A DNA stretch of 64,000 nt, from positions 4,671,001 to 4,735,000 of the forward strand of contig NZ_LT859959.1 in the NCBI RefSeq assembly GCF_900176205.1. The letters are read 5' to 3'. Source of the stretch: Bradyrhizobium sp. ORS 285 (GTDB lineage: Bacteria > Pseudomonadota > Alphaproteobacteria > Rhizobiales > Xanthobacteraceae). Below the pieces are notes generated by a model. The model ran no database searches. It worked only from the letters and a program-made list of their open reading frames with translations, and was not told the origin of the DNA. The position numbers and the translations under genes were made by a program. Below, one piece after another: positions 1 through 64,000 of the stretch (positions are counted from its first letter, which is position 1; each line of letters begins with the position of its first letter).

Positions 1-2
1 TG

Positions 3-1745
3 CTGATCCTCGATCCCACGGCGCCAGCCGGACAACGAATTCGCGAAGCGATCACCCGGCTGTCCTATCCGTTCGGTCTCGCCGTCGGGCCTGCGGGCAA
101 GATCTACGCATCGACCGACACATCGATCTTCCGCATCGACCCGCTGGCAGCGAATCCGAAGTCGACGATCGAGACCATCATCCGCGACCTGCCTGGACGC
201 AGGCTCACGCTGCCGGACGGCACACGCATCACCGAGAGCGCGCATCCGCTGAAGGCCATCGCCTTCGACCGCACCGGCCGGCTGTTCGTGAATGTCGGCT
301 CGCACAGCGACAACTGCCTGTCCTCGGCGCCGGATCGTTGCGCGGCAGCCGAAGGCGCCTCGCCGCTCGCGGCGATCTGGCTGTTCACGCCTCCGGCCGG
401 CGGCGTGTTTCCGGCTCTGGCCTCCGGCGACTCCGATCCGCCGCATCAGGTGTTCGCGCGCGGCCTGCGCAACTCGATGGCGCTCGCGCTGCATCCGCGC
501 TTTCCCGATTCCGGGATGGCCTTCCTGCAGGGCGAGAACGCGCGCGATCTGCAGGACGTCTTCGCGCCCAATGAGGAAATCAACGCGATCGAGCAAGGCC
601 GCCACTATGGCTGGCCCTATTGCTACGATCTCGCCACGCCGAGCCCCGAGTTCAAGCGCGCGCTGCAGTCGGGCGGCCTCAAGGACTTCTGCAAGACGAC
701 CGCGCTCTACAAGCAGCCCTGGTCGCTGCTGCCGCCGCATGGCGCACCGCTCGGCATGCTCTACTACACCGGCGAGCGGTTCGACGATCTCAAGGGCAAG
801 CTGCTGGTCGGCCTGCATGGCTATCGTCCCACGGGCAGCCGCCTGGTCGCCTATGAGGTCGATGAGCGCGGCTTCCCGAAGGTGAGCCCGCCGCCGGTGC
901 GCTATCACGTCAGCTGCGCCGCCGAACCGACCCGCGCCTTCCAGACATCGGCAGGCCCCGCGCCCGCGGCCGCCTTCGACGAGATCATCTCCGGCTGGCA
1001 TCGCGTCAACGGCATCCGCCCGCAAGGCGCGCCGGTCGGCATGACCATCGCCGACGACGGCGCGATCTGGCTGGTCGAGGACAAGAACCAGACCGTGATC
1101 CGCATCGATCGCACCAGCGAGGCCGCGCCGGAGCCGCTGCCCTGCGACACCAGGAGTAATCAGCTGATCGACCAGCTCGTTGCCTTCGTGATGGATGATG
1201 CCGCGAGCCATCAGCGACTGGCGACCGTGCGAAAGAACCTGGTCGAGAAACATTGCAGCGGTTGCCATTCGGAGTTCGGCCTGAGGCCGGGACAATCCGA
1301 GCGCGACAAGGACAGCGCCGTGCTGCGCTTCATGCTGGCGCAGGACGGCTGGATCACTCCGGGCGATCCCGAATCCGGCCGCCTCCGCCAGCGGCTGCGC
1401 GGCCTCGGCGCCGAACGGCAGATGCCGCCCGGTGGCAACCTCATCAAGACGGAACCAGGCTACGCCAAACTGCTTGGTGTCGCCGACGACCTCGTTGCAC
1501 GCATGGTTCCGGGCACACGGATGCGCGTGAAGGCCGGCGGCCCGCCGCATCGCAAGTTCTTCGCTCGGGACGGTCGCGACTGCGGCGACATCCCGTTCGG
1601 CAAGGTCGTGGTCGTGACGGAAAAGTCTGCCGTCAATAAGCCCGGCTTCAGCCGTTTATTCCGGCCCGCCGACACCTACCTCAACGGCACCTGCACGGAC
1701 GACAATGGCTATTACATCCAACAACAATTCCTGGTGCCGCTCTGA
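3..1745 (+). CDS. PQQ-type sugar dehydrogenase fused to cytochrome c (5' partial)
   Basis: The frame is open from the first bases, so the start lies outside the window. The visible part is the C-terminal portion of a soluble glucose/sorbosone dehydrogenase-like beta-propeller (RGLRNSMALALHP, QGRHYGWPYCYD, GAPLGMLYYTG). It is followed by a c-type cytochrome segment with a CSGCH haem-binding motif at about nt 1252-1266 and a candidate distal Met in RQMPPGG. The last roughly 75 residues are a small extra domain of unknown fold. Such proteins usually act in the periplasm, passing electrons from sugar or alcohol oxidation through the fused haem to the respiratory chain. The substrate cannot be read from the sequence. 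Any signal peptide would be in the missing N-terminus. Confidence 0.8.
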   Translation: MILDPTAPAGQRIREAITRLSYPFGLAVGPAGKIYASTDTSIFRIDPLAANPKSTIETIIRDLPGRRLTLPDGTRITESAHPLKAIAFDRTGRLFVNVGSHSDNCLSSAPDRCAAAEGASPLAAIWLFTPPAGGVFPALASGDSDPPHQVFARGLRNSMALALHPRFPDSGMAFLQGENARDLQDVFAPNEEINAIEQGRHYGWPYCYDLATPSPEFKRALQSGGLKDFCKTTALYKQPWSLLPPHGAPLGMLYYTGERFDDLKGKLLVGLHGYRPTGSRLVAYEVDERGFPKVSPPPVRYHVSCAAEPTRAFQTSAGPAPAAAFDEIISGWHRVNGIRPQGAPVGMTIADDGAIWLVEDKNQTVIRIDRTSEAAPEPLPCDTRSNQLIDQLVAFVMDDAASHQRLATVRKNLVEKHCSGCHSEFGLRPGQSERDKDSAVLRFMLAQDGWITPGDPESGRLRQRLRGLGAERQMPPGGNLIKTEPGYAKLLGVADDLVARMVPGTRMRVKAGGPPHRKFFARDGRDCGDIPFGKVVVVTEKSAVNKPGFSRLFRPADTYLNGTCTDDNGYYIQQQFLVPL

Positions 1746-1778
1746 CAGCAAGCTGCATCCGCTCCCGCCGCGGCCCAT

Positions 1779-1892
1779 CCTTCGAGACGCCCGCCTCCGG
1801 CGAGCTCCTCAGGATGAGGGTGGCATGCGCGGTGACACTCGTGCCCCTCATGGTGAGGAGCGCCGCGCGCGGCGCGTCTCGAACCATGAGGC
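1779..1892. repeat. Intergenic palindromic repeat, family A copy 1
   Basis: Two imperfect inverted arms, CCTTCGAGACGC...CTCCTCAGGATGAGG and CCTCATGGTGAGGAGCG...GCGTCTCGAACCATGAGG, can fold on each other. The same arms recur at 26910-27043 and 29661-29799. It is non-coding; the reading frame that crosses it is an accidental upstream extension of the next gene. Confidence 0.85.
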
Positions 1893-1900
1893 CACAGATC

Positions 1901-2039
1901 GTAGGGTGGGCAAAGCGATCGCCGCAGGCGATGCGTGCCCACCGGCCGCGGGCACCGGTGCTCGTGATGATGGGCACGGCGCGCACGAGACCGCATTCGG
2001 ACGCCGGCATTGTCACACCGCGCCTTTGCCCACCCTCCG
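1901..2039. repeat. Intergenic palindromic repeat, family B copy 1
   Basis: It begins GTAGGGTGGGCAAAG and ends CTTTGCCCACCCTCCG, with internal GTGCCCACC and GATGGGCACGG arms. Family B recurs at 30410-30550 and 48507-48643. It sits directly upstream of the signal-peptide codons of the following gene. Confidence 0.85.
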
Positions 2040-2052
2040 CATCTCAGGCTTG

Positions 2053-2958
2053 GTGACGGCCGTCCTCCTCACCCTCACAACCGTCCCTGCCCTCGCTGCA
2101 TCAAAACTATTCGAAAGCACCCAACTCACCCCCTCAGGCGAATACACCTTCGGCATCGAAGGCCCCGCCGTCGACCGCGACGGCAACCTCTTCGTCGTCA
2201 ATCTCGGCAAGCCCGGCACGATCGGCAAGCTCGCCCCGGAAGCCACGGCATCCGAAAAATTCACCGAGTTGCCCGCCAGCAGCATCGGCAATGCGATCCG
2301 CATCGACGCAGCCGGCACGATGTTCATCGCCGATTACAAGAAGCACAACATCTTCGCCATCGCGCCCGGCAGCACCGAGCCGCAACTCGTCTTCCACGCC
2401 GACGAGATGAGCCAGCCCAACGACATCACGCTGACGCGCGACGGCACGATCTATGCGAGCGATCCGGCCTTCAAGGCCCGCAGCGGCCGCATCTGGCGGA
2501 TCGGGAAGGGCCCCGACGGCACGATGCAAGGCGCTGCAATGACCGCGCCCCGCGCCATGGGCACCACCAACGGCATCGACCTCAGCCCCGACGGCCGCAC
2601 GCTCTATGTCGGCGAATCCAACAGCGGCGAGATCTGGTCCTACGCGATCGGGGGCGAGACCCTCACCCAGCCCAAATTGATCGCGAAGTTCGAGCCGAAC
2701 ACGATCGACGGCCTACGCACCGATGCCAGCGGGCGGCTGTTCGTCGCCCACATCCTGAAGGGCAGCATCGCCGTACTCACGCCCGATGGGCGTATCCTCC
2801 GCGAGGTCGCCTTGAAAGCCAAGGAGCCCACCAACCTCGCCTTCGGCGGCAGCGATGGCAAGACGGTGTACGTGACGCAACGCCAAGGCGGCTTCATCGA
2901 GTCGTTTCGGACTGACGTCGAAGGCCGCGAGCATTGCCTGCAGCGTCGTGCGTGTTGA
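2053..2958 (+). CDS. Exported SMP-30/gluconolactonase-like beta-propeller protein
   Basis: About 301 residues. After a hydrophobic export signal ending around VPALAA come repeated propeller blades with GPAVDRDGNLFVV, TRDGTIYASDP, SPDGRTLYVGESNSGEIW and LRTDASGRLFVAH. These are typical of the SMP-30/gluconolactonase/LRE family, whose members hydrolyse lactones or related esters in a metal-dependent manner; the exact substrate is unknown. The start is uncertain. The frame stays open back to nt 1705, but that part lies in the family A and B repeats and inside the preceding gene. TTG at 2050 or GTG at 2053 just before the signal peptide is therefore preferred, although no strong ribosome-binding site is visible. 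It lies beside another propeller enzyme (the dehydrogenase upstream), so lactone hydrolysis after sugar oxidation is a reasonable inference. Confidence 0.7.
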   Translation: MTAVLLTLTTVPALAASKLFESTQLTPSGEYTFGIEGPAVDRDGNLFVVNLGKPGTIGKLAPEATASEKFTELPASSIGNAIRIDAAGTMFIADYKKHNIFAIAPGSTEPQLVFHADEMSQPNDITLTRDGTIYASDPAFKARSGRIWRIGKGPDGTMQGAAMTAPRAMGTTNGIDLSPDGRTLYVGESNSGEIWSYAIGGETLTQPKLIAKFEPNTIDGLRTDASGRLFVAHILKGSIAVLTPDGRILREVALKAKEPTNLAFGGSDGKTVYVTQRQGGFIESFRTDVEGREHCLQRRAC

Positions 2959-2976
2959 CGCTCGCCGCACACTCGC

Positions 2977-3133
2977 TGTCGTCCCGGACAAGCTGCGCCA
3001 ACGCAACAGCGTTGGTGCGGCGCCGATCCCGGACCCATACTCCGCGGCGGGAGTGATGAGCAAGTTGGTGCTATCTGCGTGCCGCCCAACAAACAGTTGG
3101 GGTTATGGGTCCCGGCTTTCGCCGGGACGACAC
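2977..3133. repeat. Intergenic palindromic repeat, family E copy 1
   Basis: It starts TGTCGTCCCGGACAAGC, has an internal GCCGATCCCGGACCCATAC, and ends GGTCCCGGCTTTCGCCGGGACGACA, so the outer arms GTCGTCCCGG and CCGGGACGAC pair. A second copy is at 30571-30725. It lies between convergent genes and could act as a bidirectional terminator or mRNA-stabilising hairpin. Confidence 0.8.
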
Positions 3134-3217
3134 GGGGTGTTGGGCGCGCGCATTTCCAACTCACTGGAAACGGAAAACCCCCGCCTGCGCGAGGGTCTCC
3201 CTGACAACGGCGATCAC

Positions 3218-3589
3218 TTACCGCCCATACACGACGGGCCCGCGTTGAACGATCAGCGGCGGCGGCAGATCGCGTTGCCAGACGCGGCCGTCGTCGAATT
3301 GGATGCGCATGCCGTCAGGCGAATACACCGCGCTTTCGTCGCGCGCATCGATCCACAGCCGGCTGTTCGGCGCATTCCAGTCCGGCCATGCCTGCAGCGA
3401 CTCGCCGGTCTCGGTAGTCAGGTTCACGGAATCGCCGTTCTGGGTCACGAAAGCCGGCGCGCCGATCATGCCGTCGCGGCACATCTGGATGCAGCGGTAG
3501 GTGCCGGTGAGATTGGCGCTCGGCTGAGCGGAGGCGGAGCCGGCGACGCAGGCGCCGACCAGGCCAATGAGGATTGCAACACGCTTCAT
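3218..3589 (-). CDS. Small exported protein of unknown function
   Basis: A 123-residue product with a clear Sec signal peptide, MKRVAILIGLVGACVAGSASAQ, cleaved after the first 22 residues or so. The mature part has a CxxxC pair near its N-terminus, then an acidic and aromatic stretch (SLQAWPDWNAPNSRLWIDARDE) and a basic C-terminus. The ATG at 3589 is chosen because GGAGTG lies 8-9 nt upstream and the signal peptide starts there; a longer in-frame extension to 3652 has no support. I do not recognise a functional family. It lies 110 bp downstream of the transglutaminase operon on the same strand and could be its last gene. Confidence 0.7.
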   Translation of the reverse strand: MKRVAILIGLVGACVAGSASAQPSANLTGTYRCIQMCRDGMIGAPAFVTQNGDSVNLTTETGESLQAWPDWNAPNSRLWIDARDESAVYSPDGMRIQFDDGRVWQRDLPPPLIVQRGPVVYGR

Positions 3590-3699
3590 ATCGATCACTC
3601 CATCGCTCGAAAGGGTCAACCAGCCCCCATTCGGGCCCCTCGGGCGGATCAAGTGCGATGCGGGAAAAATGTTCCCTGGTTCCCCAGCCGGGAACCGCC

Positions 3700-4578
3700 C
3701 TATTCGACCAGCACGACGTCGACGGCGACGCCGAGCTTCTGCTTCGGGGAGCCGACGATGATGCCGTCGATCGGCGACACATCCGAAAAGTCGCGGCCCA
3801 TGCCGAGGATGATGTGATCATTGCCGACCACGAGATCATTGGTCGGATCGAAGCCGACCCATCCGAGGGCGTCGCCGCACCACAGCGACACCCAGGCATG
3901 CGTCGCATCCGCGCCCTGCAGCCGCGGCTGGCCCTCCGGCGGAATGGTCCGCAGATAGCCGCTGACATAGGCCGCCGGCAGACCGAGGCCGCGCAGCCCC
4001 GCGATCATGACATGCGCGAAGTCCTGGCAGACACCGTGGCGATTGTCGAACACCTCGGCGAGCGGCGTCGAAATCACCGTGGCCTTGGGATCGTATTTGA
4101 ACTCCTTGCGGATGCGCCGCATCAGGTCGGCGGCAGCGGCCAAGATGCCGATGCCCGCCGTGAAGCTTTCCGCTGCGTAGTCCGTCACCGGCTTCAGCAC
4201 CGGCACCAGCGCGCTGGCGAAGACGTAGCCGATCGGCGACGACGGGCCAAGGCTGGTGGCCTCGAACGCCGCGTCGCGTACACGCTCCCAGGCCATGCTC
4301 GGCGCATCGCGCTCCGGAGAGCTGCGCGACAGCTTCACCCGGGAACGCGAGTCGATGCGCAAATGGCGGTGCTGGGTATCGATCACGATGCTCTCGGTCA
4401 GCGTGCCGAAGAAATCGCGGCGCGCGGTGCGCTCCGACGGGCGCGGCCGGATATCGACACTGTGCGAGATCAGCTCCTGGCCGTCCCCGCTCAGAGGCTC
4501 CAGGCGGAGCGAGCAGCGCGCGAAACTGACCGCGCTTTCGTACTCGTAGGTGGTGACATGCCGGATGTCGTAGATCAC
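3700..4578 (-). CDS. Transglutaminase-like cysteine peptidase-fold protein
   Basis: 292 residues. The N-terminal ~80 residues are the bacterial transglutaminase-like N-terminal region (IRHVTTYEYESAVSFARCSLRLEP). The core carries a probable catalytic triad Cys184 (NRHGVCQDFAH), His227 (DATHAWVSLW) and Asp244 (VGFDPTND). Family members cleave or form amide bonds, and many bacterial ones are probably proteases or peptide ligases. The start is GTG, overlapping the TGA of the upstream ATP-grasp gene as GTGA, so the two are translationally coupled. It is the third gene of an operon with the DUF2126 and ATP-grasp/alpha-E genes. The substrate is unknown. Confidence 0.85.
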   Translation of the reverse strand: MIYDIRHVTTYEYESAVSFARCSLRLEPLSGDGQELISHSVDIRPRPSERTARRDFFGTLTESIVIDTQHRHLRIDSRSRVKLSRSSPERDAPSMAWERVRDAAFEATSLGPSSPIGYVFASALVPVLKPVTDYAAESFTAGIGILAAAADLMRRIRKEFKYDPKATVISTPLAEVFDNRHGVCQDFAHVMIAGLRGLGLPAAYVSGYLRTIPPEGQPRLQGADATHAWVSLWCGDALGWVGFDPTNDLVVGNDHIILGMGRDFSDVSPIDGIIVGSPKQKLGVAVDVVLVE

Positions 4579-7112
4579 GCCAGGCCCGTGAGCTTTTCCG
4601 GCCGCGTCGCATTCGGCCCGTGCGGGAAGTAATGCTGCCCGATCGCTTCCGACAGATTGAGCAGGTCCTGCTCCAGCCCGAACAGCGTGCGGCCGTCGAG
4701 ATGCGCGGCCTCGGCCGCCGTCAGCCGTGCGCCCAGCGACACCGACAGCCGCTGCGGCCGCTCGATCAACCCGTTCTCCTTCAGGATCGGGAGACCCGCG
4801 ATGTGCTCGTTCAAGGTCTCGATCTGGAAGGCGACCGAGCGCGGATTATAAAGGTCGAGCACGACGAGATCGCGGATCGGCGCCAGCGACGGACCGATCA
4901 GATAGCGCGAACGGTAGGTGATCTGGCAATCGACCAGGGTCAGCAGGACGTCGAGGTCCTCCGGCGTCGCCTCGTCATAGCCGAACTGGCGCGCAAAGCG
5001 CGCGGTGTTGATGGCGCGCTCGGCGCGGCGGCCCATGTCGAGGAAGCGCCAGCCGGCGGCGCGATTCATGTTCTCCTGGGCGAGCCCTGCAAAGCTCGCG
5101 AGCTTCTCCAGAATGAACTCGGCCGTGCTGACGACCGCGTCCTCATCCTCGGCCTCCTGCGCCAGCCGGCCCGGCATCTCGGTGATGACCTGCCAGGCAT
5201 CGGGCGACAGCCGCTCGCGCAGCGAGGTGGCCGTGCGCTGGGCCGACCTCAGCAGCGACAACGCCGAGCCGAACTGCGCCTCGGATTGCAGCGCCTCGGC
5301 AGCCGCCTGCGCGCCCCGCATGCGCGAGGTCTGCGAGATCGCGCCCCATGCCAGCAACAGCCGCTGGATGCGCTCGGCGGTGTTGAGCTGCGCCGGCGAG
5401 TCCTTGCCGGGGTCGCGGTTCTGCGCGGCGAGCACGCGGATCAGCCGCAACGTCGCCTCGGCGCGTTCCAGATAGCGGCCGAGCCAGAACAGATTGTCGG
5501 CGGCACGGCTCGGCAGCACGCCGGCGATACGGCGGATGCGGACATTGTCGGAGCCGGGCAGCAGACTGCGTGTTGCCACCGCCTTGTCGCCGACCACCCA
5601 GACGTCGGCGGCGCGCGCGCCGTCACCCATCGAGATCGCGCGCGCGTCGAGCTTATCGGCGATGCGGCAGAAGCCGCCGGGCATCACGGTCCAGCCACCG
5701 TCCGGCGTCACGGCCGCGAACACGCGCAGCACGAAGGGGCGCGGCGCGATCCGGCCGCCTTCCCACACCGGCGTGGTCGACAGCCGCACCACCTCCTGGC
5801 CGACATAGTCGATGCCGCGCTGGCTGATCGCGGCGCGCAGGCGATCGCGCTCGGCCGCCGAGAGCTCGCTCGCCAGCACCGGGCCGTGGCTGGCGATGCC
5901 CGGCACCGCACGGCCATAGGCGCCCTCGATGGCAAAATCCTCGAGCCGCGACAGCACCTCGTCGCGCGCCGATTTCTGACCGCACCACCAGGTCGCGATA
6001 TGCGGGATCTTGAGATCCTCGCCGAGCACGCGCCGCGCCAGGCTCGGCAGGAAGCCGAGCAGTGCGCGCGCCTCCAGTACGCCGGAGCCCGGCATGTTGG
6101 CGAGCACGACGCCGCCCTTGCGCACGACGTCCATCAGGCCGGCGACGCCGAGCCGCGAGGCGGCGTCGAGCTCCAGCGGATCGAGCGAGTTGGAATCGAG
6201 CCGCCGCAGCAGCACGTCGAGGCGCTTCAGCCCCGCCACGGTGCGGATGTGCACGCGATCGCCGCTGACGGCGAGATCATCGCCCTCCACCAGCAGGAAG
6301 CCGAGATAGCGCGCCAGCGTGGCGTGTTCGAAATAGGTCTCGCTGAAGGTGCCCGGCGTCAGCACGCCGATGCGCGGCTCGTCGCGATCCGCGCTGGCGC
6401 GCAGCGCATCGCGGAAGGTCTCGAAGAACGGCGCGAGCCGCTCGGCATTCATCGACTTGTAGATCGAGGAGAACGCGCGCGACAGCACCAGCCGGTTTTC
6501 GAGCGCATAGCCCATGCCCGATGGCGCCTGCGTGCGATCGCTCAGCACCCACCAGCGGCCGTCGGGCCCGCGTCCGATGTCGGCAGCGTAGATGCTGAGG
6601 AAGCGGCCGCCCGGCGGCTTGATGCCGCAAACCGGGCGCAGATATTCGCTGGAGCCGGCGACGGCGGCTGCGGGCAGCGCGCCGCTCGCGATCAGCCGCC
6701 CTTCGCCGTAGATGTCCTGCAGCACGCGCTCCAGGAGCTCGGCGCGCTGCGCGATGCCCTGGGACAGCTGCGCCCACTCGGCCTCGTCGATCAGCAGCGG
6801 CAGATGGCTCAGCGGCCACGAGCGCTCGGCGTTGTCACCGGGCGATCGATAGGTGACTCCCGCCTCACGCAGGTGCCGGTCGGCCGAGGCAAAGCGGCGC
6901 TCGATGTCGGTCGGCGCCAGTGCGGCAAAGGTATCGGCGAAGCGCGTCCAGACCGGACGCGGCTGGCCGTCAGCCCCGATGAATTCGTCGGGAATGCCGG
7001 GCAGTTGGGCATAATCACGGGCCCATTGGGCGGCGCGGCGCAGCTGAGGGCGCGCCGCCGGCCGACCGGCGGCGGGTGTCGCTCCCTGGTCCTGGCCGCT
7101 CGGGCCGTCCAT
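4575..7112 (-). CDS. Circularly permuted ATP-grasp / alpha-E fusion protein
   Basis: 845 residues. Roughly residues 60-520 match the circularly permuted ATP-grasp family (COG2308-like: SDRTQAPSGMGYALENR, GVLTPGTFSETYFEHA, ATWWCGQKSARD). Residues ~535-840 are a helical alpha-E domain (LPSRAADNLFWLGRYLERAEATLRLIR). In many bacteria these are two separate genes; here they are one polypeptide. ATP-grasp enzymes form amide or peptide bonds through an acyl-phosphate. Iyer, Aravind and colleagues predicted from gene neighbourhoods that this set makes or attaches peptides. The ATG at 7112 has GGAGGAG 7 nt upstream. It lies 32 bp after the DUF2126 gene and overlaps the next gene by 4 bp. The N-terminal ~40 residues are low-complexity and probably disordered. 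Confidence 0.88.
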   Translation of the reverse strand: MDGPSGQDQGATPAAGRPAARPQLRRAAQWARDYAQLPGIPDEFIGADGQPRPVWTRFADTFAALAPTDIERRFASADRHLREAGVTYRSPGDNAERSWPLSHLPLLIDEAEWAQLSQGIAQRAELLERVLQDIYGEGRLIASGALPAAAVAGSSEYLRPVCGIKPPGGRFLSIYAADIGRGPDGRWWVLSDRTQAPSGMGYALENRLVLSRAFSSIYKSMNAERLAPFFETFRDALRASADRDEPRIGVLTPGTFSETYFEHATLARYLGFLLVEGDDLAVSGDRVHIRTVAGLKRLDVLLRRLDSNSLDPLELDAASRLGVAGLMDVVRKGGVVLANMPGSGVLEARALLGFLPSLARRVLGEDLKIPHIATWWCGQKSARDEVLSRLEDFAIEGAYGRAVPGIASHGPVLASELSAAERDRLRAAISQRGIDYVGQEVVRLSTTPVWEGGRIAPRPFVLRVFAAVTPDGGWTVMPGGFCRIADKLDARAISMGDGARAADVWVVGDKAVATRSLLPGSDNVRIRRIAGVLPSRAADNLFWLGRYLERAEATLRLIRVLAAQNRDPGKDSPAQLNTAERIQRLLLAWGAISQTSRMRGAQAAAEALQSEAQFGSALSLLRSAQRTATSLRERLSPDAWQVITEMPGRLAQEAEDEDAVVSTAEFILEKLASFAGLAQENMNRAAGWRFLDMGRRAERAINTARFARQFGYDEATPEDLDVLLTLVDCQITYRSRYLIGPSLAPIRDLVVLDLYNPRSVAFQIETLNEHIAGLPILKENGLIERPQRLSVSLGARLTAAEAAHLDGRTLFGLEQDLLNLSEAIGQHYFPHGPNATRPEKLTGLA

Positions 7113-7144
7113 GCCCTGCTCCTCCGCACAAACTTAGGGCTCAA

Positions 7145-10100
7145 TCAATGCCGGAGCGGCCTGCGCAAGTCGAGGGTCATGGGGAATTCATTTGTGCGTT
7201 CTTCCGGCGGCAGCGCGATTCGTCCTGGAGTGTGGCCGTGATCCTGGAATCGCGCGAGCCGCCGCGCCTCCGCCTCATAGGAGTTGATCGGCTTGGTGTC
7301 GTAGTTGCGGCCGCCGGGATGGGCGACGTGATAGACGCAGCCGCCGAGCGAGCGGCCATTCCAGGTGTCGATCAGGTCGAAGGTCAGCGGCGAATGCACG
7401 GGAATGGTGGGGTGCAGGCCGGACGCCGGCTGCCACGCCTTGAAACGAACCGCCGCGACCGCCTCGGCGGAGCGGCCGGTCGGGGTCATCGGCATTCTCC
7501 TACCATTGCAGGTGATGAGATGGCGGCCCTCGATGAAGCCTTCAGCCTTCACTTGAAGTCGTTCGACCGAGCTATCGACGTAGCGCACGGTGCCGCCGGC
7601 CGCGCCCTCCTCGCCCAGCACGTGCCAGGGCTCCAGCGCCTGCCGCAGTTCGAGCGTCACGCCGCCATGCTGCACGCGCCCGAATGTCGGAAAACGGAAC
7701 TCGAGCTGCGCCTGATACCACTCCGGCGAGAAGTTGTAGCCGGACGAGCGCAGCTCATCCAGCACATCAAGAAAGTCTTCCCAGATGAAGTGCGGCAACA
7801 TGAAGCGGTCGTGCAGCGCCGTGCCCCAGCGCACGAACCTGCCCTCCTGCGGCTCGCGCCACAGCTTGGCGATCAGCGCGCGGATCAGCAGTTGTTGCGC
7901 CAGCGACATGCGCGGATCGGGCGGCATTTCGAGCGCGCGGAATTCGACCAGACCGAGACGCCCGGTCGGTCCTTCCGGCGAATACAGCTTGTCGATGCAG
8001 ATCTCAGAGCGATGCGTGTTGCCGGTGATGTCGACCAGGAGATGCCTGAACAGGCGATCGACCAGCCACAACGGCACGCTCTGCCCCGCAGCGGGCACAT
8101 TGGCGAGCGCGATCTCCAACTCATAGAGACTGTCATGGCGCGCCTCGTCGATGCGCGGCGCCTGGCTGGTCGGCCCGATGAACATGCCGGAGAACAAATA
8201 AGACAGTGCCGGGTGGCGCTGCCAATACAGCACGAGGCTCTTGAGCAGATCCGGCCGGCGCAGGAACGGCGAATCCGGCGGCGACGAACCGCCGACCACG
8301 ACATGATTGCCGCCGCCGGTGCCGGTGTGACGGCCGTCGATCAGGAAGCGGTTGGCGCCGAGCCGCGTCTTCGCCGCGTCCTCATAGAGTCCGAAGGTGA
8401 TGTCGACCGCCTCGCGCCAGCTCTGAGCAGGCTGGATGTTGACCTCGATGACACCAGGATCGGGCGTCACCTTGATGACGTCGATGCGCGGATCGAACGG
8501 CGGCGCATAACCTTCGACATGAACCTTGATCTGCATCGCCTCGGCCGTTGCCTCGACGGTCGCAATCAGCTCCAAATAATCCTCGATGGTCTCCACCGGC
8601 GGCATGAAGACGCAGAGAATGCCGTCGCGGATTTCCACCGACATGGCGGTGCGCACGCCGAGCCCGCCCCAATACTGATACTGAACGTCCTGCTGCGGCT
8701 GCGGCGGCCGATCGAGCGCCTTCAGCGGTGGCACTTGCGGGACGATCACAGGGCGGCCTTGCGTGTAGGCCGGCAGCGGGCCGCGCTGCTCCATCGGGTC
8801 CTGCTCGTGAATATACGGGAAATCTTCCGGCGGAATGTAGACCAGCGAATTGATCGGCAGCCGCAGGCCCAGCGGCGAGTCGCCCGGAATCAGGAACAAC
8901 CGCTTGCGCCGAAGGCCCCAGCGCTCGCTGCGCCAGCGCGCAGGTTTCGCATTCCAGCGCTGGATCGGCAGCACGAAGCCGCGCGGAATATGCAGCCCCT
9001 CGTCGAACACACGCGCCATGCGTGCGCGCTCCTCGGGATCAGCCAGCTTGGAGTCGATTGCGTCGACGTTCTCCGGCAGCGCCGCTTCCTTCTGCAACCA
9101 ATGCGCGGGATCCTCGAACGCCGGCAGCACGTAGTCGGGCTCGAGGCCGAGCGTCTGCGCCGTCGTATCGAGAAATCGCTCGGCATCCGCGATGGTGGCC
9201 ATGCGCGGGCCATCGACGCTGGCGATCAGGTCGGGATTGCGCCAGATCGGCTCGCCATCCTTGCGCCAGTACAATCCGAACGCCCAGCGCGGCAGGCTTT
9301 CGCCCGGATACCACTTGCCCTGGCCATAATGCAGCAGACCGCCGGGCGCGAACCGCGATCGCAGACGCCTGATCAGGCTGTCCGCCAGCCCGCGCTTGGC
9401 CGGGCCGACTGCGGCCGTATTCCACTCGGCGGATTCCATGTCGTCGATCGACACGAAGGTCGGCTCGCCGCCCATCGTCAGCCGGACATCATGAGCGGCG
9501 AGATCTGCATCGACGGCTTCGCCGAGCCGGTCGAGCCTGTCCCAGGATTCGTCGGAGAAAGGTCGCGTGATCCGCGGCGCTTCGCGGATCCGCTTCACGT
9601 TCATCTCGAAGGCGAACTCGACCTCGGCAACTCCGGCGCTGCCGCTGATCGGCGCGGCCGAGTGATAGTGAGGAGTCGCAGCGACCGGAATATGTCCCTC
9701 GCCGGCGAGCATGCCCGACGTCACATCGAAGCCGATCCACCCAGCACCGGGCAGATAGACTTCGGCCCAGGCATGCAGATCGGTGAAATCGCTCTCCACC
9801 TCCACCGGCCCTTCGACCGGATCGATATCAGGACGAAGCTGTATCAAATAGCCGGAGACGAACCGGGCGGCGAGCCCGAGATGACGCAGCGTCTGGATCA
9901 GCAGCCAGGCCGAGTCGCGACAGGAGCCGGCGGCGGAAGACAGCGTCTCCTCCGGCGTCTGAACGCCAGGCTCCATACGAATGATATAACGAATCTTTTT
10001 CTGCAACTGTGCATTGAGATCGACGAGGTAGTTGACCGTGTTGTCGGCCTCGCGCGGGATCGACTTCAAGTAGGCTGCGAACTTTGGACCGGGCTCGATC

Positions 10101-10459
10101 GTTTCGAGATAGGGCGCGAGTTCCGTTTTCAGGCCCTCCGGGTAGGCGAAGGGAAAGCTGTCCGCGTAAGGCTCGACGAAGAAATCGAACGGATTGATCA
10201 CGGTCATCTGTGCCGTGAAATCCACCTCGATTTTCAGTTCGTTCACCTTCTCGGGAAAAACATAGCGCGCGAGCCAGTTACCTTGCGGGTCCTGCTGCCA
10301 GTTCACGAAATGGTTCGGAGGAGTGACCTGGAGCGAATAGCTCAGCACAGGGGTCCTGGTATGTGGTGCCGGGCGCAGACGGATGGTCTGCGGGCCCAAT
10401 CCGACCGGACGATCATACTTATAATGAGTGACGTGATGTAATGCGACGTAGATTGACAC
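7145..10459 (-). CDS. Transglutaminase-like / DUF2126 (GS-like amidoligase) fusion protein
   Basis: 1104 residues. The N-terminal third is transglutaminase-like, with Cys180 ([12 protein letters not shown]), His229 ([11 protein letters not shown]) and Asp245 (WIGFDVTSG) as the likely triad. The remaining ~800 residues are DUF2126, predicted in the literature to be a glutamine-synthetase-like COOH-NH2 ligase; the motif [12 protein letters not shown] near residue 713 is the most conserved stretch visible. The start is GTG, with a weak GGTGAA-type site upstream. It is the first gene of the operon, and the promoter must lie in 10460-10830. Having both a potential amide-bond cutter and an amide-bond maker in one chain suggests peptide processing and ligation are coupled. 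The acceptor molecule is not known. Confidence 0.88.
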
Positions 10460-10837
10460 GTGGGTTCACCGCTCCAGCAACTTTTTTGAGCAGAACATTG
10501 CCGTGCTCAGGGATCAAGCACTAACAAAGGGCAGAGCTGCCTATTGAACCGTCCTGAACCCGAAAGCTGGCGTTTCGGCCACTTTCGATCTCCCTGACCG
10601 CGCTCATGTGTCCGAACTGCACGCACCGGTGGCTTTTGCGGCGAGACCATGACCAGCTCAGGCGTCCTAACAAGAACGAGAGCAGAACAAACAACCCCTC
10701 GCCCCCCTGTTCCATCGGAGTTGTCCACAGGGACGCCCCGAATGCGGTCACGGAAGATTGACCACGCTGCAATAGCAGGGATTAACCCCGAAATGTGAAC
10801 TAACAAGAACTAATAGCGTTGCATTCGCCGCAATCGC
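10460..10837. other. Divergent intergenic region upstream of the amidoligase operon
   Basis: 378 bases with no convincing gene. Short open frames here lack ribosome-binding sites and family resemblance. It is less G+C-rich near 10790-10820 (ATGTGAACTAACAAGAAC), as expected for promoters of the flanking divergent genes. No operator-like palindrome stood out. Confidence 0.5.
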
Positions 10838-10865
10838 TTGATAGCTCGACTACACGTGCTATCTA
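10838..10865 (+). promoter_or_regulatory. Candidate sigma-70 promoter of the small SANT/Myb-like gene
   Basis: TTGATA at 10838-10843 and TATCTA at 10860-10865 are separated by 16 bp. This would start transcription just upstream of the AAAGGAG ribosome-binding site at 10882-10887. Read by eye only. Confidence 0.4.
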
Positions 10866-10894
10866 GGACGCCCATTGCCAAAAGGAGAATCACG

Positions 10895-11092
10895 TTGGCC
10901 AAGACAGCTAAGAAGGCAGCTACCAAGAAGTTGGCGCGCAAACCGTACACCGCCGCCGACATCAAGCTGCTGAAGCAGCACTCGAAGTCGAAGACCCCGG
11001 TTGCCAAGATCGCCAAGGCGATGAAGCGGACGGAAGGCTCGCTGCGTCAGAAGGCCCTGGCGCTCGGCATCGGCCTCGGCCACCAGCGGTAA
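10895..11092 (+). CDS. Small basic SANT/Myb-like putative DNA-binding protein
   Basis: 65 residues from a TTG start at 10895, chosen because AAAGGAG lies 7 nt upstream and the product begins with AKTAKKAATKKLARK. Starts further upstream would run through the promoter region. The lysine-rich N-terminal tail (~18 residues) is followed by YTAADIKLLKQHSKSKTPVA and then RTEGSLRQKALALGI. This is a tri-helical arrangement like SANT/Myb or homeodomain-like modules that choose a target with the third helix. Proteins of this sort occur widely in Bradyrhizobiaceae, without an established role as far as I know. It is transcribed away from the amidoligase operon, so control of that operon is possible but untested. 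Confidence 0.75.
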   Translation: MAKTAKKAATKKLARKPYTAADIKLLKQHSKSKTPVAKIAKAMKRTEGSLRQKALALGIGLGHQR

Positions 11093-11288
11093 TTTATTCG
11101 GCGCCGCTGTCGCGCGCGCGTCAGCGCGGCCAGCCCGGGTCCGTGTGCCGAGGCGGCGCTATCAGCCTGTCATCTGATCTCAGTTGCGATCGAGTCTCAG
11201 CTATGCGGCAGATCCCAGCTGCGATCAGATGCCGGTCGAGAAACAACCGGCAATCCTCTTCCACAGCTGAATAGCTGGCCCCTCCCGA

Positions 11289-12812
11289 CTACATCGTCGC
11301 GCCGAGCACCCAGGGCGCGAACTCGGCCCCGCCGAAATCGAAGCTCTCGCTCTTGGTCGGCTGCCCTGACGCCGTCTTCAGCATCAATTCGAAGATCCGC
11401 TGGCCGCATTCCTGCACGCTCTCCTCGCCATCGAGGATGGTGCCGCAATTGACGTCCATGTCGTCTTCCATCCGCTTGAACATCGGCGTGTTGGTCGCCA
11501 GCTTGATGGATGGCGCCGGCTTGCAGCCGAACACACTGCCACGCCCGGTGGTAAAGCAGACGAGATTGGCCCCGCCGGCCACCTGCCCGGTCGCAGCGAC
11601 GGGATCGTAGCCGGGCGTGTCCATGAACACGAAGCCCTTCTTGGTGACGGCCTCGGCATAATGCAGCACATCCACCAGATTGGTGCTGCCGGCCTTGGCC
11701 ATTGCGCCGAGCGACTTCTCCAGAATGGTGGTGAGGCCGCCGGCCTTGTTGCCCGGGCTCGGATTGGCGTTCATCTCCGCGCCTTCACGCGCTGTATACT
11801 CTTCCCACCAGCGCATCAGCGACACCAGCTTCTCGCCGACTTCGCGACTGACCGCGCGGCGCGTCAGCAGATGCTCGGCACCGTAGGTCTCAGGGGTCTC
11901 CGACAGAATCACCGTGCCACCATGTCGCACCAGCAGATCACTGGCGGCGCCGAGCGCTGGATTGGCCGAGATGCCCGAGTAACCGTCCGAGCCGCCACAT
12001 TGCAGAGCGACCGTCAGTTCGCTTGCGGGGACCGTCTCGCGGCGGACCTTGTTCGCATCCGCAAGCGCTTCCTTGACGAACGCAATGCCCGCCTCGACAG
12101 TCTTGCGGGTGCCGCCGACCTCCTGGATGTCCATGGCACGCAGGCGGCCAGCGAGCTTCTGCTCCTCCATCAGGCCGCCGATCTGATTGGCCTCGCAGCC
12201 GAGGCCGAGCACGATCACCGCAGAGAAGTTCACGTGACGCGCGTAGCCGCCGAGGGTTCGCCGCAACAGCTTTAACGGCTCATCCATCGTCATGCCGCAG
12301 CCGGTCTTGTGCGTCAGGGCGACAACGCCGTCGACATTGGGGTAGTCGGCGAGCGGATTGTCGCCGGTGAACGGATTCCTCTTGAAGACATCGGCAACCA
12401 GGCTCGCGACATGGGCACTGCAGTTCACCGAAGTCAGAAGCCCGATGTAGTTGCGGGTCGCGACGCGGCCGTCGGGGCGGCGAATGCCCTCGAACGTCGC
12501 GGGAAGATCGAAATTCGGCGTCGGCTTGACGTCGACGCCATAGGCGTAGTCCTTGGCGAAATCGCCCATGCCGCAGTTCTGTGTATGAACATGCTGGCCC
12601 GGCGCGATCGGCGCGGTCGCGAAGCCGATGATCTGGCCGTAACGGCGGATCGGCTCACCCTGCGCAATCGGACGCACTGCGACTTTATGCCCCGCCGGAA
12701 TGCGGTCGGCCGTGATCACCCCATCAGCCAGCGCGAGCCCGGGCGGCAGGCTCGCCCGCGCGATCAGGACGCTATCCTCGGGATGAAGCCGGATGACGGG
12801 GGCGGGAGCCAT
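11289..12812 (-). CDS. UxaA/GarD-family sugar-acid dehydratase
   Basis: 507 residues, the usual length of altronate or galactarate dehydratases. The N-terminal ~90 residues form an SAF-like domain ending near HTQNCGMGDFA. The catalytic part shows RPDGRVATRNYIG, TGCGMTMDEP, QCGGSDGYSGISANPA, and near the end CFTTGRGSVFGCKPAPSIK. These iron-dependent enzymes remove water from altronate, galactarate or related sugar acids to give 2-keto-3-deoxy acids. It is the last gene of a minus-strand cluster with an HpcH/HpaI aldolase and an Ldh2-type dehydrogenase, an arrangement like garD-garL. I cannot decide between altronate, galactarate and another aldarate as substrate. The ATG at 12812 has a purine-rich GAGAGAG upstream. 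Confidence 0.85.
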   Translation of the reverse strand: MAPAPVIRLHPEDSVLIARASLPPGLALADGVITADRIPAGHKVAVRPIAQGEPIRRYGQIIGFATAPIAPGQHVHTQNCGMGDFAKDYAYGVDVKPTPNFDLPATFEGIRRPDGRVATRNYIGLLTSVNCSAHVASLVADVFKRNPFTGDNPLADYPNVDGVVALTHKTGCGMTMDEPLKLLRRTLGGYARHVNFSAVIVLGLGCEANQIGGLMEEQKLAGRLRAMDIQEVGGTRKTVEAGIAFVKEALADANKVRRETVPASELTVALQCGGSDGYSGISANPALGAASDLLVRHGGTVILSETPETYGAEHLLTRRAVSREVGEKLVSLMRWWEEYTAREGAEMNANPSPGNKAGGLTTILEKSLGAMAKAGSTNLVDVLHYAEAVTKKGFVFMDTPGYDPVAATGQVAGGANLVCFTTGRGSVFGCKPAPSIKLATNTPMFKRMEDDMDVNCGTILDGEESVQECGQRIFELMLKTASGQPTKSESFDFGGAEFAPWVLGATM

Positions 12813-12867
12813 GGCAGTCTCTCTCGTTTGAATAGATCGCTCGCGTAGACATGCGCTGACAGCGAGT

Positions 12868-12897
12868 GCGAATAGCGGTGGAGTGCCCCCTATTCGC
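12868..12897 (-). terminator. Intercistronic hairpin between aldolase and dehydratase genes
   Basis: GCGAATAG at 12868-12875 pairs perfectly with CTATTCGC at 12890-12897 around a 14-nt G/C-rich loop. It lies in the 107-bp gap between two genes on the same strand. No T-run follows on the minus strand, so partial termination or mRNA protection is more likely than a strong stop. Confidence 0.4.
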
Positions 12898-12919
12898 TAC
12901 TCCCTATCAGCAATTCGCC

Positions 12920-13699
12920 TCAGGCCTTGCCGCCGGAGTCCTTGCGCGTCTGGGCGACCTGCTGGCGGGCATAGACCTGCATCAGGCCGACCTCGTTCGA
13001 CAAGGTCACCAGCTTGAAGCCCATGTTGATGGCCCGCACCGCGCCCTCGGCCCCACTGCAATGGATGCCGGGATTGAGGCCGCGCTTGCCGCACTCCTTC
13101 ACGATCTTCTCATAGATCTTGAGGATCTCCGGCTCGTCGCGATCGAGCTTCGGCACGAGGCCGTAGGAGAAGCCGAGGTCGGAGGGTCCGATATAGACGC
13201 CGTCGATGCCCTCGACGTCGAGGATGGCTTCCATGTTCTCGACCGCCGTCCTGGTCTCCATCATCGGCAGCAGCACGATCTCGTCATTGGCCGTCTTCTG
13301 GTACTCACCCGCGCTGCCATACATGCCGGAGCGGATCGGGCCGTTGGAGCGCACGCCCTTCGGCGGATACTTCGAATAGGACACGAGATTGCGGGCTTCC
13401 TGCGGCGTATTGACCATTGGGCAGATCACGCCATAGGCGCCGCCGTCGAGCACCTTGCCGATGATGCCGGGCTCGTTCCACGGCACGCGCACCATCGGCG
13501 TCACCGGATGAGCGTGCATTGCCTGGAAACACTGCACCATGGACAGATAGTCCTGCACGCCATGCTGCATATCCACGGTGACGCTGTCGAAGCCGCACTG
13601 CGCCACGACCTCCGCGGAAAACCCCGAGGGGATCGCGAGCCAGGCATTCACCACCGTCTTGCCTTCGGCCCAGAGCTGCTTGACTTTATTATTCGCCAC
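12920..13699 (-). CDS. HpcH/HpaI-family class II aldolase
   Basis: 259 residues from a GTG at 13699 (GTG GCG AAT AAT). It is chosen because AAGGGAAGGAAA lies just upstream; in-frame codons further up to 13783 lack such a site. Family features are VTVDMQHG (the catalytic His region), MVRVPWNEP, PMVNTPQEAR, the metal-binding Glu of MMETRTAVEN and the Asp of IGPSDLG. These metal-dependent aldolases release pyruvate from 4-hydroxy-2-oxo acids. Two jobs are plausible: cleaving a keto-deoxy sugar acid made by the neighbouring UxaA-like dehydratase, or replacing HpaI in the hpa pathway 2 kb away, which has no other aldolase here. The usual GEH motif of HpaI/GarL reads MQH in this protein. Confidence 0.82.
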   Translation of the reverse strand: MANNKVKQLWAEGKTVVNAWLAIPSGFSAEVVAQCGFDSVTVDMQHGVQDYLSMVQCFQAMHAHPVTPMVRVPWNEPGIIGKVLDGGAYGVICPMVNTPQEARNLVSYSKYPPKGVRSNGPIRSGMYGSAGEYQKTANDEIVLLPMMETRTAVENMEAILDVEGIDGVYIGPSDLGFSYGLVPKLDRDEPEILKIYEKIVKECGKRGLNPGIHCSGAEGAVRAINMGFKLVTLSNEVGLMQVYARQQVAQTRKDSGGKA

Positions 13700-13819
13700 G
13701 ACTGCGTTTCCTTCCCTTGTTGTTCGATTGACGTTGTTGAACTCGTTCTCGCCGATGCGCGAGTACGATGCAATCCTGCTCACCCCGGATACTTCGCGCC
13801 ACCGGCAGTCACACTGACA

Positions 13820-14905
13820 TCACGATGTCGCCCGCTGAATGCTCGCTTCGCTGACACCCACTTCGCGGGCCGTGCTCACGATCGCTGCCCAGGTATCATC
13901 CGGCAACGGCACGCCATTGGCGGTCCGATCAGCCCGCGTCTTGCGCTCGACGTCGCCCGGCACCAGCACCTGATCAACGCCCGCCACGGGCTTCGTCCCG
14001 CGGATGAAATCCGTATAGCGGGTGATCTCGCCGTCGAAGAAGCTGGCAGGATCGACCACCTTCGGGTCGATGTAGATCGCCAGCATGCCATTGGCGAAGC
14101 GCCGGCCGGACGAGGTCGCGCCTGTGCCGGTCAGCGCACCGCCAAGCAATTCGCAAATGAAGGCGAGGCCCGAGCCCTTGTGCTCGCCGAAGGCGCGGAT
14201 CGCTCCCGTTCCCTTGGTGTGGTCGCGCGGACCTTCCGCCTCGTAGGGCCCGTAAAGCACGGAGGGATCCTCGCTCAGCGTCCCGTCGGCATCGATCAGC
14301 GCACCCTTGGGCAGCTTCTTGCCGCCACGGCTCGCCACCAGCACCTTGCCTTCGGCAACGATGGAAGTCGCGAAATCGAGCACGATCGGATCCTGGCCCT
14401 GCCGGGGGATGCCGACACAATAAGGCGCAGTGGAGAACCGCTTCTCGACGCCGCCATAGGGCGCCACCAGCAGCGAGCCGGCAGCGGTGACGAAATGGAT
14501 CGAGACGAGCCCTTCGGCGGCGGCCATTTCTGCCCAGTCCCCGACGCGACCGAGATGGCCGGAATTCCGCAGCGCCAGCGCGGCCAGGCCGCTCCTCTTG
14601 CAGCGCTCGATGCCGATCTTCACCGCCTGCGGTGTCACCGTCTGGCCGTAGCCGAATTTGCCATCGACCACCACCAGCGAAGGCGTATCCACCACGATGT
14701 CAGCGGTCTGATTGGGAACGATCGAGCCCATCTTCTGCCAGCGGATGTAGACGGGGACGCGGATCACGCCATGGCTGTCATGCCCGGTGAGATTCGCCGT
14801 TGTGAGGTAGGTGGCAATCCGGCGCGCCTCCTCCGGCGAGGAGTGAGCATGTTCGAAGACGTCGGCGACGAAATCGATGAGGCGCGCAACCTTGATTGTG
14901 ACCAT
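13820..14905 (-). CDS. Ldh2-family malate/lactate dehydrogenase-like oxidoreductase
   Basis: 361 residues, the normal size for the type-2 malate/L-lactate dehydrogenase family, which has its own NAD(P) fold rather than a classical Rossmann domain. Visible features are LTGHDSHGVIRVPVY with the catalytic His, GYGQTVTPQAVK, LRNSGHLGRVGDWAEMAA, APYGG and AFGEHKGSGLAFI. Members reduce or oxidise 2-oxo/2-hydroxy acids, including ureidoglycolate, sulfolactate and delta-1-piperideine-2-carboxylate, so the substrate cannot be assigned by sequence alone. It is the first gene of the aldolase-dehydratase cluster (120 bp before the aldolase start) and probably handles an aldehyde or oxo-acid product of that route. 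Confidence 0.85.
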   Translation of the reverse strand: MVTIKVARLIDFVADVFEHAHSSPEEARRIATYLTTANLTGHDSHGVIRVPVYIRWQKMGSIVPNQTADIVVDTPSLVVVDGKFGYGQTVTPQAVKIGIERCKRSGLAALALRNSGHLGRVGDWAEMAAAEGLVSIHFVTAAGSLLVAPYGGVEKRFSTAPYCVGIPRQGQDPIVLDFATSIVAEGKVLVASRGGKKLPKGALIDADGTLSEDPSVLYGPYEAEGPRDHTKGTGAIRAFGEHKGSGLAFICELLGGALTGTGATSSGRRFANGMLAIYIDPKVVDPASFFDGEITRYTDFIRGTKPVAGVDQVLVPGDVERKTRADRTANGVPLPDDTWAAIVSTAREVGVSEASIQRATS

Positions 14906-15081
14906 GACAACTCGCGGGTTCGATCAGCATGCAAAGCAGAGTTAGCATGGATTGCCATGCCTGCGACGCACGCCCTCTCCGCTCGACTGCATCGCTTCTT
15001 ATCAAACTGTTGAAGTGACTGCCAAGCACGAGGACTGTTCGGGGGCGAGATTGCGCGATGCTTGCTTCCTTCGGCACGGCG

Positions 15082-15597
15082 TCAGTCATCGCCCCCAGCA
15101 TCGGTCTCGCCACCGCCGCCGATGCTCTGCTCGAGTTCGCCCAGCATTTTGTGCAGCGCGGCAAGCTTGCGTGCGCCATAGCGCCGGGCAATCGTGGCGT
15201 AGATCGCCTCGGAATTCGGCGCAACCTGCGCAATCAGTTTCAAGCCCTTGGTCGAAATCGACAACACGCCTCTCCGCATGTCGCGCGCATCCACCTCGCG
15301 CTGAACGAGGCCACGCGCCTCCAGATCGCGCAGAATGCGCGACAGGCTGGGACCGAGCAGGAAGGCGACGCGCGCCAGCTCCGTCACCTCGATCGCATCG
15401 ACAGCCGCCAGCGCACGCAGGATGCGCCATTGCTGCTCCGTCAATCCATGCGCGCGTAGATTCGGCCGGAACTGCCGCATGACCGCCTCGCGCGCCCGCA
15501 GCAGCGCCATCGGGAGCGATTGCGAGAAGTCGCGCATCGGCACCTTGCGGGCCTCCTTGGCCGGCGGCCTTACGCCCCTTGGCTTGCTCTCGCTCAT
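15082..15597 (-). CDS. hpaR: HpaR, MarR-family repressor of homoprotocatechuate degradation
   Basis: 171 residues. Residues ~25-155 form a winged helix-turn-helix MarR domain (SLPMALLRAREAVMRQFRP, GLTEQQWRILRAL, LARVAFLLGPSLSRILRDLE, RRGVLSISTKG). The MRDFSQSLPMALLRARE opening is characteristic of HpaR, which represses the hpa meta-cleavage operon until an aromatic acid binds. It is divergent from hpaH, and a perfect 12-bp palindrome lies in the shared 115-bp promoter region. The basic N-terminal ~20 residues and the glycine/aspartate-rich tail are probably disordered. Confidence 0.88.
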   Translation of the reverse strand: MSESKPRGVRPPAKEARKVPMRDFSQSLPMALLRAREAVMRQFRPNLRAHGLTEQQWRILRALAAVDAIEVTELARVAFLLGPSLSRILRDLEARGLVQREVDARDMRRGVLSISTKGLKLIAQVAPNSEAIYATIARRYGARKLAALHKMLGELEQSIGGGGETDAGGDD

Positions 15598-15647
15598 CTC
15601 ACGATCCCACCGCCCGTTATTTGCACTGCAACAACAACCGTTTCGAT

Positions 15648-15676
15648 TTGCCGGCCAAAACTTAACATGTTAATCA
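15648..15676 (+). promoter_or_regulatory. hpa operon promoter with HpaR-type operator
   Basis: TTGCCG (15648-15653) and TAATCA (15671-15676) are separated by 17 bp, a plausible sigma-70 promoter for hpaH. The perfect palindrome TTAACATGTTAA at 15662-15673 overlaps the spacer and the -10 box, where a MarR repressor would block RNA polymerase. hpaR reads away from it on the other strand, so autoregulation is also likely. Confidence 0.6.
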
Positions 15677-15712
15677 ACTGCCGCCATCTGTTTCCTGCAG
15701 GGAATACGCCTC

Positions 15713-16519
15713 ATGCCGCTGTCGAGCGACCAGATTCACAGCTGCGCGCTGCGCCTTGATCAGGCCGAGAAGTCTCGCCGCCAGATTCGTCAGCTGTCGC
15801 AGGAGCATCCGGACATCACGATTGCCGATGCCTATGCGATCCAGAAGGCCTGGATCGACATCAAGGTGGCCGAGGGACGCATCATCAAGGGACACAAGAT
15901 CGGGCTGACGTCGAAGGCGATGCAGAGCGCGCTTGCTATCGACGAGCCGGATTCCGGCGTGCTGCTGGACGACATGTTCTTCGCAGACGGCGGGATCGTG
16001 CCGTCCGACCGGTTCATCGCCACGCGGATCGAGGCCGAGCTGGCCTTCGTCATGAAGCATCGTCTCGCAGGGCCGGACTGCACGCTGTTCGACGTACTCA
16101 ACGCGACCGACTTCGTCGTGCCAGCGCTGGAAATTCTCGACACCAGGATCGAGCGCGTCGATCCCCAGACCAAGGCAACGCGCAAGATCTTCGATACGAT
16201 CGCGGACAACGCTGCCAATGCGGGTATCGTGGTCGGCGGCCGGCCATTGCGACCTGTTGATACCGATCTGCGCTGGGTCGGCGCCCTCTGCTATAAGAAC
16301 GGCCAGCTCGAAGAGACCGGGCTGGCTGCCGGCGTGTTGAACAATCCCGCCACCGCCGTGGCGTGGCTCGCCAACAAGATCGCCGCGCATGGGCTAGCCT
16401 TGGAGCCAGGCCAGGTCGTCCTCGCGGGCTCCTTCATTCGGCCGATCGAGGCGCGCAAGGGCGATACGATCCAAGCCGACTACGGTCCCTATGGGACGGT
16501 GAGCTGTTACTTCGCCTGA
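15713..16519 (+). CDS. hpaH: HpaH, 2-oxo-hept-4-ene-1,7-dioate hydratase
   Basis: 268 residues, normal for HpaH. It belongs to the hydratase/decarboxylase branch of the FAH superfamily (MhpD/HpaH/DmpE). Visible motifs are ITIADAYAIQKAWID, IKGHKIGLTSKAMQ, the metal-binding EAELAFV, and LAGSFIRPIEARKGDTI. HpaH adds water to 2-oxo-hept-4-ene-1,7-dioate, giving 4-hydroxy-2-oxo-heptane-1,7-dioate for aldol cleavage. The ATG at 15713 has AGGGA 9 nt upstream. It is the first gene of a five-gene plus-strand operon and is controlled by the divergent hpaR region. Confidence 0.92.
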   Translation: MPLSSDQIHSCALRLDQAEKSRRQIRQLSQEHPDITIADAYAIQKAWIDIKVAEGRIIKGHKIGLTSKAMQSALAIDEPDSGVLLDDMFFADGGIVPSDRFIATRIEAELAFVMKHRLAGPDCTLFDVLNATDFVVPALEILDTRIERVDPQTKATRKIFDTIADNAANAGIVVGGRPLRPVDTDLRWVGALCYKNGQLEETGLAAGVLNNPATAVAWLANKIAAHGLALEPGQVVLAGSFIRPIEARKGDTIQADYGPYGTVSCYFA

Positions 16520-16543
16520 CGCCTGGACCGGAGCGATTGCACC

Positions 16544-16936
16544 ATGCCGCATTTCAGCATCGAATACTCAGCCAATCTTGACGCCCGCGTCGACGTGGCC
16601 GCGGTCTGTGAGATCGTCCGCAAGGCGGCGAGCGAGACCGGGATCTTCCCGATCGGCGGCATCCGGGTCCGTGCCCTCCGCTGCGAGCACTACGCCATCG
16701 CCGACGGCAAGGCCGACTACGGTTTTCTCGCCATGCTGCTGCGGCTCGGCGAAGGACGCGACCTGCCGGCGCGGCAGAAGGCCGGCGAATACGTCTTCAA
16801 AGCGCTCTCTGACTACCTCGATCCGGTGTTCGCGAGCAGCAAGTTCGCGCTGTCCTTCGACATGCAGATCAACGACGCGGCGACCAGCTGGAAACGCAAC
16901 AACATCCACGACGCCCTGAAAGCCAAAACGCCCTGA
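16544..16936 (+). CDS. hpaF: HpaF, 5-carboxymethyl-2-hydroxymuconate delta-isomerase
   Basis: 130 residues, matching the CHMI family (HpaF/HpcD, ~126). After removal of Met, Pro2 would be the catalytic N-terminal proline of this tautomerase-fold enzyme (MPHFSIEYSANL). RVRALRCEHYAIADG and FALSFDMQIND are also conserved. It converts 5-carboxymethyl-2-hydroxymuconate to 5-oxo-pent-3-ene-1,2,5-tricarboxylate. It lies 24 bp downstream of hpaH and 15 bp before hpaE. Confidence 0.92.
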   Translation: MPHFSIEYSANLDARVDVAAVCEIVRKAASETGIFPIGGIRVRALRCEHYAIADGKADYGFLAMLLRLGEGRDLPARQKAGEYVFKALSDYLDPVFASSKFALSFDMQINDAATSWKRNNIHDALKAKTP

Positions 16937-16951
16937 AAGCGGAGGCATCCC

Positions 16952-18490
16952 ATGGATAAGGCCACTCCCAAAGCCGACATCTACAAGGCCAATCTCGATC
17001 GCGCTGCCCCCCTGCTCGCGAAACTCAAGGACGAAGGCATCGGCCATTTCATCGACGGCAAGGTGGTGCCGGCGATTTCGGGCGCGACGTTCGAGACGAA
17101 GTCGCCGATCGACAATGCCGTACTGGCCACGGTGGCGCGCGGCAATGCCGAGGATATCGACCGCGCCGCGACCTCGGCGGCGCTGGCGTTCAAATCCTGG
17201 CGCGACATGGCGCCGGCGCTGAGGCGCAAGCTCTTGCATCGCGTGGCCGACGCGATCGAGGAGCACGCCGACGACATCGCCGTGCTCGAATGCATCGACA
17301 CCGGACAGGCCTATCGCTTCATGGCCAAGGCCGCGATCCGCGCCGCCGAGAATTTCCGTTTCTTCGCCGACAAATGCACCGAGGCGCGCGACGGCCTGAG
17401 CACGCCGAGCGAGGAGCACTGGAACATCTCGACCCGGGTGCCGATCGGCCCGGTCGGCGTGATCACGCCGTGGAACACGCCGTTCATGCTGTCGACCTGG
17501 AAGATCGCGCCCGCGCTCGCCGCCGGCTGTACGGTCGTGCACAAGCCGGCGGAGTGGTCGCCGATCACGGCGCAATGGCTGGCGAAGCTCGCCAAGGACG
17601 CCGGCATTCCCGACGGCGTGCTCAACACGGTTCATGGCTTCGGCGAGGAGGCCGGCAAGGCGCTGACCGAGCATCCCGCGATCAAGGCGATCGGCTTCGT
17701 CGGCGAGAGCGCGACGGGCTCCGCGATCATGGCGCAGGGCGCACCGACCCTGAAGCGCGTGCATTTCGAGCTCGGCGGCAAGAACCCGGTCATCGTGTTC
17801 GACGATGCCGATCTCGACCGCGCGCTCGATGCGGTCGTATTCATGATCTACTCGCTCAACGGCGAGCGCTGTACCTCCTCGAGCCGCCTGCTGGTGCAGC
17901 AGAGCATCGCCGAGACCTTCACGGCCAAGCTCGCCGCGCGCGTGCGCGCATTGAAGGTCGGCCACCCGCTCGACCCCGCCACCGAGATCGGGCCGCTGAT
18001 CCATGAGCGACATCTCGCCAAGGTCTGCTCCTATGCCGAGATCGCACAGCAGGACGGCGCGATCATCGCCGTCGGCGGCAAGCCGTTCGCGGGTCCGGGC
18101 GGCGGCCATTATGTCGAGCCGACGCTCATCACCGGCGCGAGCCAGACCATGCGCGTCGCGCAGGAAGAGGTGTTCGGCCCGTTCCTCACCGTGATCCCGT
18201 TCGCCGACGAAGCCGACGCGATCGCGATCGCCAACGACGTGCAGTATGGCCTCACCGGCTACGTCTGGACCGGCGACATGGGCCGCGCGCTGCGCGTCGC
18301 CGACGCGCTCGAGGCCGGCATGATCTGGTTGAACTCGGAGAACGTCCGCCATCTGCCGACGCCGTTCGGCGGCATGAAGGCGTCGGGCATCGGCCGCGAC
18401 GGCGGCGACTATTCGTTCGACTTCTACATGGAGACCAAGCACGTCTCGCTCGCGCGCGGCACCCACAAGATCCAGCGGCTCGGCGTGTAA
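16952..18490 (+). CDS. hpaE: HpaE, 5-carboxymethyl-2-hydroxymuconate semialdehyde dehydrogenase
   Basis: 512 residues, an aldehyde dehydrogenase with the full set of motifs: TPWNTPFMLSTWKIAPAL, the general base Glu in FELGGKNPVIVFDDAD, the nucleophilic Cys in NGERCTSS, and EEVFGPFLTVIPF. With hpaF and hpaH as neighbours the substrate is almost certainly 5-carboxymethyl-2-hydroxymuconate semialdehyde, oxidised with NAD+ after ring cleavage of homoprotocatechuate. AAGCGGAGGCATCCC gives a strong ribosome-binding site before the ATG. Confidence 0.92.
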   Translation: MDKATPKADIYKANLDRAAPLLAKLKDEGIGHFIDGKVVPAISGATFETKSPIDNAVLATVARGNAEDIDRAATSAALAFKSWRDMAPALRRKLLHRVADAIEEHADDIAVLECIDTGQAYRFMAKAAIRAAENFRFFADKCTEARDGLSTPSEEHWNISTRVPIGPVGVITPWNTPFMLSTWKIAPALAAGCTVVHKPAEWSPITAQWLAKLAKDAGIPDGVLNTVHGFGEEAGKALTEHPAIKAIGFVGESATGSAIMAQGAPTLKRVHFELGGKNPVIVFDDADLDRALDAVVFMIYSLNGERCTSSSRLLVQQSIAETFTAKLAARVRALKVGHPLDPATEIGPLIHERHLAKVCSYAEIAQQDGAIIAVGGKPFAGPGGGHYVEPTLITGASQTMRVAQEEVFGPFLTVIPFADEADAIAIANDVQYGLTGYVWTGDMGRALRVADALEAGMIWLNSENVRHLPTPFGGMKASGIGRDGGDYSFDFYMETKHVSLARGTHKIQRLGV

Positions 18491-18502
18491 GGAGAAATGC
18501 CC

Positions 18503-19372
18503 ATGACATCCCCTCGCCTCGCCACCTATTCCGCCAATGGCTCCGATCGTTACGGGCTCGTGACCGACAAGGGCCTCGTCGATCTCTCGGCGCGCTTCGG
18601 CAATGACTATCCGACCTTGCGCGAGGTGATCGCCGCGGGTGCCCTGCCCCGGCTGATCGATGCTGCCGCCGGCTTGTCGCCGGATCATGGTCTCGATGCC
18701 ATCACCTTGCAGCCGCCGATCCCCTCGCCCGAGAAGATCATCTGCATCGGGGTCAACTATCCCGACCGCAATGCCGAGTACAAGGACGGTCAGGACGCGC
18801 CGAAATATCCGTCGATGTTCATGCGCACGCCGCGCTCCTTCGTCGGCCACGAGACGCCGCTGGTGCGCCCGCGCGCCTCGCCGCAGCTCGACTACGAGGG
18901 CGAGTTGGTGCTGATCATCGGCAAGGCCGGCCGCCACATCCCGGAGGCCCAGGCGCTGGATCACATCGCCGCGCTGACCTTGTGCAACGAAGGCACGATC
19001 CGCGACTGGGTCCGGCACGCCAAGTTCAACGTCACGCAGGGCAAGAACTTCGACTCCACCGGCAGCCTCGGGCCCTGGATCGTGCCCTACACCAGCGAGA
19101 GCCAGATCGCCGATATCCGGCTGACCACGCACGTCAATGGCGAGCTGCGGCAGGACGACCGCACCTCGCGGCTGATCTTCGGCTTCCGCTACCTCATCAA
19201 CTACATCTCCACTTTCACCACGCTTCAGCCCGGTGACGTGATCGTGACGGGCACGCCGACCGGCGCCGGTGCGCGGTTCGATCCGCCGCGCTATCTCAAG
19301 CCCGGCGATGTCATCGAAGTCGCGGCCGAAGGCGTCGGCATCCTGCGCAATGGCGTCGTCGACGAAGCCTGA
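18503..19372 (+). CDS. Fumarylacetoacetate hydrolase-family protein (HpaG-like decarboxylase)
   Basis: 289 residues. The FAH domain covers ~70-285, with ICIGVNYPDRNAEY, the metal-binding Glu pair in LDYEGELVLIIGKAG, NEGTIRDW, and DVIVTGTPTGAG. In an hpa operon the expected step is decarboxylation of 5-oxo-pent-3-ene-1,2,5-tricarboxylate and isomerisation of the product. E. coli HpaG does this with two fused FAH halves, while only one is present here. Two ATGs are possible. GGAG at 18491-18494 is 2 nt before ATG 18497 but 8 nt before ATG 18503, so 18503 is chosen. Only 12 bp separate it from hpaE. Confidence 0.85.
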   Translation: MTSPRLATYSANGSDRYGLVTDKGLVDLSARFGNDYPTLREVIAAGALPRLIDAAAGLSPDHGLDAITLQPPIPSPEKIICIGVNYPDRNAEYKDGQDAPKYPSMFMRTPRSFVGHETPLVRPRASPQLDYEGELVLIIGKAGRHIPEAQALDHIAALTLCNEGTIRDWVRHAKFNVTQGKNFDSTGSLGPWIVPYTSESQIADIRLTTHVNGELRQDDRTSRLIFGFRYLINYISTFTTLQPGDVIVTGTPTGAGARFDPPRYLKPGDVIEVAAEGVGILRNGVVDEA

Positions 19373-19391
19373 TAAGAAACGGAAACTGATC

Positions 19392-21020
19392 ATGACCACA
19401 TTGACCGGCGGCGAAGCCATTGTCAGCGGGCTCGTTGCTCACGGCGTCGACACCGTGTTCGGCCTGCCCGGCGCGCAGGTCTACGGCCTGTTCGACGCCT
19501 TCCATCAGGCGCAGCTGAAGGTCGTCGGTGCGCGGCACGAGCAGGCCTGCGGCTACATGGCGTTCGGCTATGCGCGGGCCAGCGGCAAGCCCGGCGTGTT
19601 CAGCGTCGTCCCCGGCCCCGGCGTGCTCAACGCCGGCGCGGCGCTGCTGACCGCGTTCGGCTGCAACGAGCCGGTGCTATGCCTCACCGGCCAGGTGCCG
19701 ACGGATTATCTCGGCCGCGGCCGCGGCCATCTGCACGAGATGCCGGACCAGCTCGCCACCTTGCGCACCTTCGTCAAATGGGCCGAGCGCATCGAATATC
19801 CCGACAGCGCGCCGACGCTGGTCTCGCGCGCGTTCCAGGAGATGCTGTCGGGACGGCGCGGGCCGACCGCGCTGGAAATGCCGTGGGATGTGTTCACGCA
19901 GAAGGCCGAGACATCAGCGGCGAGGCCGCTGCTGCCATTCACGCCGCCGCAGCCCGATCCCGACCGCATCGCCAAGGCCGCCGCGCTGATCGCGGGCGCC
20001 AAAGCGCCGATGATCTTCGTCGGCTCCGGCGCGATCGAGGCACGCGAGGAGATCCTCGAACTCGCCGAGATGATCGACGCGCCGGTCGTCGCGTTCCGTT
20101 CGGGGCGCGGCATCGTCTCCAATGCGCATGAGCTCGGGCTTACCATGGCCGCGGCCTACAAGCTGTGGCCGACCACCGATCTGATGATCGGCATCGGCAC
20201 TCGCATGGAGCTGCCGACGACCTTCCGCTGGCCGTTCAAGCCGGACGGCTTGAAGTCGATCCGCATCGACATCGATCCCGCCGAGATGCGGCGCCTGATC
20301 GTCGATGCCGGCATCGTCGCCGACGCCAAGGCCGGCACGGCCGCGCTCTCGGCGGCGGTCAGCAAGGCGGGCACCCGCAAGACCTCCGGCCGTCGCGCGG
20401 CCATTCGCGAGGCGACCGCGGCGACCTTGCAGGAGATCCAGAAGGTGCAGCCGCAGATGGCCTATCTGAACGTGCTGCGCGAGGTGCTGCCGCATGACGC
20501 CATCGTTACCGATGAACTATCACAGGTCGGCTTCGCCTCCTGGTACGGCTTCCCGGTCTACGAACCGCGCACCTTCATCACCTCAGGCTATCAGGGCACG
20601 CTGGGTGCCGGCTTCCCGACCGCGCTCGGCGCCAAGGTCGCGCATCCCGACAAGCCGGTGGTGGCGATCACCGGCGATGGCGGCTTCATGTTCGCGGTGC
20701 AGGAGCTGGCGACCGCCGTGCAATACAACATCGGCGTGGTCACCCTGGTGTTCAACAACAACGCCTACGGCAATGTCCGGCGCGACCAGCGCGAGCGCTT
20801 CGACGGCCGCGTCGTCGCCTCCGATCTGGTCAATCCGGATTTCGTCAAGCTCGCGGAATCGTTCGGTGTCGCGGCCAGCCGGGTCACCGCGCCGGATCAG
20901 TTCAAGGCGGCGCTGGAGACCGCGCTCGCGCATGGCGGGCCCTATCTGATCGATATCGAAGTGCCGCGCGACTCCGAGGTCTCGCCGTGGGCCTTCATCC
21001 ATCCGGCCAAGCCGGCCTGA
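19392..21020 (+). CDS. Thiamine pyrophosphate-dependent decarboxylase/synthase-like enzyme
   Basis: 542 residues, like acetolactate synthase and benzoylformate decarboxylase. The Pyr domain has GVDTVFGLPGAQVYG and the cofactor-activating Glu in GARHEQACGYMAFGYA. The middle domain spans ~185-330. The PP domain carries ITGDGGFMFAVQELA and VFNNNAYGNV, together the GDG-N TPP/Mg2+ motif. The ATG at 19392 is chosen from homology (MTTLTGGEAIV); the frame continues upstream inside the FAH gene. It is the last gene of the hpa operon, but no step of the standard homoprotocatechuate pathway needs a TPP enzyme, so it may act on a 2-oxo acid feeding into or leaving the route. The stop abuts the convergent alkB stop with no gap. 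Confidence 0.85.
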   Translation: MTTLTGGEAIVSGLVAHGVDTVFGLPGAQVYGLFDAFHQAQLKVVGARHEQACGYMAFGYARASGKPGVFSVVPGPGVLNAGAALLTAFGCNEPVLCLTGQVPTDYLGRGRGHLHEMPDQLATLRTFVKWAERIEYPDSAPTLVSRAFQEMLSGRRGPTALEMPWDVFTQKAETSAARPLLPFTPPQPDPDRIAKAAALIAGAKAPMIFVGSGAIEAREEILELAEMIDAPVVAFRSGRGIVSNAHELGLTMAAAYKLWPTTDLMIGIGTRMELPTTFRWPFKPDGLKSIRIDIDPAEMRRLIVDAGIVADAKAGTAALSAAVSKAGTRKTSGRRAAIREATAATLQEIQKVQPQMAYLNVLREVLPHDAIVTDELSQVGFASWYGFPVYEPRTFITSGYQGTLGAGFPTALGAKVAHPDKPVVAITGDGGFMFAVQELATAVQYNIGVVTLVFNNNAYGNVRRDQRERFDGRVVASDLVNPDFVKLAESFGVAASRVTAPDQFKAALETALAHGGPYLIDIEVPRDSEVSPWAFIHPAKPA

Positions 21021-21674
21021 TCAGCGCGCGCGACGAAAGGTCAGGTTGATACGCTGGCGGCCGAGCAGCGCATGCTCGCCGTCGGCCAGCGCCGCGACGC
21101 CGTGAAAAGCGAGCCGCGCCGGCCCGCCCCAGACGACGACATCGCCGTGCACGAGACGATAGCGTTGCGTCTTGTCGGTTCGCTTGAAGCCGCCGAACAG
21201 AAAGGTCGCCGGCAGGCCGAGCGACACCGAGACGATCGGCGCGCCGACGTCCCGCTCGTCGCGATCCTGGTGCAGCGACATCTTGGCGCCGGGCTCGTAG
21301 CGGTTGATCAGGCAGGCATCTGGCGCGAAGCCCGCAAAGCCGGCCTCGCGCGCGGCCGTCTCGGCGAGTTCGCGAAACAGCACCGGCATCGCCGGCCAGG
21401 GCTGCCCGCTCTGCGGATCGATCGGATCGTAGCGGTAGCCGCCGCGATCGGTCACCCAGCCGACCGGACCGCAATTGGTCATCGCCACCGACATCTGATG
21501 ACCGCCGGGAGTCACCATCCGGCGGAACGGCGCCTGCGCGGTAATGGCATCGATGGCGGCGAGAAGCTCCGCCTGCTGCGGCCGCGCGAAGCCGCGCAGC
21601 AGCACAGCGCCCGGCGCGAGCACTTCGCGCGCCGGACCTGCCGCCTCCAGGCCGTCGAACAGATCTGCCGTCAT
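21021..21674 (-). CDS. alkB: AlkB, 2-oxoglutarate/Fe(II)-dependent DNA dealkylase
   Basis: 217 residues, the size of E. coli AlkB (216). Iron ligands are the His and Asp of LHQDRDE and the distal His of LAFHGV. The 2-oxoglutarate-binding arginines are in RQRINLTFRRAR. GAVLLRGFA and NRYEPGAKMSLHQD are typical of the family. It removes methyl groups from 1-methyladenine and 3-methylcytosine in DNA and RNA by oxidation. It starts 3 bp after the stop of the other 2OG oxygenase, so they are probably co-transcribed, and converges on the TPP-enzyme gene. Confidence 0.92.
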   Translation of the reverse strand: MTADLFDGLEAAGPAREVLAPGAVLLRGFARPQQAELLAAIDAITAQAPFRRMVTPGGHQMSVAMTNCGPVGWVTDRGGYRYDPIDPQSGQPWPAMPVLFRELAETAAREAGFAGFAPDACLINRYEPGAKMSLHQDRDERDVGAPIVSVSLGLPATFLFGGFKRTDKTQRYRLVHGDVVVWGGPARLAFHGVAALADGEHALLGRQRINLTFRRAR

Positions 21675-21677
21675 GCC

Positions 21678-22421
21678 CTACTTCGCATCGTGAAAGATCA
21701 CTCCCAGCGTATGCCGCCGGCCGGCGCGGAGTCGGCTGACGCCGTGGCGCATGTTGACCCGGTAGCTGCCGCGCGTGCCTTGGACAGGTCGATGATGAAC
21801 AGCGAACACGACGGCATCGCCTTGCCGCAGCGGCACCACCTCCGCGCGCGACTGCATCCGCGGCCGCTGCTCGGTCAGCACGAACTCGCCGCCCTCGAAA
21901 TCGCGCCCCGGCTCGGACAGCAGAATCGCGACCTGCAGCGGAAACACGTGCTCGCCATAGAGATCCTGGTGCAGGCAATTGTAGTCGCCTTCGTCATATT
22001 GCAACAGCAGCGGCGTCGGCCGCGTCTGGCCTGCATCGTGGCAGCGGACGAGGAAGTCGGCATGCTCATCAGGATAACGGACATCGATGCCCATGGTCGC
22101 GTTCCAGCGATTGGCGATCGCGACCAGTTGGGCATAAAGCCGCGGCCGCAGCTCCGCGATCGGACCCGGCAGCGGATAGCTGAAATATTTGTACTCGCCG
22201 CGCCCGAACCCATGCCGCGCCATCACCACGCGGCTGCGGAAGTAGCTGTCGTCCGAATAACGCGCGGCAAGCGCGCGACAAGTGTCCGGCAAGACGAGCT
22301 GCGGCAACACGGCGCAGCCGCCGGTATCGAGGTCACGTTCAACCATCGGCCAGTCGATTGCATCGATCCCGTTCGCTGCGAGAGGATCGCTAATGGGCAC
22401 TGCATGCTTGAGTCTGGCCAT
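21678..22421 (-). CDS. 2OG-Fe(II) oxygenase superfamily protein paired with alkB
   Basis: 247 residues. A prolyl-4-hydroxylase-like double-stranded beta-helix carries the iron-binding pair in NCLHQDLYGE, followed by LSEPGRDFEGGEFVLTEQRP and a C-terminal HGVSRLRAGRRHTLGVIFH holding the third His and the 2OG-binding Arg. The pairing with alkB in one tight operon suggests a role in alkylation-damage repair or protein/tRNA modification, but the substrate is not known. No ada-like regulator is visible nearby. Confidence 0.82.
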   Translation of the reverse strand: MARLKHAVPISDPLAANGIDAIDWPMVERDLDTGGCAVLPQLVLPDTCRALAARYSDDSYFRSRVVMARHGFGRGEYKYFSYPLPGPIAELRPRLYAQLVAIANRWNATMGIDVRYPDEHADFLVRCHDAGQTRPTPLLLQYDEGDYNCLHQDLYGEHVFPLQVAILLSEPGRDFEGGEFVLTEQRPRMQSRAEVVPLRQGDAVVFAVHHRPVQGTRGSYRVNMRHGVSRLRAGRRHTLGVIFHDAK

Positions 22422-22437
22422 TCAATCCATCCCAGCT

Positions 22438-22538
22438 GTCATTCCGGGGCGGCGCGGAGCGACGAGCCCGGAATCCATACGCACGATCGTGGTTATGGAT
22501 TCCGGGCCTGCGCGCAAGGGCGCGCATCCCGGAATGAC
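22438..22538. repeat. Intergenic palindromic repeat, family C copy 1
   Basis: Outer arms TGTCATTCCGGGGCG and CATCCCGGAATGACG are inverted repeats, with an inner GGAATCCATACG/GATTCCGGGC pair. Other copies are at 35258-35340 and 41252-41352. It lies between the divergent start of the 2OG oxygenase gene and the GT51-like gene. Confidence 0.85.
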
Positions 22539-22611
22539 GAGGATGCGACAGAATGGGGAGCGATGGCCACCCGTTTCCTGGCGCTCTGCATGATCGTGCT
22601 GGGACGCCCTG

Positions 22612-23409
22612 ATGAACCGAAATGCTTCGGGTGGAACCTATCTTCTGACGATGCAACATCCCGGCACACACCGCGTCTTCATCCTGCTCGGCAAGTCGAT
22701 CCTGGCCGTGCTCTCGCTCACTATCGCGCTGCTGCTCTATGCCGAAGCCTACACGATATGGTACGCCGAGTATCATCTTGGCGTTCCCACCGAAGCCGAG
22801 ATCGCAGCGCTTCCTGCGACTGGCCATCTTTGTCCGCTCGAGGCAGGATCGCCCTACGTCGCGCTGGCCGACATGCCCCTGCTGCTGCGCCAGGCCGTCA
22901 TCGCGTCGGCTGGCGCCGACTTTCAGACGCGGCCCAATCTCGTTCTGCCGGCGATGGCGGCAGCCATTGTCAAAGGTGACGGACGGCCCGATACGAGGAT
23001 CACGTTTGCGGTCACCCGCCATTGCCTGCATGCCTTGGCTCCAGACTGTTGCCGCGGCCTGGATTGGCACATCGGAAGCACGGTCTTCATGGGCCGTCTG
23101 GAACGAACCTTGTCGCGCGAGCGTATCCTGGACGCGTACCTGAACGACAGCTATCTCGGCCGCAACGCCTATGGTGTCGCAGCCGCGGCAACCGCACATT
23201 TCGGCAAGCCTCTGGCAGACCTCGATATCGGCGAGGTCGCCCTGCTTATCGCGCGTTTCCAGACGCCAAGGCCCTCCGAACGCGACAGCGAGCGACGCAG
23301 TTACATCCTCGACAGAATGCTGTCAGCCGGCCTCATCGACGAGGCACAGGCGACCGCTGCCAAGGCGGCACCACTGTCCTTGATCGCTGCCCCGCCCCGC
23401 AATCCCTGA
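22612..23409 (+). CDS. Degenerate GT51 (peptidoglycan transglycosylase-like) membrane protein
   Basis: 265 residues. One transmembrane segment at ~22-46 (VFILLGKSILAVLSLTIALL) precedes a GT51-like domain. The C-terminal half is well kept: ERTLSRERILDAYLNDSYLG, NAYGVAAAATAHFGKPLADL and IGEVALLIARFQTPRPSER. The usual catalytic motif EDxxFxxH reads SAGADFQT, without its Glu, and the GGSTITQQ-like motif reads RITFAVTRHC. It therefore probably lacks transglycosylase activity. Length fits a monofunctional transglycosylase (~240), so it is not simply a broken penicillin-binding protein. Met codons at 22612 and 22651 are both possible starts. Confidence 0.7.
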   Translation: MNRNASGGTYLLTMQHPGTHRVFILLGKSILAVLSLTIALLLYAEAYTIWYAEYHLGVPTEAEIAALPATGHLCPLEAGSPYVALADMPLLLRQAVIASAGADFQTRPNLVLPAMAAAIVKGDGRPDTRITFAVTRHCLHALAPDCCRGLDWHIGSTVFMGRLERTLSRERILDAYLNDSYLGRNAYGVAAAATAHFGKPLADLDIGEVALLIARFQTPRPSERDSERRSYILDRMLSAGLIDEAQATAAKAAPLSLIAAPPRNP

Positions 23410-23424
23410 TCGCTTGCTGCCGCC

Positions 23425-24777
23425 TCACCCCCGCACCACGCCCTCGACGCCCGCCGCGATCTCCAGCAGCTTGCGGTCGTGGCCGCCGGATTGCGCCAGC
23501 ATCAGGCCGACCGGGACCTCGCCGTGGCGATGGGCCGGCAGCGAGATGGCGCAGCCGTCGATCATGTTGATGAAGGTGCAGTTGCGCAGCGCGCGGATGT
23601 TCTCGCGGGCGAAGGCGGCGTCGTCGGCGAGATCGGCGATGGCAGGCGGCGCGTTGGCGGTGGTCGGCATCACCAGCGCATCGTAGGGCGCGATGCGCGC
23701 GGCGGCGCGCTTCACCAGGGAGCGGCGGGCGTTCAGCATCTCGATGTAGTCCGGCACCGTGATCGCCTCGCCGCGCGCGATGCGCACGGAGACGCGCGGG
23801 TCGTAGACGTCGCCCTTGGCCGTCAGCAGGAAGCGGTGCCAGGCATAGCTCTCGGCCGCGGCGAAGCCGCCCTTCATGCCGATGATGCCGACGTCGAGAA
23901 ACTCGGGGAATTCGATGCGCTCGATCAGCGCGCCCTGCCGTGCCAGCGTGTCCAACGCGCGCTCGAACGTCTCGGTGATCACCGCATCGAGCTCATCGAG
24001 CACGACCGTGGTCGGCACCGCGAGCCGCAGGCCCTTCACAGGGCGCGCGACCAGCGGCCGGATCGGCTCATCGGCGAGCACCGAATCCAGCACCGCGCAG
24101 CACCCCACCGTGTTGGCGAGCGGGCCAAAGCTGTCGAGCGTCGTCGACAGCGGCACGCCGCCGTCGAGCGGCACGCGCGACTGCGTCGGCTTGTAGCCGA
24201 CGATGCCGTTGAACGCCGCGGGGATGCGGCAGGAGCCGCCGGTGTCGGTGCCGAGCGCGCCATAGGCCATGCGGTCGACAACCGAGACCGCGGCGCCCGA
24301 CGACGAGCCGCCGGGCACGTAGCCGATGTCACGCTTCCAGGCGCTCTTCGGCGTACCGTAATGCGGATTGATGCCGATGCCGGAATAGGCGAACTCGGTC
24401 ATGTTGGTGCGGCCGATCACGACGAAGCCCGCCTTGCGCAGCCGCGCCACCGCCGGCGCGTCGGCGTCGGCCGGCGCCGAATCCTCCAGCGCGCGCGAGC
24501 CGGCGCGGGTCACCTGGCCCTTGATGTCGAACAGGTCCTTGATCGAGACGGGAATGCCGGCATAGGGCGACGGCGCGGCATTGGCCTTGCGCAGCGCGTC
24601 CATGCCGTCGGCGGCCGCGAGCGCCGCGTCCTTGTCGACGTGGATGAAGGCGCGCTGTCCCTCGCCGGCGGGATCGGCGATGCGGACAAGACAGTCCTCG
24701 ACCAGCTTGCGCGAGGTCGTGCGTCCCGCGGCGAGATCGTCGGCGAGCGCGGCGAGGGTCGGATTGGCAGCGGTCAT
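23425..24777 (-). CDS. Amidase-signature family hydrolase
   Basis: 450 residues. The Ser-cisSer-Lys triad is visible: Lys in PVSIKDLFDIKG, cis-Ser in GGSSSGAAVS, and nucleophile Ser in GTDTGGSCRIPAAFNG. GKPT and TRSRVPLDGGVPL-type positions are also family-like. Amidase-signature enzymes hydrolyse amides; glutamyl-tRNA amidotransferase subunit A and allophanate hydrolase belong here. The absence of gatB/gatC neighbours favours a free catabolic amidase. It lies 6 bp downstream of an AtuA-like gene, so the two form a minus-strand operon. The substrate is unknown. Confidence 0.85.
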   Translation of the reverse strand: MTAANPTLAALADDLAAGRTTSRKLVEDCLVRIADPAGEGQRAFIHVDKDAALAAADGMDALRKANAAPSPYAGIPVSIKDLFDIKGQVTRAGSRALEDSAPADADAPAVARLRKAGFVVIGRTNMTEFAYSGIGINPHYGTPKSAWKRDIGYVPGGSSSGAAVSVVDRMAYGALGTDTGGSCRIPAAFNGIVGYKPTQSRVPLDGGVPLSTTLDSFGPLANTVGCCAVLDSVLADEPIRPLVARPVKGLRLAVPTTVVLDELDAVITETFERALDTLARQGALIERIEFPEFLDVGIIGMKGGFAAAESYAWHRFLLTAKGDVYDPRVSVRIARGEAITVPDYIEMLNARRSLVKRAAARIAPYDALVMPTTANAPPAIADLADDAAFARENIRALRNCTFINMIDGCAISLPAHRHGEVPVGLMLAQSGGHDRKLLEIAAGVEGVVRG

Positions 24778-24783
24778 GGCATC

Positions 24784-25119
24784 CTAACTTGCGTCTAGAT
24801 TTGGGTCAGCGGTATCAGCCGAAATGTCGAGATCGAGCAGCGCGGAACTCAGCGATTTGCCGTGCGCATCCAGCGCCAGCGAGCGGGTCACCCCGCCGCC
24901 GAGCGCCCGGCTCATCACGAAGTTCAGCGCAGCGATGTTGGGCAGCTCATAGCGGACCACCTCTCCCTGGACAATGCCGGTAAAGTGCGCCCTGACCCGC
25001 TCCGCCGTCACCTCTGCGAGCAGCAGCGGATAGTGCTTCGGGTCATAGGCGATGACCGAGATGTTCGAGGTGTCCCCTTTGTCGCCGGTCCTGGAATGGG
25101 CGATATCACGCAGCTTCAT
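24784..25119 (-). CDS. AtuA C-terminal-like small protein
   Basis: 111 residues from ATG 25119 (MKLRDIAHSRTGDKGDTSNI), preceded by GGAG at 5 nt. The alternative ATG at 25134 has no such site and lies inside a palindromic operator. The sequence resembles the C-terminal part of AtuA, a protein needed for acyclic terpenoid (citronellol/geraniol) catabolism in Pseudomonas. The conserved block HSRTGDKGDTSNISVIAY is a good match to that family. Its biochemical role is unsettled. The operon partner is an amidase, and the divergent gene pair is a DUF35/thiolase set, so CoA-linked catabolism is the likely setting. Confidence 0.75.
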   Translation of the reverse strand: MKLRDIAHSRTGDKGDTSNISVIAYDPKHYPLLLAEVTAERVRAHFTGIVQGEVVRYELPNIAALNFVMSRALGGGVTRSLALDAHGKSLSSALLDLDISADTADPNLDAS

Positions 25120-25132
25120 CTCGGCTCCGATC

Positions 25133-25144
25133 ATGTGATCACAT
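25133..25144. promoter_or_regulatory. Palindromic operator between divergent catabolic operons
   Basis: ATGTGATCACAT is a perfect 12-bp palindrome located 14 bp before the AtuA-like start and ~165 bp before the DUF35 start. TGTGATCACA-type sites are bound by several GntR/FadR-like regulators. No regulator gene lies in between. Confidence 0.5.
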
Positions 25145-25309
25145 CAAAGACCAATTTTCATCGGGCGGCAATTGCCACCACGGCACCTCTGCACCATCAG
25201 GAGGGCCGCATGCGCGGCGCGATGGACCGTTGACGCCCCCTCGCCAAATGGCGCATCAAACCAACAAAGCAGCGGGCGACGGAGCCCGCCTCACGGGAGG
25301 ATCACCGGG

Positions 25310-25723
25310 ATGGCCGAGCCGATGCGCGCACGCCCCAAGCCGACGCCGGAGACGCAGCATTTCTGGGACGGCACCCGCGCCGGCGAGTTGCGCCTGCAGC
25401 GCTGCGACGCCTGCGCGCACGTGTATTTTCCACCGCGCCCGTTCTGTCCGTCCTGCGCGAGCCGCAAGGTCAGCATCTTCAAGGCTTCAGGCAAGGGCAC
25501 GCTCTACAGCTACGTCATCAATCATCGCCCGGCGGCGCCCGGCTTCACGCCGCCCTACGCGATTGCCGTCGTCGCGCTGGAGGAAGGCCCGCGGATGATG
25601 AGCAACATCACCGGCTGCCCGCAGACACCCGAGGCGCTGGAGCTCGACATGCCGCTTGAAGTCACCTTCGAGACGCTCGACGAGAAGATCACCCTGCCCC
25701 TGTTCCGTCCAGCGAAGGGCTGA
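25310..25723 (+). CDS. DUF35 (zinc ribbon / OB-fold) acyl-CoA-binding partner protein
   Basis: 137 residues from ATG 25310, with GGGAGG 9 nt upstream. The N-terminal helix TPETQHFWDGTRAGELRLQR leads into a rubredoxin-like zinc ribbon CDAC...CPSC and then an OB-fold (GTLYSYVINHRPAAPGF, PYAIAVVALEEGPRMM). DUF35 proteins such as ChsH2 serve as partners for thiolase-like or hydratase enzymes handling CoA thioesters. The stop is 5 bp from the start of the thiolase-like gene, so a stable complex of the two products is likely. Confidence 0.88.
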   Translation: MAEPMRARPKPTPETQHFWDGTRAGELRLQRCDACAHVYFPPRPFCPSCASRKVSIFKASGKGTLYSYVINHRPAAPGFTPPYAIAVVALEEGPRMMSNITGCPQTPEALELDMPLEVTFETLDEKITLPLFRPAKG

Positions 25724-25727
25724 GCCG

Positions 25728-26867
25728 ATGCGCCAAAACCAGGTTGCCGTGGTCGGCGCAGCCGAGACCACCGAGCTCGGCGTCATTCCGAACATGTCGC
25801 AGATCCAGCTGCATGCGGACGCGGCGCTGAACGCGATCGCCGATGCCGGTCTGAAGCTCTCGGACATCGACGGCTTCGCCACCGCGGTCGAGACGCCGCA
25901 GCAGATGTGCCACTACCTCGGCATCACGCCGACCTGGGTCGACGGCACCTCGGTCGGCGGCTGCTCGTTCATGCTGCATGTCCGCCACGCCGCCGCCGCG
26001 ATCGAGGCCGGGCTGTGCAAGACCGTGCTGATCACCCATGCCGAGAGCGGCAAGTCGATGATCGGCAAGCTGCCGCGCTCGATTCCCGCGGACAGCCTGC
26101 AGGGCCAGTTCGAGGCGCCGTTCGGCGTCTACGGCCCGCCCAGCATGTTTCCGATTCCCGTGCTGCGCTACATGAAGACCTACGGCATCACCCATGAGCA
26201 GCTCGCGATGGTCGCCGTCGTGCAGCGCGAATGGGCGGCGAAAAATCCGCGCGCGATGATGAAGGACCCGATCACGGTCGACGACGTCCTGAACTCGCGC
26301 ATGATCGCCTATCCGTTCCGGCTGCTGCAATGCTGCCTCGTCACCGATGGCGGCGGCGCGCTGATCCTGACCTCCGCCGATCGCGCCCGCGATTTTCCGC
26401 GCAAGCCCGTGTACATTCTCGGCACCGGCGAAAGCGTGGAGACGCCGATGGTCAGCCAGATGGAGACCTTCACCTCGTCGCGCGCCTTCAAGGTCGCGGG
26501 CCCCCTCGCCTTCAAGGAGGCCGGCATCACGCATGCCGATGTCGATCACCTCATGATCTACGACGCGTTCGCGCATCTGCCGCTGTTCGGCCTCGGCGAT
26601 CTCGGCTTCATGCCGCATGAGGAGACCGGCCCGTTCATCGCGGCCGGCCACACGCGGCCCGGCGGCAAGCTCCCGCTCAACACCAATGGCGGCGGCCTGT
26701 CCTACATGCATTCGGGCATGTACGGCATGTACGCGCTGCAGGAGAGCGTCCGCCAGATGCGCGGCATCGCGCCCGCGCAGGTGCCGAATGCGAAAATATC
26801 CGTGTGCCACGGCGTCGGCGGCATGTTCGCCGCGTCGGGCACGATCATCTTCACCAACGAGAGGTAA
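25728..26867 (+). CDS. SCP2-type thiolase-like protein (thiolase or Ltp-type aldolase)
   Basis: 379 residues with a thiolase fold of the SCP-x/lipid-transfer subgroup: VAVVGAAETTELG, SVGGCSFMLHVRHAAAAIEAG, YDAFAHLPLFGLGDLGFMPHEETGPF, NTNGGGLSYMHSGMYGMYALQ and CHGVGGMFAASGTIIF. Together with the adjacent DUF35 protein it resembles thiolase/DUF35 complexes, and also the Ltp2-ChsH2 retro-aldolase pair of steroid side-chain breakdown. The Cys of GGCS could be the thiolase nucleophile; the Tyr of IYDAF matches the position used by the aldolase type. Which chemistry applies is not decided by the sequence. Confidence 0.85.
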   Translation: MRQNQVAVVGAAETTELGVIPNMSQIQLHADAALNAIADAGLKLSDIDGFATAVETPQQMCHYLGITPTWVDGTSVGGCSFMLHVRHAAAAIEAGLCKTVLITHAESGKSMIGKLPRSIPADSLQGQFEAPFGVYGPPSMFPIPVLRYMKTYGITHEQLAMVAVVQREWAAKNPRAMMKDPITVDDVLNSRMIAYPFRLLQCCLVTDGGGALILTSADRARDFPRKPVYILGTGESVETPMVSQMETFTSSRAFKVAGPLAFKEAGITHADVDHLMIYDAFAHLPLFGLGDLGFMPHEETGPFIAAGHTRPGGKLPLNTNGGGLSYMHSGMYGMYALQESVRQMRGIAPAQVPNAKISVCHGVGGMFAASGTIIFTNER

Positions 26868-26909
26868 CGACGCGGGACAGTTCGTGGCAGTCAGCACGGC
26901 CTCCAACGT

Positions 26910-27043
26910 CCTTCGAGACGCCCGCCTTCGGCGGGCTCCTCAGGACGAGGACTGATTTCGCGGAAAGAGAACTGATACCTGGGGAGAGATCTCAACCCTC
27001 ATGGTGAGGAGCGCCTCTTCGGCGCGTCTCGAACCATGAGGCC
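26910..27043. repeat. Intergenic palindromic repeat, family A copy 2
   Basis: Same arms as at 1779-1892 (CCTTCGAGACGCCCGCC, CTCATGGTGAGGAGCGCC, GTCTCGAACCATGAGG) around a unique 40-bp middle. It fills most of the 242-bp gap between the thiolase-like and SDR genes and may separate their transcripts. Confidence 0.85.
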
Positions 27044-27109
27044 CCACCGCCAAATATCGCCCCCTGCGGCGGGCGAGGTAATAACACACATCCAGCCGAG
27101 GAAACTCTC

Positions 27110-28024
27110 ATGACCAAATCACTCCAGGACAAAGTCATCATCGTCACCGGCGCCGGCCGCGGCATCGGGCGCGAGATCGCGCTGCTGTGCGCCGCCGAGG
27201 GCGCCAAGGTCGTGGTCAACGATCCCGGCGTCGCCTCGGACGGCTCGGGCACCAGCGCCGCACCGGCGGAGGAAGTGGTCGAGGAGATCCGCAAGGCCGG
27301 CGGCACGGCGGTCGCAAACTTCGAGAGCGTCTCCGAGGCGATCCCCGCCAGCAAGATCGTGAAGGCCGCGACCGATCATTTCGGCCGGCTCGACGGCGTG
27401 GTCAACAATGCCGGCATCCTGCGCGACATGATCTTCCACAAGATGAGCATCGAGGCGTTCGAGGCCGTCATCAAGGTCCACCTGATGGGCTCGTTCTACG
27501 TGTCGCATTCCGCGGCGCGGCTGTTCCGCGAACAGGAGAGCGGCTCGTTCGTGCACTTCACCTCGACCTCCGGCCTGATCGGCAATTACGGCCAGGCCAA
27601 CTACGCCGCCGCCAAGCTTGGCATCGTCGGCCTGTCGAAGTCGATCGCGCTCGACATGGGCCGCTTCAACGTCCGCTCCAACTGCGTGTCGCCATTCGCC
27701 TGGAGCCGCATGATCGGCACCATTCCGGCGGAGACCGAGGCCGAGAAGGAGCGGGTCGAGCGCATGAAGCGCATGGGGCCGGAAAAGATCGCGCCGGTCG
27801 TCGCCTATCTGCTGGGCGATGCCTCGAAGGACGTCACCGGCCAGATCTTTGCTGTCCGCATGAACGAGATCTTCCTGATGGGCCAGTCGCGCCCGCTGCG
27901 CTCTGTGCATCGCGGCGAAGGCTGGACGCCGCAGACCATCGCCGAGCACGGCATGCCCGCGCTGAAGCCGTCGTTCTACAAGCTCGATCGTTCCGCCGAT
28001 ATCTTCGGCTGGGATCCCATCTGA
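27110..28024 (+). CDS. SDR-family hydroxyacyl-CoA dehydrogenase-like oxidoreductase
   Basis: 304 residues with a Rossmann fold: TGAGRGIG (cofactor loop), NNAGILRDMIFHKM, the Ser of STSGLIGNYGQ and catalytic YAAAK. The NDPG insert after beta-2 and the NNAGILRD motif are typical of the (3R)-hydroxyacyl-CoA dehydrogenase domain of peroxisomal multifunctional enzyme type 2. The C-terminal ~50 residues (RGEGWTPQTIAEHGMPALKP) form an extra tail, without the hydratase or SCP2 domain of the eukaryotic enzyme. GAGGAAA lies before the ATG. The thiolase-like gene upstream fits a beta-oxidation type role. Confidence 0.85.
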   Translation: MTKSLQDKVIIVTGAGRGIGREIALLCAAEGAKVVVNDPGVASDGSGTSAAPAEEVVEEIRKAGGTAVANFESVSEAIPASKIVKAATDHFGRLDGVVNNAGILRDMIFHKMSIEAFEAVIKVHLMGSFYVSHSAARLFREQESGSFVHFTSTSGLIGNYGQANYAAAKLGIVGLSKSIALDMGRFNVRSNCVSPFAWSRMIGTIPAETEAEKERVERMKRMGPEKIAPVVAYLLGDASKDVTGQIFAVRMNEIFLMGQSRPLRSVHRGEGWTPQTIAEHGMPALKPSFYKLDRSADIFGWDPI

Positions 28025-28152
28025 GCGCTGCGACGCGCAAGAACCGGTTTGCAGCGCACACCATCTCAAGTTGTTATTTCTCTAAACGACCCGCACGTCG
28101 CCACGATTCCGTCGTATGGTCGCCTCCCAACGAAAAACGTTTGGAGGAAACC

Positions 28153-29268
28153 ATGACGAATTCGCGACACGATCTCATCAAGGACGTGCCGGCCGAAGCC
28201 GATCGCTTCGACCGGCGCACGCTCCTCAAGGGCGTTGCAGGCTTTGCCGCCGCGGCTGCCGCGGTCTCCCCGGCGATCGCGCGCGACTATGGGCCGCATG
28301 CGGAGCCGCAGCGCTATCCCGATCCCGATATCGTCGTGATCGACGAGAAGCGCTTCAAGGCCAAGGTCGGCAACACCGTCATCAAGCGCCTGTTCACCGG
28401 TTGCCTGTGGGCGGAAGGACCGGCGTGGAACACGCAGGGCCAGTATCTGGTCTGGAGCGACATCCCCAACAATCGTCAGCTGCGTTATCTCGACGACGAC
28501 GGTCACATCTCGCAGCAGTTCCGCAACCCCTCCAACGAGTCGAACGGCAACACCTTCGACTATGAAGGACGGCAGATCACCGCGGAGCGCACACGTCTCG
28601 TCCGCTTCGAGCACAACGGCACGGTAACCGTGCTGGCCGAGAAAGCGAACGACAAGGCGCTCAACGGCCCGAACGACATGGTCGTCAATCCCGCCGACAA
28701 GTCGATCTGGTTCACCGATCCCGGCTACGGCTCGATTAATCTGTATGAGGGCCAGAACGTCCGCAACGGCTCCAACCAGCCGTTCCAGAAGGAAGCGGTG
28801 TATCGCGTCGACGCGCAGTCCGGTGCGGTGACCAAGGTGGCCGACGAGCCGTTCAAGCCGAACGGCATCGCCTTCAGCCACGATTACAAGAAGCTCTATG
28901 TCTGCGACACCGGCACCACGCATTATCCCAACGCCAAGAACGTGGTCTGGCAATACGACATCAACGGCGACAAGCTGTCGAACCCGAAGGCGTTCATCGA
29001 CATGACGCTCGACGGCAAGTCGGGCCTGCCCGACGGCCTGCGCGTCGATATCGACGGCAACATCTGGGTCGGAGCCGGCTGGGTCGGCGAAGGCTATGAC
29101 GGCGTCCATATCTTCGCCCCCGACGGCCAGCGCATCGGCCAGATCAAGCTGCCGGAAATCTGCGCCAACGTCTGCTTCGGCGGCAAGAAGCGCAACCGCC
29201 TGTTCATGACCGCGAGCCAGTCGCTGTATGCGGTGTATGTGGAGACACAGGGGGCGCATATCTGTTAG
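28153..29268 (+). CDS. Tat-exported SMP-30/gluconolactonase family protein
   Basis: 371 residues. The N-terminus carries a twin-arginine signal, FDRRTLLKGVAGFAAAAAA, with cleavage likely near AIARD, so the protein is exported folded. The mature part is a six-bladed propeller of the SMP-30/gluconolactonase type: GCLWAEGPAWN, NSNGNTFDYEG-like substrate region, KALNGPNDMVVNPADKSIWF with the metal-binding Asn-Asp, PNGIAFSHDYKKLYV, and GLPDGLRVDIDGNIWV with the catalytic Asp. It is probably a periplasmic lactonase. TTGGAGGAAACC precedes the ATG at 28153. The same frame is open far upstream inside the SDR gene but only as an overlapping shadow. Confidence 0.88.
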   Translation: MTNSRHDLIKDVPAEADRFDRRTLLKGVAGFAAAAAAVSPAIARDYGPHAEPQRYPDPDIVVIDEKRFKAKVGNTVIKRLFTGCLWAEGPAWNTQGQYLVWSDIPNNRQLRYLDDDGHISQQFRNPSNESNGNTFDYEGRQITAERTRLVRFEHNGTVTVLAEKANDKALNGPNDMVVNPADKSIWFTDPGYGSINLYEGQNVRNGSNQPFQKEAVYRVDAQSGAVTKVADEPFKPNGIAFSHDYKKLYVCDTGTTHYPNAKNVVWQYDINGDKLSNPKAFIDMTLDGKSGLPDGLRVDIDGNIWVGAGWVGEGYDGVHIFAPDGQRIGQIKLPEICANVCFGGKKRNRLFMTASQSLYAVYVETQGAHIC

Positions 29269-29497
29269 CAGAACTGCTGCTCCCGGCGCGCGCTGTTCGT
29301 CCGTCTCGCGTCAGCGCGCGCAGGCGATCGTCATCTGCCTCCTCTCAATGAGGACGCGGCTCTTGGTTCATTTGCAGCTCCGGCTTCGGAGTTGGCCCCT
29401 CTCCATGAACACGCTGCCCATCGATGCGTCACAGCAAGAAATATCGCGGACAGACCTATCCTCCTCACCGTACGCAAGTCCGCCAAGACCGCTTCCT

Positions 29498-29574
29498 CCG
29501 TCATTGCGAGCGCAGCGAAGCAATCCAGAGTCCTTGCTGAGCCCTGGATTGCTTCGCTGCGCTCGCAATGACGG
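29498..29574. repeat. Intergenic palindromic repeat, family D copy 1 (31-bp perfect arms)
   Basis: Arms at 29498-29528 and 29544-29574 are perfect reverse complements over 31 bp around a 15-nt loop (core GTCATTGCGAGCGCAGCGAA). Related but imperfect copies are at 38857-38956 and 41391-41475. The complete match suggests this copy is recent. Confidence 0.9.
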
Positions 29575-29598
29575 AGAATAGACGGCGCTCATCCCTTT

Positions 29599-29628
29599 CC
29601 ATGAACACGCCTCTCGGCGTGTTCATGG
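29599..29628. repeat. Perfect 13-bp hairpin
   Basis: CCATGAACACGCC (29599-29611) and GGCGTGTTCATGG (29616-29628) pair perfectly around TCTC. Part of the arm (CCATGAACACGC) also occurs at ~29403, so it may belong to another small repeat family. Confidence 0.75.
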
Positions 29629-29660
29629 TCGAGTGTGCAGTGCCGCCCCGGCTGTGGCCC

Positions 29661-29799
29661 CTCATGGTGAGGAGCGCCGCGGTCCGGTCGTACCATCAGC
29701 GAGGGTCTATATCGCGGCGCGTCTCGAACCATGAGGCCCCGGCCGGGCCTCGCCCTTCGAGACGCGCGCTAAAGTGGCGCGCTCCTCAGGGTGAGGGGT
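29661..29799. repeat. Intergenic palindromic repeat, family A copy 3 (arms in swapped order)
   Basis: The CTCATGGTGAGGAGCGCC...GTCTCGAACCATGAGG half comes first and the CCTTCGAGACGCGCGC...CTCCTCAGGGTGAGG half second. This is the reverse of copies 1 and 2, as expected if each half is an independent mobile unit. Confidence 0.8.
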
Positions 29800-30182
29800 G
29801 AAAGTGTGCTGTAACGTATGAGGCGCTTCAATGGTCCAGACCTTTGGCCTTGGCAACAGCTTCATTTGCTCCGCATAAAATTCTACAAAAAATAATTATC
29901 TTGCTATTTTTCAGCATTCATGCTTTTCTCCCCCCATCCCGCCTCAAGCAAGGGGCGTAGCGCGCGATCGTCACGACACGCGAGGCGGGGATGCGATGAC
30001 CGCAGTGGGCCGCAGCGTGTCTTCACCGATGCGCGGACGAACGGCTTCGTTGCGGACGTGAAATCGCGTGGTCCTGGCGCCCCGACGCAGGCGTCAAGTT
30101 CGTGTGGTGCCTACGCATCGCAGGGGCGACGGTGTCTACGAGCCGGCACACCGGGGAGATCGCGTATAAGCGTGAAGACATC

Positions 30183-30286
30183 GCGCGGGGAATGCCGGAT
30201 GTTCGGCTGAACCTGTGGTGACTGCCGCCTGCTTATCTTTCTGCAGGCGGGCCATGGGTGAGGCCTTCACCCGGCATTCCCCGCGC
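30183..30286. repeat. Long inverted repeat around a nested hairpin
   Basis: GCGCGGGGAATGCCGG (30183-30198) and CCGGCATTCCCCGCGC (30271-30286) are perfect 16-bp complements. Inside is a second hairpin, GCCTGC...GCAGGC, around 30228-30250. It has no coding role and may be a structured RNA element or another dispersed repeat; only one copy is in this window. Confidence 0.7.
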
Positions 30287-30409
30287 CCTTGCATGTTTGC
30301 GAGGGACGAACTCATCGCAAGAGCTCGGGCATGATGTGCCGCGAGAACGCGATGCCGTGTCCCATGCTGTTTGAGACTGTGAAACGGAAGATGTCCAAGC
30401 GACGCTGCC

Positions 30410-30550
30410 GTAGGGTGGGCAAAGGCGCGCCTCCGAACTTGCGTTGCACGCCGCACTATCTCGCGCGCCGTGCCCACCATTGCATCCGACGACGTCGCTG
30501 CACGGTGGGCACGCAACCGCCCTCCGGGCGGCCGCTTTGCCCACCCTACG
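30410..30550. repeat. Intergenic palindromic repeat, family B copy 2
   Basis: GTAGGGTGGGCAAAGGCGCG at the left end, CTTTGCCCACCCTACG at the right end, with CGTGCCCACC and CACGGTGGGCACG in the middle. Same layout as 1901-2039 and 48507-48643. Confidence 0.85.
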
Positions 30551-30570
30551 GTTTTCACGACACCCACCGC

Positions 30571-30725
30571 TGTCGTCCCGGACAAGCCATGCCGCGCCAG
30601 CGCGGCATGGCGCCGATCCGGGACCCATACTCTGTGGCGGTCGGGTTGGGCAAAAGGCCAATGACCAGCGTGCCTCGAACCGCTCCCTGGGGGTATGGGT
30701 CCCGGCGTGCGCCGGGACGACAGCG
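30571..30725. repeat. Intergenic palindromic repeat, family E copy 2
   Basis: TGTCGTCCCGGACAAGCC at the left and GCGCCGGGACGACAGCG at the right, with internal GATCCGGGACCCATAC and TATGGGTCCCGGC also complementary. It ends ~22 bp before the ppc stop codon and could terminate or protect the ppc transcript. Confidence 0.85.
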
Positions 30726-30747
30726 AGTGTGTGGCGGCCGGCTCGGC

Positions 30748-33543
30748 CTACCCCGTATTCCTCAACCCCGCCGAGATGCCGTTGATGGTCAGCTGAATCC
30801 CGCGCAGCACCTGCTCGTCCGGATTCTGCGCGCGGTGCGCCTTCAAGAGCTCGACCTGGACGTGGTTGAGCGGATCGAGATACGGAAACCGGTTGCGCAC
30901 CGAGCGCTCCAGCAGCGGGTTGCCCTGCAACAGCCGCTCCTGGCCGGTGATGTCGAGCAGAGTCTCGATCACGAGATTCCATTCACCGCGGATGCGGCCG
31001 AAGATCTTTTCGCGCAACGCCTCGTCGGGCACCAGTTCCGCATAGCGCGAGGCGATCGCGATCGAGCTCTTGGCGAGCACCATGTCCATGTTCGACAGCA
31101 GCATGCGGAAGAACGGCCACTCGCGATTGAGCTCGCGCAGGAACGGCATGCCCTGGTCCGGATTTTCCGCGATCCAGGTCTCGACCGCGCTGCCGAAGCC
31201 GTACCAGCCCGGCAGCATCAGCCGGCACTGCGCCCAGGAGAACACCCAGGGGATCGCGCGCAGATCCTCGATCGCGCGGGTCTTCTTGCGCGAGGCCGGA
31301 CGGCTGCCGATGTTCAAGGTCGCGATCTCGTTGATGACAGTCGAGGCCCAGAAATAGTCGACGAAGCCGTCGGTCTCGTAGACCAGGCCGCGATAGGCCT
31401 TGAAGGCGAGCTCGGAGAGCCTGTCCATCGCGGTGAGATATTCGCGCTTCGGCGCCGGCTGCCGCGGATGCAGCAGGCTGGCCTCGAGCGTCGCCGCCGC
31501 CAGGATCTCCAGATTAGTACGGCCGACTTCGGCGTTCGAATATTTGCTGGAGATGATCTCGCCCTGCTCGGTGATGCGGATCTGGCCGTTCACGGCGCCG
31601 CCGGGCTGCGCGATGATGGCGTCATAGCTCGGGCCGCCGCCGCGGCCGACCGAACCGCCGCGACCGTGGAACAGCCGGAGCCGAATGCCGTGGCGCTCGA
31701 AGATGTCGACCAGCCCGATCTCGGCCTTGTAGAGCTCCCAGCCCGAGGTGACGAAGCCGCCGTCCTTGTTGCTGTCGGAATAGCCGAGCATGACCTCCTG
31801 CACGGCGCCGCGGCTGTCGACGAGGCGGCGATAATCGTGCAGCGCCAGCATCCGGTCCATGATGCCGCTGGAGGCCTGCAGATCCTCGATGGTCTCGAAC
31901 AGCGGCACGATGTTGACAGCGCAGCGACCGGAGGGATCGATCAGCCCGACCTCCTTCAACAGCAGCGCGACCTCCAGCATGTCCGACATGCCCTTGCACA
32001 TCGAGATGATGCACTGGGAAATCACGTCGGCGCCGAACGTCGCGTGCGCCTCTGCGGCGGCACGGAACAGGTCGAGCTCGCCGACCGTCTCGTCGCTGTA
32101 CTTGACGAATTGCGACACCAGCGGCCTGTTATTGCGCAGCTCGCTCACCAGCAGGCCGACGCGCGCATCCTCGCTCAGCGCCATGTAGGACATGCCGGGC
32201 ATCGCGGTGTCGATCAGCTCGGCCACCGTGCGCTCGTGCACCGCCGAGTTCTGGCGGATGTCGAGCCGCGCCAGATGGAAGCCGAAGCAGTCGACCGCAC
32301 GCCGCAGCATCCGCAGGCGGCCGCGCGCGATCACCTCGGCATTGTTGGCGATCAGCGAACGATGCAGCACGTCGAGATCGTCCTGCAGCTGCTTGACGCT
32401 GTCATAGGGCGCGACCGCCGCCACCGGCAGGCGGCTGATCTGGATGCCGAGCTTTTTCGCGGTGGCTGCGAGGCGCGCGTAGATGCCGGACACCGCCAGC
32501 CGATACGGCTCGCCGCTGCGATGGGGCGACGTGTCGGGGGAGCGCTCGGCGAGCACACGCAGCTCCTCGGAGACATCGGCGAGATGGGCCGCCATCGACA
32601 GCTCGCTGCCGAGCAGATGCAGCTCTTCAAGATAGTAGTGCAGCGCCAGGCTCGACTGCAGCTTCAGCGTGCCGCGCATCACCTCGGCGGTGACGAACGG
32701 ATTGCCATCGCGGTCGCCGCCGATCCAGCTGCCCATGCGCAGGAACGACGCGAGGTCGCCCGCGACCTCGGCGCCGTCGTTCAGCCGGTCCTCCAAGCTG
32801 CACAACAGCCGCGGCACCTCGCGCAGGAAGGTGTAGTCGTAGAACGACAGCCCGTTGGTGACCTCGTCGAGCACGGTCAGCTTGGTCCGGCGCAGCAGAT
32901 TGGTCTGCCACAGGGTCAGCACCGCGCGGCGCAGCGCCTCGTCATTGGCTTCGCGCTCGTCCGGGGTCAGCTGCATCCGCTCGCGGCGGTCGAGCAGCAT
33001 CGCCACCTCCATCTCGCGATCCATCGTGCTCTTGCGCCGCACCTCGGTCGGATGCGCGGTCAGCACCGGACTGACGAGCGCGGTCGAGAAGAACTTGCGC
33101 AGCTCGGCGGCCTCGAAGCCCGCCGACTTGGCGTGCGCCAACGTCGCGGCCAGCATCCCGGCGCCGCCATTGCCATCACTCTTGGCGCGCATGCGGCGGA
33201 TATTGTTCTGGTCCTCGGCGATGTTGGCGAGGTGGGAGAAATAGCTGAAGGCGCGGACGATCCGGACGGTCTCCGCCGTGGTCATGCCGTCGAGGATCTG
33301 CTCCAGCTCGCCCCTCGCCTGCCGATCCTCGTCCCTGTGGAAGCGCACCGACGTCTGGCGTATCAGCTCGACCAGGTCGAACACATCAGCGCCCTCCTGG
33401 TCGCGGACGGTGTCGCCGAGAATGCGGCCGAGCAGCCGGATGTCGTCACGGAGCCGCGCATCCTCCTCCATGGCTTGCGCCTCGGCGGCGCGGTTGGGAC
33501 GGATTTCCTCTGGCATGACATCTTGTATGGCTTGCGGCGACAT
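30748..33543 (-). CDS. ppc: Phosphoenolpyruvate carboxylase
   Basis: 931 residues, normal for bacterial PEPC. Key features: [13 protein letters not shown] with catalytic His164; the [14 protein letters not shown] block; [19 protein letters not shown]; the glycine-rich [18 protein letters not shown] that closes over PEP; and the invariant C-terminal [11 protein letters not shown]. It carboxylates PEP with bicarbonate to oxaloacetate, topping up the TCA cycle in the cytoplasm. The ATG at 33543 is followed by an unusual but plausible N-terminal extension of ~25 residues. A family E repeat lies just past the stop. It stands alone, unrelated to the lipid genes around it. Confidence 0.97.
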
Positions 33544-33672
33544 GGATGCGCTCTCCAGCAGCTGCCCATTTACGGGTCAGTCTGCCGTATCCGTACCGCA
33601 GCGCAAGATCAAGAAAGAGGCGTCGCCTGCCTTATTGAATGCGACGCTCACCTTCTGTCCCCGACGGCCGCA

Positions 33673-35217
33673 TCAGATCTGCCGTCCCGCCCGTTCCCAA
33701 TAGGGATCTCGCAGGCGTCGCTTGAAGATCTTGCCAGAATCCTCGCGGGGCAATTGGCCATGGATTTCGATGTGCCTGGGCACCTTGTAGTCGGCCAGCG
33801 ACGCCTTCAGCCGCGCCTTGACCTCGCCGGTGTCCAGCGTCACGCCGGGCTGCGGCTCGACCACGGCCATCAGCGCCTCGCCGAACTCGGCATCGGGGAT
33901 GCCGAACACGGCGCAATCATGCACACCGGGCACCGCGTGCAGCACGGCCTCGATCTCGGCCGGATAGATGTTGACGCCGCCGGAGATCACCATGTCGCGC
34001 TTGCGGTCGCAGAGGAACACGTAGCCCTCTTCGTCCATGTAGCCGACATCGCCGGAGGTGATGAAGCCGTCGCGGTCGATCTCAGCGCGCTTCTCCGGCT
34101 TGTTGTGATAGGTGAAGTCCGGATTGCCGGCGATGCGGGAATAGATCTCACCGACCTCGCCCTGCGGCAGGACACGGCCGTCCTCGCCGAGGAAGCGCAG
34201 TTCGGCGCCGGGCGAGATCTTGCCGACGGTGCCAGGCTTGCGCAGCGCATCTTCGGAGGTCGCGAAGGTCACCGCACCCGACTCGGTCGAGCCGTAGAAC
34301 TCATAGATCACCGGTCCCCACCATTCGATCATCGCGCGCTTGACGTCGGCCGGGCAAGGCGCCGCGGCGTGGATGATATGGCGCAGCGAGGAGACGTCGT
34401 AGCGGCGGCGCACCTCCTCCGGCAGCTTCATCAGCCGGATGAACATCGTCGGCACCATGAAGATGGTGTCGATCCGTTCGGCCTGGATGACCTCCAGAAA
34501 TGCCTCCGGCTCGAAGCGCGGCATCAGCACCAGCGCGCCGCCGAGCCGGCCGGCGCGCAGGCCGAAGGCGTTCGGAGCCGAATGATAAAGTGGTCCCGGA
34601 AGCAGCGCCCGCGAGCCAGGCCTCAGGCCATAGATCAGCGCCCGCATTCGTTCGGCGGAGGCCGCCTGCTCGACCGTCGGCGCGGCGCGGCGGACGCCCT
34701 TGGGGTGTCCGGTCGTGCCCGAGGTGTAGATCATGTTTTGCGGCTGCGGCACCTGCGGCCCCTCGTAGGGGGTCTGCTCGGCGAGCCAGTGCTCGAACTC
34801 GATCGCGAAGTCAGGCGTCTCCAGCAGCTCCGCGCTGATCTTGTAGTTCGACAGGATCTCCGGCGGTGTCGGCACGCTGAGCACAGTCACGCCGGCCGGA
34901 ATCAGGCCACGAAGCTGATGCAGCAGGTCGGCATGGCCGATCAGCACCCGCGTCGCGGAATCCTTCAGGATGTAATCGATCTCCTCCGGCTTGAAATGCC
35001 AGTTCACCGGCACGCCATAGGCGCCGAGCCGCATCGCGCCATAGGCGGCCTCGATGAAGGCGATGTCGTTGCGCATCAGCATGCAGACGCAATCGCCCTG
35101 GCGCACGCCAAGCTGCGCAAGGCCGCTGGCGATCCGCGCGGCGCGGTCGGCGATGTCAGGGTGGCTGCGCCGGCGATCGCCGGAGATGATGCCGCAGAAC
35201 AAAGAGGACGCTTCCAT
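33673..35217 (-). CDS. Acyl-CoA synthetase (class I adenylate-forming)
   Basis: 514 residues. P-loop-like motif YTSGTTGHPKGVRRAAP, YEFYGSTESGAVT, TSGDVGYMDEEGYVFLCDRK, the hinge DMVISGGVNIYPAEIE and the C-terminal catalytic Lys in SGKIFKRRLRDPYW all mark an acid-CoA ligase. The substrate (fatty, aromatic or branched acid) is not clear. ATG 35217 is preferred. The frame is open to 35328, but that part is the family C repeat at 35258-35340 and cannot be coding by design. The N-terminal region is somewhat shorter than average. The crotonase gene lies upstream on the same strand, 130 bp away across the repeat. Confidence 0.87.
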   Translation of the reverse strand: MEASSLFCGIISGDRRRSHPDIADRAARIASGLAQLGVRQGDCVCMLMRNDIAFIEAAYGAMRLGAYGVPVNWHFKPEEIDYILKDSATRVLIGHADLLHQLRGLIPAGVTVLSVPTPPEILSNYKISAELLETPDFAIEFEHWLAEQTPYEGPQVPQPQNMIYTSGTTGHPKGVRRAAPTVEQAASAERMRALIYGLRPGSRALLPGPLYHSAPNAFGLRAGRLGGALVLMPRFEPEAFLEVIQAERIDTIFMVPTMFIRLMKLPEEVRRRYDVSSLRHIIHAAAPCPADVKRAMIEWWGPVIYEFYGSTESGAVTFATSEDALRKPGTVGKISPGAELRFLGEDGRVLPQGEVGEIYSRIAGNPDFTYHNKPEKRAEIDRDGFITSGDVGYMDEEGYVFLCDRKRDMVISGGVNIYPAEIEAVLHAVPGVHDCAVFGIPDAEFGEALMAVVEPQPGVTLDTGEVKARLKASLADYKVPRHIEIHGQLPREDSGKIFKRRLRDPYWERAGRQI

Positions 35218-35257
35218 TCTTGTGGCCTTGTCCGATCTAACGTCGGTTCGAGTGTTG

Positions 35258-35340
35258 TCGTCATTCCGGGACGATGCGGAGCATCGAACCCGGACTCTCG
35301 AGATTCCGGGTCTGCTCCTTCGGAGCATCCCGGAATGACA
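35258..35340. repeat. Intergenic palindromic repeat, family C copy 2
   Basis: TGTCGTCATTCCGGGACGATG and CATCCCGGAATGACAG outer arms, inner GAACCCGG/GATTCCGGGTC. It separates two genes of the same strand, so it interrupts what would otherwise be an operon and overlaps the 5' leader of the acyl-CoA ligase. Confidence 0.85.
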
Positions 35341-35346
35341 GCGGGG

Positions 35347-36156
35347 TCAATCCGCGAATTTCGGCGCACGCTTCTCGATATTGGCCCGCACAGATTCGAG
35401 TTGGTTGGGACTACCGATCAGCTTTTGCTGCTCGACGGATTCAGCCAGCAGCGCCGGCCCCGGGTCGACCGAGAGATTGTTCAGCATCCGCTTGGCGGCG
35501 CGGATCGCATCGGGGTTCTTGCCCGCGATCTCCCGCGCCGTCTCCAGCGCCGCCGCCCGTGGATCGGCGCAGATGCGCGTGACGAGGCCGTAAGCCTGCC
35601 CCTCTTCCGGCGAGAACACCCGGCCGGTGTAGGTCAGCTCACGCAGGATGTCGTCGCGCATCAAGGTCGCGAGAACAGGCGTGCCGGCCATGTCGGGCAC
35701 GAGACCCCATTTGATCTCCATGATCGACATCTTGGTATCAGGCGCGACGTAGCGCATGTCGGCGCCGAGCGCGAGCTGGAAGCCGCCGCCATAGGCCACG
35801 CCATGCACCGCAGCAATCACCGGCACCGGCAGTTGTCGCCAGCCCCATACCGCCTGCTGGGCGAAGTTCGCCTTGCCGTGGGTGCGAATGGTGAGATCAC
35901 GCTTCTCGCCGCCAGCGATACCATTGCCGCCGGACTCCTTCATCGCCGCGAAGCGGCCCATGTCGAGCCCGGCGCAGAACGCGCGGCCCTCGCCGGACAA
36001 CACCACGGCGCGCAGCCCCTTCTCGTTCGCCAGCCGTTCGGTCGCCGCCACCAGCGCCGCGAACATCTCCTGATCGAGCGCATTCATCTTGTCGGCGCGG
36101 ATCAGGCGGACGTCGGCGACGCCGTCCTTGATCTCGATCGCGATGCGGTTGTCCAT
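35347..36156 (-). CDS. Crotonase-superfamily enoyl-CoA hydratase/isomerase
   Basis: 269 residues. Oxyanion-hole motifs are visible as GRAFCAGLDMGRFAAM and VHGVAYGGGFQLALGADMRYV. The region usually holding the two catalytic Glu reads MSIMEIKWGLVPDMAGT, with Glu in EIKWGL but Asp-Met-Ala at the second site, so hydration by the classical two-Glu mechanism may be altered and an isomerase or other crotonase reaction is possible. It is divergent from the DECR-like SDR gene, with a 102-bp shared promoter region. Confidence 0.85.
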   Translation of the reverse strand: MDNRIAIEIKDGVADVRLIRADKMNALDQEMFAALVAATERLANEKGLRAVVLSGEGRAFCAGLDMGRFAAMKESGGNGIAGGEKRDLTIRTHGKANFAQQAVWGWRQLPVPVIAAVHGVAYGGGFQLALGADMRYVAPDTKMSIMEIKWGLVPDMAGTPVLATLMRDDILRELTYTGRVFSPEEGQAYGLVTRICADPRAAALETAREIAGKNPDAIRAAKRMLNNLSVDPGPALLAESVEQQKLIGSPNQLESVRANIEKRAPKFAD

Positions 36157-36258
36157 CGGGCGGTCTCCTCACGATTGTCTTTGTGACTTTACAGAAGGCT
36201 GCCGGAGCAGTTTAGTCAATCGACCAATTAACTCACAACATGTCAGGCGGAAACTTCC

Positions 36259-37134
36259 ATGTTCAAGGACAATCTCCTCGAGGGTCGACGCATTCTGGTG
36301 ACCGGCGGCGGCACCGGCCTCGGCAAGGCGATGGCCGCCCGCTTCCTCCAGCTCGGCGCGGAAGTGCATATTTGCGGACGGCGGAAAATCGTCTGCGACG
36401 AGACCGCGACCGAGCTGATGGATCTCTATGGCGGCCGCGTCACCAGCCACGGCGTCGACATCCGCAACGCAATGGCGGTCGAGGAGATGATCGAGGCGAT
36501 CTTCCAGGAAGGCGGACTGACCGATCTCATCAACAACGCCGCCGGCAATTTCATTTCCCGCACCGAGGAATTGAGCCCGCGCGGATTCGACGCAGTCGCG
36601 AACATCGTCATGCACGGCACGTTCTACGTGACGCATGCGGTCGGCAAGCGCTGGATCGCGGCGAAGCAGCCGGGCAATGTGGTGTCGATCACGGTGACCT
36701 GGGTGCGCAACGGCTCGCCTTACGTAGTGCCGTCGGCGATGAGCAAGTCGGCGATCCACGCGATGACTATGTCGCTCGCGACCGAATGGGGCCGCTACGG
36801 CATCCGCCTCAACACCATCGCGCCCGGCGAGATCCCCACTGAGGGCATGAGCAAGCGCATCAAGCCGGGCGACGAGGCCGGCGCGCGCACCAAGGCGATG
36901 AACCCGATGGGCCGCGTCGGCACCATGGAGGAGTTGCAGAACCTCGCGGTGTTCCTGATCTCCGGCGGCTGCAACTGGATCAACGGCGAGACCATCGCGA
37001 TGGACGGCGCCCAGGCGCTGGCGATGGGCGGCAATTTCTATCAGCTGCGCGACTGGAGCGACGACGACTGGACCAAGGCCAAGGAGTCGATCAAGGCGCA
37101 GAACGAGAAGGACCGGGCGACGCGGACCAGCTGA
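36259..37134 (+). CDS. DECR1-type 2,4-dienoyl-CoA reductase-like SDR
   Basis: 291 residues. Cofactor loop TGGGTGLGKAMA; NNAAGNFISRTEELSP, nearly the same as mitochondrial 2,4-dienoyl-CoA reductase; and SAMSKSAIHAM, where the usual SDR catalytic Tyr of YxxxK is replaced by Ser, as in DECR1 (Ser-x-x-x-Lys). PGEIPTEGM follows. The expected reaction is NADPH-dependent reduction of 2,4-dienoyl-CoA to 3-enoyl-CoA, needed for polyunsaturated fatty acids. Bacteria such as E. coli use an unrelated flavoprotein for this. The downstream acyl-CoA ligase is probably in the same operon (122 bp). Confidence 0.85.
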   Translation: MFKDNLLEGRRILVTGGGTGLGKAMAARFLQLGAEVHICGRRKIVCDETATELMDLYGGRVTSHGVDIRNAMAVEEMIEAIFQEGGLTDLINNAAGNFISRTEELSPRGFDAVANIVMHGTFYVTHAVGKRWIAAKQPGNVVSITVTWVRNGSPYVVPSAMSKSAIHAMTMSLATEWGRYGIRLNTIAPGEIPTEGMSKRIKPGDEAGARTKAMNPMGRVGTMEELQNLAVFLISGGCNWINGETIAMDGAQALAMGGNFYQLRDWSDDDWTKAKESIKAQNEKDRATRTS

Positions 37135-37256
37135 CGACGCTGTTGATCGGCGGCGTGCGGTCGGTAGACTGATTGCAAGATGCTCGCTCCGGGGCAATCC
37201 GGGGCGAGAACGACAAGAATATAAAACGAAGAACACGGCACAATCGGAGGGGAAAC

Positions 37257-38837
37257 ATGTCCGTAACGACGGCAGCGTCGACGCTCGTCGATGTCGTGCG
37301 GAAGCAGGCGCAGGCACTCGGCTCCGCGACCGCCTATGAGTTCGAGGGCCGCAGCACCAGCTTCGCCGAATTCGACCGCAAGACCAATCAGGTCGCCAAC
37401 GCGCTGAAGGCGCTCGGCCTGAAGCCGCATGAACGGATCGCCTATTTCGGCAAGAACAGCGACGTCTATTTCGAGCTCCTGGTCGGCGCCATGAAGGCCA
37501 ACGTCGTGATGGCGCCGGTGAACTGGCGGCTCGCTGGCCCAGAAGTCGCCTTCATCGTCGAGGACTGCAAGGCCCCTGCCCTGTTCGTCGGACCCGAGTT
37601 CATCACCATGATCCGGCAGATCCGCGATCAGATCCCGAGCGTGCGGCACATCATCACCACCGAAGGCGGCGCGCCGGAGTGGCAAGACTATCCGGCGTGG
37701 CGCGACGCGCAAAATGCCGATGATCCGGGCGTTGATATCACGCCGAAGGACATCGCGCTGCAGCTCTACACGTCAGGCACGACGGGCAAGCCGAAGGGCG
37801 CGATGCTGTCGCACGCGAACTTCCTCAACCTCGTCAACACCGGCAATCCGGAGGAGAAGCCGGACTGGAACAAATGGTCGACCGACGACGTGTCGCTGAT
37901 CGCGATGCCGATCTTCCATATCGGCGGCTCCGGCTGGGGTCTGATGAGCCTCTACCACGGCGCCCGCGGCGTCATCGCGCGCGAGTTCGATCCGACCAGG
38001 ATCCTCGACTTCTTCGAGCAGTCCGGCATCACCAAACTGTTCATGGTGCCCGCCGCGATGCAGTTCGTGGTGCGGCAGCCGCGCGCGAGGCAGGTCGATT
38101 TCTCGCGGCTGAAATACATGCTGTACGGCGCCTCGCCGATCCCGGCCGCGCTGCTGAAGGAATGCATCGACGTCTTCAAATGCGGCTTCGTGCAGATGTA
38201 CGGGATGACCGAGACCACCGGCACCATCATCGCGCTGCCGCCGGAGGACCATGTCGAGGGGCTGGAGCGGATGCGCTCGGCCGGCAAGCCGCTGCCCGGC
38301 GTCGAGGTCGCGATCATCGACCCGCTTGGCAATCCGCTGCCGCCGCGCGAGGTCGGCGAAATCGCGACCCGCTCCGGCTCCAACATGGCAGGCTACTGGA
38401 ATCTGCCGGAGGCAACGGCGCGCACGCTCGGCAAGAACGGCTGGCTGCGCACCGGTGACGCCGGCTACATGGATGAGGACGGCTACGTCTACATCCACGA
38501 CCGCATCAAGGACATGATCATCTCCGGCGGCGAGAACATCTATCCCGCCGAGGTCGAAAGCGCGATCTGCGATCATCCTGACGTCGCCGAGGCTGCCGTG
38601 ATCGGCATCCCCGACGACAAGTGGGGCGAGGCGGTGAAGGCGATCGTCGTGATGAAGCCGGGAAAGCAGGTAACCGCGACCGACATCATCAACTTCACCC
38701 GCACCCGCATCGCCGGCTTCAAGACGCCCAAGACCGTGGATTTCCTCGATGCGCTGCCGCGAAATCCCTCGGGCAAGATCTTACGGCGAAATTTGCGCGA
38801 CCCGTATTGGGCTGGAAAGGACAGACAAGTGAATTGA
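37257..38837 (+). CDS. Long-chain-type acyl-CoA synthetase
   Basis: 526 residues from ATG 37257, with CGGAGGGGAAAC upstream. Adenylate-forming motifs are YTSGTTGKPKGAMLSH, MYGMTETTGT, RTGDAGYMDEDGYVYIHDR, DMIISGGENIYPAEVE and the catalytic Lys region RNPSGKILRRNLRDPYW. Fatty-acid-CoA ligase activity is the default inference; neighbouring DECR-like and acyl-CoA dehydrogenase genes agree. The short in-frame extension upstream to 37173 has no support. Confidence 0.88.
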   Translation: MSVTTAASTLVDVVRKQAQALGSATAYEFEGRSTSFAEFDRKTNQVANALKALGLKPHERIAYFGKNSDVYFELLVGAMKANVVMAPVNWRLAGPEVAFIVEDCKAPALFVGPEFITMIRQIRDQIPSVRHIITTEGGAPEWQDYPAWRDAQNADDPGVDITPKDIALQLYTSGTTGKPKGAMLSHANFLNLVNTGNPEEKPDWNKWSTDDVSLIAMPIFHIGGSGWGLMSLYHGARGVIAREFDPTRILDFFEQSGITKLFMVPAAMQFVVRQPRARQVDFSRLKYMLYGASPIPAALLKECIDVFKCGFVQMYGMTETTGTIIALPPEDHVEGLERMRSAGKPLPGVEVAIIDPLGNPLPPREVGEIATRSGSNMAGYWNLPEATARTLGKNGWLRTGDAGYMDEDGYVYIHDRIKDMIISGGENIYPAEVESAICDHPDVAEAAVIGIPDDKWGEAVKAIVVMKPGKQVTATDIINFTRTRIAGFKTPKTVDFLDALPRNPSGKILRRNLRDPYWAGKDRQVN

Positions 38838-38856
38838 CCAAGGGCTTGCCCGACGA

Positions 38857-38956
38857 CTCCTGGATCGCTTCGCTTGCGCTCGCGATGACGTGGAGAGAGT
38901 GTGCGCTCTCTCAACACCGTCATTGCGAGGCGCCCTTGCGCCGAAGCAATCCAGGG
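38857..38956. repeat. Intergenic palindromic repeat, family D copy 2
   Basis: CTGGATCGCTTCGCTTGCGC and the right arm CCGTCATTGCGAGGCGCC...CGAAGCAATCCAGG are diverged inverted arms, with a nested GAGAGAGTGTGCGCTCTCTC hairpin. It lies between the convergent ligase and acyl-CoA dehydrogenase genes. Confidence 0.8.
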
Positions 38957-39021
38957 GCCAAGTGACAGGTCTGAATCGCCGCCCTGACGCTTACGATGAC
39001 CATACTCAAACGACGACCACC

Positions 39022-40296
39022 TTACCTCTTGTTCGCCCCCATATACCCGAACAGGAAGCCCGCGACTTTCCGCATCTGGATCTCCTCACTGCCCTCCGTG
39101 ATGCGGTAGCGGCGGTGGTGGCGGTAGATGTGCTCGAACGGCTTATGGCGCGAATAGCCCATGCCGCCGTGGACCTGGATGGCGCGGTCGGCCGCCTCGC
39201 AGCACAGGCGGTTAGCCCAGTAGTTGCACATCGAGACCTTGTCGGACAGCGTGTGCTCCACCTGCGCCTGGGTCAGTTGGTCCATCTCCCAGGCGGTCTT
39301 GCGGATCAGCAGCCGCAGCATCTCGGCCTGCGTCGCAAGCTCCACCAACGGCCACTGGATCGCCTGGTTCTCCGCCAGCGCCTTGCCGAACGGCTTCCGC
39401 TCCCGCGCGTAATTCACGCTCTCATTGATGCAGAACACCGCGGCGCCGAGCGAGCTCGCCGCCTGCCGGATGCGATTTTCGTGCACGAAGCATTGCGCCA
39501 GCGACAGCCCACGCCCGACCTCGCCGAAGACAGCATCCTCCGGCACGAACACATCGGTGAAGCTGACGCGAGGGTGATCGGTGGGCATGTTGAAGGTCCA
39601 GAGATACTCCTCGACCTTCACGCCCTCACTCTTCGCCGGCACCAGGAAGCAGGTGATGCCGCGCGCATCGCCGTCATTGCCCGAGGTGCGCGCGAACAGC
39701 GCGCAATGGGTGGCGACGTGCATGCCGGTCGTCCACATCTTCTCGCCGTTGATCAGCCAACCCTTGACGTTGTCGCGCGTGGCCGGAACAGCCTTGGTCT
39801 CCATATGGGTCGCGTCCGAGCCGTGATGCGGCTCGGTGAGGCCGAAGGTGATGCGGTACTTGCCGGTGATCGAGCCGTCGATCATGGCCTTCTGGTCGTC
39901 GCGGCCATAGCGGTCGAGCATGGTGACGATCGGCAGGTTGCCGACGATCGAGTGCTCGTTCTGCAGATCGTTGTGCAGCCCGAGGCCCTTCGAGGCAAAA
40001 TGTTCGCGGATGACGGCCATCCAGAGATTGGAGCCGTCCTTGCCGCCGTAGCGCTTCGGGATCGCGAAGCGCAGATGCCCGGCCGCGTCGGCGCGGTCCT
40101 TGGCCTTGCGCAGCAGCTGCTCCCACTCATGCCGCGGCAGCCCGCCATTCTCGAAATCGGTCCGCGCCCATTCGCGGCGATGATCGAAGAAGCGGATGTT
40201 GTCGTCGGCCTCCTCCAGCGGCTTGATCTCGGCGGCGATGAAGCGGTCGAGCTCGTCGAGATAGGCGACCAATTCCTTCGGCAAGGAAAAATCCAT
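39022..40296 (-). CDS. Acyl-CoA dehydrogenase
   Basis: 424 residues, three-domain ACAD fold. Motifs: ITFGLTEPHHGSDATHMETKA (flavin/substrate loop), INGEKMWTTGMHVATHCALFART, the LAENQAIQWPLVELATQAEM helix, CEAADRAIQVHGGMGYSRHKP and the C-terminal RITEGSEEIQMRKVAGF. It is longer at the N-terminus than short-chain ACADs and resembles the ACAD10/11-like group. That would fit the nearby APH-like kinase gene, because those two activities cooperate on 4-hydroxyacyl-CoAs. The start ATG at 40296 has AGGGAGA upstream. Confidence 0.88.
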   Translation of the reverse strand: MDFSLPKELVAYLDELDRFIAAEIKPLEEADDNIRFFDHRREWARTDFENGGLPRHEWEQLLRKAKDRADAAGHLRFAIPKRYGGKDGSNLWMAVIREHFASKGLGLHNDLQNEHSIVGNLPIVTMLDRYGRDDQKAMIDGSITGKYRITFGLTEPHHGSDATHMETKAVPATRDNVKGWLINGEKMWTTGMHVATHCALFARTSGNDGDARGITCFLVPAKSEGVKVEEYLWTFNMPTDHPRVSFTDVFVPEDAVFGEVGRGLSLAQCFVHENRIRQAASSLGAAVFCINESVNYARERKPFGKALAENQAIQWPLVELATQAEMLRLLIRKTAWEMDQLTQAQVEHTLSDKVSMCNYWANRLCCEAADRAIQVHGGMGYSRHKPFEHIYRHHRRYRITEGSEEIQMRKVAGFLFGYMGANKR

Positions 40297-40457
40297 GGCG
40301 TGTCTCCCTGTGTGTTGTTGTTCTTAATCTTGGTCGTGCCGGCTCTCCGCCGCGTGCTTGTGGCGCGCAGCGCGGTTGCGTATTTGGATGACCGCAGATG
40401 CAGCGCAGGCGCTAAGCTCGCGCAACGTTGCCAATCACCAACCAGGAGGAGCGGCCG

Positions 40458-41237
40458 ATGGAGCTGAAGTTTTCGAAGGTCACGCGCAAGGGACCGGTCA
40501 CGATCGTCACCCTTGCCCGTCCCGAGGTCTACAACGCGCTGCATACCGACGCGCATTACGAGCTCGAGGCGGTGTTCGACGGCTTCGCGGCCGATCCCGA
40601 GCAATGGGTTGCGATCATCACAGGTGAAGGCGACAAGGCGTTCTGTGCCGGCAATGATCTGAAATGGCAGGCGGCCGGCGGCAAGCGCGGCTGGGGACGG
40701 AGCGGCTTCGGTGGCCTCACCTCGCGCTTCGACTGCGACAAGCCGCTGATCGCCGCCGTCAACGGCGTCGCGATGGGCGGCGGCTTCGAGATCGCATTGG
40801 CCTGCGACCTGATCATCGCGTCGGAGAATGCCACCTTTGCGCTGCCCGAGCCACGTGTCGGCCTCGCGGCATTGGCCGGCGGCCTGCAGCGGCTGCCGCG
40901 CCAGATCGGCATGAAGCGCGCGATGGGCATGATCCTCACGGGGCGCCATGTCGGCGCGCGCGAGGGCCACGAGCTCGGCTTCGTCAACGAGGTGGTGCCG
41001 CAGGGCGAAGCGCTGGCGGCCGCGGAGCGCTGGGCAGAGACGATCGCCAAGAACTCGCCGATGTCGATCCGCGCCTCCAAGCAGGCGATCGAGAAGGGTC
41101 TGGCAGTGTCGCTGGAGCAGGCCATCACCGAGCAGCGCGACTATCCAGCGGTGCAGGCGATGATCCATTCGCAGGACTACATCGAGGGACCGAAGGCGTT
41201 CTCGGAGAAGCGGCCGCCGAAGTGGCTGGGGCGATAA
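40458..41237 (+). CDS. Enoyl-CoA hydratase (crotonase family)
   Basis: 259 residues from ATG 40458, preceded by AGGAGGAG at 7 nt. Oxyanion-hole segments are DKAFCAGNDLKWQA and AVNGVAMGGGFEIALACDLI. ATFALPEPRVGLAALAGGLQRLP contains the Glu of the PEP region; the second catalytic position is Ala. The C-terminal YIEGPKAFSEKRPPKWLGR is the typical hydratase end (EGxxAFxEKRxPxW). It is transcribed opposite to the ACAD gene from a shared promoter region (40297-40457). Confidence 0.87.
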   Translation: MELKFSKVTRKGPVTIVTLARPEVYNALHTDAHYELEAVFDGFAADPEQWVAIITGEGDKAFCAGNDLKWQAAGGKRGWGRSGFGGLTSRFDCDKPLIAAVNGVAMGGGFEIALACDLIIASENATFALPEPRVGLAALAGGLQRLPRQIGMKRAMGMILTGRHVGAREGHELGFVNEVVPQGEALAAAERWAETIAKNSPMSIRASKQAIEKGLAVSLEQAITEQRDYPAVQAMIHSQDYIEGPKAFSEKRPPKWLGR

Positions 41238-41251
41238 CTCCTCGCTGAGCT

Positions 41252-41352
41252 CGTCATTCCCGGGCGCGACGCAGTCGCGAGCCTGGAATTTACATCCGCG
41301 ATCGGGAATATGGATTCCGGGCTTGCGCCTTACGGCGCATCCCGGAATGACG
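41252..41352. repeat. Intergenic palindromic repeat, family C copy 3
   Basis: CGTCATTCCCGGGCGCG and GGCGCATCCCGGAATGACGG outer arms with inner GGAATATGGATTCCGGGC. It is followed at once by a family D copy; the two fill the 247-bp convergent gap. Confidence 0.85.
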
Positions 41353-41390
41353 GTGGAGATGGTGGACGGACCTGCTCCGCTCTCACCCCC

Positions 41391-41475
41391 GTCATTGCGA
41401 ACGAAGCGAAGCAATCCAGACTGCATCTGCAGAAACAGTCTGGATTGCTTCGTCGCTGACGCTCCTCGCAATGAC
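41391..41475. repeat. Intergenic palindromic repeat, family D copy 3
   Basis: GTCATTGCGAACGAAGCGAA...GCAATCCAGACTG and CAGTCTGGATTGCTTCG...CTCGCAATGAC pair along most of their length, with an insertion (TCGCTGACGC) in the right arm. Confidence 0.85.
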
Positions 41476-41484
41476 AAGGGAGAG

Positions 41485-41871
41485 TTAGGCGCCATCGTGG
41501 CCCCTCCCCGCCTCGCGCTTGTAGGATGCGTAGTTGGGTTGGTCGACGGCGAGCTTATCGAGCGTGGTCTGCCAGAGGTGCTCCTTCAACCCTGGCGTCG
41601 CGACGTCGACGGCGCCGCTCGCGATCTGCTCCGCCAGAGCACGATTGAGGTCGGGCAGCGCGCCGTCTTGCCTCAGCAGCTGTTTCAGCCGCGCATGCTC
41701 CATCGCATCGGCTGCAGCCGCCTGCGTCAGCTGACGCACGACAAGATCGAGCGCATTGATGCCGACGCGCAGCTTGAAGGCTTGATGACCCGAGATCAGC
41801 GGGGCGATATCGTTGCGCAGGAAGTCGGCTACCGCTTGCACCAGTTCAGTCGGCGTCGGTTCGTCCTGCAT
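41485..41871 (-). CDS. DUF6285-like small protein, partner of the APH-like kinase
   Basis: 128 residues, mostly helical: TPTELVQAVADFLRNDIAPL, FKLRVGINALDLVVRQL, and a C-terminal HLWQTTLDKLAVDQPNYASY. It belongs to the family annotated as DUF6285, which commonly sits directly after an acyl-CoA-linked phosphotransferase gene. Its ATG overlaps the kinase stop (TGATG), so the two are coupled. By position and size it corresponds to LvaB of Pseudomonas putida, which is needed together with LvaA for phosphorylation of 4-hydroxyvaleryl-CoA. That match is an inference from context. Confidence 0.78.
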   Translation of the reverse strand: MQDEPTPTELVQAVADFLRNDIAPLISGHQAFKLRVGINALDLVVRQLTQAAAADAMEHARLKQLLRQDGALPDLNRALAEQIASGAVDVATPGLKEHLWQTTLDKLAVDQPNYASYKREAGRGHDGA

Positions 41872-42860
41872 CAGCCCTCTCCTCGCGGTGCCAAAAGCCG
41901 CAACAGATCGATCTCGGTCTCCGACGCCCGGCGTCCGATCATGGCGCGCTCCATCGAGTGGTCAGGACCTTCGCGAAACCGCTGCATCATGCCGCAACAC
42001 ATCACGCCCCAGCGCAACGTGCCCATGACCTCCCAGAATTTCACCCTGTCGGGATCGACCTTGCGCCCGGCGGCCTCGTAGCCGGCGAACAGATCCTCCC
42101 GTGCGCCGAAGCCGCCGACGGGCTTGTCGATTTCGCCGAAGCGCCAGGAGTTGACGCAGATCCAGCCGAGGTCCTCCATGGGATCGCCGAGATGGGCGAG
42201 CTCCCAGTCGAGCACGGCGCGCACGCCGTCGGGCCCGATGATCAGGTTGCCGTTGCGGAAATCGCCGTGCACCAACGTCACCTCGGCCGAGGGACCGGGA
42301 TCGTTCTGCGCCAGCCAGCGCAGCGCCAGCTCGAACACCGGGCGCGGCCACTCGAAGCTGTGATATTCGCGCGCGAGCTCCGCGATCTCCGTGGTCGCGT
42401 TCATCTCGCGCAACGATGGCAATGCCTCGCGCGCGATCCCGTGGATGCCGGCGGCGATGCCGCCGAGCTGGCACGCGAGACGCGGCCGCGCCTCGGCGAA
42501 TTCAGCATCGCGCAGAATCTTGCGTGCGATGGTCTCACCCTCGACCCGGCGCATGATGAAGCCGGTGCCGAGACCGTCCTCCGGCCGCAGCACGTGCAGC
42601 ACTTCCGGCGACGGCACGCCGGCAGCGTGCGCCAGCCGCATCAGCGCCGCTTCATTGTCGAGCCCAGCAGCGCGGCCGGGCGCGGCGCCGTAGCCCTTCG
42701 GCGAGCGGCGCAGGATGGCACCGATATCGCCGTCGGGATGGAGGATGTCGAAGCGCCACGTCTCCTGGCTGGCGCCGCCGGAGAGTTTTGCGGCGCCACG
42801 CACGCCGGTCGCTCCCGACATGAACGCGGCGACGCAGCGGGACAGCTCGGTCTCGATCAT
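41871..42860 (-). CDS. APH-like phosphotransferase (ACAD10/11 or LvaA-type acyl-CoA kinase)
   Basis: 329 residues from ATG 42860. Glycine-poor N-lobe with GGASQETWRFDI, Brenner-type motif LVHGDFRNGNLIIG (catalytic Asp and metal-binding Asn) and VLDWELAHLGDPMEDLGW (metal-binding Asp). Aminoglycoside resistance is unlikely. In CoA-catabolic clusters this family phosphorylates the 4-hydroxyl of hydroxyacyl-CoAs (LvaA; ACAD10/11 kinase domains). Overlaps: 4 bp with the upstream crotonase (ATGA) and 1 bp with the DUF6285 gene. An in-frame extension upstream lies in the crotonase gene and is not real. Confidence 0.85.
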   Translation of the reverse strand: MIETELSRCVAAFMSGATGVRGAAKLSGGASQETWRFDILHPDGDIGAILRRSPKGYGAAPGRAAGLDNEAALMRLAHAAGVPSPEVLHVLRPEDGLGTGFIMRRVEGETIARKILRDAEFAEARPRLACQLGGIAAGIHGIAREALPSLREMNATTEIAELAREYHSFEWPRPVFELALRWLAQNDPGPSAEVTLVHGDFRNGNLIIGPDGVRAVLDWELAHLGDPMEDLGWICVNSWRFGEIDKPVGGFGAREDLFAGYEAAGRKVDPDRVKFWEVMGTLRWGVMCCGMMQRFREGPDHSMERAMIGRRASETEIDLLRLLAPRGEG

Positions 42861-43651
42861 TGGCCCTTGAACTTGGCCGGACGCTTCTCGAGGAACGCGG
42901 TGACGCCTTCCTTGAAGTCCGAGGTGCTGCCCGCGATGCGCTGCGACTGGAATTCCTCGTTGAGCTGCTCCTCGAACGAGTTCTCCGGGCTCTCCCAATA
43001 CAGCCGGCGGATCTGCGCCAGCGCCACCGTCGGCCCGTTGGCGAGTTCGTACGCGAGCTTCATCGTCTCCTCCTTCAGCGCCACGTCGTCGTAAACGCGG
43101 TTGACGAGGCCCCATTGCAGCGCCGTCTCGGCCGGTAGCTTCTCACCCAGCAGCGACAGCTCGATCGCGCGCGCCTTGCCGACCAGGCGCGGCAACAGCC
43201 AGGTCGAGCCGCAATCCGGCACGAGGCCAATGCGGCGGAAGGCCTGCAGGAAGTAGGCGGATTTGGCGCACAGGATCATGTCGCCCATCAGCGCGAAGCT
43301 CATGCCTGCGCCCGCGGCCGGGCCGTTGACCGAGGTCACGATCGGGCAATGCAAATTGCGCAGGCGGCGCAGGAACGGATGGAAGGCGGTCTCGAGCGCG
43401 GCGCCGGCATTGCTGCGGCCGGGCTTGGCCTGCGCGTTGCGCCCTTGCAGATTGGCGCCGGTGCAGAACGCGCGGCCCGCGCCGGTCACGACGAGGCAGC
43501 GCACATCCGCCTTCCTCTCCTCGATCTCGTCGAGCGCCTCGGCGAGACCGCCGAGCATGTCGATCGACACCGCATTCATCACCTCCTGATGATCGAGCGT
43601 GAGGATGGCGACGGGCTCGTCGAAATCGAGCGTGACGTGCTTGAACTGCAT
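42857..43651 (-). CDS. Enoyl-CoA hydratase/isomerase (crotonase family)
   Basis: 264 residues. GAGRAFCTGANLQGR and SVNGPAAGAGMSFALMGDMIL form the oxyanion hole. FLQAFRRIGLVPDCGSTWLLPRLVG matches the PaaG/2-(1,2-epoxy)-1,2-dihydrophenylacetyl-CoA isomerase-like branch, in which an Asp (LVPDCG) serves as catalytic acid/base. EGVTAFLEKRPAKFKGQ is the usual end. GAGGAAACA precedes the ATG. It is the first gene of a tight three-gene operon with the kinase and the DUF6285 gene. Confidence 0.87.
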   Translation of the reverse strand: MQFKHVTLDFDEPVAILTLDHQEVMNAVSIDMLGGLAEALDEIEERKADVRCLVVTGAGRAFCTGANLQGRNAQAKPGRSNAGAALETAFHPFLRRLRNLHCPIVTSVNGPAAGAGMSFALMGDMILCAKSAYFLQAFRRIGLVPDCGSTWLLPRLVGKARAIELSLLGEKLPAETALQWGLVNRVYDDVALKEETMKLAYELANGPTVALAQIRRLYWESPENSFEEQLNEEFQSQRIAGSTSDFKEGVTAFLEKRPAKFKGQ

Positions 43652-43816
43652 TGTTTCCTCTCAAGAGCTTGTCGAGCGCTGCATTCTTCGCGGCGGAAAT
43701 TCGCAGCACCGCTAGGTTCGTGCAGCATATTTGATTTTTGCGCTTCGCTTGTCCATGCTTGCGTCATCCAAATAACCGAAGCGCTGAGAGCGCGCTCGCA
43801 CCTCATGGAAACGCTC

Positions 43817-44596
43817 ATGACCATGTTCGATCTCACCGGCCGAGTGGCCGTCGTCACCGGCGGCAATGGAGGCATAGGCCTCGGCATCGCCCAGGCACTT
43901 GCGTCCAGTGGCTGCAACGTCTCGATCTGGGGGCGCAACGCCGAGAAGAACAAGGCGGCCGCGGCATCGATGGCCGCAGGCCCTGGCGAGGTCGATACGC
44001 GCATCTGCGACGTCACGAGCCCCGCCTCCGTCGCGGAGGCGATGAAGGCGACGCTCGACACGTTCGGCCGCGTCGACGGCTGCTTCGCCAATGCCGGCAT
44101 CGGCGGCGGCGGCCGCAAGCCCTTCATCGAGCGCAGCGAGGAGGAATGGCGCGCGATGTTCGCGACCAATCTCGACGGCGTCTTCCATGCCTTCCAGGCC
44201 GCAGCGAAGCACATGACCGCGCGCGCCGACGCCGGTGATCCGTTCGGCCGCCTGGTTGCGACATCGAGCCTCGCGTCGCTGTTCGGCACCGCGCGCAACG
44301 AGCACTATGCCGCGACGAAAGCCGCGCTCAACGCGCTGTGCCGGGCGCTGGCGGTCGAGCTCGCCCGCTACGGCGTCACGGCGAACGCGATCCTGCCGGG
44401 CTGGATCAAGAGCGACATGACGGCGGGCATCATGGGCAACGAGAAGTTCGTCGCTAATGTCATGCCACGCATCCCGGTGCGCCGCTTCGGCGAGCCGTCG
44501 GATTTCGGTGGTATCGCCGTCTACCTCATGAGCAAGGCGTCGTCCTATCACACTGCCGACTGCTTCGTGATCGACGGCGGCTATACGGCGTTCTGA
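43817..44596 (+). CDS. SDR-family oxidoreductase
   Basis: 259 residues. TGGNGGIGLGIA cofactor loop, the ANAG motif in CFANAGIGGGG, Ser in SSLASLFGTARN and catalytic YAATK. The Asn-Ala-Gly motif is preceded by Phe-Ala instead of Asn-Asn. The start is chosen at ATG 43817 (MTMFDLTGR), with GGAA 6 nt upstream; ATG 43805 and 43823 are alternatives. The substrate may be a 3-hydroxyacyl compound, in line with the neighbouring CoA genes and with LvaD in the levulinate pathway, but this is inference. Confidence 0.85.
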   Translation: MTMFDLTGRVAVVTGGNGGIGLGIAQALASSGCNVSIWGRNAEKNKAAAASMAAGPGEVDTRICDVTSPASVAEAMKATLDTFGRVDGCFANAGIGGGGRKPFIERSEEEWRAMFATNLDGVFHAFQAAAKHMTARADAGDPFGRLVATSSLASLFGTARNEHYAATKAALNALCRALAVELARYGVTANAILPGWIKSDMTAGIMGNEKFVANVMPRIPVRRFGEPSDFGGIAVYLMSKASSYHTADCFVIDGGYTAF

Positions 44597-44612
44597 GCCG
44601 CTCCGGCGCAAG

Positions 44613-44634
44613 GTGGACCGGTGCGCCGGTCCAC
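44613..44634 (+). terminator. Hairpin after the SDR gene
   Basis: GTGGACCGG (44613-44621) and CCGGTCCAC (44626-44634) pair perfectly around TGCG, 17 bp past the stop. No U-run follows, so it could be a weak or Rho-assisted terminator. Confidence 0.45.
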
Positions 44635-44764
44635 GAAACCGGGATTTGTTCCCGCCCCATATTCCAAGATTTCCGAAATTTAATCCGGGCTCGGGTGCCA
44701 CGCCCCCGTGACCTCGGCGTTGTCTCGCATCACATGACGGGGAGACATTCAGGGGAAGGATGCC

Positions 44765-45598
44765 ATGAAGCGCGGTGTGACGGTTTTGGCCTGTGTCTCT
44801 GCCCTGGCTGTGGCCGGTTACTTTGCGATGGCCAAATGGGGCATCCAGCACGAGAGCCGTGAATTCTATGACGCTGCGCGGCAGCGGCCGATCAATGTCG
44901 ATATCGCGGTCCGCAAGGACTACGAGATGAAGGCCAATGCCGGGCTGTGGCGCCTGCCGGTCGCGGTCATCTCCAACGGCAACACCGTGAAGAACACCGA
45001 GTACTCGTTCCTCGCGAACGTCTTCGCCGCGCGCGGCTATCTCGTCGCGAGCGTCCAGCAGGATTTGCCGACGGACCCGCCGCTCGTCACCAAGGTCGGG
45101 CTGCCCTATGTCGGCCGGCTCGACGTCTACAAGAAGGGCGAGGCCAACATCCTGTGCGTGCTGAACGAGATGAAGAAGCGGCATCCCAATGCCGATTATG
45201 ATCATCTCACTTTGGTCGGCCATTCCAATGGCGGCGACACCGCGATGTATTTCGCCAAGGAGCATCCGAACATCGTCTCCCAGGTGGTGACGCTGGATAA
45301 TCTACGCGTGCCCTTCGTCATCAGGGACAAGCTCAAGATCCTGTCGTTCCGCTCCGACGATCCGCAATTCCAGACCGATCCGGACGTGCTGCCCAAGCAG
45401 CTCGGCAAGAAGAGCGGCATCGACATCATCAAGACCGAGTTCCAGCATACCTGGATGAGCGACCGTGGTCCCTATACGGCGCGCGAGCGGATCCAGGCGA
45501 CGCTCGACAAATATCTCGGCGGCGATGCGACCAGCGAGCTGGCGCCGGCGGATACGGACAATCTGATCGTCACGAACGGCGCGGCCGCCCTGCCGTAA
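44765..45598 (+). CDS. Exported or membrane-anchored alpha/beta-hydrolase
   Basis: 277 residues. The N-terminal hydrophobic segment GVTVLACVSALAVAGYFAMA is a signal peptide or anchor. The hydrolase core has a nucleophile elbow GHSNGGDTAMYF, a downstream acidic residue in VTLDNLRVPF and a His in FQHTWMSDRGP, giving a plausible Ser-Asp-His triad. It probably hydrolyses an ester or amide in the periplasm; the substrate is unknown. GGGGAAGG lies before the ATG, and the 168-bp leader contains no other gene. Confidence 0.75.
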   Translation: MKRGVTVLACVSALAVAGYFAMAKWGIQHESREFYDAARQRPINVDIAVRKDYEMKANAGLWRLPVAVISNGNTVKNTEYSFLANVFAARGYLVASVQQDLPTDPPLVTKVGLPYVGRLDVYKKGEANILCVLNEMKKRHPNADYDHLTLVGHSNGGDTAMYFAKEHPNIVSQVVTLDNLRVPFVIRDKLKILSFRSDDPQFQTDPDVLPKQLGKKSGIDIIKTEFQHTWMSDRGPYTARERIQATLDKYLGGDATSELAPADTDNLIVTNGAAALP

Positions 45599-45685
45599 TA
45601 CGGCTGAGATTCTTGGGGCTTCATTATGAGAGCGCGAGAATGAAGCGAGGCGGCTGCGCAGGCAGCCGCCTCCCCGCATGCGGAT

Positions 45686-45979
45686 TTACTCCTGAGGCTT
45701 CTTGGCCGGCGGGCCGTTCTTGTTGCCCGGCATGCCCTTGATGTTCGAAGGATCCTGGGCGCTGACGTCGGGGTTCTGCCGGTTGATGGTCGAGGACGAG
45801 CCCACCGTGCCCGAGTCGGTTGCCGATGGCCCGTTCTTGTTGCCGGGCGCGCCCTGGATGCCCGCTCCGGAATTCTGCGCGCTCGGCGGCGTGGTGGTTG
45901 GCTGCTGGGTGCCCTGCGCCCAGGCCGAGCTGGCCGAGACGATGAACGCGCACGCAATCAGGCTGATCATGGGTTTCAC
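45686..45979 (-). CDS. Small exported protein with PGNKNGP repeats
   Basis: 97 residues from GTG 45979 (GTG AAA CCC ATG), with GGAGG 7 nt upstream. The signal peptide PMISLIACAFIVSASSAWAQ is followed by a low-complexity region with two copies of G-A/M-PGNKNGP separated by a Ser/Thr/Asn-rich linker, and a basic proline-rich end. No fold or enzyme motif is seen. It is probably a disordered periplasmic or secreted protein. The function is unknown. Confidence 0.72.
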   Translation of the reverse strand: MKPMISLIACAFIVSASSAWAQGTQQPTTTPPSAQNSGAGIQGAPGNKNGPSATDSGTVGSSSTINRQNPDVSAQDPSNIKGMPGNKNGPPAKKPQE

Positions 45980-46164
45980 GGCGTGACCTCCATTTGTAGT
46001 TGCTGTGCTGTTCGAACGTGGCGTCGCCGGAGCCGTTCCAGGGAACACCGAATTTCGCCGGGCGATCGCCGCGGATGCACGCAGCCTTTGCCCGCTTTAT
46101 CGGCTTCCGCAACGCAGCGTCGCCGACTACGGTCGGCTCACCAACGCATCAGGGGCCGCGACAC

Positions 46165-46806
46165 ATGCAATACCTCTCCACCGATCTCAGCCCGCGGGAG
46201 CGCTACAAGATCCTGACCTCCTTCGTGTTGCCGCGGCCGATCGCCTGGGTCACGACCAAGGGCGAGAACGGCGTGGTCAACGCCGCCCCGTTCTCGTTCT
46301 TCAACGTGATGGGCGAGGATCCGCCGCTGTGCGTGTTCGCGATCAATCTGCGGCCGGACGGCCGGGTGAAGGACACGCTGGTCAACATCCGCCGCGCGGG
46401 CGAGTTCGTCGTCCACATCACCGACGAGCCGCTGGCCCAGGCGATGCACGAAACCGGCGGCGACTTCCCGCCCGAGATCGGCGAGCCCGATCATCTCGGA
46501 TTGAAGCTTGCGCCATCGCAGATGATCGGCGTGCCGCGGCTGGCGGACGCGCCGTTCGCGATGGAGTGCAAGACCTGGCAGCTGATCGACGTCAACGGCG
46601 ATCGCGTGCTGGTGCTCGGCGAGGGCCTTGCCTTCCACATCCGCGATGAATTGTGGGACAGCGAAAAGATGCGGGTCGAGATGGAGCTGTTCCATCCCGT
46701 GGGACGCATGTTCGCCGATCGCTATTGCCGCACGAACGACCGGATGGATTTTCCGCCGGCGAAGGGCGCCGGCTGCGCTGGCCGCGCCGGGCCGGAGGGT
46801 CAGTAG
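46165..46806 (+). CDS. Flavin reductase-like (FMN-binding split barrel) protein
   Basis: 213 residues. SFVLPRPIAWVTTKGENGVVNAAPFSFFN is the classic FMN-binding start of the flavin reductase/DIM6-NTAB family. PPLCVFAINLRPDGRVKDTL, NIRRAGEFVVHI and GEGLAFHIRDEL follow. Members supply reduced flavin to monooxygenases or are of unknown function. ATG 46165 is taken for its match to the family N-terminus, with AGGGG upstream. The last 7 bp overlap the convergent sorB stop. Confidence 0.83.
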   Translation: MQYLSTDLSPRERYKILTSFVLPRPIAWVTTKGENGVVNAAPFSFFNVMGEDPPLCVFAINLRPDGRVKDTLVNIRRAGEFVVHITDEPLAQAMHETGGDFPPEIGEPDHLGLKLAPSQMIGVPRLADAPFAMECKTWQLIDVNGDRVLVLGEGLAFHIRDELWDSEKMRVEMELFHPVGRMFADRYCRTNDRMDFPPAKGAGCAGRAGPEGQ

Positions 46807-47120
46807 GTGGCAGCGAGATAGTCGACGATCTTGCCGACATCGGCATCGTCGATCGGAGCGCCATAGACCTTGATCATCTTGGTGACCTCGGCCTGCCAGA
46901 ACTCCTTCTTGTTCTTCATCGGCGGCTGCGTCTTGATGTAGTCGGCGGAGTGGCAGGCCGTGCAATTGCCCTGCACGACGGCGAGATCGGGCCCCGGCTT
47001 GAAGGCCGCCGTCTCCTGCGGAATCTTATAGTTGACGGGGGCGGCGATGAGCGCGGCAGGCCCAGCCGCAAGACAACCGAGCCCGACAGCCAGCGCGGCG
47101 AGGAAAGACATCCGTTGCAT
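46800..47120 (-). CDS. sorB: SorB-like cytochrome c subunit of sulfite dehydrogenase
   Basis: 106 residues from ATG 47120 (MQRMSF), with GGAG 7 nt upstream. Signal peptide ~1-27, then a single haem c site CTACH (Cys53, Cys56, His57) and a likely distal Met in QPPMKNKK. It lies 11 bp downstream of the molybdopterin subunit, the same order as sorAB in Starkeya. It would accept electrons from SorA in the periplasm and pass them to cytochrome c and the oxidase. The final codons overlap the convergent flavin reductase gene. Confidence 0.87.
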   Translation of the reverse strand: MQRMSFLAALAVGLGCLAAGPAALIAAPVNYKIPQETAAFKPGPDLAVVQGNCTACHSADYIKTQPPMKNKKEFWQAEVTKMIKVYGAPIDDADVGKIVDYLAATY

Positions 47121-47131
47121 GGTCGTGCTCC

Positions 47132-48301
47132 TCAAGCCGCGGTGACGCGGACGGTTTCAACGACGTTGCGCAGATAGCCGGCCGGATTCCAGCGCGGCGT
47201 CTCGGGCTGCGTCTCACCGGCATTGCTGGTGGCCCGCACCTTGAGCTCGTGCGCCCCGGCAGCGAGCTTCACCGGCAGCTTCCACTCCCGGAACGAGTAC
47301 TTCCCGAGATCCCTGCCAAGCTTCGCGTCGGTCCAGGTCTGGCCGCCATCGGTCGAGACGGCGACCTGCTTGATCCCGCTCCCGCCATCGAAGGCGATGC
47401 CGCGCAGGACAGCCGTCCCAGCCTTGAGCTTCGCGCCATCGCTGACGCTGGTGATGAAGGAGCGCACCGTGAAGCGGTTGATCGGGATCGTCGCCTTCGG
47501 CGCAGTGCCGGGCTCGACCGCATTGTTCGGCGTGTCCGGAATGCGATACGCCGATTTCATCCAGAAGCCGTCGAACACATTGTCGATGACGGTGATCTGG
47601 TTGAGGTGTTTGACCCAGTAGGTGCCGTAATAGCCGGGAACAATCAGGCGCAGCGGAAAGCCGTTGAGGAACGGCAGATCCTCGCCGTTCATGGCGTGAT
47701 CGACGTCCAGCGCTTTGACGAAGTCCGGCGTCTTGTCGACGATCGGGCCATCCATGCCGTTGAAGGTGACCTGCTTGGCGCCCGCCTGGACCCCGGCCAT
47801 CTCGAGCACGGTCTTGAGCGGCACGCCGCGCCAGCGCGCATTGCCCATGGCGCCGTTGCCGAGCTGACCGCCGGCAACGCGCGGCTCGAAGAAGCCGCGG
47901 CTGTTGCCGGAGCACTGATTGACGGCGACGATCTCGGTCGCCTTCAGCTTGCGGATATCCTTGAGCGACAGCTTGATCGGCTTGTCGACCTTGCCTTTGA
48001 TTTCCAGGGTGAACTTGTCCGGATCGAGGTCGTAGGGAAGCCCCGCCAGATGATAGCGAACGAAGAAGGCGTTGTTCGGCGTGATCACGCCGTCATTGAA
48101 CACGGCGAACGGCGTCTCGAGCTGCGGCGGCCGGCTCGTCAGGCCGATCATCAATCGCTTCTGCGGATATTTCACCAGCGGGCGCTCGCCATTGGCGAAC
48201 GGCAGGGTCACGATGTCCTCGGCCAGCGCACGGCTTGCGCCAAAGCTACCCAGCAAGGCGGCCAGCCCCGCTCCCTTCAGCAGATCACGCCTGTCGATCA
48301 T
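47132..48301 (-). CDS. sorA: SorA-like sulfite:cytochrome c oxidoreductase, molybdopterin subunit
   Basis: 389 residues from ATG 48301, with GGAGGGAG upstream. Tat signal DRRDLLKGAGLAALLG. The oxidoreductase molybdopterin domain has the Mo-ligand Cys130 in AVNQCSGNSRGFFEP, followed by WRGVPLKTVLEMAG and PLRLIVPGYYGTYWVKHL. The C-terminal Mo-co dimerisation domain is marked by GIAFDGGSGIKQVAVSTDGG. It oxidises sulfite to sulfate in the periplasm and, with SorB, conserves electrons for respiration. Relevant sulfite sources would be thiosulfate, taurine or sulfonate breakdown. The operon is just the two genes. Confidence 0.9.
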   Translation of the reverse strand: MIDRRDLLKGAGLAALLGSFGASRALAEDIVTLPFANGERPLVKYPQKRLMIGLTSRPPQLETPFAVFNDGVITPNNAFFVRYHLAGLPYDLDPDKFTLEIKGKVDKPIKLSLKDIRKLKATEIVAVNQCSGNSRGFFEPRVAGGQLGNGAMGNARWRGVPLKTVLEMAGVQAGAKQVTFNGMDGPIVDKTPDFVKALDVDHAMNGEDLPFLNGFPLRLIVPGYYGTYWVKHLNQITVIDNVFDGFWMKSAYRIPDTPNNAVEPGTAPKATIPINRFTVRSFITSVSDGAKLKAGTAVLRGIAFDGGSGIKQVAVSTDGGQTWTDAKLGRDLGKYSFREWKLPVKLAAGAHELKVRATSNAGETQPETPRWNPAGYLRNVVETVRVTAA

Positions 48302-48506
48302 GCAACTCCCTCCGGAGTGGACGTTCTCGCCCGAGGTCATCACCTCAGGCGAGGTCGTCAGTTAGTCCGGCGCGCGGCCAGATTTCTGCGGAAGATGATA
48401 GTTGCACGATTCTCTTGGGCCGAGAAACGATGTGAAGGTCGGAGGTCAAGCCATCGCGATCCGCCGCAGTGCGGCAAGAATTGCTTGAGCTTCGACCGCG
48501 GTGGAT

Positions 48507-48643
48507 ACGTAGGGTGGGCAAAGCGGCGCCGTCAGGCGGCGCGTGCCCACCGGCGCTGGTTGTGGGGGACGATGGTGGGCACGGCGCGCGCGAGCAGCTG
48601 TGCAAGTCTACAACGATTGAGGCGCGCCTTTGCCCACCCTACG
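48507..48643. repeat. Intergenic palindromic repeat, family B copy 3
   Basis: ACGTAGGGTGGGCAAAGCGG at the left, CGCCTTTGCCCACCCTACGG at the right, with CGTGCCCACC and GATGGTGGGCACGGCGCG in the middle. It sits 13 bp past the end of the YghU-like gene and may act as its terminator. Confidence 0.85.
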
Positions 48644-48655
48644 GCAGCAACGTAA

Positions 48656-49531
48656 CTACTTGCCCTGCCCGATCTTGTCCTGCGTCTTCGTGTCGAAATC
48701 GCTGGCGTCATGGCGTTCGTGGAGCTGGCTTGCGGGATCGCCGGAGACACGGTTGACCATGCGGCCGCGCTTGACCGGGGCACGCTGCGCGATCTGGTCG
48801 GTCCAGCGCTGGACGTTCTTGTAGTCCTGCACCGAGAGGAACTCGCCGCCTTCGTAGAGCAGGCCCTTGGCGAGCGCGCCATACCATGGCCACACCGCGA
48901 TGTCGGCGATGGTGTAGTCGGGGCCGGCGAGATATTCGCTGTCGGCGAGGCGTCGGTCGAGCACGTCGAGCTGGCGCTTCACTTCCATCGAAAAGCGGTC
49001 GATGGCGTATTCGATCTTCATCGGAGCATAGGCATAGAAATGACCGAAGCCGCCGCCGAGATAAGGCGCGGCGCCCATCTGCCAGAACAGCCAGGACAGG
49101 CATTCGGCGCGCTTGGCAGGCTCGGTCGGCAGGAAGGCGCCGAACTTCTCGGCGAGATAGACCAGGATCGCACCGGATTCGAACACGCGGATCGGCTCGG
49201 GTCCGCTGCGGTCCAGGAGCGCCGGGATCTTCGAGTTCGGATTGATCGCGACGAAGCCCGAGCCGAACTGATCGCCCTCGCCGATGCGGATCAGCCAGGC
49301 ATCATACTCAGCGCCGCTGTGCCCGAGCGCCAGGAGCTCCTCGAGCATCACGGTGACCTTCACGCCGTTCGGCGTGCCCAGCGAATACAATTGCAAGGGA
49401 TGACGGCCGACAGGCAATTCCTTCTCATGCGTCGGCCCTGCGATCGGGCGGTTGATGTTGGCGAAGCGGCCGCCGCTGGCCTTGTTCCAGGTCCAGACCT
49501 TGGGCGGCACATAGCTGTTCTGTTCGGACAC
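48656..49531 (-). CDS. YghU-type glutathione S-transferase family protein
   Basis: 291 residues from GTG 49531 (GTG TCC GAA CAG), with GGAG 6 nt upstream. The N-terminal extension NSYVPPKVWTWNKASGGRFANINRP precedes a thioredoxin-like domain with LYSLGTPNGVKVTVMLEEL (the Thr/Asn active-site region) and INPNSKIPALLD. The C-terminal helical domain has YLAEKFGAFLPTEPAKRAE and ADSEYLAGPDYTIADIAVWPW. This matches E. coli YghU, a disulfide-bond reductase using two glutathiones, rather than a conjugating GST. Isolated gene. Confidence 0.85.
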   Translation of the reverse strand: MSEQNSYVPPKVWTWNKASGGRFANINRPIAGPTHEKELPVGRHPLQLYSLGTPNGVKVTVMLEELLALGHSGAEYDAWLIRIGEGDQFGSGFVAINPNSKIPALLDRSGPEPIRVFESGAILVYLAEKFGAFLPTEPAKRAECLSWLFWQMGAAPYLGGGFGHFYAYAPMKIEYAIDRFSMEVKRQLDVLDRRLADSEYLAGPDYTIADIAVWPWYGALAKGLLYEGGEFLSVQDYKNVQRWTDQIAQRAPVKRGRMVNRVSGDPASQLHERHDASDFDTKTQDKIGQGK

Positions 49532-49713
49532 GACTGACTCCGGCGTGAGCGGCAAAAGGAGCGACGGTTTTAGGCGCTTATGCCGCCGAGCGGAAGCCAT
49601 GCCGCGCGCGGGCGGCCTCGGCATTTTCTGCATTGCGCGGTCGAACCTGCGATGACAGAACGAAGACAAGATCACAATGACGGTTCGCCACGAACCGCTT
49701 TTCGGAAACGCCC

Positions 49714-51228
49714 ATGACTGCTGCTGCCCTCCCCCCGGACCGCATTCCCGTGATCGTCGGCGTCGGCGAGATCGTCGACCGTCCGAAGGACGTCGCGGAG
49801 GGGCTGGAGCCACTGGCGCTGCTAGAACAGGCGATCCGTCGCGCGGAAAATGATGCGGGCGCCAAGCTGATCCAGGACACCGGCTCGCTCGATGTCGTCA
49901 ACTTCCTGAGCTGGCGCTATCGCGATCCCGAGCAATTGCTCGCGCAGCGGCTCGGCGCGAAGCCGGCGCACTGCACTTACGGCCCGGTCGGCGGCGAGAG
50001 CCCGATCCGCTATCTGCATGAGGCGGCGCTGCGGATCGCGCGCGGCGAATGCGAGGTCGCCGTCGTCTGCGGCGCGGAGGCACAGTCGACCGCGACCAAG
50101 GCGGAGCGCGCCGGCGTGACCTTGCCGTGGACGCCGTTTGCCCATGACGTCGAGGAGCCGAAGCGCGGGGCGGCATTCCAGAAGCCGCTCGCGGTGAAGC
50201 TCGGCGTGTTCCGCCCGGTCTCGGTCTATCCGTTCTACGAGGTCGCGAGCGCAGCCAAATGGGGCCAGGCGCCGCGGCAGGCGCTCGCCGAATCCGGCGA
50301 GCTGTGGTCGCGCTTCTCGGCGGTCGCCGCCTACAATCCGAACGCTTGGCTGAAGCGACACTTCGCGCCGGACGAGATCACGACGCCTTCCGCCGACAAT
50401 CGCCCGATCGCCTGGCCCTACACCAAGCTGATGGTCGCCAATCCCATGGTCAACATGGGCGCCGCGTTGATCCTGACGAGTCTCGCGAAGGCGCGCGCCG
50501 AAGGCGTTCCCGAGAACCGCATGATCTATCCCCTCGGCGGGGCCTCGGCGGAGGATCCGCGTGATTATCTGACGCGCGATCAGTTCGCCGAAAGCCATCC
50601 GCAGAACGCCGTGCTGCAGGCGGCGATGAATCTCGTCGGTAGCAAAGGCACGGCGTTCGACGTGATCGAGCTCTACAGCTGCTTCCCGTGCGTGCCGAAG
50701 ATGGCGCGGCGGACGCTCGGGCTCGGCGCCGATGTCGGGCCGACCGTCACCGGCGGGCTGACGTTCTTCGGCGCGCCGCTCAACACCTACATGACGCACG
50801 CGGCCTGCGCGATGGTCCGGCGGCTGCGCGGCGGCGGCGCCAGGCGCGGCCTGCTGTATGGCCAGGGCGGCTTCGTCACCAAGCATCATGCGCTGGTGAT
50901 CTCGCGCGAGCCGCCCTCGTCGCTGTCACAGGACGTCAGCGTGCAGGCGGAGGCCGATCGTCATCGCGGCCCAGCGCCGACGTTCGTGAGCGAAGCGTCC
51001 GGCAACGGCAAGGTCGAGAGCTTCACCGCGCTGTACGATCGCAACGGCGAGGTCGAGCACGGCGTGGTGATGCTGCGCACCGAGCAGGACACGCGCACGC
51101 TGGCGCGCGTGCCGGCTCAGGACAAGGCGACGCTGGCGCGGCTGATGGACCTGGACCGGACTCCGGTCGGCACGGTCGGTGCGATCAAGATGGCCGCCGA
51201 TGGCGTGCCGGAGTGGCGGGTGAGTTAG
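49714..51228 (+). CDS. TLP1-type thiolase-like protein
   Basis: 504 residues. The N-terminal ~400 form a thiolase fold: IPVIVGVGEIVDRPKDVAEG, HCTYGPVGGESPIRYLHEAA, VANPMVNMGAALILTS, DVIELYSCFPCVPKMARR and LYGQGGFVTKHHAL. About 90 extra C-terminal residues (FVSEASGNGKVESFTALYDR) match the added domain of thiolase-like protein type 1. The position of the nucleophilic Cys reads GGESP, so classical thiolase chemistry is doubtful. Its role is unknown; it may bind CoA esters. It reads opposite to the YghU-like gene. Confidence 0.8.
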   Translation: MTAAALPPDRIPVIVGVGEIVDRPKDVAEGLEPLALLEQAIRRAENDAGAKLIQDTGSLDVVNFLSWRYRDPEQLLAQRLGAKPAHCTYGPVGGESPIRYLHEAALRIARGECEVAVVCGAEAQSTATKAERAGVTLPWTPFAHDVEEPKRGAAFQKPLAVKLGVFRPVSVYPFYEVASAAKWGQAPRQALAESGELWSRFSAVAAYNPNAWLKRHFAPDEITTPSADNRPIAWPYTKLMVANPMVNMGAALILTSLAKARAEGVPENRMIYPLGGASAEDPRDYLTRDQFAESHPQNAVLQAAMNLVGSKGTAFDVIELYSCFPCVPKMARRTLGLGADVGPTVTGGLTFFGAPLNTYMTHAACAMVRRLRGGGARRGLLYGQGGFVTKHHALVISREPPSSLSQDVSVQAEADRHRGPAPTFVSEASGNGKVESFTALYDRNGEVEHGVVMLRTEQDTRTLARVPAQDKATLARLMDLDRTPVGTVGAIKMAADGVPEWRVS

Positions 51229-51256
51229 ATCGACCAGCGGACGCGATCACTCGTAG

Positions 51257-51595
51257 CTAGACCTCCCGCGCCTCGCGCTGCCAGCGCGCATAGGCCGTGT
51301 CCCAACCGGGATCGGCGTCGGCCGGGAAGCCGAGCGTCTTGCCGCCACCGAGATCGCGAAAGCCGATCATGGCGCGGCGGTGCGCGCCGCTCCTGACATA
51401 AGCGCGCATGCTGGCCTCGTCGCGCCACACCGTCAGCGTGTGATAGATGCCATCGACGGGCCGCAGCTCGACGCGCAGGTTTCCCGGAGCACCGCGCGCC
51501 TGCCTCACGGCACGCGAGGTGTGCCACCAGAAGCGCAGCAGCCGGACCAGCCCGGGATGCGGACGGAAGCCGGTGACGGAAACGTAAACGCTCAT
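51257..51595 (-). CDS. Dimeric alpha/beta-barrel-like protein (DUF3291/ABM-like)
   Basis: 112 residues. YVSVTGFRPHPGLVRLLRFW, YHTLTVWRDEASMRAYVRSG and HRRAMIGFRDLGGGKTLGF are reminiscent of small heme/ABM monooxygenase-like or DUF3291 proteins that dimerise through a beta-sheet. No catalytic residue can be named. The start ATG at 51595 is the only good option. It is alone between the thiolase-like gene and the J-domain gene. Confidence 0.6.
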   Translation of the reverse strand: MSVYVSVTGFRPHPGLVRLLRFWWHTSRAVRQARGAPGNLRVELRPVDGIYHTLTVWRDEASMRAYVRSGAHRRAMIGFRDLGGGKTLGFPADADPGWDTAYARWQREAREV

Positions 51596-51693
51596 GAGGC
51601 GCCCCTGGGATCACGGACCGCGCCGCACGGCAACGGCTGCTGCGGATCGGCGTGAGCACAACGATGCAGGGAGCGTTCTGGATGTCATGCCGC

Positions 51694-52803
51694 TCAGCGC
51701 GCGGTGCGCTTGGGCTTCGCATCCTCAGGGAGCGTACCCGTGGTCTCGGCAGGCGCTGGACCGGGGCGGCCGTCGCCGGCCAGCACCTGCTCGCGCTTGC
51801 GTGCGAGCGCATCGTCGCGGCGCGCCACCGCGGTCGCCAGCTCCGGGTTCAGCTTCAGGGCCTGGTTGAAGTCGGCGAGCGCGCGGTCGTAGCGCCCCTT
51901 CGCCAGCCAGACCGCGCCGCGATCGCTGTACAGTTCGGCGTCGCTGAAGCTCATGCGCACCGCGCGATCGAGATCCACCAGCGCCTCGTCGAGCTCGCCG
52001 GTCTGCTGCAGCGCCAGCGCGCGATCATGCAGCAGCGCCGGATTGTTGGGATCGAGCCGGATCGCCTTTTCATAGTCCGCCACGGCGCGGTCCCAGCGGC
52101 CCCTGCGGCCGAGGTCCCGCGCGCGATAGCGGTAGAGGTCGGCATTGCGCGGCGCGAGCTGGACGGCCTCGTCGAAATCGGCGATGGCGCCGTCGAGGTC
52201 ACCCTGCTGGCTGCGCTCCAGCGCCCGCCTGACGAAGCCGGCCGCGGTGGTCGGCTGTGCCGGCGAGACCTGCTGTTCAGCGGTTGCTTCCTTGGCCGGA
52301 GACGGCGCCGGGCTTGCTTCAGGCGCCGGTGGCGCGACCGGCAGCACCGCACCCGTCGCGTCCTGGGCGGCCGTCGCCGCTTCGCCACCGACGTCGCGCG
52401 GCGGCTCGAAGCGAGGCTGCGCTGGAGGTTGCAGGGTCACCGAGCGCGTCGTTGGCGACCGAATTGTCCAATCGCCGAGCGAGGGAAACAGCAGGATTTC
52501 CAGACCTATCAGGATCGCACTGAGCACCGTGGTCGCGGCGGTGAACTGGAAGATCGCGTCCCAGCGTTCGCGCCGGATCCGCGCGCGCTCGGAGGCGAGC
52601 TCCTCGTCATATTCGGCGCGGCGGCCGGGATCGCGCAGGACGTTGTAGGCGATAATGATCAGCTTGAGCTGATGCTCGGACGCGGCGTCGCGCCCTCCCG
52701 TGAGGTCGGGATGATGCGCCTTGGCGGCCTGCCGGAACGCCTTCTTGATCGTATCGAGATCGGCGCGCGGCGAAACCCCGAGCACCTCGTAATGCGTTTT
52801 CAT
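51694..52803 (-). CDS. Membrane-anchored J-domain protein with TPR repeats
   Basis: 369 residues from ATG 52803, with GAGG 7 nt upstream. The J domain is ~1-65 (THYEVLGVSPRADLDTIKKA, then AHHPDL with the HPD tripeptide). A transmembrane segment is at ~88-108 (ATTVLSAILIGLEILLF). A Pro/Ala-rich linker covers ~110-190. About four TPRs cover ~190-335 (GDLDGAIADFDEAVQLAPRN, RWDRAVADYEKAIRLDPNN, GELDEALVDLDRAVR, GRYDRALADFNQALKLNPEL). It would recruit a DnaK-type chaperone to the inner membrane and bind client proteins through the TPRs. No dnaK or grpE lies nearby. The tail is charged and disordered. Confidence 0.87.
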   Translation of the reverse strand: MKTHYEVLGVSPRADLDTIKKAFRQAAKAHHPDLTGGRDAASEHQLKLIIIAYNVLRDPGRRAEYDEELASERARIRRERWDAIFQFTAATTVLSAILIGLEILLFPSLGDWTIRSPTTRSVTLQPPAQPRFEPPRDVGGEAATAAQDATGAVLPVAPPAPEASPAPSPAKEATAEQQVSPAQPTTAAGFVRRALERSQQGDLDGAIADFDEAVQLAPRNADLYRYRARDLGRRGRWDRAVADYEKAIRLDPNNPALLHDRALALQQTGELDEALVDLDRAVRMSFSDAELYSDRGAVWLAKGRYDRALADFNQALKLNPELATAVARRDDALARKREQVLAGDGRPGPAPAETTGTLPEDAKPKRTAR

Positions 52804-52842
52804 CAATCTGCCTCGCGGCCCCCTTCCGCGCTCGCGTCGTGA

Positions 52843-53874
52843 TCATGCCGAGAACATGTCGAGCGCATAATGGGCGCCGTCGCGAACGAGCCGGCCAAAT
52901 CCGGGCCATGGAAAATGCGAGCCGCAGATCAGCATGCCGTCTGCGACCACCCTGTCGAGCAATCTGCGCCGGCTGACCTCCGCAGCCGGAGCATCCTGGT
53001 CATAGGCACCGTGCCATTCGGGATGGCGCAGGCTGAGCGCCGGCACATAGGCCGTGTCGCCGGAGATCATCAGCTGCTCCTGGCCGGAGCTGAGGTGAAA
53101 GGCGGTATGTCCGGGCGTGTGGCCGTGGACGCTGACGAAATGGATGCCGGGCACCACCTCATCCTCGCCCTCGACCGGCAGCACGTTCTTCCAGCTCGGG
53201 ATCACGCTCTGGATGCGGCGGGCCAGCGCCTGCCGCCACGGCGGCAGGCGGCTGGTCAAGGTTGGATCGGTCCAGAACTTGTACTCGGCCGCGGCCACGA
53301 TGATCTCGGCGTTGGGAAACACCGGCGCGTTGCTGTCTTCGCCGAGCAGTCCAAAAATATGATCGGGATGAAAATGCGAGATCAGGATGGTGTCGATGTC
53401 CTGCGGACGAAGGCCGGCCGCCTTCAGATTGTCCAGCATGCGGCCCGACAGAAAGATCGAATCGGAATTGTAGCCCTGCACCTGGCCGCCGCCGCCGGCG
53501 TCGCACAGCACCGTCTTGCCCTTCAGCCGCACCACATAGGTGCTGATCGGCACGGGGACGAAAGCCGGGCTGAGGCCGGCTGCGCGCAGCGCCGCCTTGA
53601 CGTCGTTGACGCCGGCATTGCTCAGGAAGCCCGCCTCATGCGGCTTCTCCCAGATGCCGTCATAGAGCGCGATCACCTCGGCCTCGCCGACGGTGAGCCG
53701 ACGGAAGCCGCGCTCCGGGTCCACGGTGCGGCGGCGAGGCTTGGCGGCGATGGCGAGCGGCGCGTCGAGACCGAAGCCCGCCGCCGCGATGGCGGCCGAC
53801 AGCACCAAGGTCCTGCGCGAAGGTCCGCACGCGATCACATTGCCCGCCAATAATTTGTACCGCTGGTTGAACAA
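52843..53874 (-). CDS. Exported MBL-fold metallo-hydrolase
   Basis: Up to 343 residues. A twin-arginine-like signal, PSRRTLVLSAAIAAAGFGL, lies near the N-terminus. The metallo-beta-lactamase core has HFHPDHIFG (zinc ligands), HGHTPGHTAFH, SGDTAY and a C-terminal GSHFPWPGFG. The family includes lactonases and other esterases; AiiA-like quorum-quenching lactonases share this layout, but the substrate is not known. The start is uncertain: TTG 53874 keeps the longest frame, and GTG 53838 is an alternative closer to the signal. Neither has a strong ribosome-binding site. Confidence 0.78.
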   Translation of the reverse strand: MFNQRYKLLAGNVIACGPSRRTLVLSAAIAAAGFGLDAPLAIAAKPRRRTVDPERGFRRLTVGEAEVIALYDGIWEKPHEAGFLSNAGVNDVKAALRAAGLSPAFVPVPISTYVVRLKGKTVLCDAGGGGQVQGYNSDSIFLSGRMLDNLKAAGLRPQDIDTILISHFHPDHIFGLLGEDSNAPVFPNAEIIVAAAEYKFWTDPTLTSRLPPWRQALARRIQSVIPSWKNVLPVEGEDEVVPGIHFVSVHGHTPGHTAFHLSSGQEQLMISGDTAYVPALSLRHPEWHGAYDQDAPAAEVSRRRLLDRVVADGMLICGSHFPWPGFGRLVRDGAHYALDMFSA

Positions 53875-54066
53875 ATCTTGGATGCAAGGAACCTTTGCAC
53901 CTTAGCGGGATTATGGCGTGACGGCGACGTTTGTGGTTGCTGCGGTGCTTCCTGGCCAAGCGATGCACGAAACGCACAGTTCAGCCCGGCCGGCAGGCGA
54001 ACCCAAGGGCCGCGCTGCGAACGGCTGGCAGATTCAGGTTTTCTCGGCCGCCGATGTCGAACGACA

Positions 54067-54089
54067 AACGGCGCCCAGCGGGCGCCGTT
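54067..54089 (-). terminator. Hairpin terminator after the Aer-like receptor gene
   Basis: AACGGCGCCC (54067-54076) and GGGCGCCGTT (54080-54089) pair perfectly around AGC. On the minus strand it is followed by TGTCG, so the T-tract is weak. Confidence 0.55.
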
Positions 54090-54135
54090 CAACTATCGCA
54101 CCTGATGTGGCCAGTCCGGTCTTCGGCCGCCGAGC

Positions 54136-55815
54136 TCAGGCGGCGCGGACCGACTGGAGGAAGCGGCTGACCTCCTGCTTGAGGCGGTTACTGTCGCCCG
54201 AGAGCTGGCGCGCGGCGGTCAGCACGAGGCTCGACGTGTCCCCCGTCTCGTTGGCGCCGCGCTGAACGTCGGTGATGTTGACTGACACCTGCTGCGTGCC
54301 GGTCGCGGCGTGCTGAATGTTACGGGAGATCTCGGAGGTGGCGGCGCCCTGCTCCTCGACTGCCGCGGCGACCGCGGCGGCAATCTCGGACAGCCGTTCG
54401 ATCGTCGTCGAGATCTCCCGGATGGCGCCGACGGATTCGTTGGTGGCAGCCTGGATGCCGGAAATCTGCTGGCCGATCTCGCCGGTCGCCTTGGCCGTCT
54501 GCTCGGCCAGCGCCTTGACCTCGGAGGCGACCACCGCGAAGCCACGGCCCGCTTCGCCCGCACGCGCAGCCTCGATGGTGGCGTTGAGCGCCAGCAGGTT
54601 GGTCTGGCCGGCAATGGTGTTGATCAGTTCGACGACGTCGCCGATGCGGGTGGCCGCCTTCGACAGTTCGCCGACCCGGTCGTTGGTCCGCCGCGCCTGA
54701 TCGACGGCGTCGGAGGCGATGCGCGCGGATTCCTGCACTTGGCGGCTGATCTCCTTGACCGAGGACGTCAGCTCCTCCGTTGCGGAGGCGACGGCCTGGA
54801 CGTTGGCCGATGCCTCTTCGGAGGCTGCGGCCACGGTCGTCGACAGCTCCTGCCCGCGCAGAGCGGTGCTCGACAGCGAATTCGCCGAGCTCTCCAGATT
54901 GCCGGAGGCCGAGGAGACGGTGTCGACGATTCTGCCGATGGCCCCTTCGAAACTATTCGCGAGCTCCGACATCTCCTGCTTGCGGGTGCGCTGGGCCCGC
55001 TGCTCCTGCTCGATCAGCTCCCTGGCATTGAAGCGCACCATCGTCTGCACGGTCTGCAGGTTGCGCAGGGCGCGCCCGATCTCGTCGTCGCGCTCGATGC
55101 GCATGCGGGTGTCGAGCTTGCCCTGGGTGATGCTCTCCATCGTCTCGTTGAGATGATCGAGCGGGCCGACGATGACCTTCATCGTGCGAAGGCCGATCGC
55201 TCCGCACAGCAGGATACCCGCCGCCGCGATCATGGCGCCCAGTCCGCCCTCACCGAACGAGATCGCGCCGAGCACGATGAAAAACACGGTCTGCACCGCG
55301 ATCAGCGTGCTCAGCCGCGACACGATCTTGCCGGTGAACATCGCGAGATGATCGAACATCGACCGGCGGCGGACGATGCCGTCCTCGATCTTGTAGCCGT
55401 GCGGCTTCTTCTCGCGGATCGCCGCATAGACCTGCTCGGCCTCGGCCCGCTGGTCGGACGGCAGCTTGGTGCGCACCGACGTATAGCCGACGACCTGGCC
55501 ATCTTTCCGGATCGGCGACGCCGTCGCCAGAACCCAGTAGTAGTCGCCGTTCTTGCGGCGGTTCTTGACCGCGCCGACCCAAGGCCGCCCTGCCTTCAGG
55601 GTGCTCCAGAGATTGTCGAACGCCTCCGGGGGCATGTCGGGATGGCGCACGATGTTGTGCGGCTGGCCCATCAGCTCGGCCTCGGTGAAGCCGGCGGCCT
55701 TGACGAAATCCTCGTTGAAGAACGTCAGCTTGCCCTTGGTGTCGGTCTTCGACACGATCAGGGTGTCATCCGTGATCGGATATTCGACGTTGGTGACAGG
55801 CAGGTTTTTGCGCAT
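54136..55815 (-). CDS. Aer-like PAS-domain chemoreceptor (methyl-accepting)
   Basis: 559 residues. The N-terminal PAS domain (~20-130) is strikingly Aer-like: [20 protein letters not shown] and [20 protein letters not shown], the FAD-binding core of aerotaxis receptors. A hydrophobic hairpin at ~170-210 anchors it in the membrane without a periplasmic domain. HAMP covers ~210-265, and the MCP signalling domain ends with the hairpin tip [19 protein letters not shown]. It probably senses redox or oxygen from inside the cell and signals to CheA/CheW. GGAAG precedes the ATG. It is the most downstream of the tandem receptor genes on this strand. Confidence 0.9.
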
Positions 55816-56076
55816 GGCGCGGCTTCCGATCTCAAAGGATGGGGTGAGGTCACGCCGGCGCTGGCATGACTAATGTTTCAGCACTCGATGTGCCGAGTAT
55901 CTCCGCAGTCCATTAACCTAGGCTAAAACGCCTCAACCGCGAAAATACGGTCATCGACGCTAACGCTTCCTGGTTGCAAGCCCGCGCGAGTTGGCGGCGC
56001 CCTCGATTCCGGACAGAGCAAAACAGCGGCGAATGCGTTTGCCGCCGTCCGCTCTGATTGTCGGTAGTCGTCCCGA

Positions 56077-57771
56077 TCAGGCGGCGCGCACCGTCTGCAG
56101 GAAACGCGAGACTTCCGCCTTGAGGCGCGTGCTGTTGGCGGAGAGCGATTGCGCGGCCGAGAGCACCTGCGACGAGGCGCTGCCGGTCTCGGTGGCGCCG
56201 CGCTGAACATGCGCGACGTTGGAGGACACCTCGCCGGTGCCCGCGGCCGCCTGCTGGACGTTGCGGGCGATCTCCTGGGTCGCGGCGCCCTGCTCCTCGA
56301 CGGCGGCGGCGATGGTCGAGGAGATCTCCGACAGCTTCTCGATCGTGATCGAGATCTCCCTGATCGCGCCGACCGAATCCTGCGTCGCCGCCTGGATGCT
56401 GCCGATCTGCTGGCCGATCTCTCCGGTGGCTTTCGACGTCTGCTCGGCCAGCGCCTTGACCTCGGAGGCCACCACAGCGAAGCCGCGGCCGGCCTCGCCG
56501 GCGCGCGCCGCCTCGATGGTCGCATTGAGCGCGAGCAGGTTGGTCTGGCCGGCAATGGTGTTGATGAGCTCGACGACGTCGCCGATGCGGGTCGCGGCCT
56601 TCGACAGTTCGCCGACGCGATCGGTGGTCGAGCGCGCCTGGCCGACGGCCTCGCCCGCCATCCGCGCCGATTGCTGCACCTGGCGGCTGATTTCGGTGAC
56701 TGACGACGACAGTTGCTCCGTCGCCGATGCAACGGACTGGACGTTGGTCGATGCCTCCTCTGACGCCGACGCGACGGTGGTGGCGAGATGCCTGGAGCGA
56801 TCCGCGCTCGACGACAACGACGTCGCGGACGCCTCCAATTCGGCGGACGCCGAGGTCACCGTCTCGATGATCTGGCCCACCACCGCCTCGAAGTTGTCGG
56901 CCATCTGCTGCATCTCGGCGCGCCGCTGCTGCGCGGCGATCTGGTCCTGTGCCAGCTTGGCCTCGGCCTCCTGCCGCGCCTTCTCGGCGAGCATGTTGCC
57001 GACGCCCTCGACCGCGCGCGCGGTGTCGCCGATCTCGTCCTTGCGGCCGAGGCCGACCATCGCTGGCGACTCGCCGCGGGCCATCCGCTGCAGCACCTCC
57101 GCAAGCGCCTGCATCGGCCGCGCGATTCCGAAGACACCGACGGCCAGGGCGGCGCCGATGGCCATGATCGTCGCGATGGCGGCCAGGACGAGCGTGGTGC
57201 GCGTGTCGGCGGCGACCGCATCGTGCTGTTCGGCGGCCTTGAACTCAGAGAAAGCCACCACATCGCTGACGGCTTTCAGCAAGTCGGTGATCGCCGTGTT
57301 GAGAACCGGGCTGCACTCGGCGCGCAGCTTCTCCCCAGCCTTGGCACTCTGCTCGGGAGTCGTCGCCTTGCTCGCAACTTGAATGGCCGGATCGCAGCCC
57401 GCAAAAGCGCGGTTGAAGAGCTCGGCGATCTTGCCGGTCTGCTCGGCCTTCTCGGGCAGATCGGTCCTGACCTTGTCCAGCCCGCTCCTCACCTGCGCTG
57501 CCGCATCCTGTGTCGCCTTGAGCAGACGGGCGTTGCCCGCATCGGTCGCCTCGGCGACCAGCTCGAAAGCGGACGCGCGATAGGTCTCCGCCCGGCGGCC
57601 CGTCCGCGCCAGCAGCACAGTGGTACTGTCTATCCGCTTGACCACGTCGGTGTAGCCGCGATCGACCGCCGACATCTGTAGCGACATGTAGCTGGCGAGA
57701 CCGATCATCGCCGCCCCCATCAGGAGAGCGATGAGGCCGACCTTGAAAACCATGCGAAGATTGCTGAGCAC
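56077..57771 (-). CDS. Methyl-accepting chemotaxis protein, periplasmic ligand domain
   Basis: About 564 residues. TM1 at ~8-30 ([19 protein letters not shown]), a helical periplasmic sensing region (~31-190, four-helix-bundle-like, with two Cys in AGCDPAI and AECSPVL), and TM2 ~190-212. HAMP follows ([18 protein letters not shown]), then the cytoplasmic signalling domain with the tip [23 protein letters not shown] 57771 is chosen because [12 protein letters not shown] matches relatives; a TTG at 57798 gives a longer frame, and neither has a good ribosome-binding site. The ligand is unknown. The two Cys might form a disulfide in the periplasm. Confidence 0.87.
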
Positions 57772-57944
57772 GACAATGAGTTCCGTATTCCTGAACAAAA
57801 GGTTGTAACAACGTCGACACTCGCCGATTTGGAATTAACGCAAGTTAAAGATCGGCCGGCTTGCACGGGATTTCACGGGCCCCTGCACCGGGCGCATGGT
57901 TCGCTGACATCACGCCGGCAAAGCACACGCAGGCAAAGCAAAAG

Positions 57945-57968
57945 GGCGCGGCCCTGAGGCCACGCCCT
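57945..57968 (-). terminator. Rho-independent terminator after the CHASE3 receptor gene
   Basis: On the minus strand GGGCGTGGCC and GGCCGCGCCC form a 10-bp stem with one G-U pair and a 4-nt loop, followed by TTTTGCTTTGC. It lies ~26 bp past the stop at 57994. Confidence 0.8.
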
Positions 57969-57993
57969 GATGTGTTGCGGCTGATGAATGAGC

Positions 57994-59685
57994 TTACGCG
58001 GCGCGCACGGTCTCCAGGAAGCGGCTGACCTCGGCCTTCAGGCGATTGCTGTCGGACGACAGCGCCTGCGCGGCGGTCAGCACTTCCGAGGAGGCCGAGC
58101 CGGTTTCGCTGGCGCCACGCTGCACCTCGATGATGTTGGTCGACACGTCCTTGGTGCCCTGCGAGGCGTGCTGGACGTTGCGCGAGATCTCCTGGGTCGC
58201 GGCGCCCTGCTCCTCGACGGCGGCGGCGATGGTCGAGGCGATCTCGGAGAGGCGCTCGATGGTGCCGGAAATCTCCTTGATGGCGCCGACCGATTCCTGG
58301 GTCGCGCTCTGGATGCCGGAGATCTGCTGGCCGATCTCTCCGGTGGCTTTCGACGTCTGCTCGGCCAGCGCCTTGACCTCGGTGGCGACGACCGCGAAGC
58401 CGCGGCCGGCTTCACCGGCGCGCGCCGCCTCGATGGTCGCGTTGAGCGCCAGCAGATTCGTCTGGCCGGCGATGGTGTTGATCAGTTCGACGACGTCGCC
58501 GATGCGCGCGGCGGCCTTGGACAGCTCGCTCACCTGATCGTTGGTCCGCCGCGCCTGGTTGACGGCCTCGCTCGCCATGCGGGCCGATTCCTGCACCTGC
58601 CGGCTGATCTCGGTGACCGACGAGGACAGCTCCTCGGTGGCGGAAGCAACCGACTGCACGTTGCTCGAGGCGAGCTCCGAGGCGGAGGTCACGGTGGTCG
58701 TCAGCTCCTGCGCCCGCTCGGCGGAGCGGCGCAGCGTGTTGGCGGAGCCTTCCAGACGGCCCGACGCGCTCGACACGGCATTGACGATGTCGCCGACGGT
58801 CTGCTCGAAGCGGCCGGCGAGATCCATCATGTCGCGCCGGCGGTTCTCGGCCTGGCGACGCTCGGTCTCCTTCTGCTCGGCTTCGAGCGCCTGGACGCGG
58901 ATGGCGTTGTCCTTGAAGATCTGCACCGCCTTGGCCATCTCGCCGACTTCGTCGCGGCGATCGGCATAGGGGATGGTGACGCTGAGATCGTTGTTGGCGA
59001 GCCGTCCCATCGCGGCGGTCATGCTGGTGATGCCGCGGGTCACGGCGGCATTCAACACGAGCAACGAGACGACCGCGATCAGCGCCATGACGATGCCGCC
59101 GGTGATGATCGCCGTCTTCGACGAGGAGAGCGCCGCATCGGCCGCGTCCGCGCGGGTCTGCAGCAGCGACGCTTCGGCGTCGATGACCTCCTTCACCAGG
59201 GCGCGGAGAGCGTCCATGTGTTTCTTGCCGGCCCCGGAGGTTTCGATGTTGCGCGCCTCAGCCACCGTCTGCGGATTGCGCATCAGCGCGATCTCTTTCT
59301 CCGCGATGTCCTGGCGCCAGCTGGCCGCGGCCTTCGCGATCTCGTCGAAGCGACGCCCCTGCGTCGGATTGTCCGAGGTCAGCTGCTTCACCTCAGCCAG
59401 CGCCTTCTTGAAGGCGATGTCGGAATTCTTGTAGGGCTCGAGGAAATTGTCGGTGCCGCCGACCAGGAAGCCGCGCACGCCGGTCTCGGCATCGACCATC
59501 GCGGAGACCAGCGCCTTGGTCTGATCAATGACCTGATAGGTGTGGACGGTCCAGCCGTTGTTCTGCGCCAGCGTGGAGAGGTTCTGCCACGTGATCAGGC
59601 TGGCGACCACGGAGACGATGATCGTCATGAGGAAGCCGGCCGCGAGCTTGCGCGACGTCTTCATGTTCATCAGCAGGGAAAGCAT
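57994..59685 (-). CDS. Methyl-accepting chemotaxis protein with CHASE3-like sensor
   Basis: 563 residues from ATG 59685 ([13 protein letters not shown]), with a purine-rich GAGAGAAGA upstream; the frame continues to 59754 without support. TM1 at ~12-34. A periplasmic CHASE3-like helical domain ([20 protein letters not shown], a hallmark) covers ~40-185. TM2 at ~188-210, HAMP with [20 protein letters not shown], then the signalling domain. CHASE3 domains sense unknown small molecules. The C-terminal tail [16 protein letters not shown] is shared by all receptors here, and no NWETF-type CheR-binding pentapeptide is present. Confidence 0.9.
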
Positions 59686-59929
59686 CAGGTTCTTCTCTCG
59701 GAGGCTGGACCTCCTGCAGCACGCAGGAGGCGAGTTGGGTTGAATTTCAATCAATTCGCCAGAGCAGATTGAAACATACGTTAAGTTTTAAGCCCGTGGT
59801 TTCCACGCGACAGCGGCGCGCGCGGCTACGGCCGCTGCGGCGGATGGCCCTGGGCGAGGCGATGGCATGCAAGCGCCGGCTTCTGCTGAAGCCTGACGAA
59901 TCGAACGTCTCGCGCTGCAAACGAATGAG

Positions 59930-59949
59930 ATCTTAATTTTCCGTCCCGT
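59930..59949 (-). promoter_or_regulatory. Shared motif in receptor gene leader (copy 1)
   Basis: On the minus strand ACGGGACGGAAAATTAAGAT. It resembles sites at 61864-61883 and 63847-63866, each lying between the terminator of one receptor gene and the start of the next, so it may be a common regulatory element. Confidence 0.4.
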
Positions 59950-59985
59950 AGGACTCCGGCCCGGCAGCAGCGGACAGAAATGACG

Positions 59986-60010
59986 AGACGCGCGGTGCGA
60001 CCGCGCGTCT
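59986..60010 (-). terminator. Terminator hairpin after the 60033-61739 receptor gene
   Basis: AGACGCGCGGT (59986-59996) and ACCGCGCGTCT (60000-60010) form a perfect 11-bp stem around a 3-nt loop, 23 bp past the stop; the minus strand continues CGTCATTTCTG. Confidence 0.7.
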
Positions 60011-60032
60011 GGTGCCGAACCTGTTGACGTTG

Positions 60033-61739
60033 TTAGGCAGCGCGCACGGTGTCCAGGAAACGGCCGACCTCGAGCTTCAGCCGATTGCTGTCGCCCGACA
60101 GCATCTGGGCCGCGGACAGCACCTGCGACGAGGCCGAGCCGGTCTCGTTGGCGCCGCGCTGCACCTCGACAATGTTGGCGGACACCTGCTGGGTACCGAT
60201 CGAGGCCTGCTGGATGTTGCGCGAGATCTCCTGGGTCGCCGCGCCCTGCTCTTCGACTGCGGCGGCGATGGCCGACGAAATCTCCGACAGCCGCTCGATG
60301 GTGCCCGAGATCTCTCTGATAGCACCGACAGACTCCTGCGTCGCTGCCTGGATGCTGCCGACCTGCTGGCCGATCTCGCCGGTCGCCTTCGCCGTCTGCT
60401 CGGCCAAGGCCTTGACCTCGGAGGCGACGACCGCAAAGCCCCGCCCGGCTTCGCCGGCGCGGGCCGCTTCGATGGTCGCGTTGAGAGCCAATAGGTTGGT
60501 CTGGCCTGCGATCGCATTGATCAATTCGACGACGTCGCCGATGCGGCTCGCGGCCTGCGACAATTCACCGACGCGATCATTGGTGCGCCGGGCCTGCTGA
60601 ACGGCATCGCTCGCCATGCGCGCGGATTCCTGAACCTGCCGGCTGATCTCGTTGACGGAGGACGCCATCTCCTCCGTGGCCGAGGCAACCGACTGCACGT
60701 TGGTCGAGGCTTCCTCGGAAGCCGCAGCAACCGTGGTCGCCAGCGTCTGCGAACGCGCCGCGGTCGAGCTCAGCGACGTCGCCGACGCTTCGAGCTCGGT
60801 CGACGCGTGCGACACCGTGCCGACGATCTGCCCGACCGCCTGTTCGAAGCCGTTCGCCATCTGGTGCATCTCGGCGCGGCGCTTCTCGGCCATCAGCTTG
60901 TCCATGGCGATCTTGGCCTCGGCCTCCTGCTGCGCCTTCTCGGCCAGCATGATCTTGATCGCGTTGACGGCCTGCGCCGTCTCGCCGATCTCATCGCCGC
61001 GGCTCTCACCGGAGATCGCGACGTCCTCACCCCTGGCCATCCGCTGCAGCACCGCCACCAGCGCCCGCATCGGCTTGGCGATGCCGAACTGGCCGATGAC
61101 GAAGCCGAGCGACAGGCCAAGCACGATGCCGACAGCCGCCACCAGGATCAGCATCCGCGAGGTCTGCTGATACTGCTCATCGGCGGCCTTGGCGAGATTC
61201 TCGACCCGCGCGTTCAGGCGATCGGCGACCTCCCTGATCTTGCCCTGGAGCCTCTCGGAATTGGCGCGGCTCTTCATCGCGGCATCGCGCATCTTCTCGG
61301 TCTGCTCGCTCAGCTGCGTATCTTTGGCGGCACCGATGACGCGGAAGGTCTCCTCCATGCCCTTGATATACTCTTCGTACAAGCTGCGGACCTCGGGGAT
61401 CATCGCCCGCGCCTGATCGTCCTTGGTCTTGGCGACCTCCTCCAGGCGCTCGGCAAACAGCTTGCGCTGCTCCTCGACGACCTTCAGCGCGGCCTCGCGG
61501 TTGTCGTTGCGCGGATCGAGCGCAGCGCGGAATTCGGCACGGTTCAAGGCGATGACGTTCTGATTGGCGCGGGCGGCAAGCAACGATCGGTTCGCCGCGG
61601 CCTTCATGAGGACGGCGCCTTCCGCGACGGTTTCAAGCGCGCCGATGGCGAACCAGCTGATGATGCCGGCCACGATGGCCATCAGCACCACGATGGCGAG
61701 GATCTTGGTGAGAACACGGAAGCGGGACAGGAGCGACAT
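60033..61739 (-). CDS. Methyl-accepting chemotaxis protein, tandem paralogue 1
   Basis: 568 residues from ATG 61739, with GAGG 6 nt upstream. TM1 ~10-32 ([20 protein letters not shown]), a periplasmic four-helix-bundle-like sensor (~33-190; [20 protein letters not shown]), TM2 ~192-214, HAMP ([20 protein letters not shown]) and the signalling domain. It has the same length as its upstream neighbour (62020-63726) and an identical 234-residue stretch from RRAEMHQ to GTQQVS, while the periplasmic parts have clearly diverged. So the pair arose by duplication, and the receptors probably differ in ligand but feed the same signalling array. Confidence 0.92.
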
Positions 61740-61863
61740 CGATGACCTCGTCGGAGCTCTCTGATGCGGCAGACGAGGACCGTGTGACCGTGAAGCGAAA
61801 CGCTCGTCCGGCATCATTGGCGGATGTGAAACCGCGCCAGTCTGTTCCGTGCGCACCCCAAAT

Positions 61864-61883
61864 TGATTAAAATTCGGTGCCGT
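61864..61883 (-). promoter_or_regulatory. Shared motif in receptor gene leader (copy 2)
   Basis: On the minus strand ACGGCACCGAATTTTAATCA, 125 bp upstream of the ATG at 61739; related to copies 1 and 3. Confidence 0.4.
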
Positions 61884-61967
61884 AGAAACCCGTCCGGAAC
61901 GCCCCGGTGAGGTTGCGTCCCTTTCGACCGACCAGCGCCACGGAAGGTCGTCGCGACGCGGGAAGAA

Positions 61968-61998
61968 TGAAGGGCGTCACCAACGGCGACGCCCTTCA
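61968..61998 (-). terminator. Terminator hairpin after the 62020-63726 receptor gene
   Basis: TGAAGGGCGTC (61968-61978) and GACGCCCTTCA (61988-61998) form a perfect 11-bp stem around a 9-nt loop, followed on the minus strand by TTCTTCCCG. Confidence 0.7.
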
Positions 61999-62019
61999 GT
62001 GATGGCCGGTGTCCTGCGC

Positions 62020-63726
62020 TCAGGCCGCGCGCACCGTGTCCAGGAAACGGCCGACCTCGAGCTTCAGCCGGTTGCTGTCGCCGGACAGCATCTGCGCCGC
62101 CGACAGCACCTGCGATGATGCCGAGCCGGTCTCGTTGGCGCCGCGTTGCACCTCGGCGATGTTGACCGACACCTGCTGGGTGCCGATCGAGGCTTGCTGA
62201 ATATTGCGCGAGATCTCCTGAGTGGCGGCACCCTGCTCTTCGACTGCGGCGGCGATGGCCGACGAAATCTCCGATAGCCGCTCGATGGTGCCCGAGATCT
62301 CTCTGATAGCGCCGACCGACTCCTGCGTCGCCGCCTGGATGCTGCCGACCTGCTGGCCGATCTCGCCGGTGGCCTTCGCAGTCTGCTCGGCCAAGGCCTT
62401 GACCTCGGAAGCGACGACCGCAAAGCCCCGCCCGGCCTCACCGGCGCGGGCCGCTTCGATGGTCGCGTTGAGCGCCAAGAGGTTGGTCTGGCCTGCGATC
62501 GCATTGATCAATTCGACGACGTCGCCGATGCGGCTCGCGGCCTGCGACAATTCACCGACGCGATCATTGGTGCGCCGGGCCTGCTGAACGGCATCGCTCG
62601 CCATGCGCGCGGATTCCTGCACCTGCCTGCTGATTTCGTTGACCGAGGACGCCATCTCCTCCGTCGCCGAGGCGACCGACTGCACGTTGGTCGAGGCTTC
62701 CTCCGAAGCCGCAGCAACCGTGGTCGCCAGCGTCTGCGAACGCGCCGCGGTCGAGCTCAGCGACGTCGCCGAGGCTTCGAGTTCGGTCGAGGCATGCGAT
62801 ACCGTGCCGACGATCTGCCCGACCGCCTGCTCGAAGCCGTTGGCCATCTGGTGCATCTCGGCGCGGCGCGTCTCGGCCATCAGCTTGTCCATCGCGATCT
62901 TGGCCTCGGCCTCCTGCTGCGCCTTCTCCGCCAGCATGACCTTGATCGCATTGACAGCCTGCGCGGTCTCGCCGATCTCGTCGCCGCGGCCCTCGCCCGA
63001 GATCGCGACCTCCTCACCCCTCGCCATCCGCTGCAGCACCGCCACCAGCGCTCGCATCGGCTTAGCGATGCCGTACTGGCCGATCAGGCCGCCCATCAGC
63101 AGGCCGGCAATGATGCTGATGCCGGAGATGAGCATCATTTCCCGTGATGTCTCGACATACTCTTCGGCCGTCGACTTGGCCAATTCCTCGACCCGGTGGT
63201 CCATCCGCTCGGCCACCGCTCGCATCCTGGTCCGGAGCGTCTCGGCAACGGCATCGCTAGCCTTGACAGCCTCGAGCAATTTCTGCGCGGAGTCGCTGAT
63301 CTGGTTGGAGGACGCCGCCTCGACAACGGCCATCGTCTTGGCGATGCTGCCCTGATAGGCCGCGAGCGCGTCGCGCACGCCGCCGAGCATCGCCTGGGCT
63401 TCCTGATCGCTGGTCTTGGCGACTTCGTCGAGGCGTTCCTTGAAGACCTTCATCTGCTCGTCGATGATGCGGTGGGCTGCATTGCGGTTGTCGTCCCGGG
63501 GATCGAGAGCGCTGCGATACTCGGCGCCGACGATCGACATCACGTTGGTGTTGGCGCGCGCCGCCAGCATCGAGCGCCGCGCGGCACGCGCCATGCGCTC
63601 GGCATTGTCGTTGAGGTCACGCATGGCTCCGGTCGCAATGTAGCTCAGCACGCCCATCATGGCGCTGAGCAGGAGCACGATCGCAAGAATCTTTGTGAGC
63701 ACGCGGAAGCGGGATAGGAAGGACAT
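62020..63726 (-). CDS. Methyl-accepting chemotaxis protein, tandem paralogue 2
   Basis: 568 residues from ATG 63726, with GAGG 6 nt upstream. Same architecture as the previous gene: TM1 ~10-31, periplasmic helical sensor (~32-190; [20 protein letters not shown]), TM2 ~192-214 ([18 protein letters not shown]), HAMP and signalling domain. Only a short motif (ALDPR-DNR-A) and scattered residues are shared with paralogue 1 in the sensor, against near identity afterwards. At DNA level a 140-nt block is identical (62480-62619 versus 60493-60632). A CheR-type methylation region is present, but no terminal docking pentapeptide. Confidence 0.92.
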
Positions 63727-63846
63727 CGTTAGCCTCTGATGCAATTCACGAGCGGATGGGCCATGGCGGTCCCGGCGGAAAAGCGCCGATCCGAGATCGT
63801 GAGTGGCGTTGAATCAAAGCGAGTCTGATCCGTTCAAACCGCGTTT

Positions 63847-63866
63847 GTGTTAATTTGTCCGCCCGT
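63847..63866 (-). promoter_or_regulatory. Shared motif in receptor gene leader (copy 3)
   Basis: On the minus strand ACGGGCGGACAAATTAACAC, 121 bp upstream of the ATG at 63726; related to copies 1 and 2. Confidence 0.4.
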
Positions 63867-63892
63867 GGAACTCCGAGCCGGACAAATACGGA

Positions 63893-63921
63893 GGGCGCGC
63901 CGACGGTCAGACGGCGCGCCC
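63893..63921 (-). terminator. Terminator hairpin after the sixth receptor gene
   Basis: GGGCGCGCCG (63893-63902) and CGGCGCGCCC (63912-63921) form a perfect 10-bp stem around a 9-nt loop, 28 bp past the stop at 63950; no clear T-run. Confidence 0.65.
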
Positions 63922-63949
63922 CGAACTCCGAAGACTGATCCGTTCTTGG

Positions 63950-64000
63950 CTACGCCGCGCGGACGGTTTCCAGGAAGCGGCTGACTTCGGTCTTCAACCG
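63950..64000 (-). CDS. C-terminal end of a further methyl-accepting chemotaxis protein (partial)
   Basis: The last 51 bases encode [16 protein letters not shown] and a TAG stop (minus strand 63952-63950). This is the same tail as in the other five receptors of this array, so a sixth receptor gene enters from beyond the window. Nothing else about it can be seen. Confidence 0.85.
   Translation of the reverse strand, partial: RLKTEVSRFLETVRAA

What the first reader, a model, noticed from the sequence alone, without database searches (positions are those of the whole stretch)
3218..11092. Transglutaminase / ATP-grasp / alpha-E / DUF2126 operon, a predicted peptide-ligation system of unknown product
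Three coupled genes (32-bp gap, then a 4-bp GTGA overlap) encode two transglutaminase-like domains with intact Cys-His-Asp triads, a circularly permuted ATP-grasp fused to alpha-E, and a 1104-residue transglutaminase-DUF2126 fusion. Comparative work by Iyer, Aravind and colleagues predicted that these domains build or attach peptides. As far as I know no product or target is established. New here: the ATP-grasp and alpha-E parts are one protein, a signal-peptide protein follows on the same strand, and a SANT/Myb-like basic protein lies divergently upstream. The proteasome-like NTN peptidase sometimes linked to this set is not seen nearby.
Basis: partly seen in the sequence, partly recalled or inferred. 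Interest (0 to 1): 0.8.

Follow-up and report, generated by a model that had tools for sequence, protein, structure and literature searches.

The report
Ligase operon with a dead paralogue
A widespread bacterial gene set thought to stitch amide bonds is confirmed here, but its most obvious ligase domain appears to have lost its active site, so a neighbouring glutamine-synthetase-like domain, perhaps with an intact copy at a second locus, probably does the work.

The parts
7145..10459 (-). TG-DUF2126 fusion, 1104 aa: N-terminal transglutaminase-like cysteine enzyme plus predicted glutamine-synthetase-fold amidoligase
9590..10459 (-). transglutaminase-like domain (residues about 1-290), triad C180/H229/D245
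7145..9562 (-). DUF2126, glutamine-synthetase-like region (residues about 300-1104)
4575..7112 (-). ATP-grasp-alpha-E fusion, 845 aa; ATP-grasp domain predicted catalytically dead
5658..6800 (-). circularly permuted ATP-grasp domain (residues 105-485 by Pfam); S191, R193, Q195 and E396, and A502 just beyond the Pfam match, stand where stand-alone paralogues have E, N, R, K and K
4626..5516 (-). alpha-E domain (residues 533-829) with both ER motifs kept (E549-R550, E698-R699)
3700..4578 (-). second transglutaminase-like protein, 292 aa, triad C184/H227/D244
3218..3589 (-). 123-aa signal-peptide-like protein; passenger, not conserved with the operon
10838..11092 (+). 84-aa lysine-rich ORF, divergent; passenger, no Pfam match

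Best explanation
The operon encodes an ATP-dependent amide-bond ligase with its own amidases. The glutamine-synthetase-fold DUF2126 domain activates a carboxylate, probably a glutamyl one, as an acyl phosphate and joins it to an amine (inferred from predicted fold and conserved residues). The transglutaminase-like cysteine domain on the same chain, and the separate TG protein, hydrolyse or transfer that amide (triads shown, reaction inferred). The ATP-grasp-alpha-E protein is not a ligase. It is a conserved, catalytically dead paralogue of the ATP-grasp/alpha-E pair encoded at the Anbu locus, and acts as a scaffold or regulatory subunit, probably by presenting its intact alpha-E domain (dead site: strongly supported by sequence; role: inferred). 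Substrate and product are unknown.
Against: No activity, product or interaction has been shown for the proteins of this operon. That E184 and N186 bind metal is inferred, not shown by a residue-level structure alignment. 7 of 85 fused proteins outside the family have Asp at the E184 column; such proteins often keep K392 (46 of 85) and K492 (63 of 85), so they might still bind nucleotide; in the window's family two loop glycines still align (G398 12 of 17, G401 16 of 17) although the motif is gone. The sequence-profile match of DUF2126 to glutamine synthetase was not significant (E 0.063), and Foldseek gave only E 0.0099; the fold rests on a model with mean pLDDT 80.5. Co-expressed Yersinia Anbu-operon proteins showed no specific interaction (PMC6376114 passages). 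53 of 105 loci have the fused-type gene with no stand-alone ATP-grasp in reach, and in most I did not check which alpha-E types the rest of the genome has.
Confidence: 0.55

Rival explanations
1. All three ligase-type parts work, as in the first reader's picture: the fused ATP-grasp is an active ligase with a remodelled metal site, and the operon builds a small peptide.
Against: Loss of the Asn in 102 of 102 and of the Glu in 100 of 102 fused proteins, and of both lysines in the window's family; no SGGYG motif in 102 of 102.
Confidence: 0.15
2. The operon is an accessory arm of the Anbu system in nitrogen-limited protein turnover: it tags or trims proteins or peptides that Anbu or Peptidase_Mx then degrade.
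For: DUF2126, stand-alone ATP-grasp/alpha-E, Anbu and Peptidase_Mx share loci; P. putida Anbu and ATP-grasp genes are 4.44 and 3.99 log2 higher on nitrate than on ammonium (PMC8050072 table passage); all 84 DUF2126 genomes of the phylum sample have alpha-E.
Against: Anbu showed no peptidase activity in PMC6376114 (passages); no RpoN-type site upstream of the window operon; 116 of 140 loci have no Anbu in reach, and 65 of 140 have the fused-type gene with no stand-alone ATP-grasp in reach.
Confidence: 0.2
3. The two TG domains are the only enzymes; DUF2126 and ATP-grasp-alpha-E are both non-catalytic scaffolds of a cysteine protease complex.
For: TG triads are nearly invariant (139 of 140 and 105 of 105).
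Against: DUF2126 keeps E332, E672, N674, H719, E839 and R841 invariant in 64 of 64, which would be unusual for a scaffold.
Confidence: 0.07

Closest known systems
Anbu operon (stand-alone CP-ATP-grasp, alpha-E, TG-like protein, Anbu peptidase)
   Same: Same ATP-grasp, alpha-E and TG families; a complete one lies in the same genome (L004); fused-type and stand-alone ATP-grasp lie in the same locus in 38 of 105 cases.
   Different: The window set has no Anbu, has DUF2126, and its ATP-grasp is fused to alpha-E and lacks catalytic residues.
DUF2126 / PF09899 'Putative amidoligase' operon, as predicted by Iyer et al. 2009 (recalled; the paper was not held)
   Same: Same domains; the window is an ordinary member.
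   Different: The dead ATP-grasp, the Peptidase_Mx partner and the paired intact paralogue did not turn up in my searches; the 2009 paper itself could not be read.
Glutathionylspermidine synthetase/amidase and YgiC/YjfC
   Different: Here the predicted ligase is a glutamine-synthetase fold fused to a TG-like domain; the ATP-grasp looks dead.
Glutamine-synthetase-fold ligases (glutamine synthetase, GmaS)
   Different: Fused to TG, much longer, no significant sequence-profile match.

Membership tests
DUF2126 operon (TG-DUF2126, ATP-grasp-alpha-E, TG) | PF09899 protein with N-terminal TG | tested here: met
   1346 bits, residues 278-1099; TG matches at 6-83 and 133-245
DUF2126 operon (TG-DUF2126, ATP-grasp-alpha-E, TG) | co-directional ATP-grasp-alpha-E fusion followed by TG | tested here: met
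   window; 78 of 105 loci directly downstream, 91 of 105 in the locus, TG in 91 of 91
Anbu operon | Anbu peptidase gene in the operon | tested here: not met
   none in window 1-20000; Anbu at L004:6747-7505 elsewhere in the genome
active ATP-grasp ligase | Glu-x-Asn motif (inferred metal site) | tested here: not met
   window S191-D192-R193; 0 of 102 fused proteins have the Asn, 2 of 102 the Glu
active ATP-grasp ligase | glycine-rich loop and conserved lysines of the stand-alone family | tested here: not met
   no SGGYG in 102 of 102; E396 and A502 in the window
active ATP-grasp ligase | ATP-dependent ligation | not testable with these tools
   needs assay
glutamine-synthetase superfamily | fold (predicted model) | tested here: met
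glutamine-synthetase superfamily | sequence-profile homology | tested here: inconclusive
   hhalign E 0.063
transglutaminase-like cysteine enzymes | Cys-His-Asp triad | tested here: met
transglutaminase-like cysteine enzymes | transamidase rather than hydrolase | not testable with these tools
   needs assay

The most novel reading that the evidence does not exclude
A phylum-crossing enzyme/pseudoenzyme ligation system: a GS-fold ligase and its cysteine amidase on one chain (writer and eraser), controlled by a dedicated dead ATP-grasp-alpha-E paralogue that needs the living ATP-grasp/alpha-E pair of the Anbu system, with Anbu and the metallopeptidase Peptidase_Mx as exchangeable outputs for the same modified substrate.
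Probability: 0.3. Interest if true: 0.78.

Novelty: new member of a known kind. Interest (0 to 1): 0.55.

Why it matters
This family has been called a predicted peptide-ligation system since 2009 and I found no product reported. Testing the ATP-grasp-alpha-E protein as the ligase would give a false negative if it is a dead paralogue. The comparison points to the right enzyme to assay (TG-DUF2126), to a likely partner (the stand-alone ATP-grasp/alpha-E pair) and to an extra peptidase (Peptidase_Mx), which makes an old open question directly testable.

Tried and rejected
Exported protein as substrate: rejected. A homologue occurs in 18 of 60 genus genomes, the window's own included. In the 8 other genomes that also have DUF2126 it is on another contig (4) or more than 1 Mb away (4), and among 140 DUF2126 loci it is present only in the window.

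SANT/Myb regulator: no Pfam match at E 1 and present only in the window among 140 loci. Only DUF2126 neighbourhoods were examined for it.

RpoN/NtrC control of the window operon: no site upstream at up to 2 mismatches; matches in the whole window are fewer than the chance mean (21 vs 26.8). A 1-mismatch site near the L004 ATP-grasp start is among 5 matches where 8.5 are expected.

Promoter and terminator scan: 1 and 3 found, 1.1 and 4.7 in shuffles.

Sequence-profile link of DUF2126 to glutamine synthetase: not significant. GspS family versus stand-alone ATP-grasp by hhalign: not significant (E 0.24), though it pairs the Glu-x-Asn motifs. The E. coli residue numbers (R316, D318, E330, N332) that I compared it with are recalled.

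My gene caller missed TG genes whose longest ORF overlapped the fused gene; correct this. In 'fused-type' means that the ATP-grasp matches the window's domain better than the L004 one; actual ORF fusions near DUF2126 were counted (90 of 105). Window residue numbers printed are one too low; one search gives the right ones. The 4-sequence Anbu-TG set was not used. The regex for the Glu-x-Asn motif read a wrong place in many stand-alone proteins (35 of 58 gave EDN, 7 no match), so only its SGGYG and NSSQGGG counts are used. In one search the motif was readable in 7 of the 11 fused proteins without DUF2126 (Arg or His for Asn in all 7); in 4 (L236, L239, L244, L256) my pattern did not find the place.

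Co-occurrence P values take no account of shared ancestry. 3 of the 46 Peptidase_Mx genomes (G280, G297, G367) have only partial or weak matches.

Literature: no paper of the held library has the word DUF2126. Searches for Peptidase_Mx (listing, one paper opened), inactive ATP-grasp with Anbu and related words (listing) and Rv2566-Rv2569c (one paper, listing only) showed nothing on function. Iyer et al. 2009 was not held, so I cannot say that it lacks these points.

Full report
What is there. On the minus strand lie TG-DUF2126 (10459-7145, 1104 aa, GTG start), ATP-grasp-alpha-E (7112-4575, 845 aa) and TG (4578-3700, 292 aa), with a 32-bp gap and a 4-bp overlap. Pfam scores are far above cut-off. 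Named close homologues of the first protein are Bradyrhizobium, and the window lies in a 7.80-Mb single-contig genome with one PF09899 match.

It is an ordinary set. PF09899 occurs in 34 of 36 genomes of the window's genus and 6 of 24 of other families of the order, and in 84 of 299 genomes drawn from the phylum. 140 have a full-length DUF2126 (L115 is split and divergent). Of the 105 with at least 5 kb on both sides, 91 have a fused-type ATP-grasp, in 78 one lies directly downstream and co-directional, and in 91 of 91 a TG follows it. By ORFs, 90 of 105 have an actual fusion near DUF2126. In the window's own family this is 15 of 15. Triple fusions ATP-grasp-alpha-E-TG occur in L104, L105 and L122. 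Four of the 105 (L103, L159, L188, L189) have neither kind of ATP-grasp in reach. 48 of 105 have a stand-alone ATP-grasp, 38 of them with a fused-type one as well, 16 have Anbu and 12 Peptidase_Mx.

Passengers. The exported protein and the 84-aa divergent protein lie beside DUF2126 in the window only (1 of 105 each). The exported protein has a homologue in 18 of 60 genus genomes, the window's own included, and in none of the 8 other genomes placed in both and one search is it near DUF2126.

A second, complete system in the same genome. At G000:C1 about 2.555-2.560 Mb (L004), 2.1 Mb from the window operon, stand four minus-strand genes: stand-alone ATP-grasp (499 aa), alpha-E (365 aa), TG (282 aa) and Anbu (252 aa). 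The Anbu call is firm: E 3e-83 to a designed Anbu (5loy) and 5e-74 to Anbu 5nyj. A PF00227 genome search had missed it and returned only an HslV-like ORF.

The dead paralogue keeps company with a living one. DUF2126-positive genomes have two or more alpha-E matches in 76 of 84 cases, DUF2126-negative alpha-E genomes in 11 of 72 (counted by eye). Those 11 all have a fused-type protein without DUF2126; 10 of them also hold a stand-alone ATP-grasp, the exception being G229, an assembly 74% complete. Of the eight DUF2126-positive genomes with one alpha-E match, six (G118, G130, G145, G178, G292, G347) matched only a stand-alone protein, G178 being cut at a contig end beside DUF2126; G166 and G233 have in addition a fused-type fragment at a contig end. 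This suggests, without proving it, that the fused gene depends on the stand-alone one but not on DUF2126.

A further partner. Zn_ribbon_DZR_6 + Peptidase_Mx (PF10005 + PF15887) lies within reach of DUF2126 in 12 of 140 loci. I also fetched five stretches because Mx and alpha-E matches lay close together: in all five Mx sits beside stand-alone ATP-grasp and alpha-E, with Anbu in three (L219, L220, L221); one of them, L218, is the same place as L128. Of 46 genomes with an Mx match among 299 (3 of them partial or weak), 45 have alpha-E (156 of 299 do) and 34 have DUF2126; these tests ignore phylogeny. The window's genome has one Mx gene, with none of the partners beside it. A 2013 survey predicted a zincin fold for the family, then DUF2248 (PMC3650047, passages); I saw no report of this association (search).

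Mechanism. Shown by sequence: gene coupling, triads, loss of ATP-grasp residues, continued selection, the second locus. Predicted: the glutamine-synthetase fold. Inferred: DUF2126 joins a carboxylate to an amine; the TGs cut or transfer the amide, as in synthetase/amidase pairs; the dead ATP-grasp-alpha-E acts as a subunit or scaffold. What others found for the Anbu type: the Yersinia ATP-grasp releases phosphate from ATP, Anbu had no detected peptidase activity, and no specific interactions were seen (PMC6376114, passages); the P. putida genes PP_2685 and PP_2688 are 4.44 and 3.99 log2 up on nitrate versus ammonium (PMC8050072, table passage). YgiC and YjfC, near fold relatives, are described as peptidylpolyamine synthetases (PMC12568646, passages), which makes polyamines sensible test amines.

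Limits. No experiment; nothing on substrate. The 2009 paper behind the prediction was not held, so my novelty claims rest on the searches.

Noticed in passing
L004:6747-11456 (G000:C1 about 2.555-2.560 Mb): Complete Anbu operon in the same genome; a PF00227 whole-genome search missed its Anbu gene (E 1.2e-5 on the protein itself) and rang only an HslV-like ORF.
   Followed up: yes
L216:6478-7599 (own genome); L217-L221: Peptidase_Mx metallopeptidase: without the partners here, but inside ATP-grasp/alpha-E (and in three cases Anbu) clusters in other genomes.
   Followed up: partly
L117:5650-6987, L154:2692-4002, L161:6656-7909, L162:8767-9999, L165:8463-9788: Unnamed 410-445 aa protein family directly upstream of DUF2126 in these five loci; 10 loci carry a member. 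Members scanned had no Pfam match at cut-off.
   Followed up: partly
L115: Divergent DUF2126 (33-35% identity) split into a 300-aa and a 713-aa part, away from the usual partners.
   Followed up: no
L116: DUF2126 open frame of about 1500 aa, several hundred residues longer than usual; extra domain or wrong start not checked.
   Followed up: no
L103:7119-10496: Full-length DUF2126 with neither ATP-grasp type in the fetched stretch; its genome (G271) has two alpha-E matches elsewhere.
   Followed up: no
window 16568-19420 (-): 950-aa ORF with no Pfam match at E 1.
   Followed up: no
window 288-1745 (+): ORF matching only positions 170-276 of 332 of the glucose/sorbosone dehydrogenase profile; start or gene intactness not checked.
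   Followed up: no
window 4620-7241 and 7076-10441 (+): Very long antisense ORFs (873 and 1121 aa) opposite the operon, probably artefacts of high G+C.
   Followed up: no
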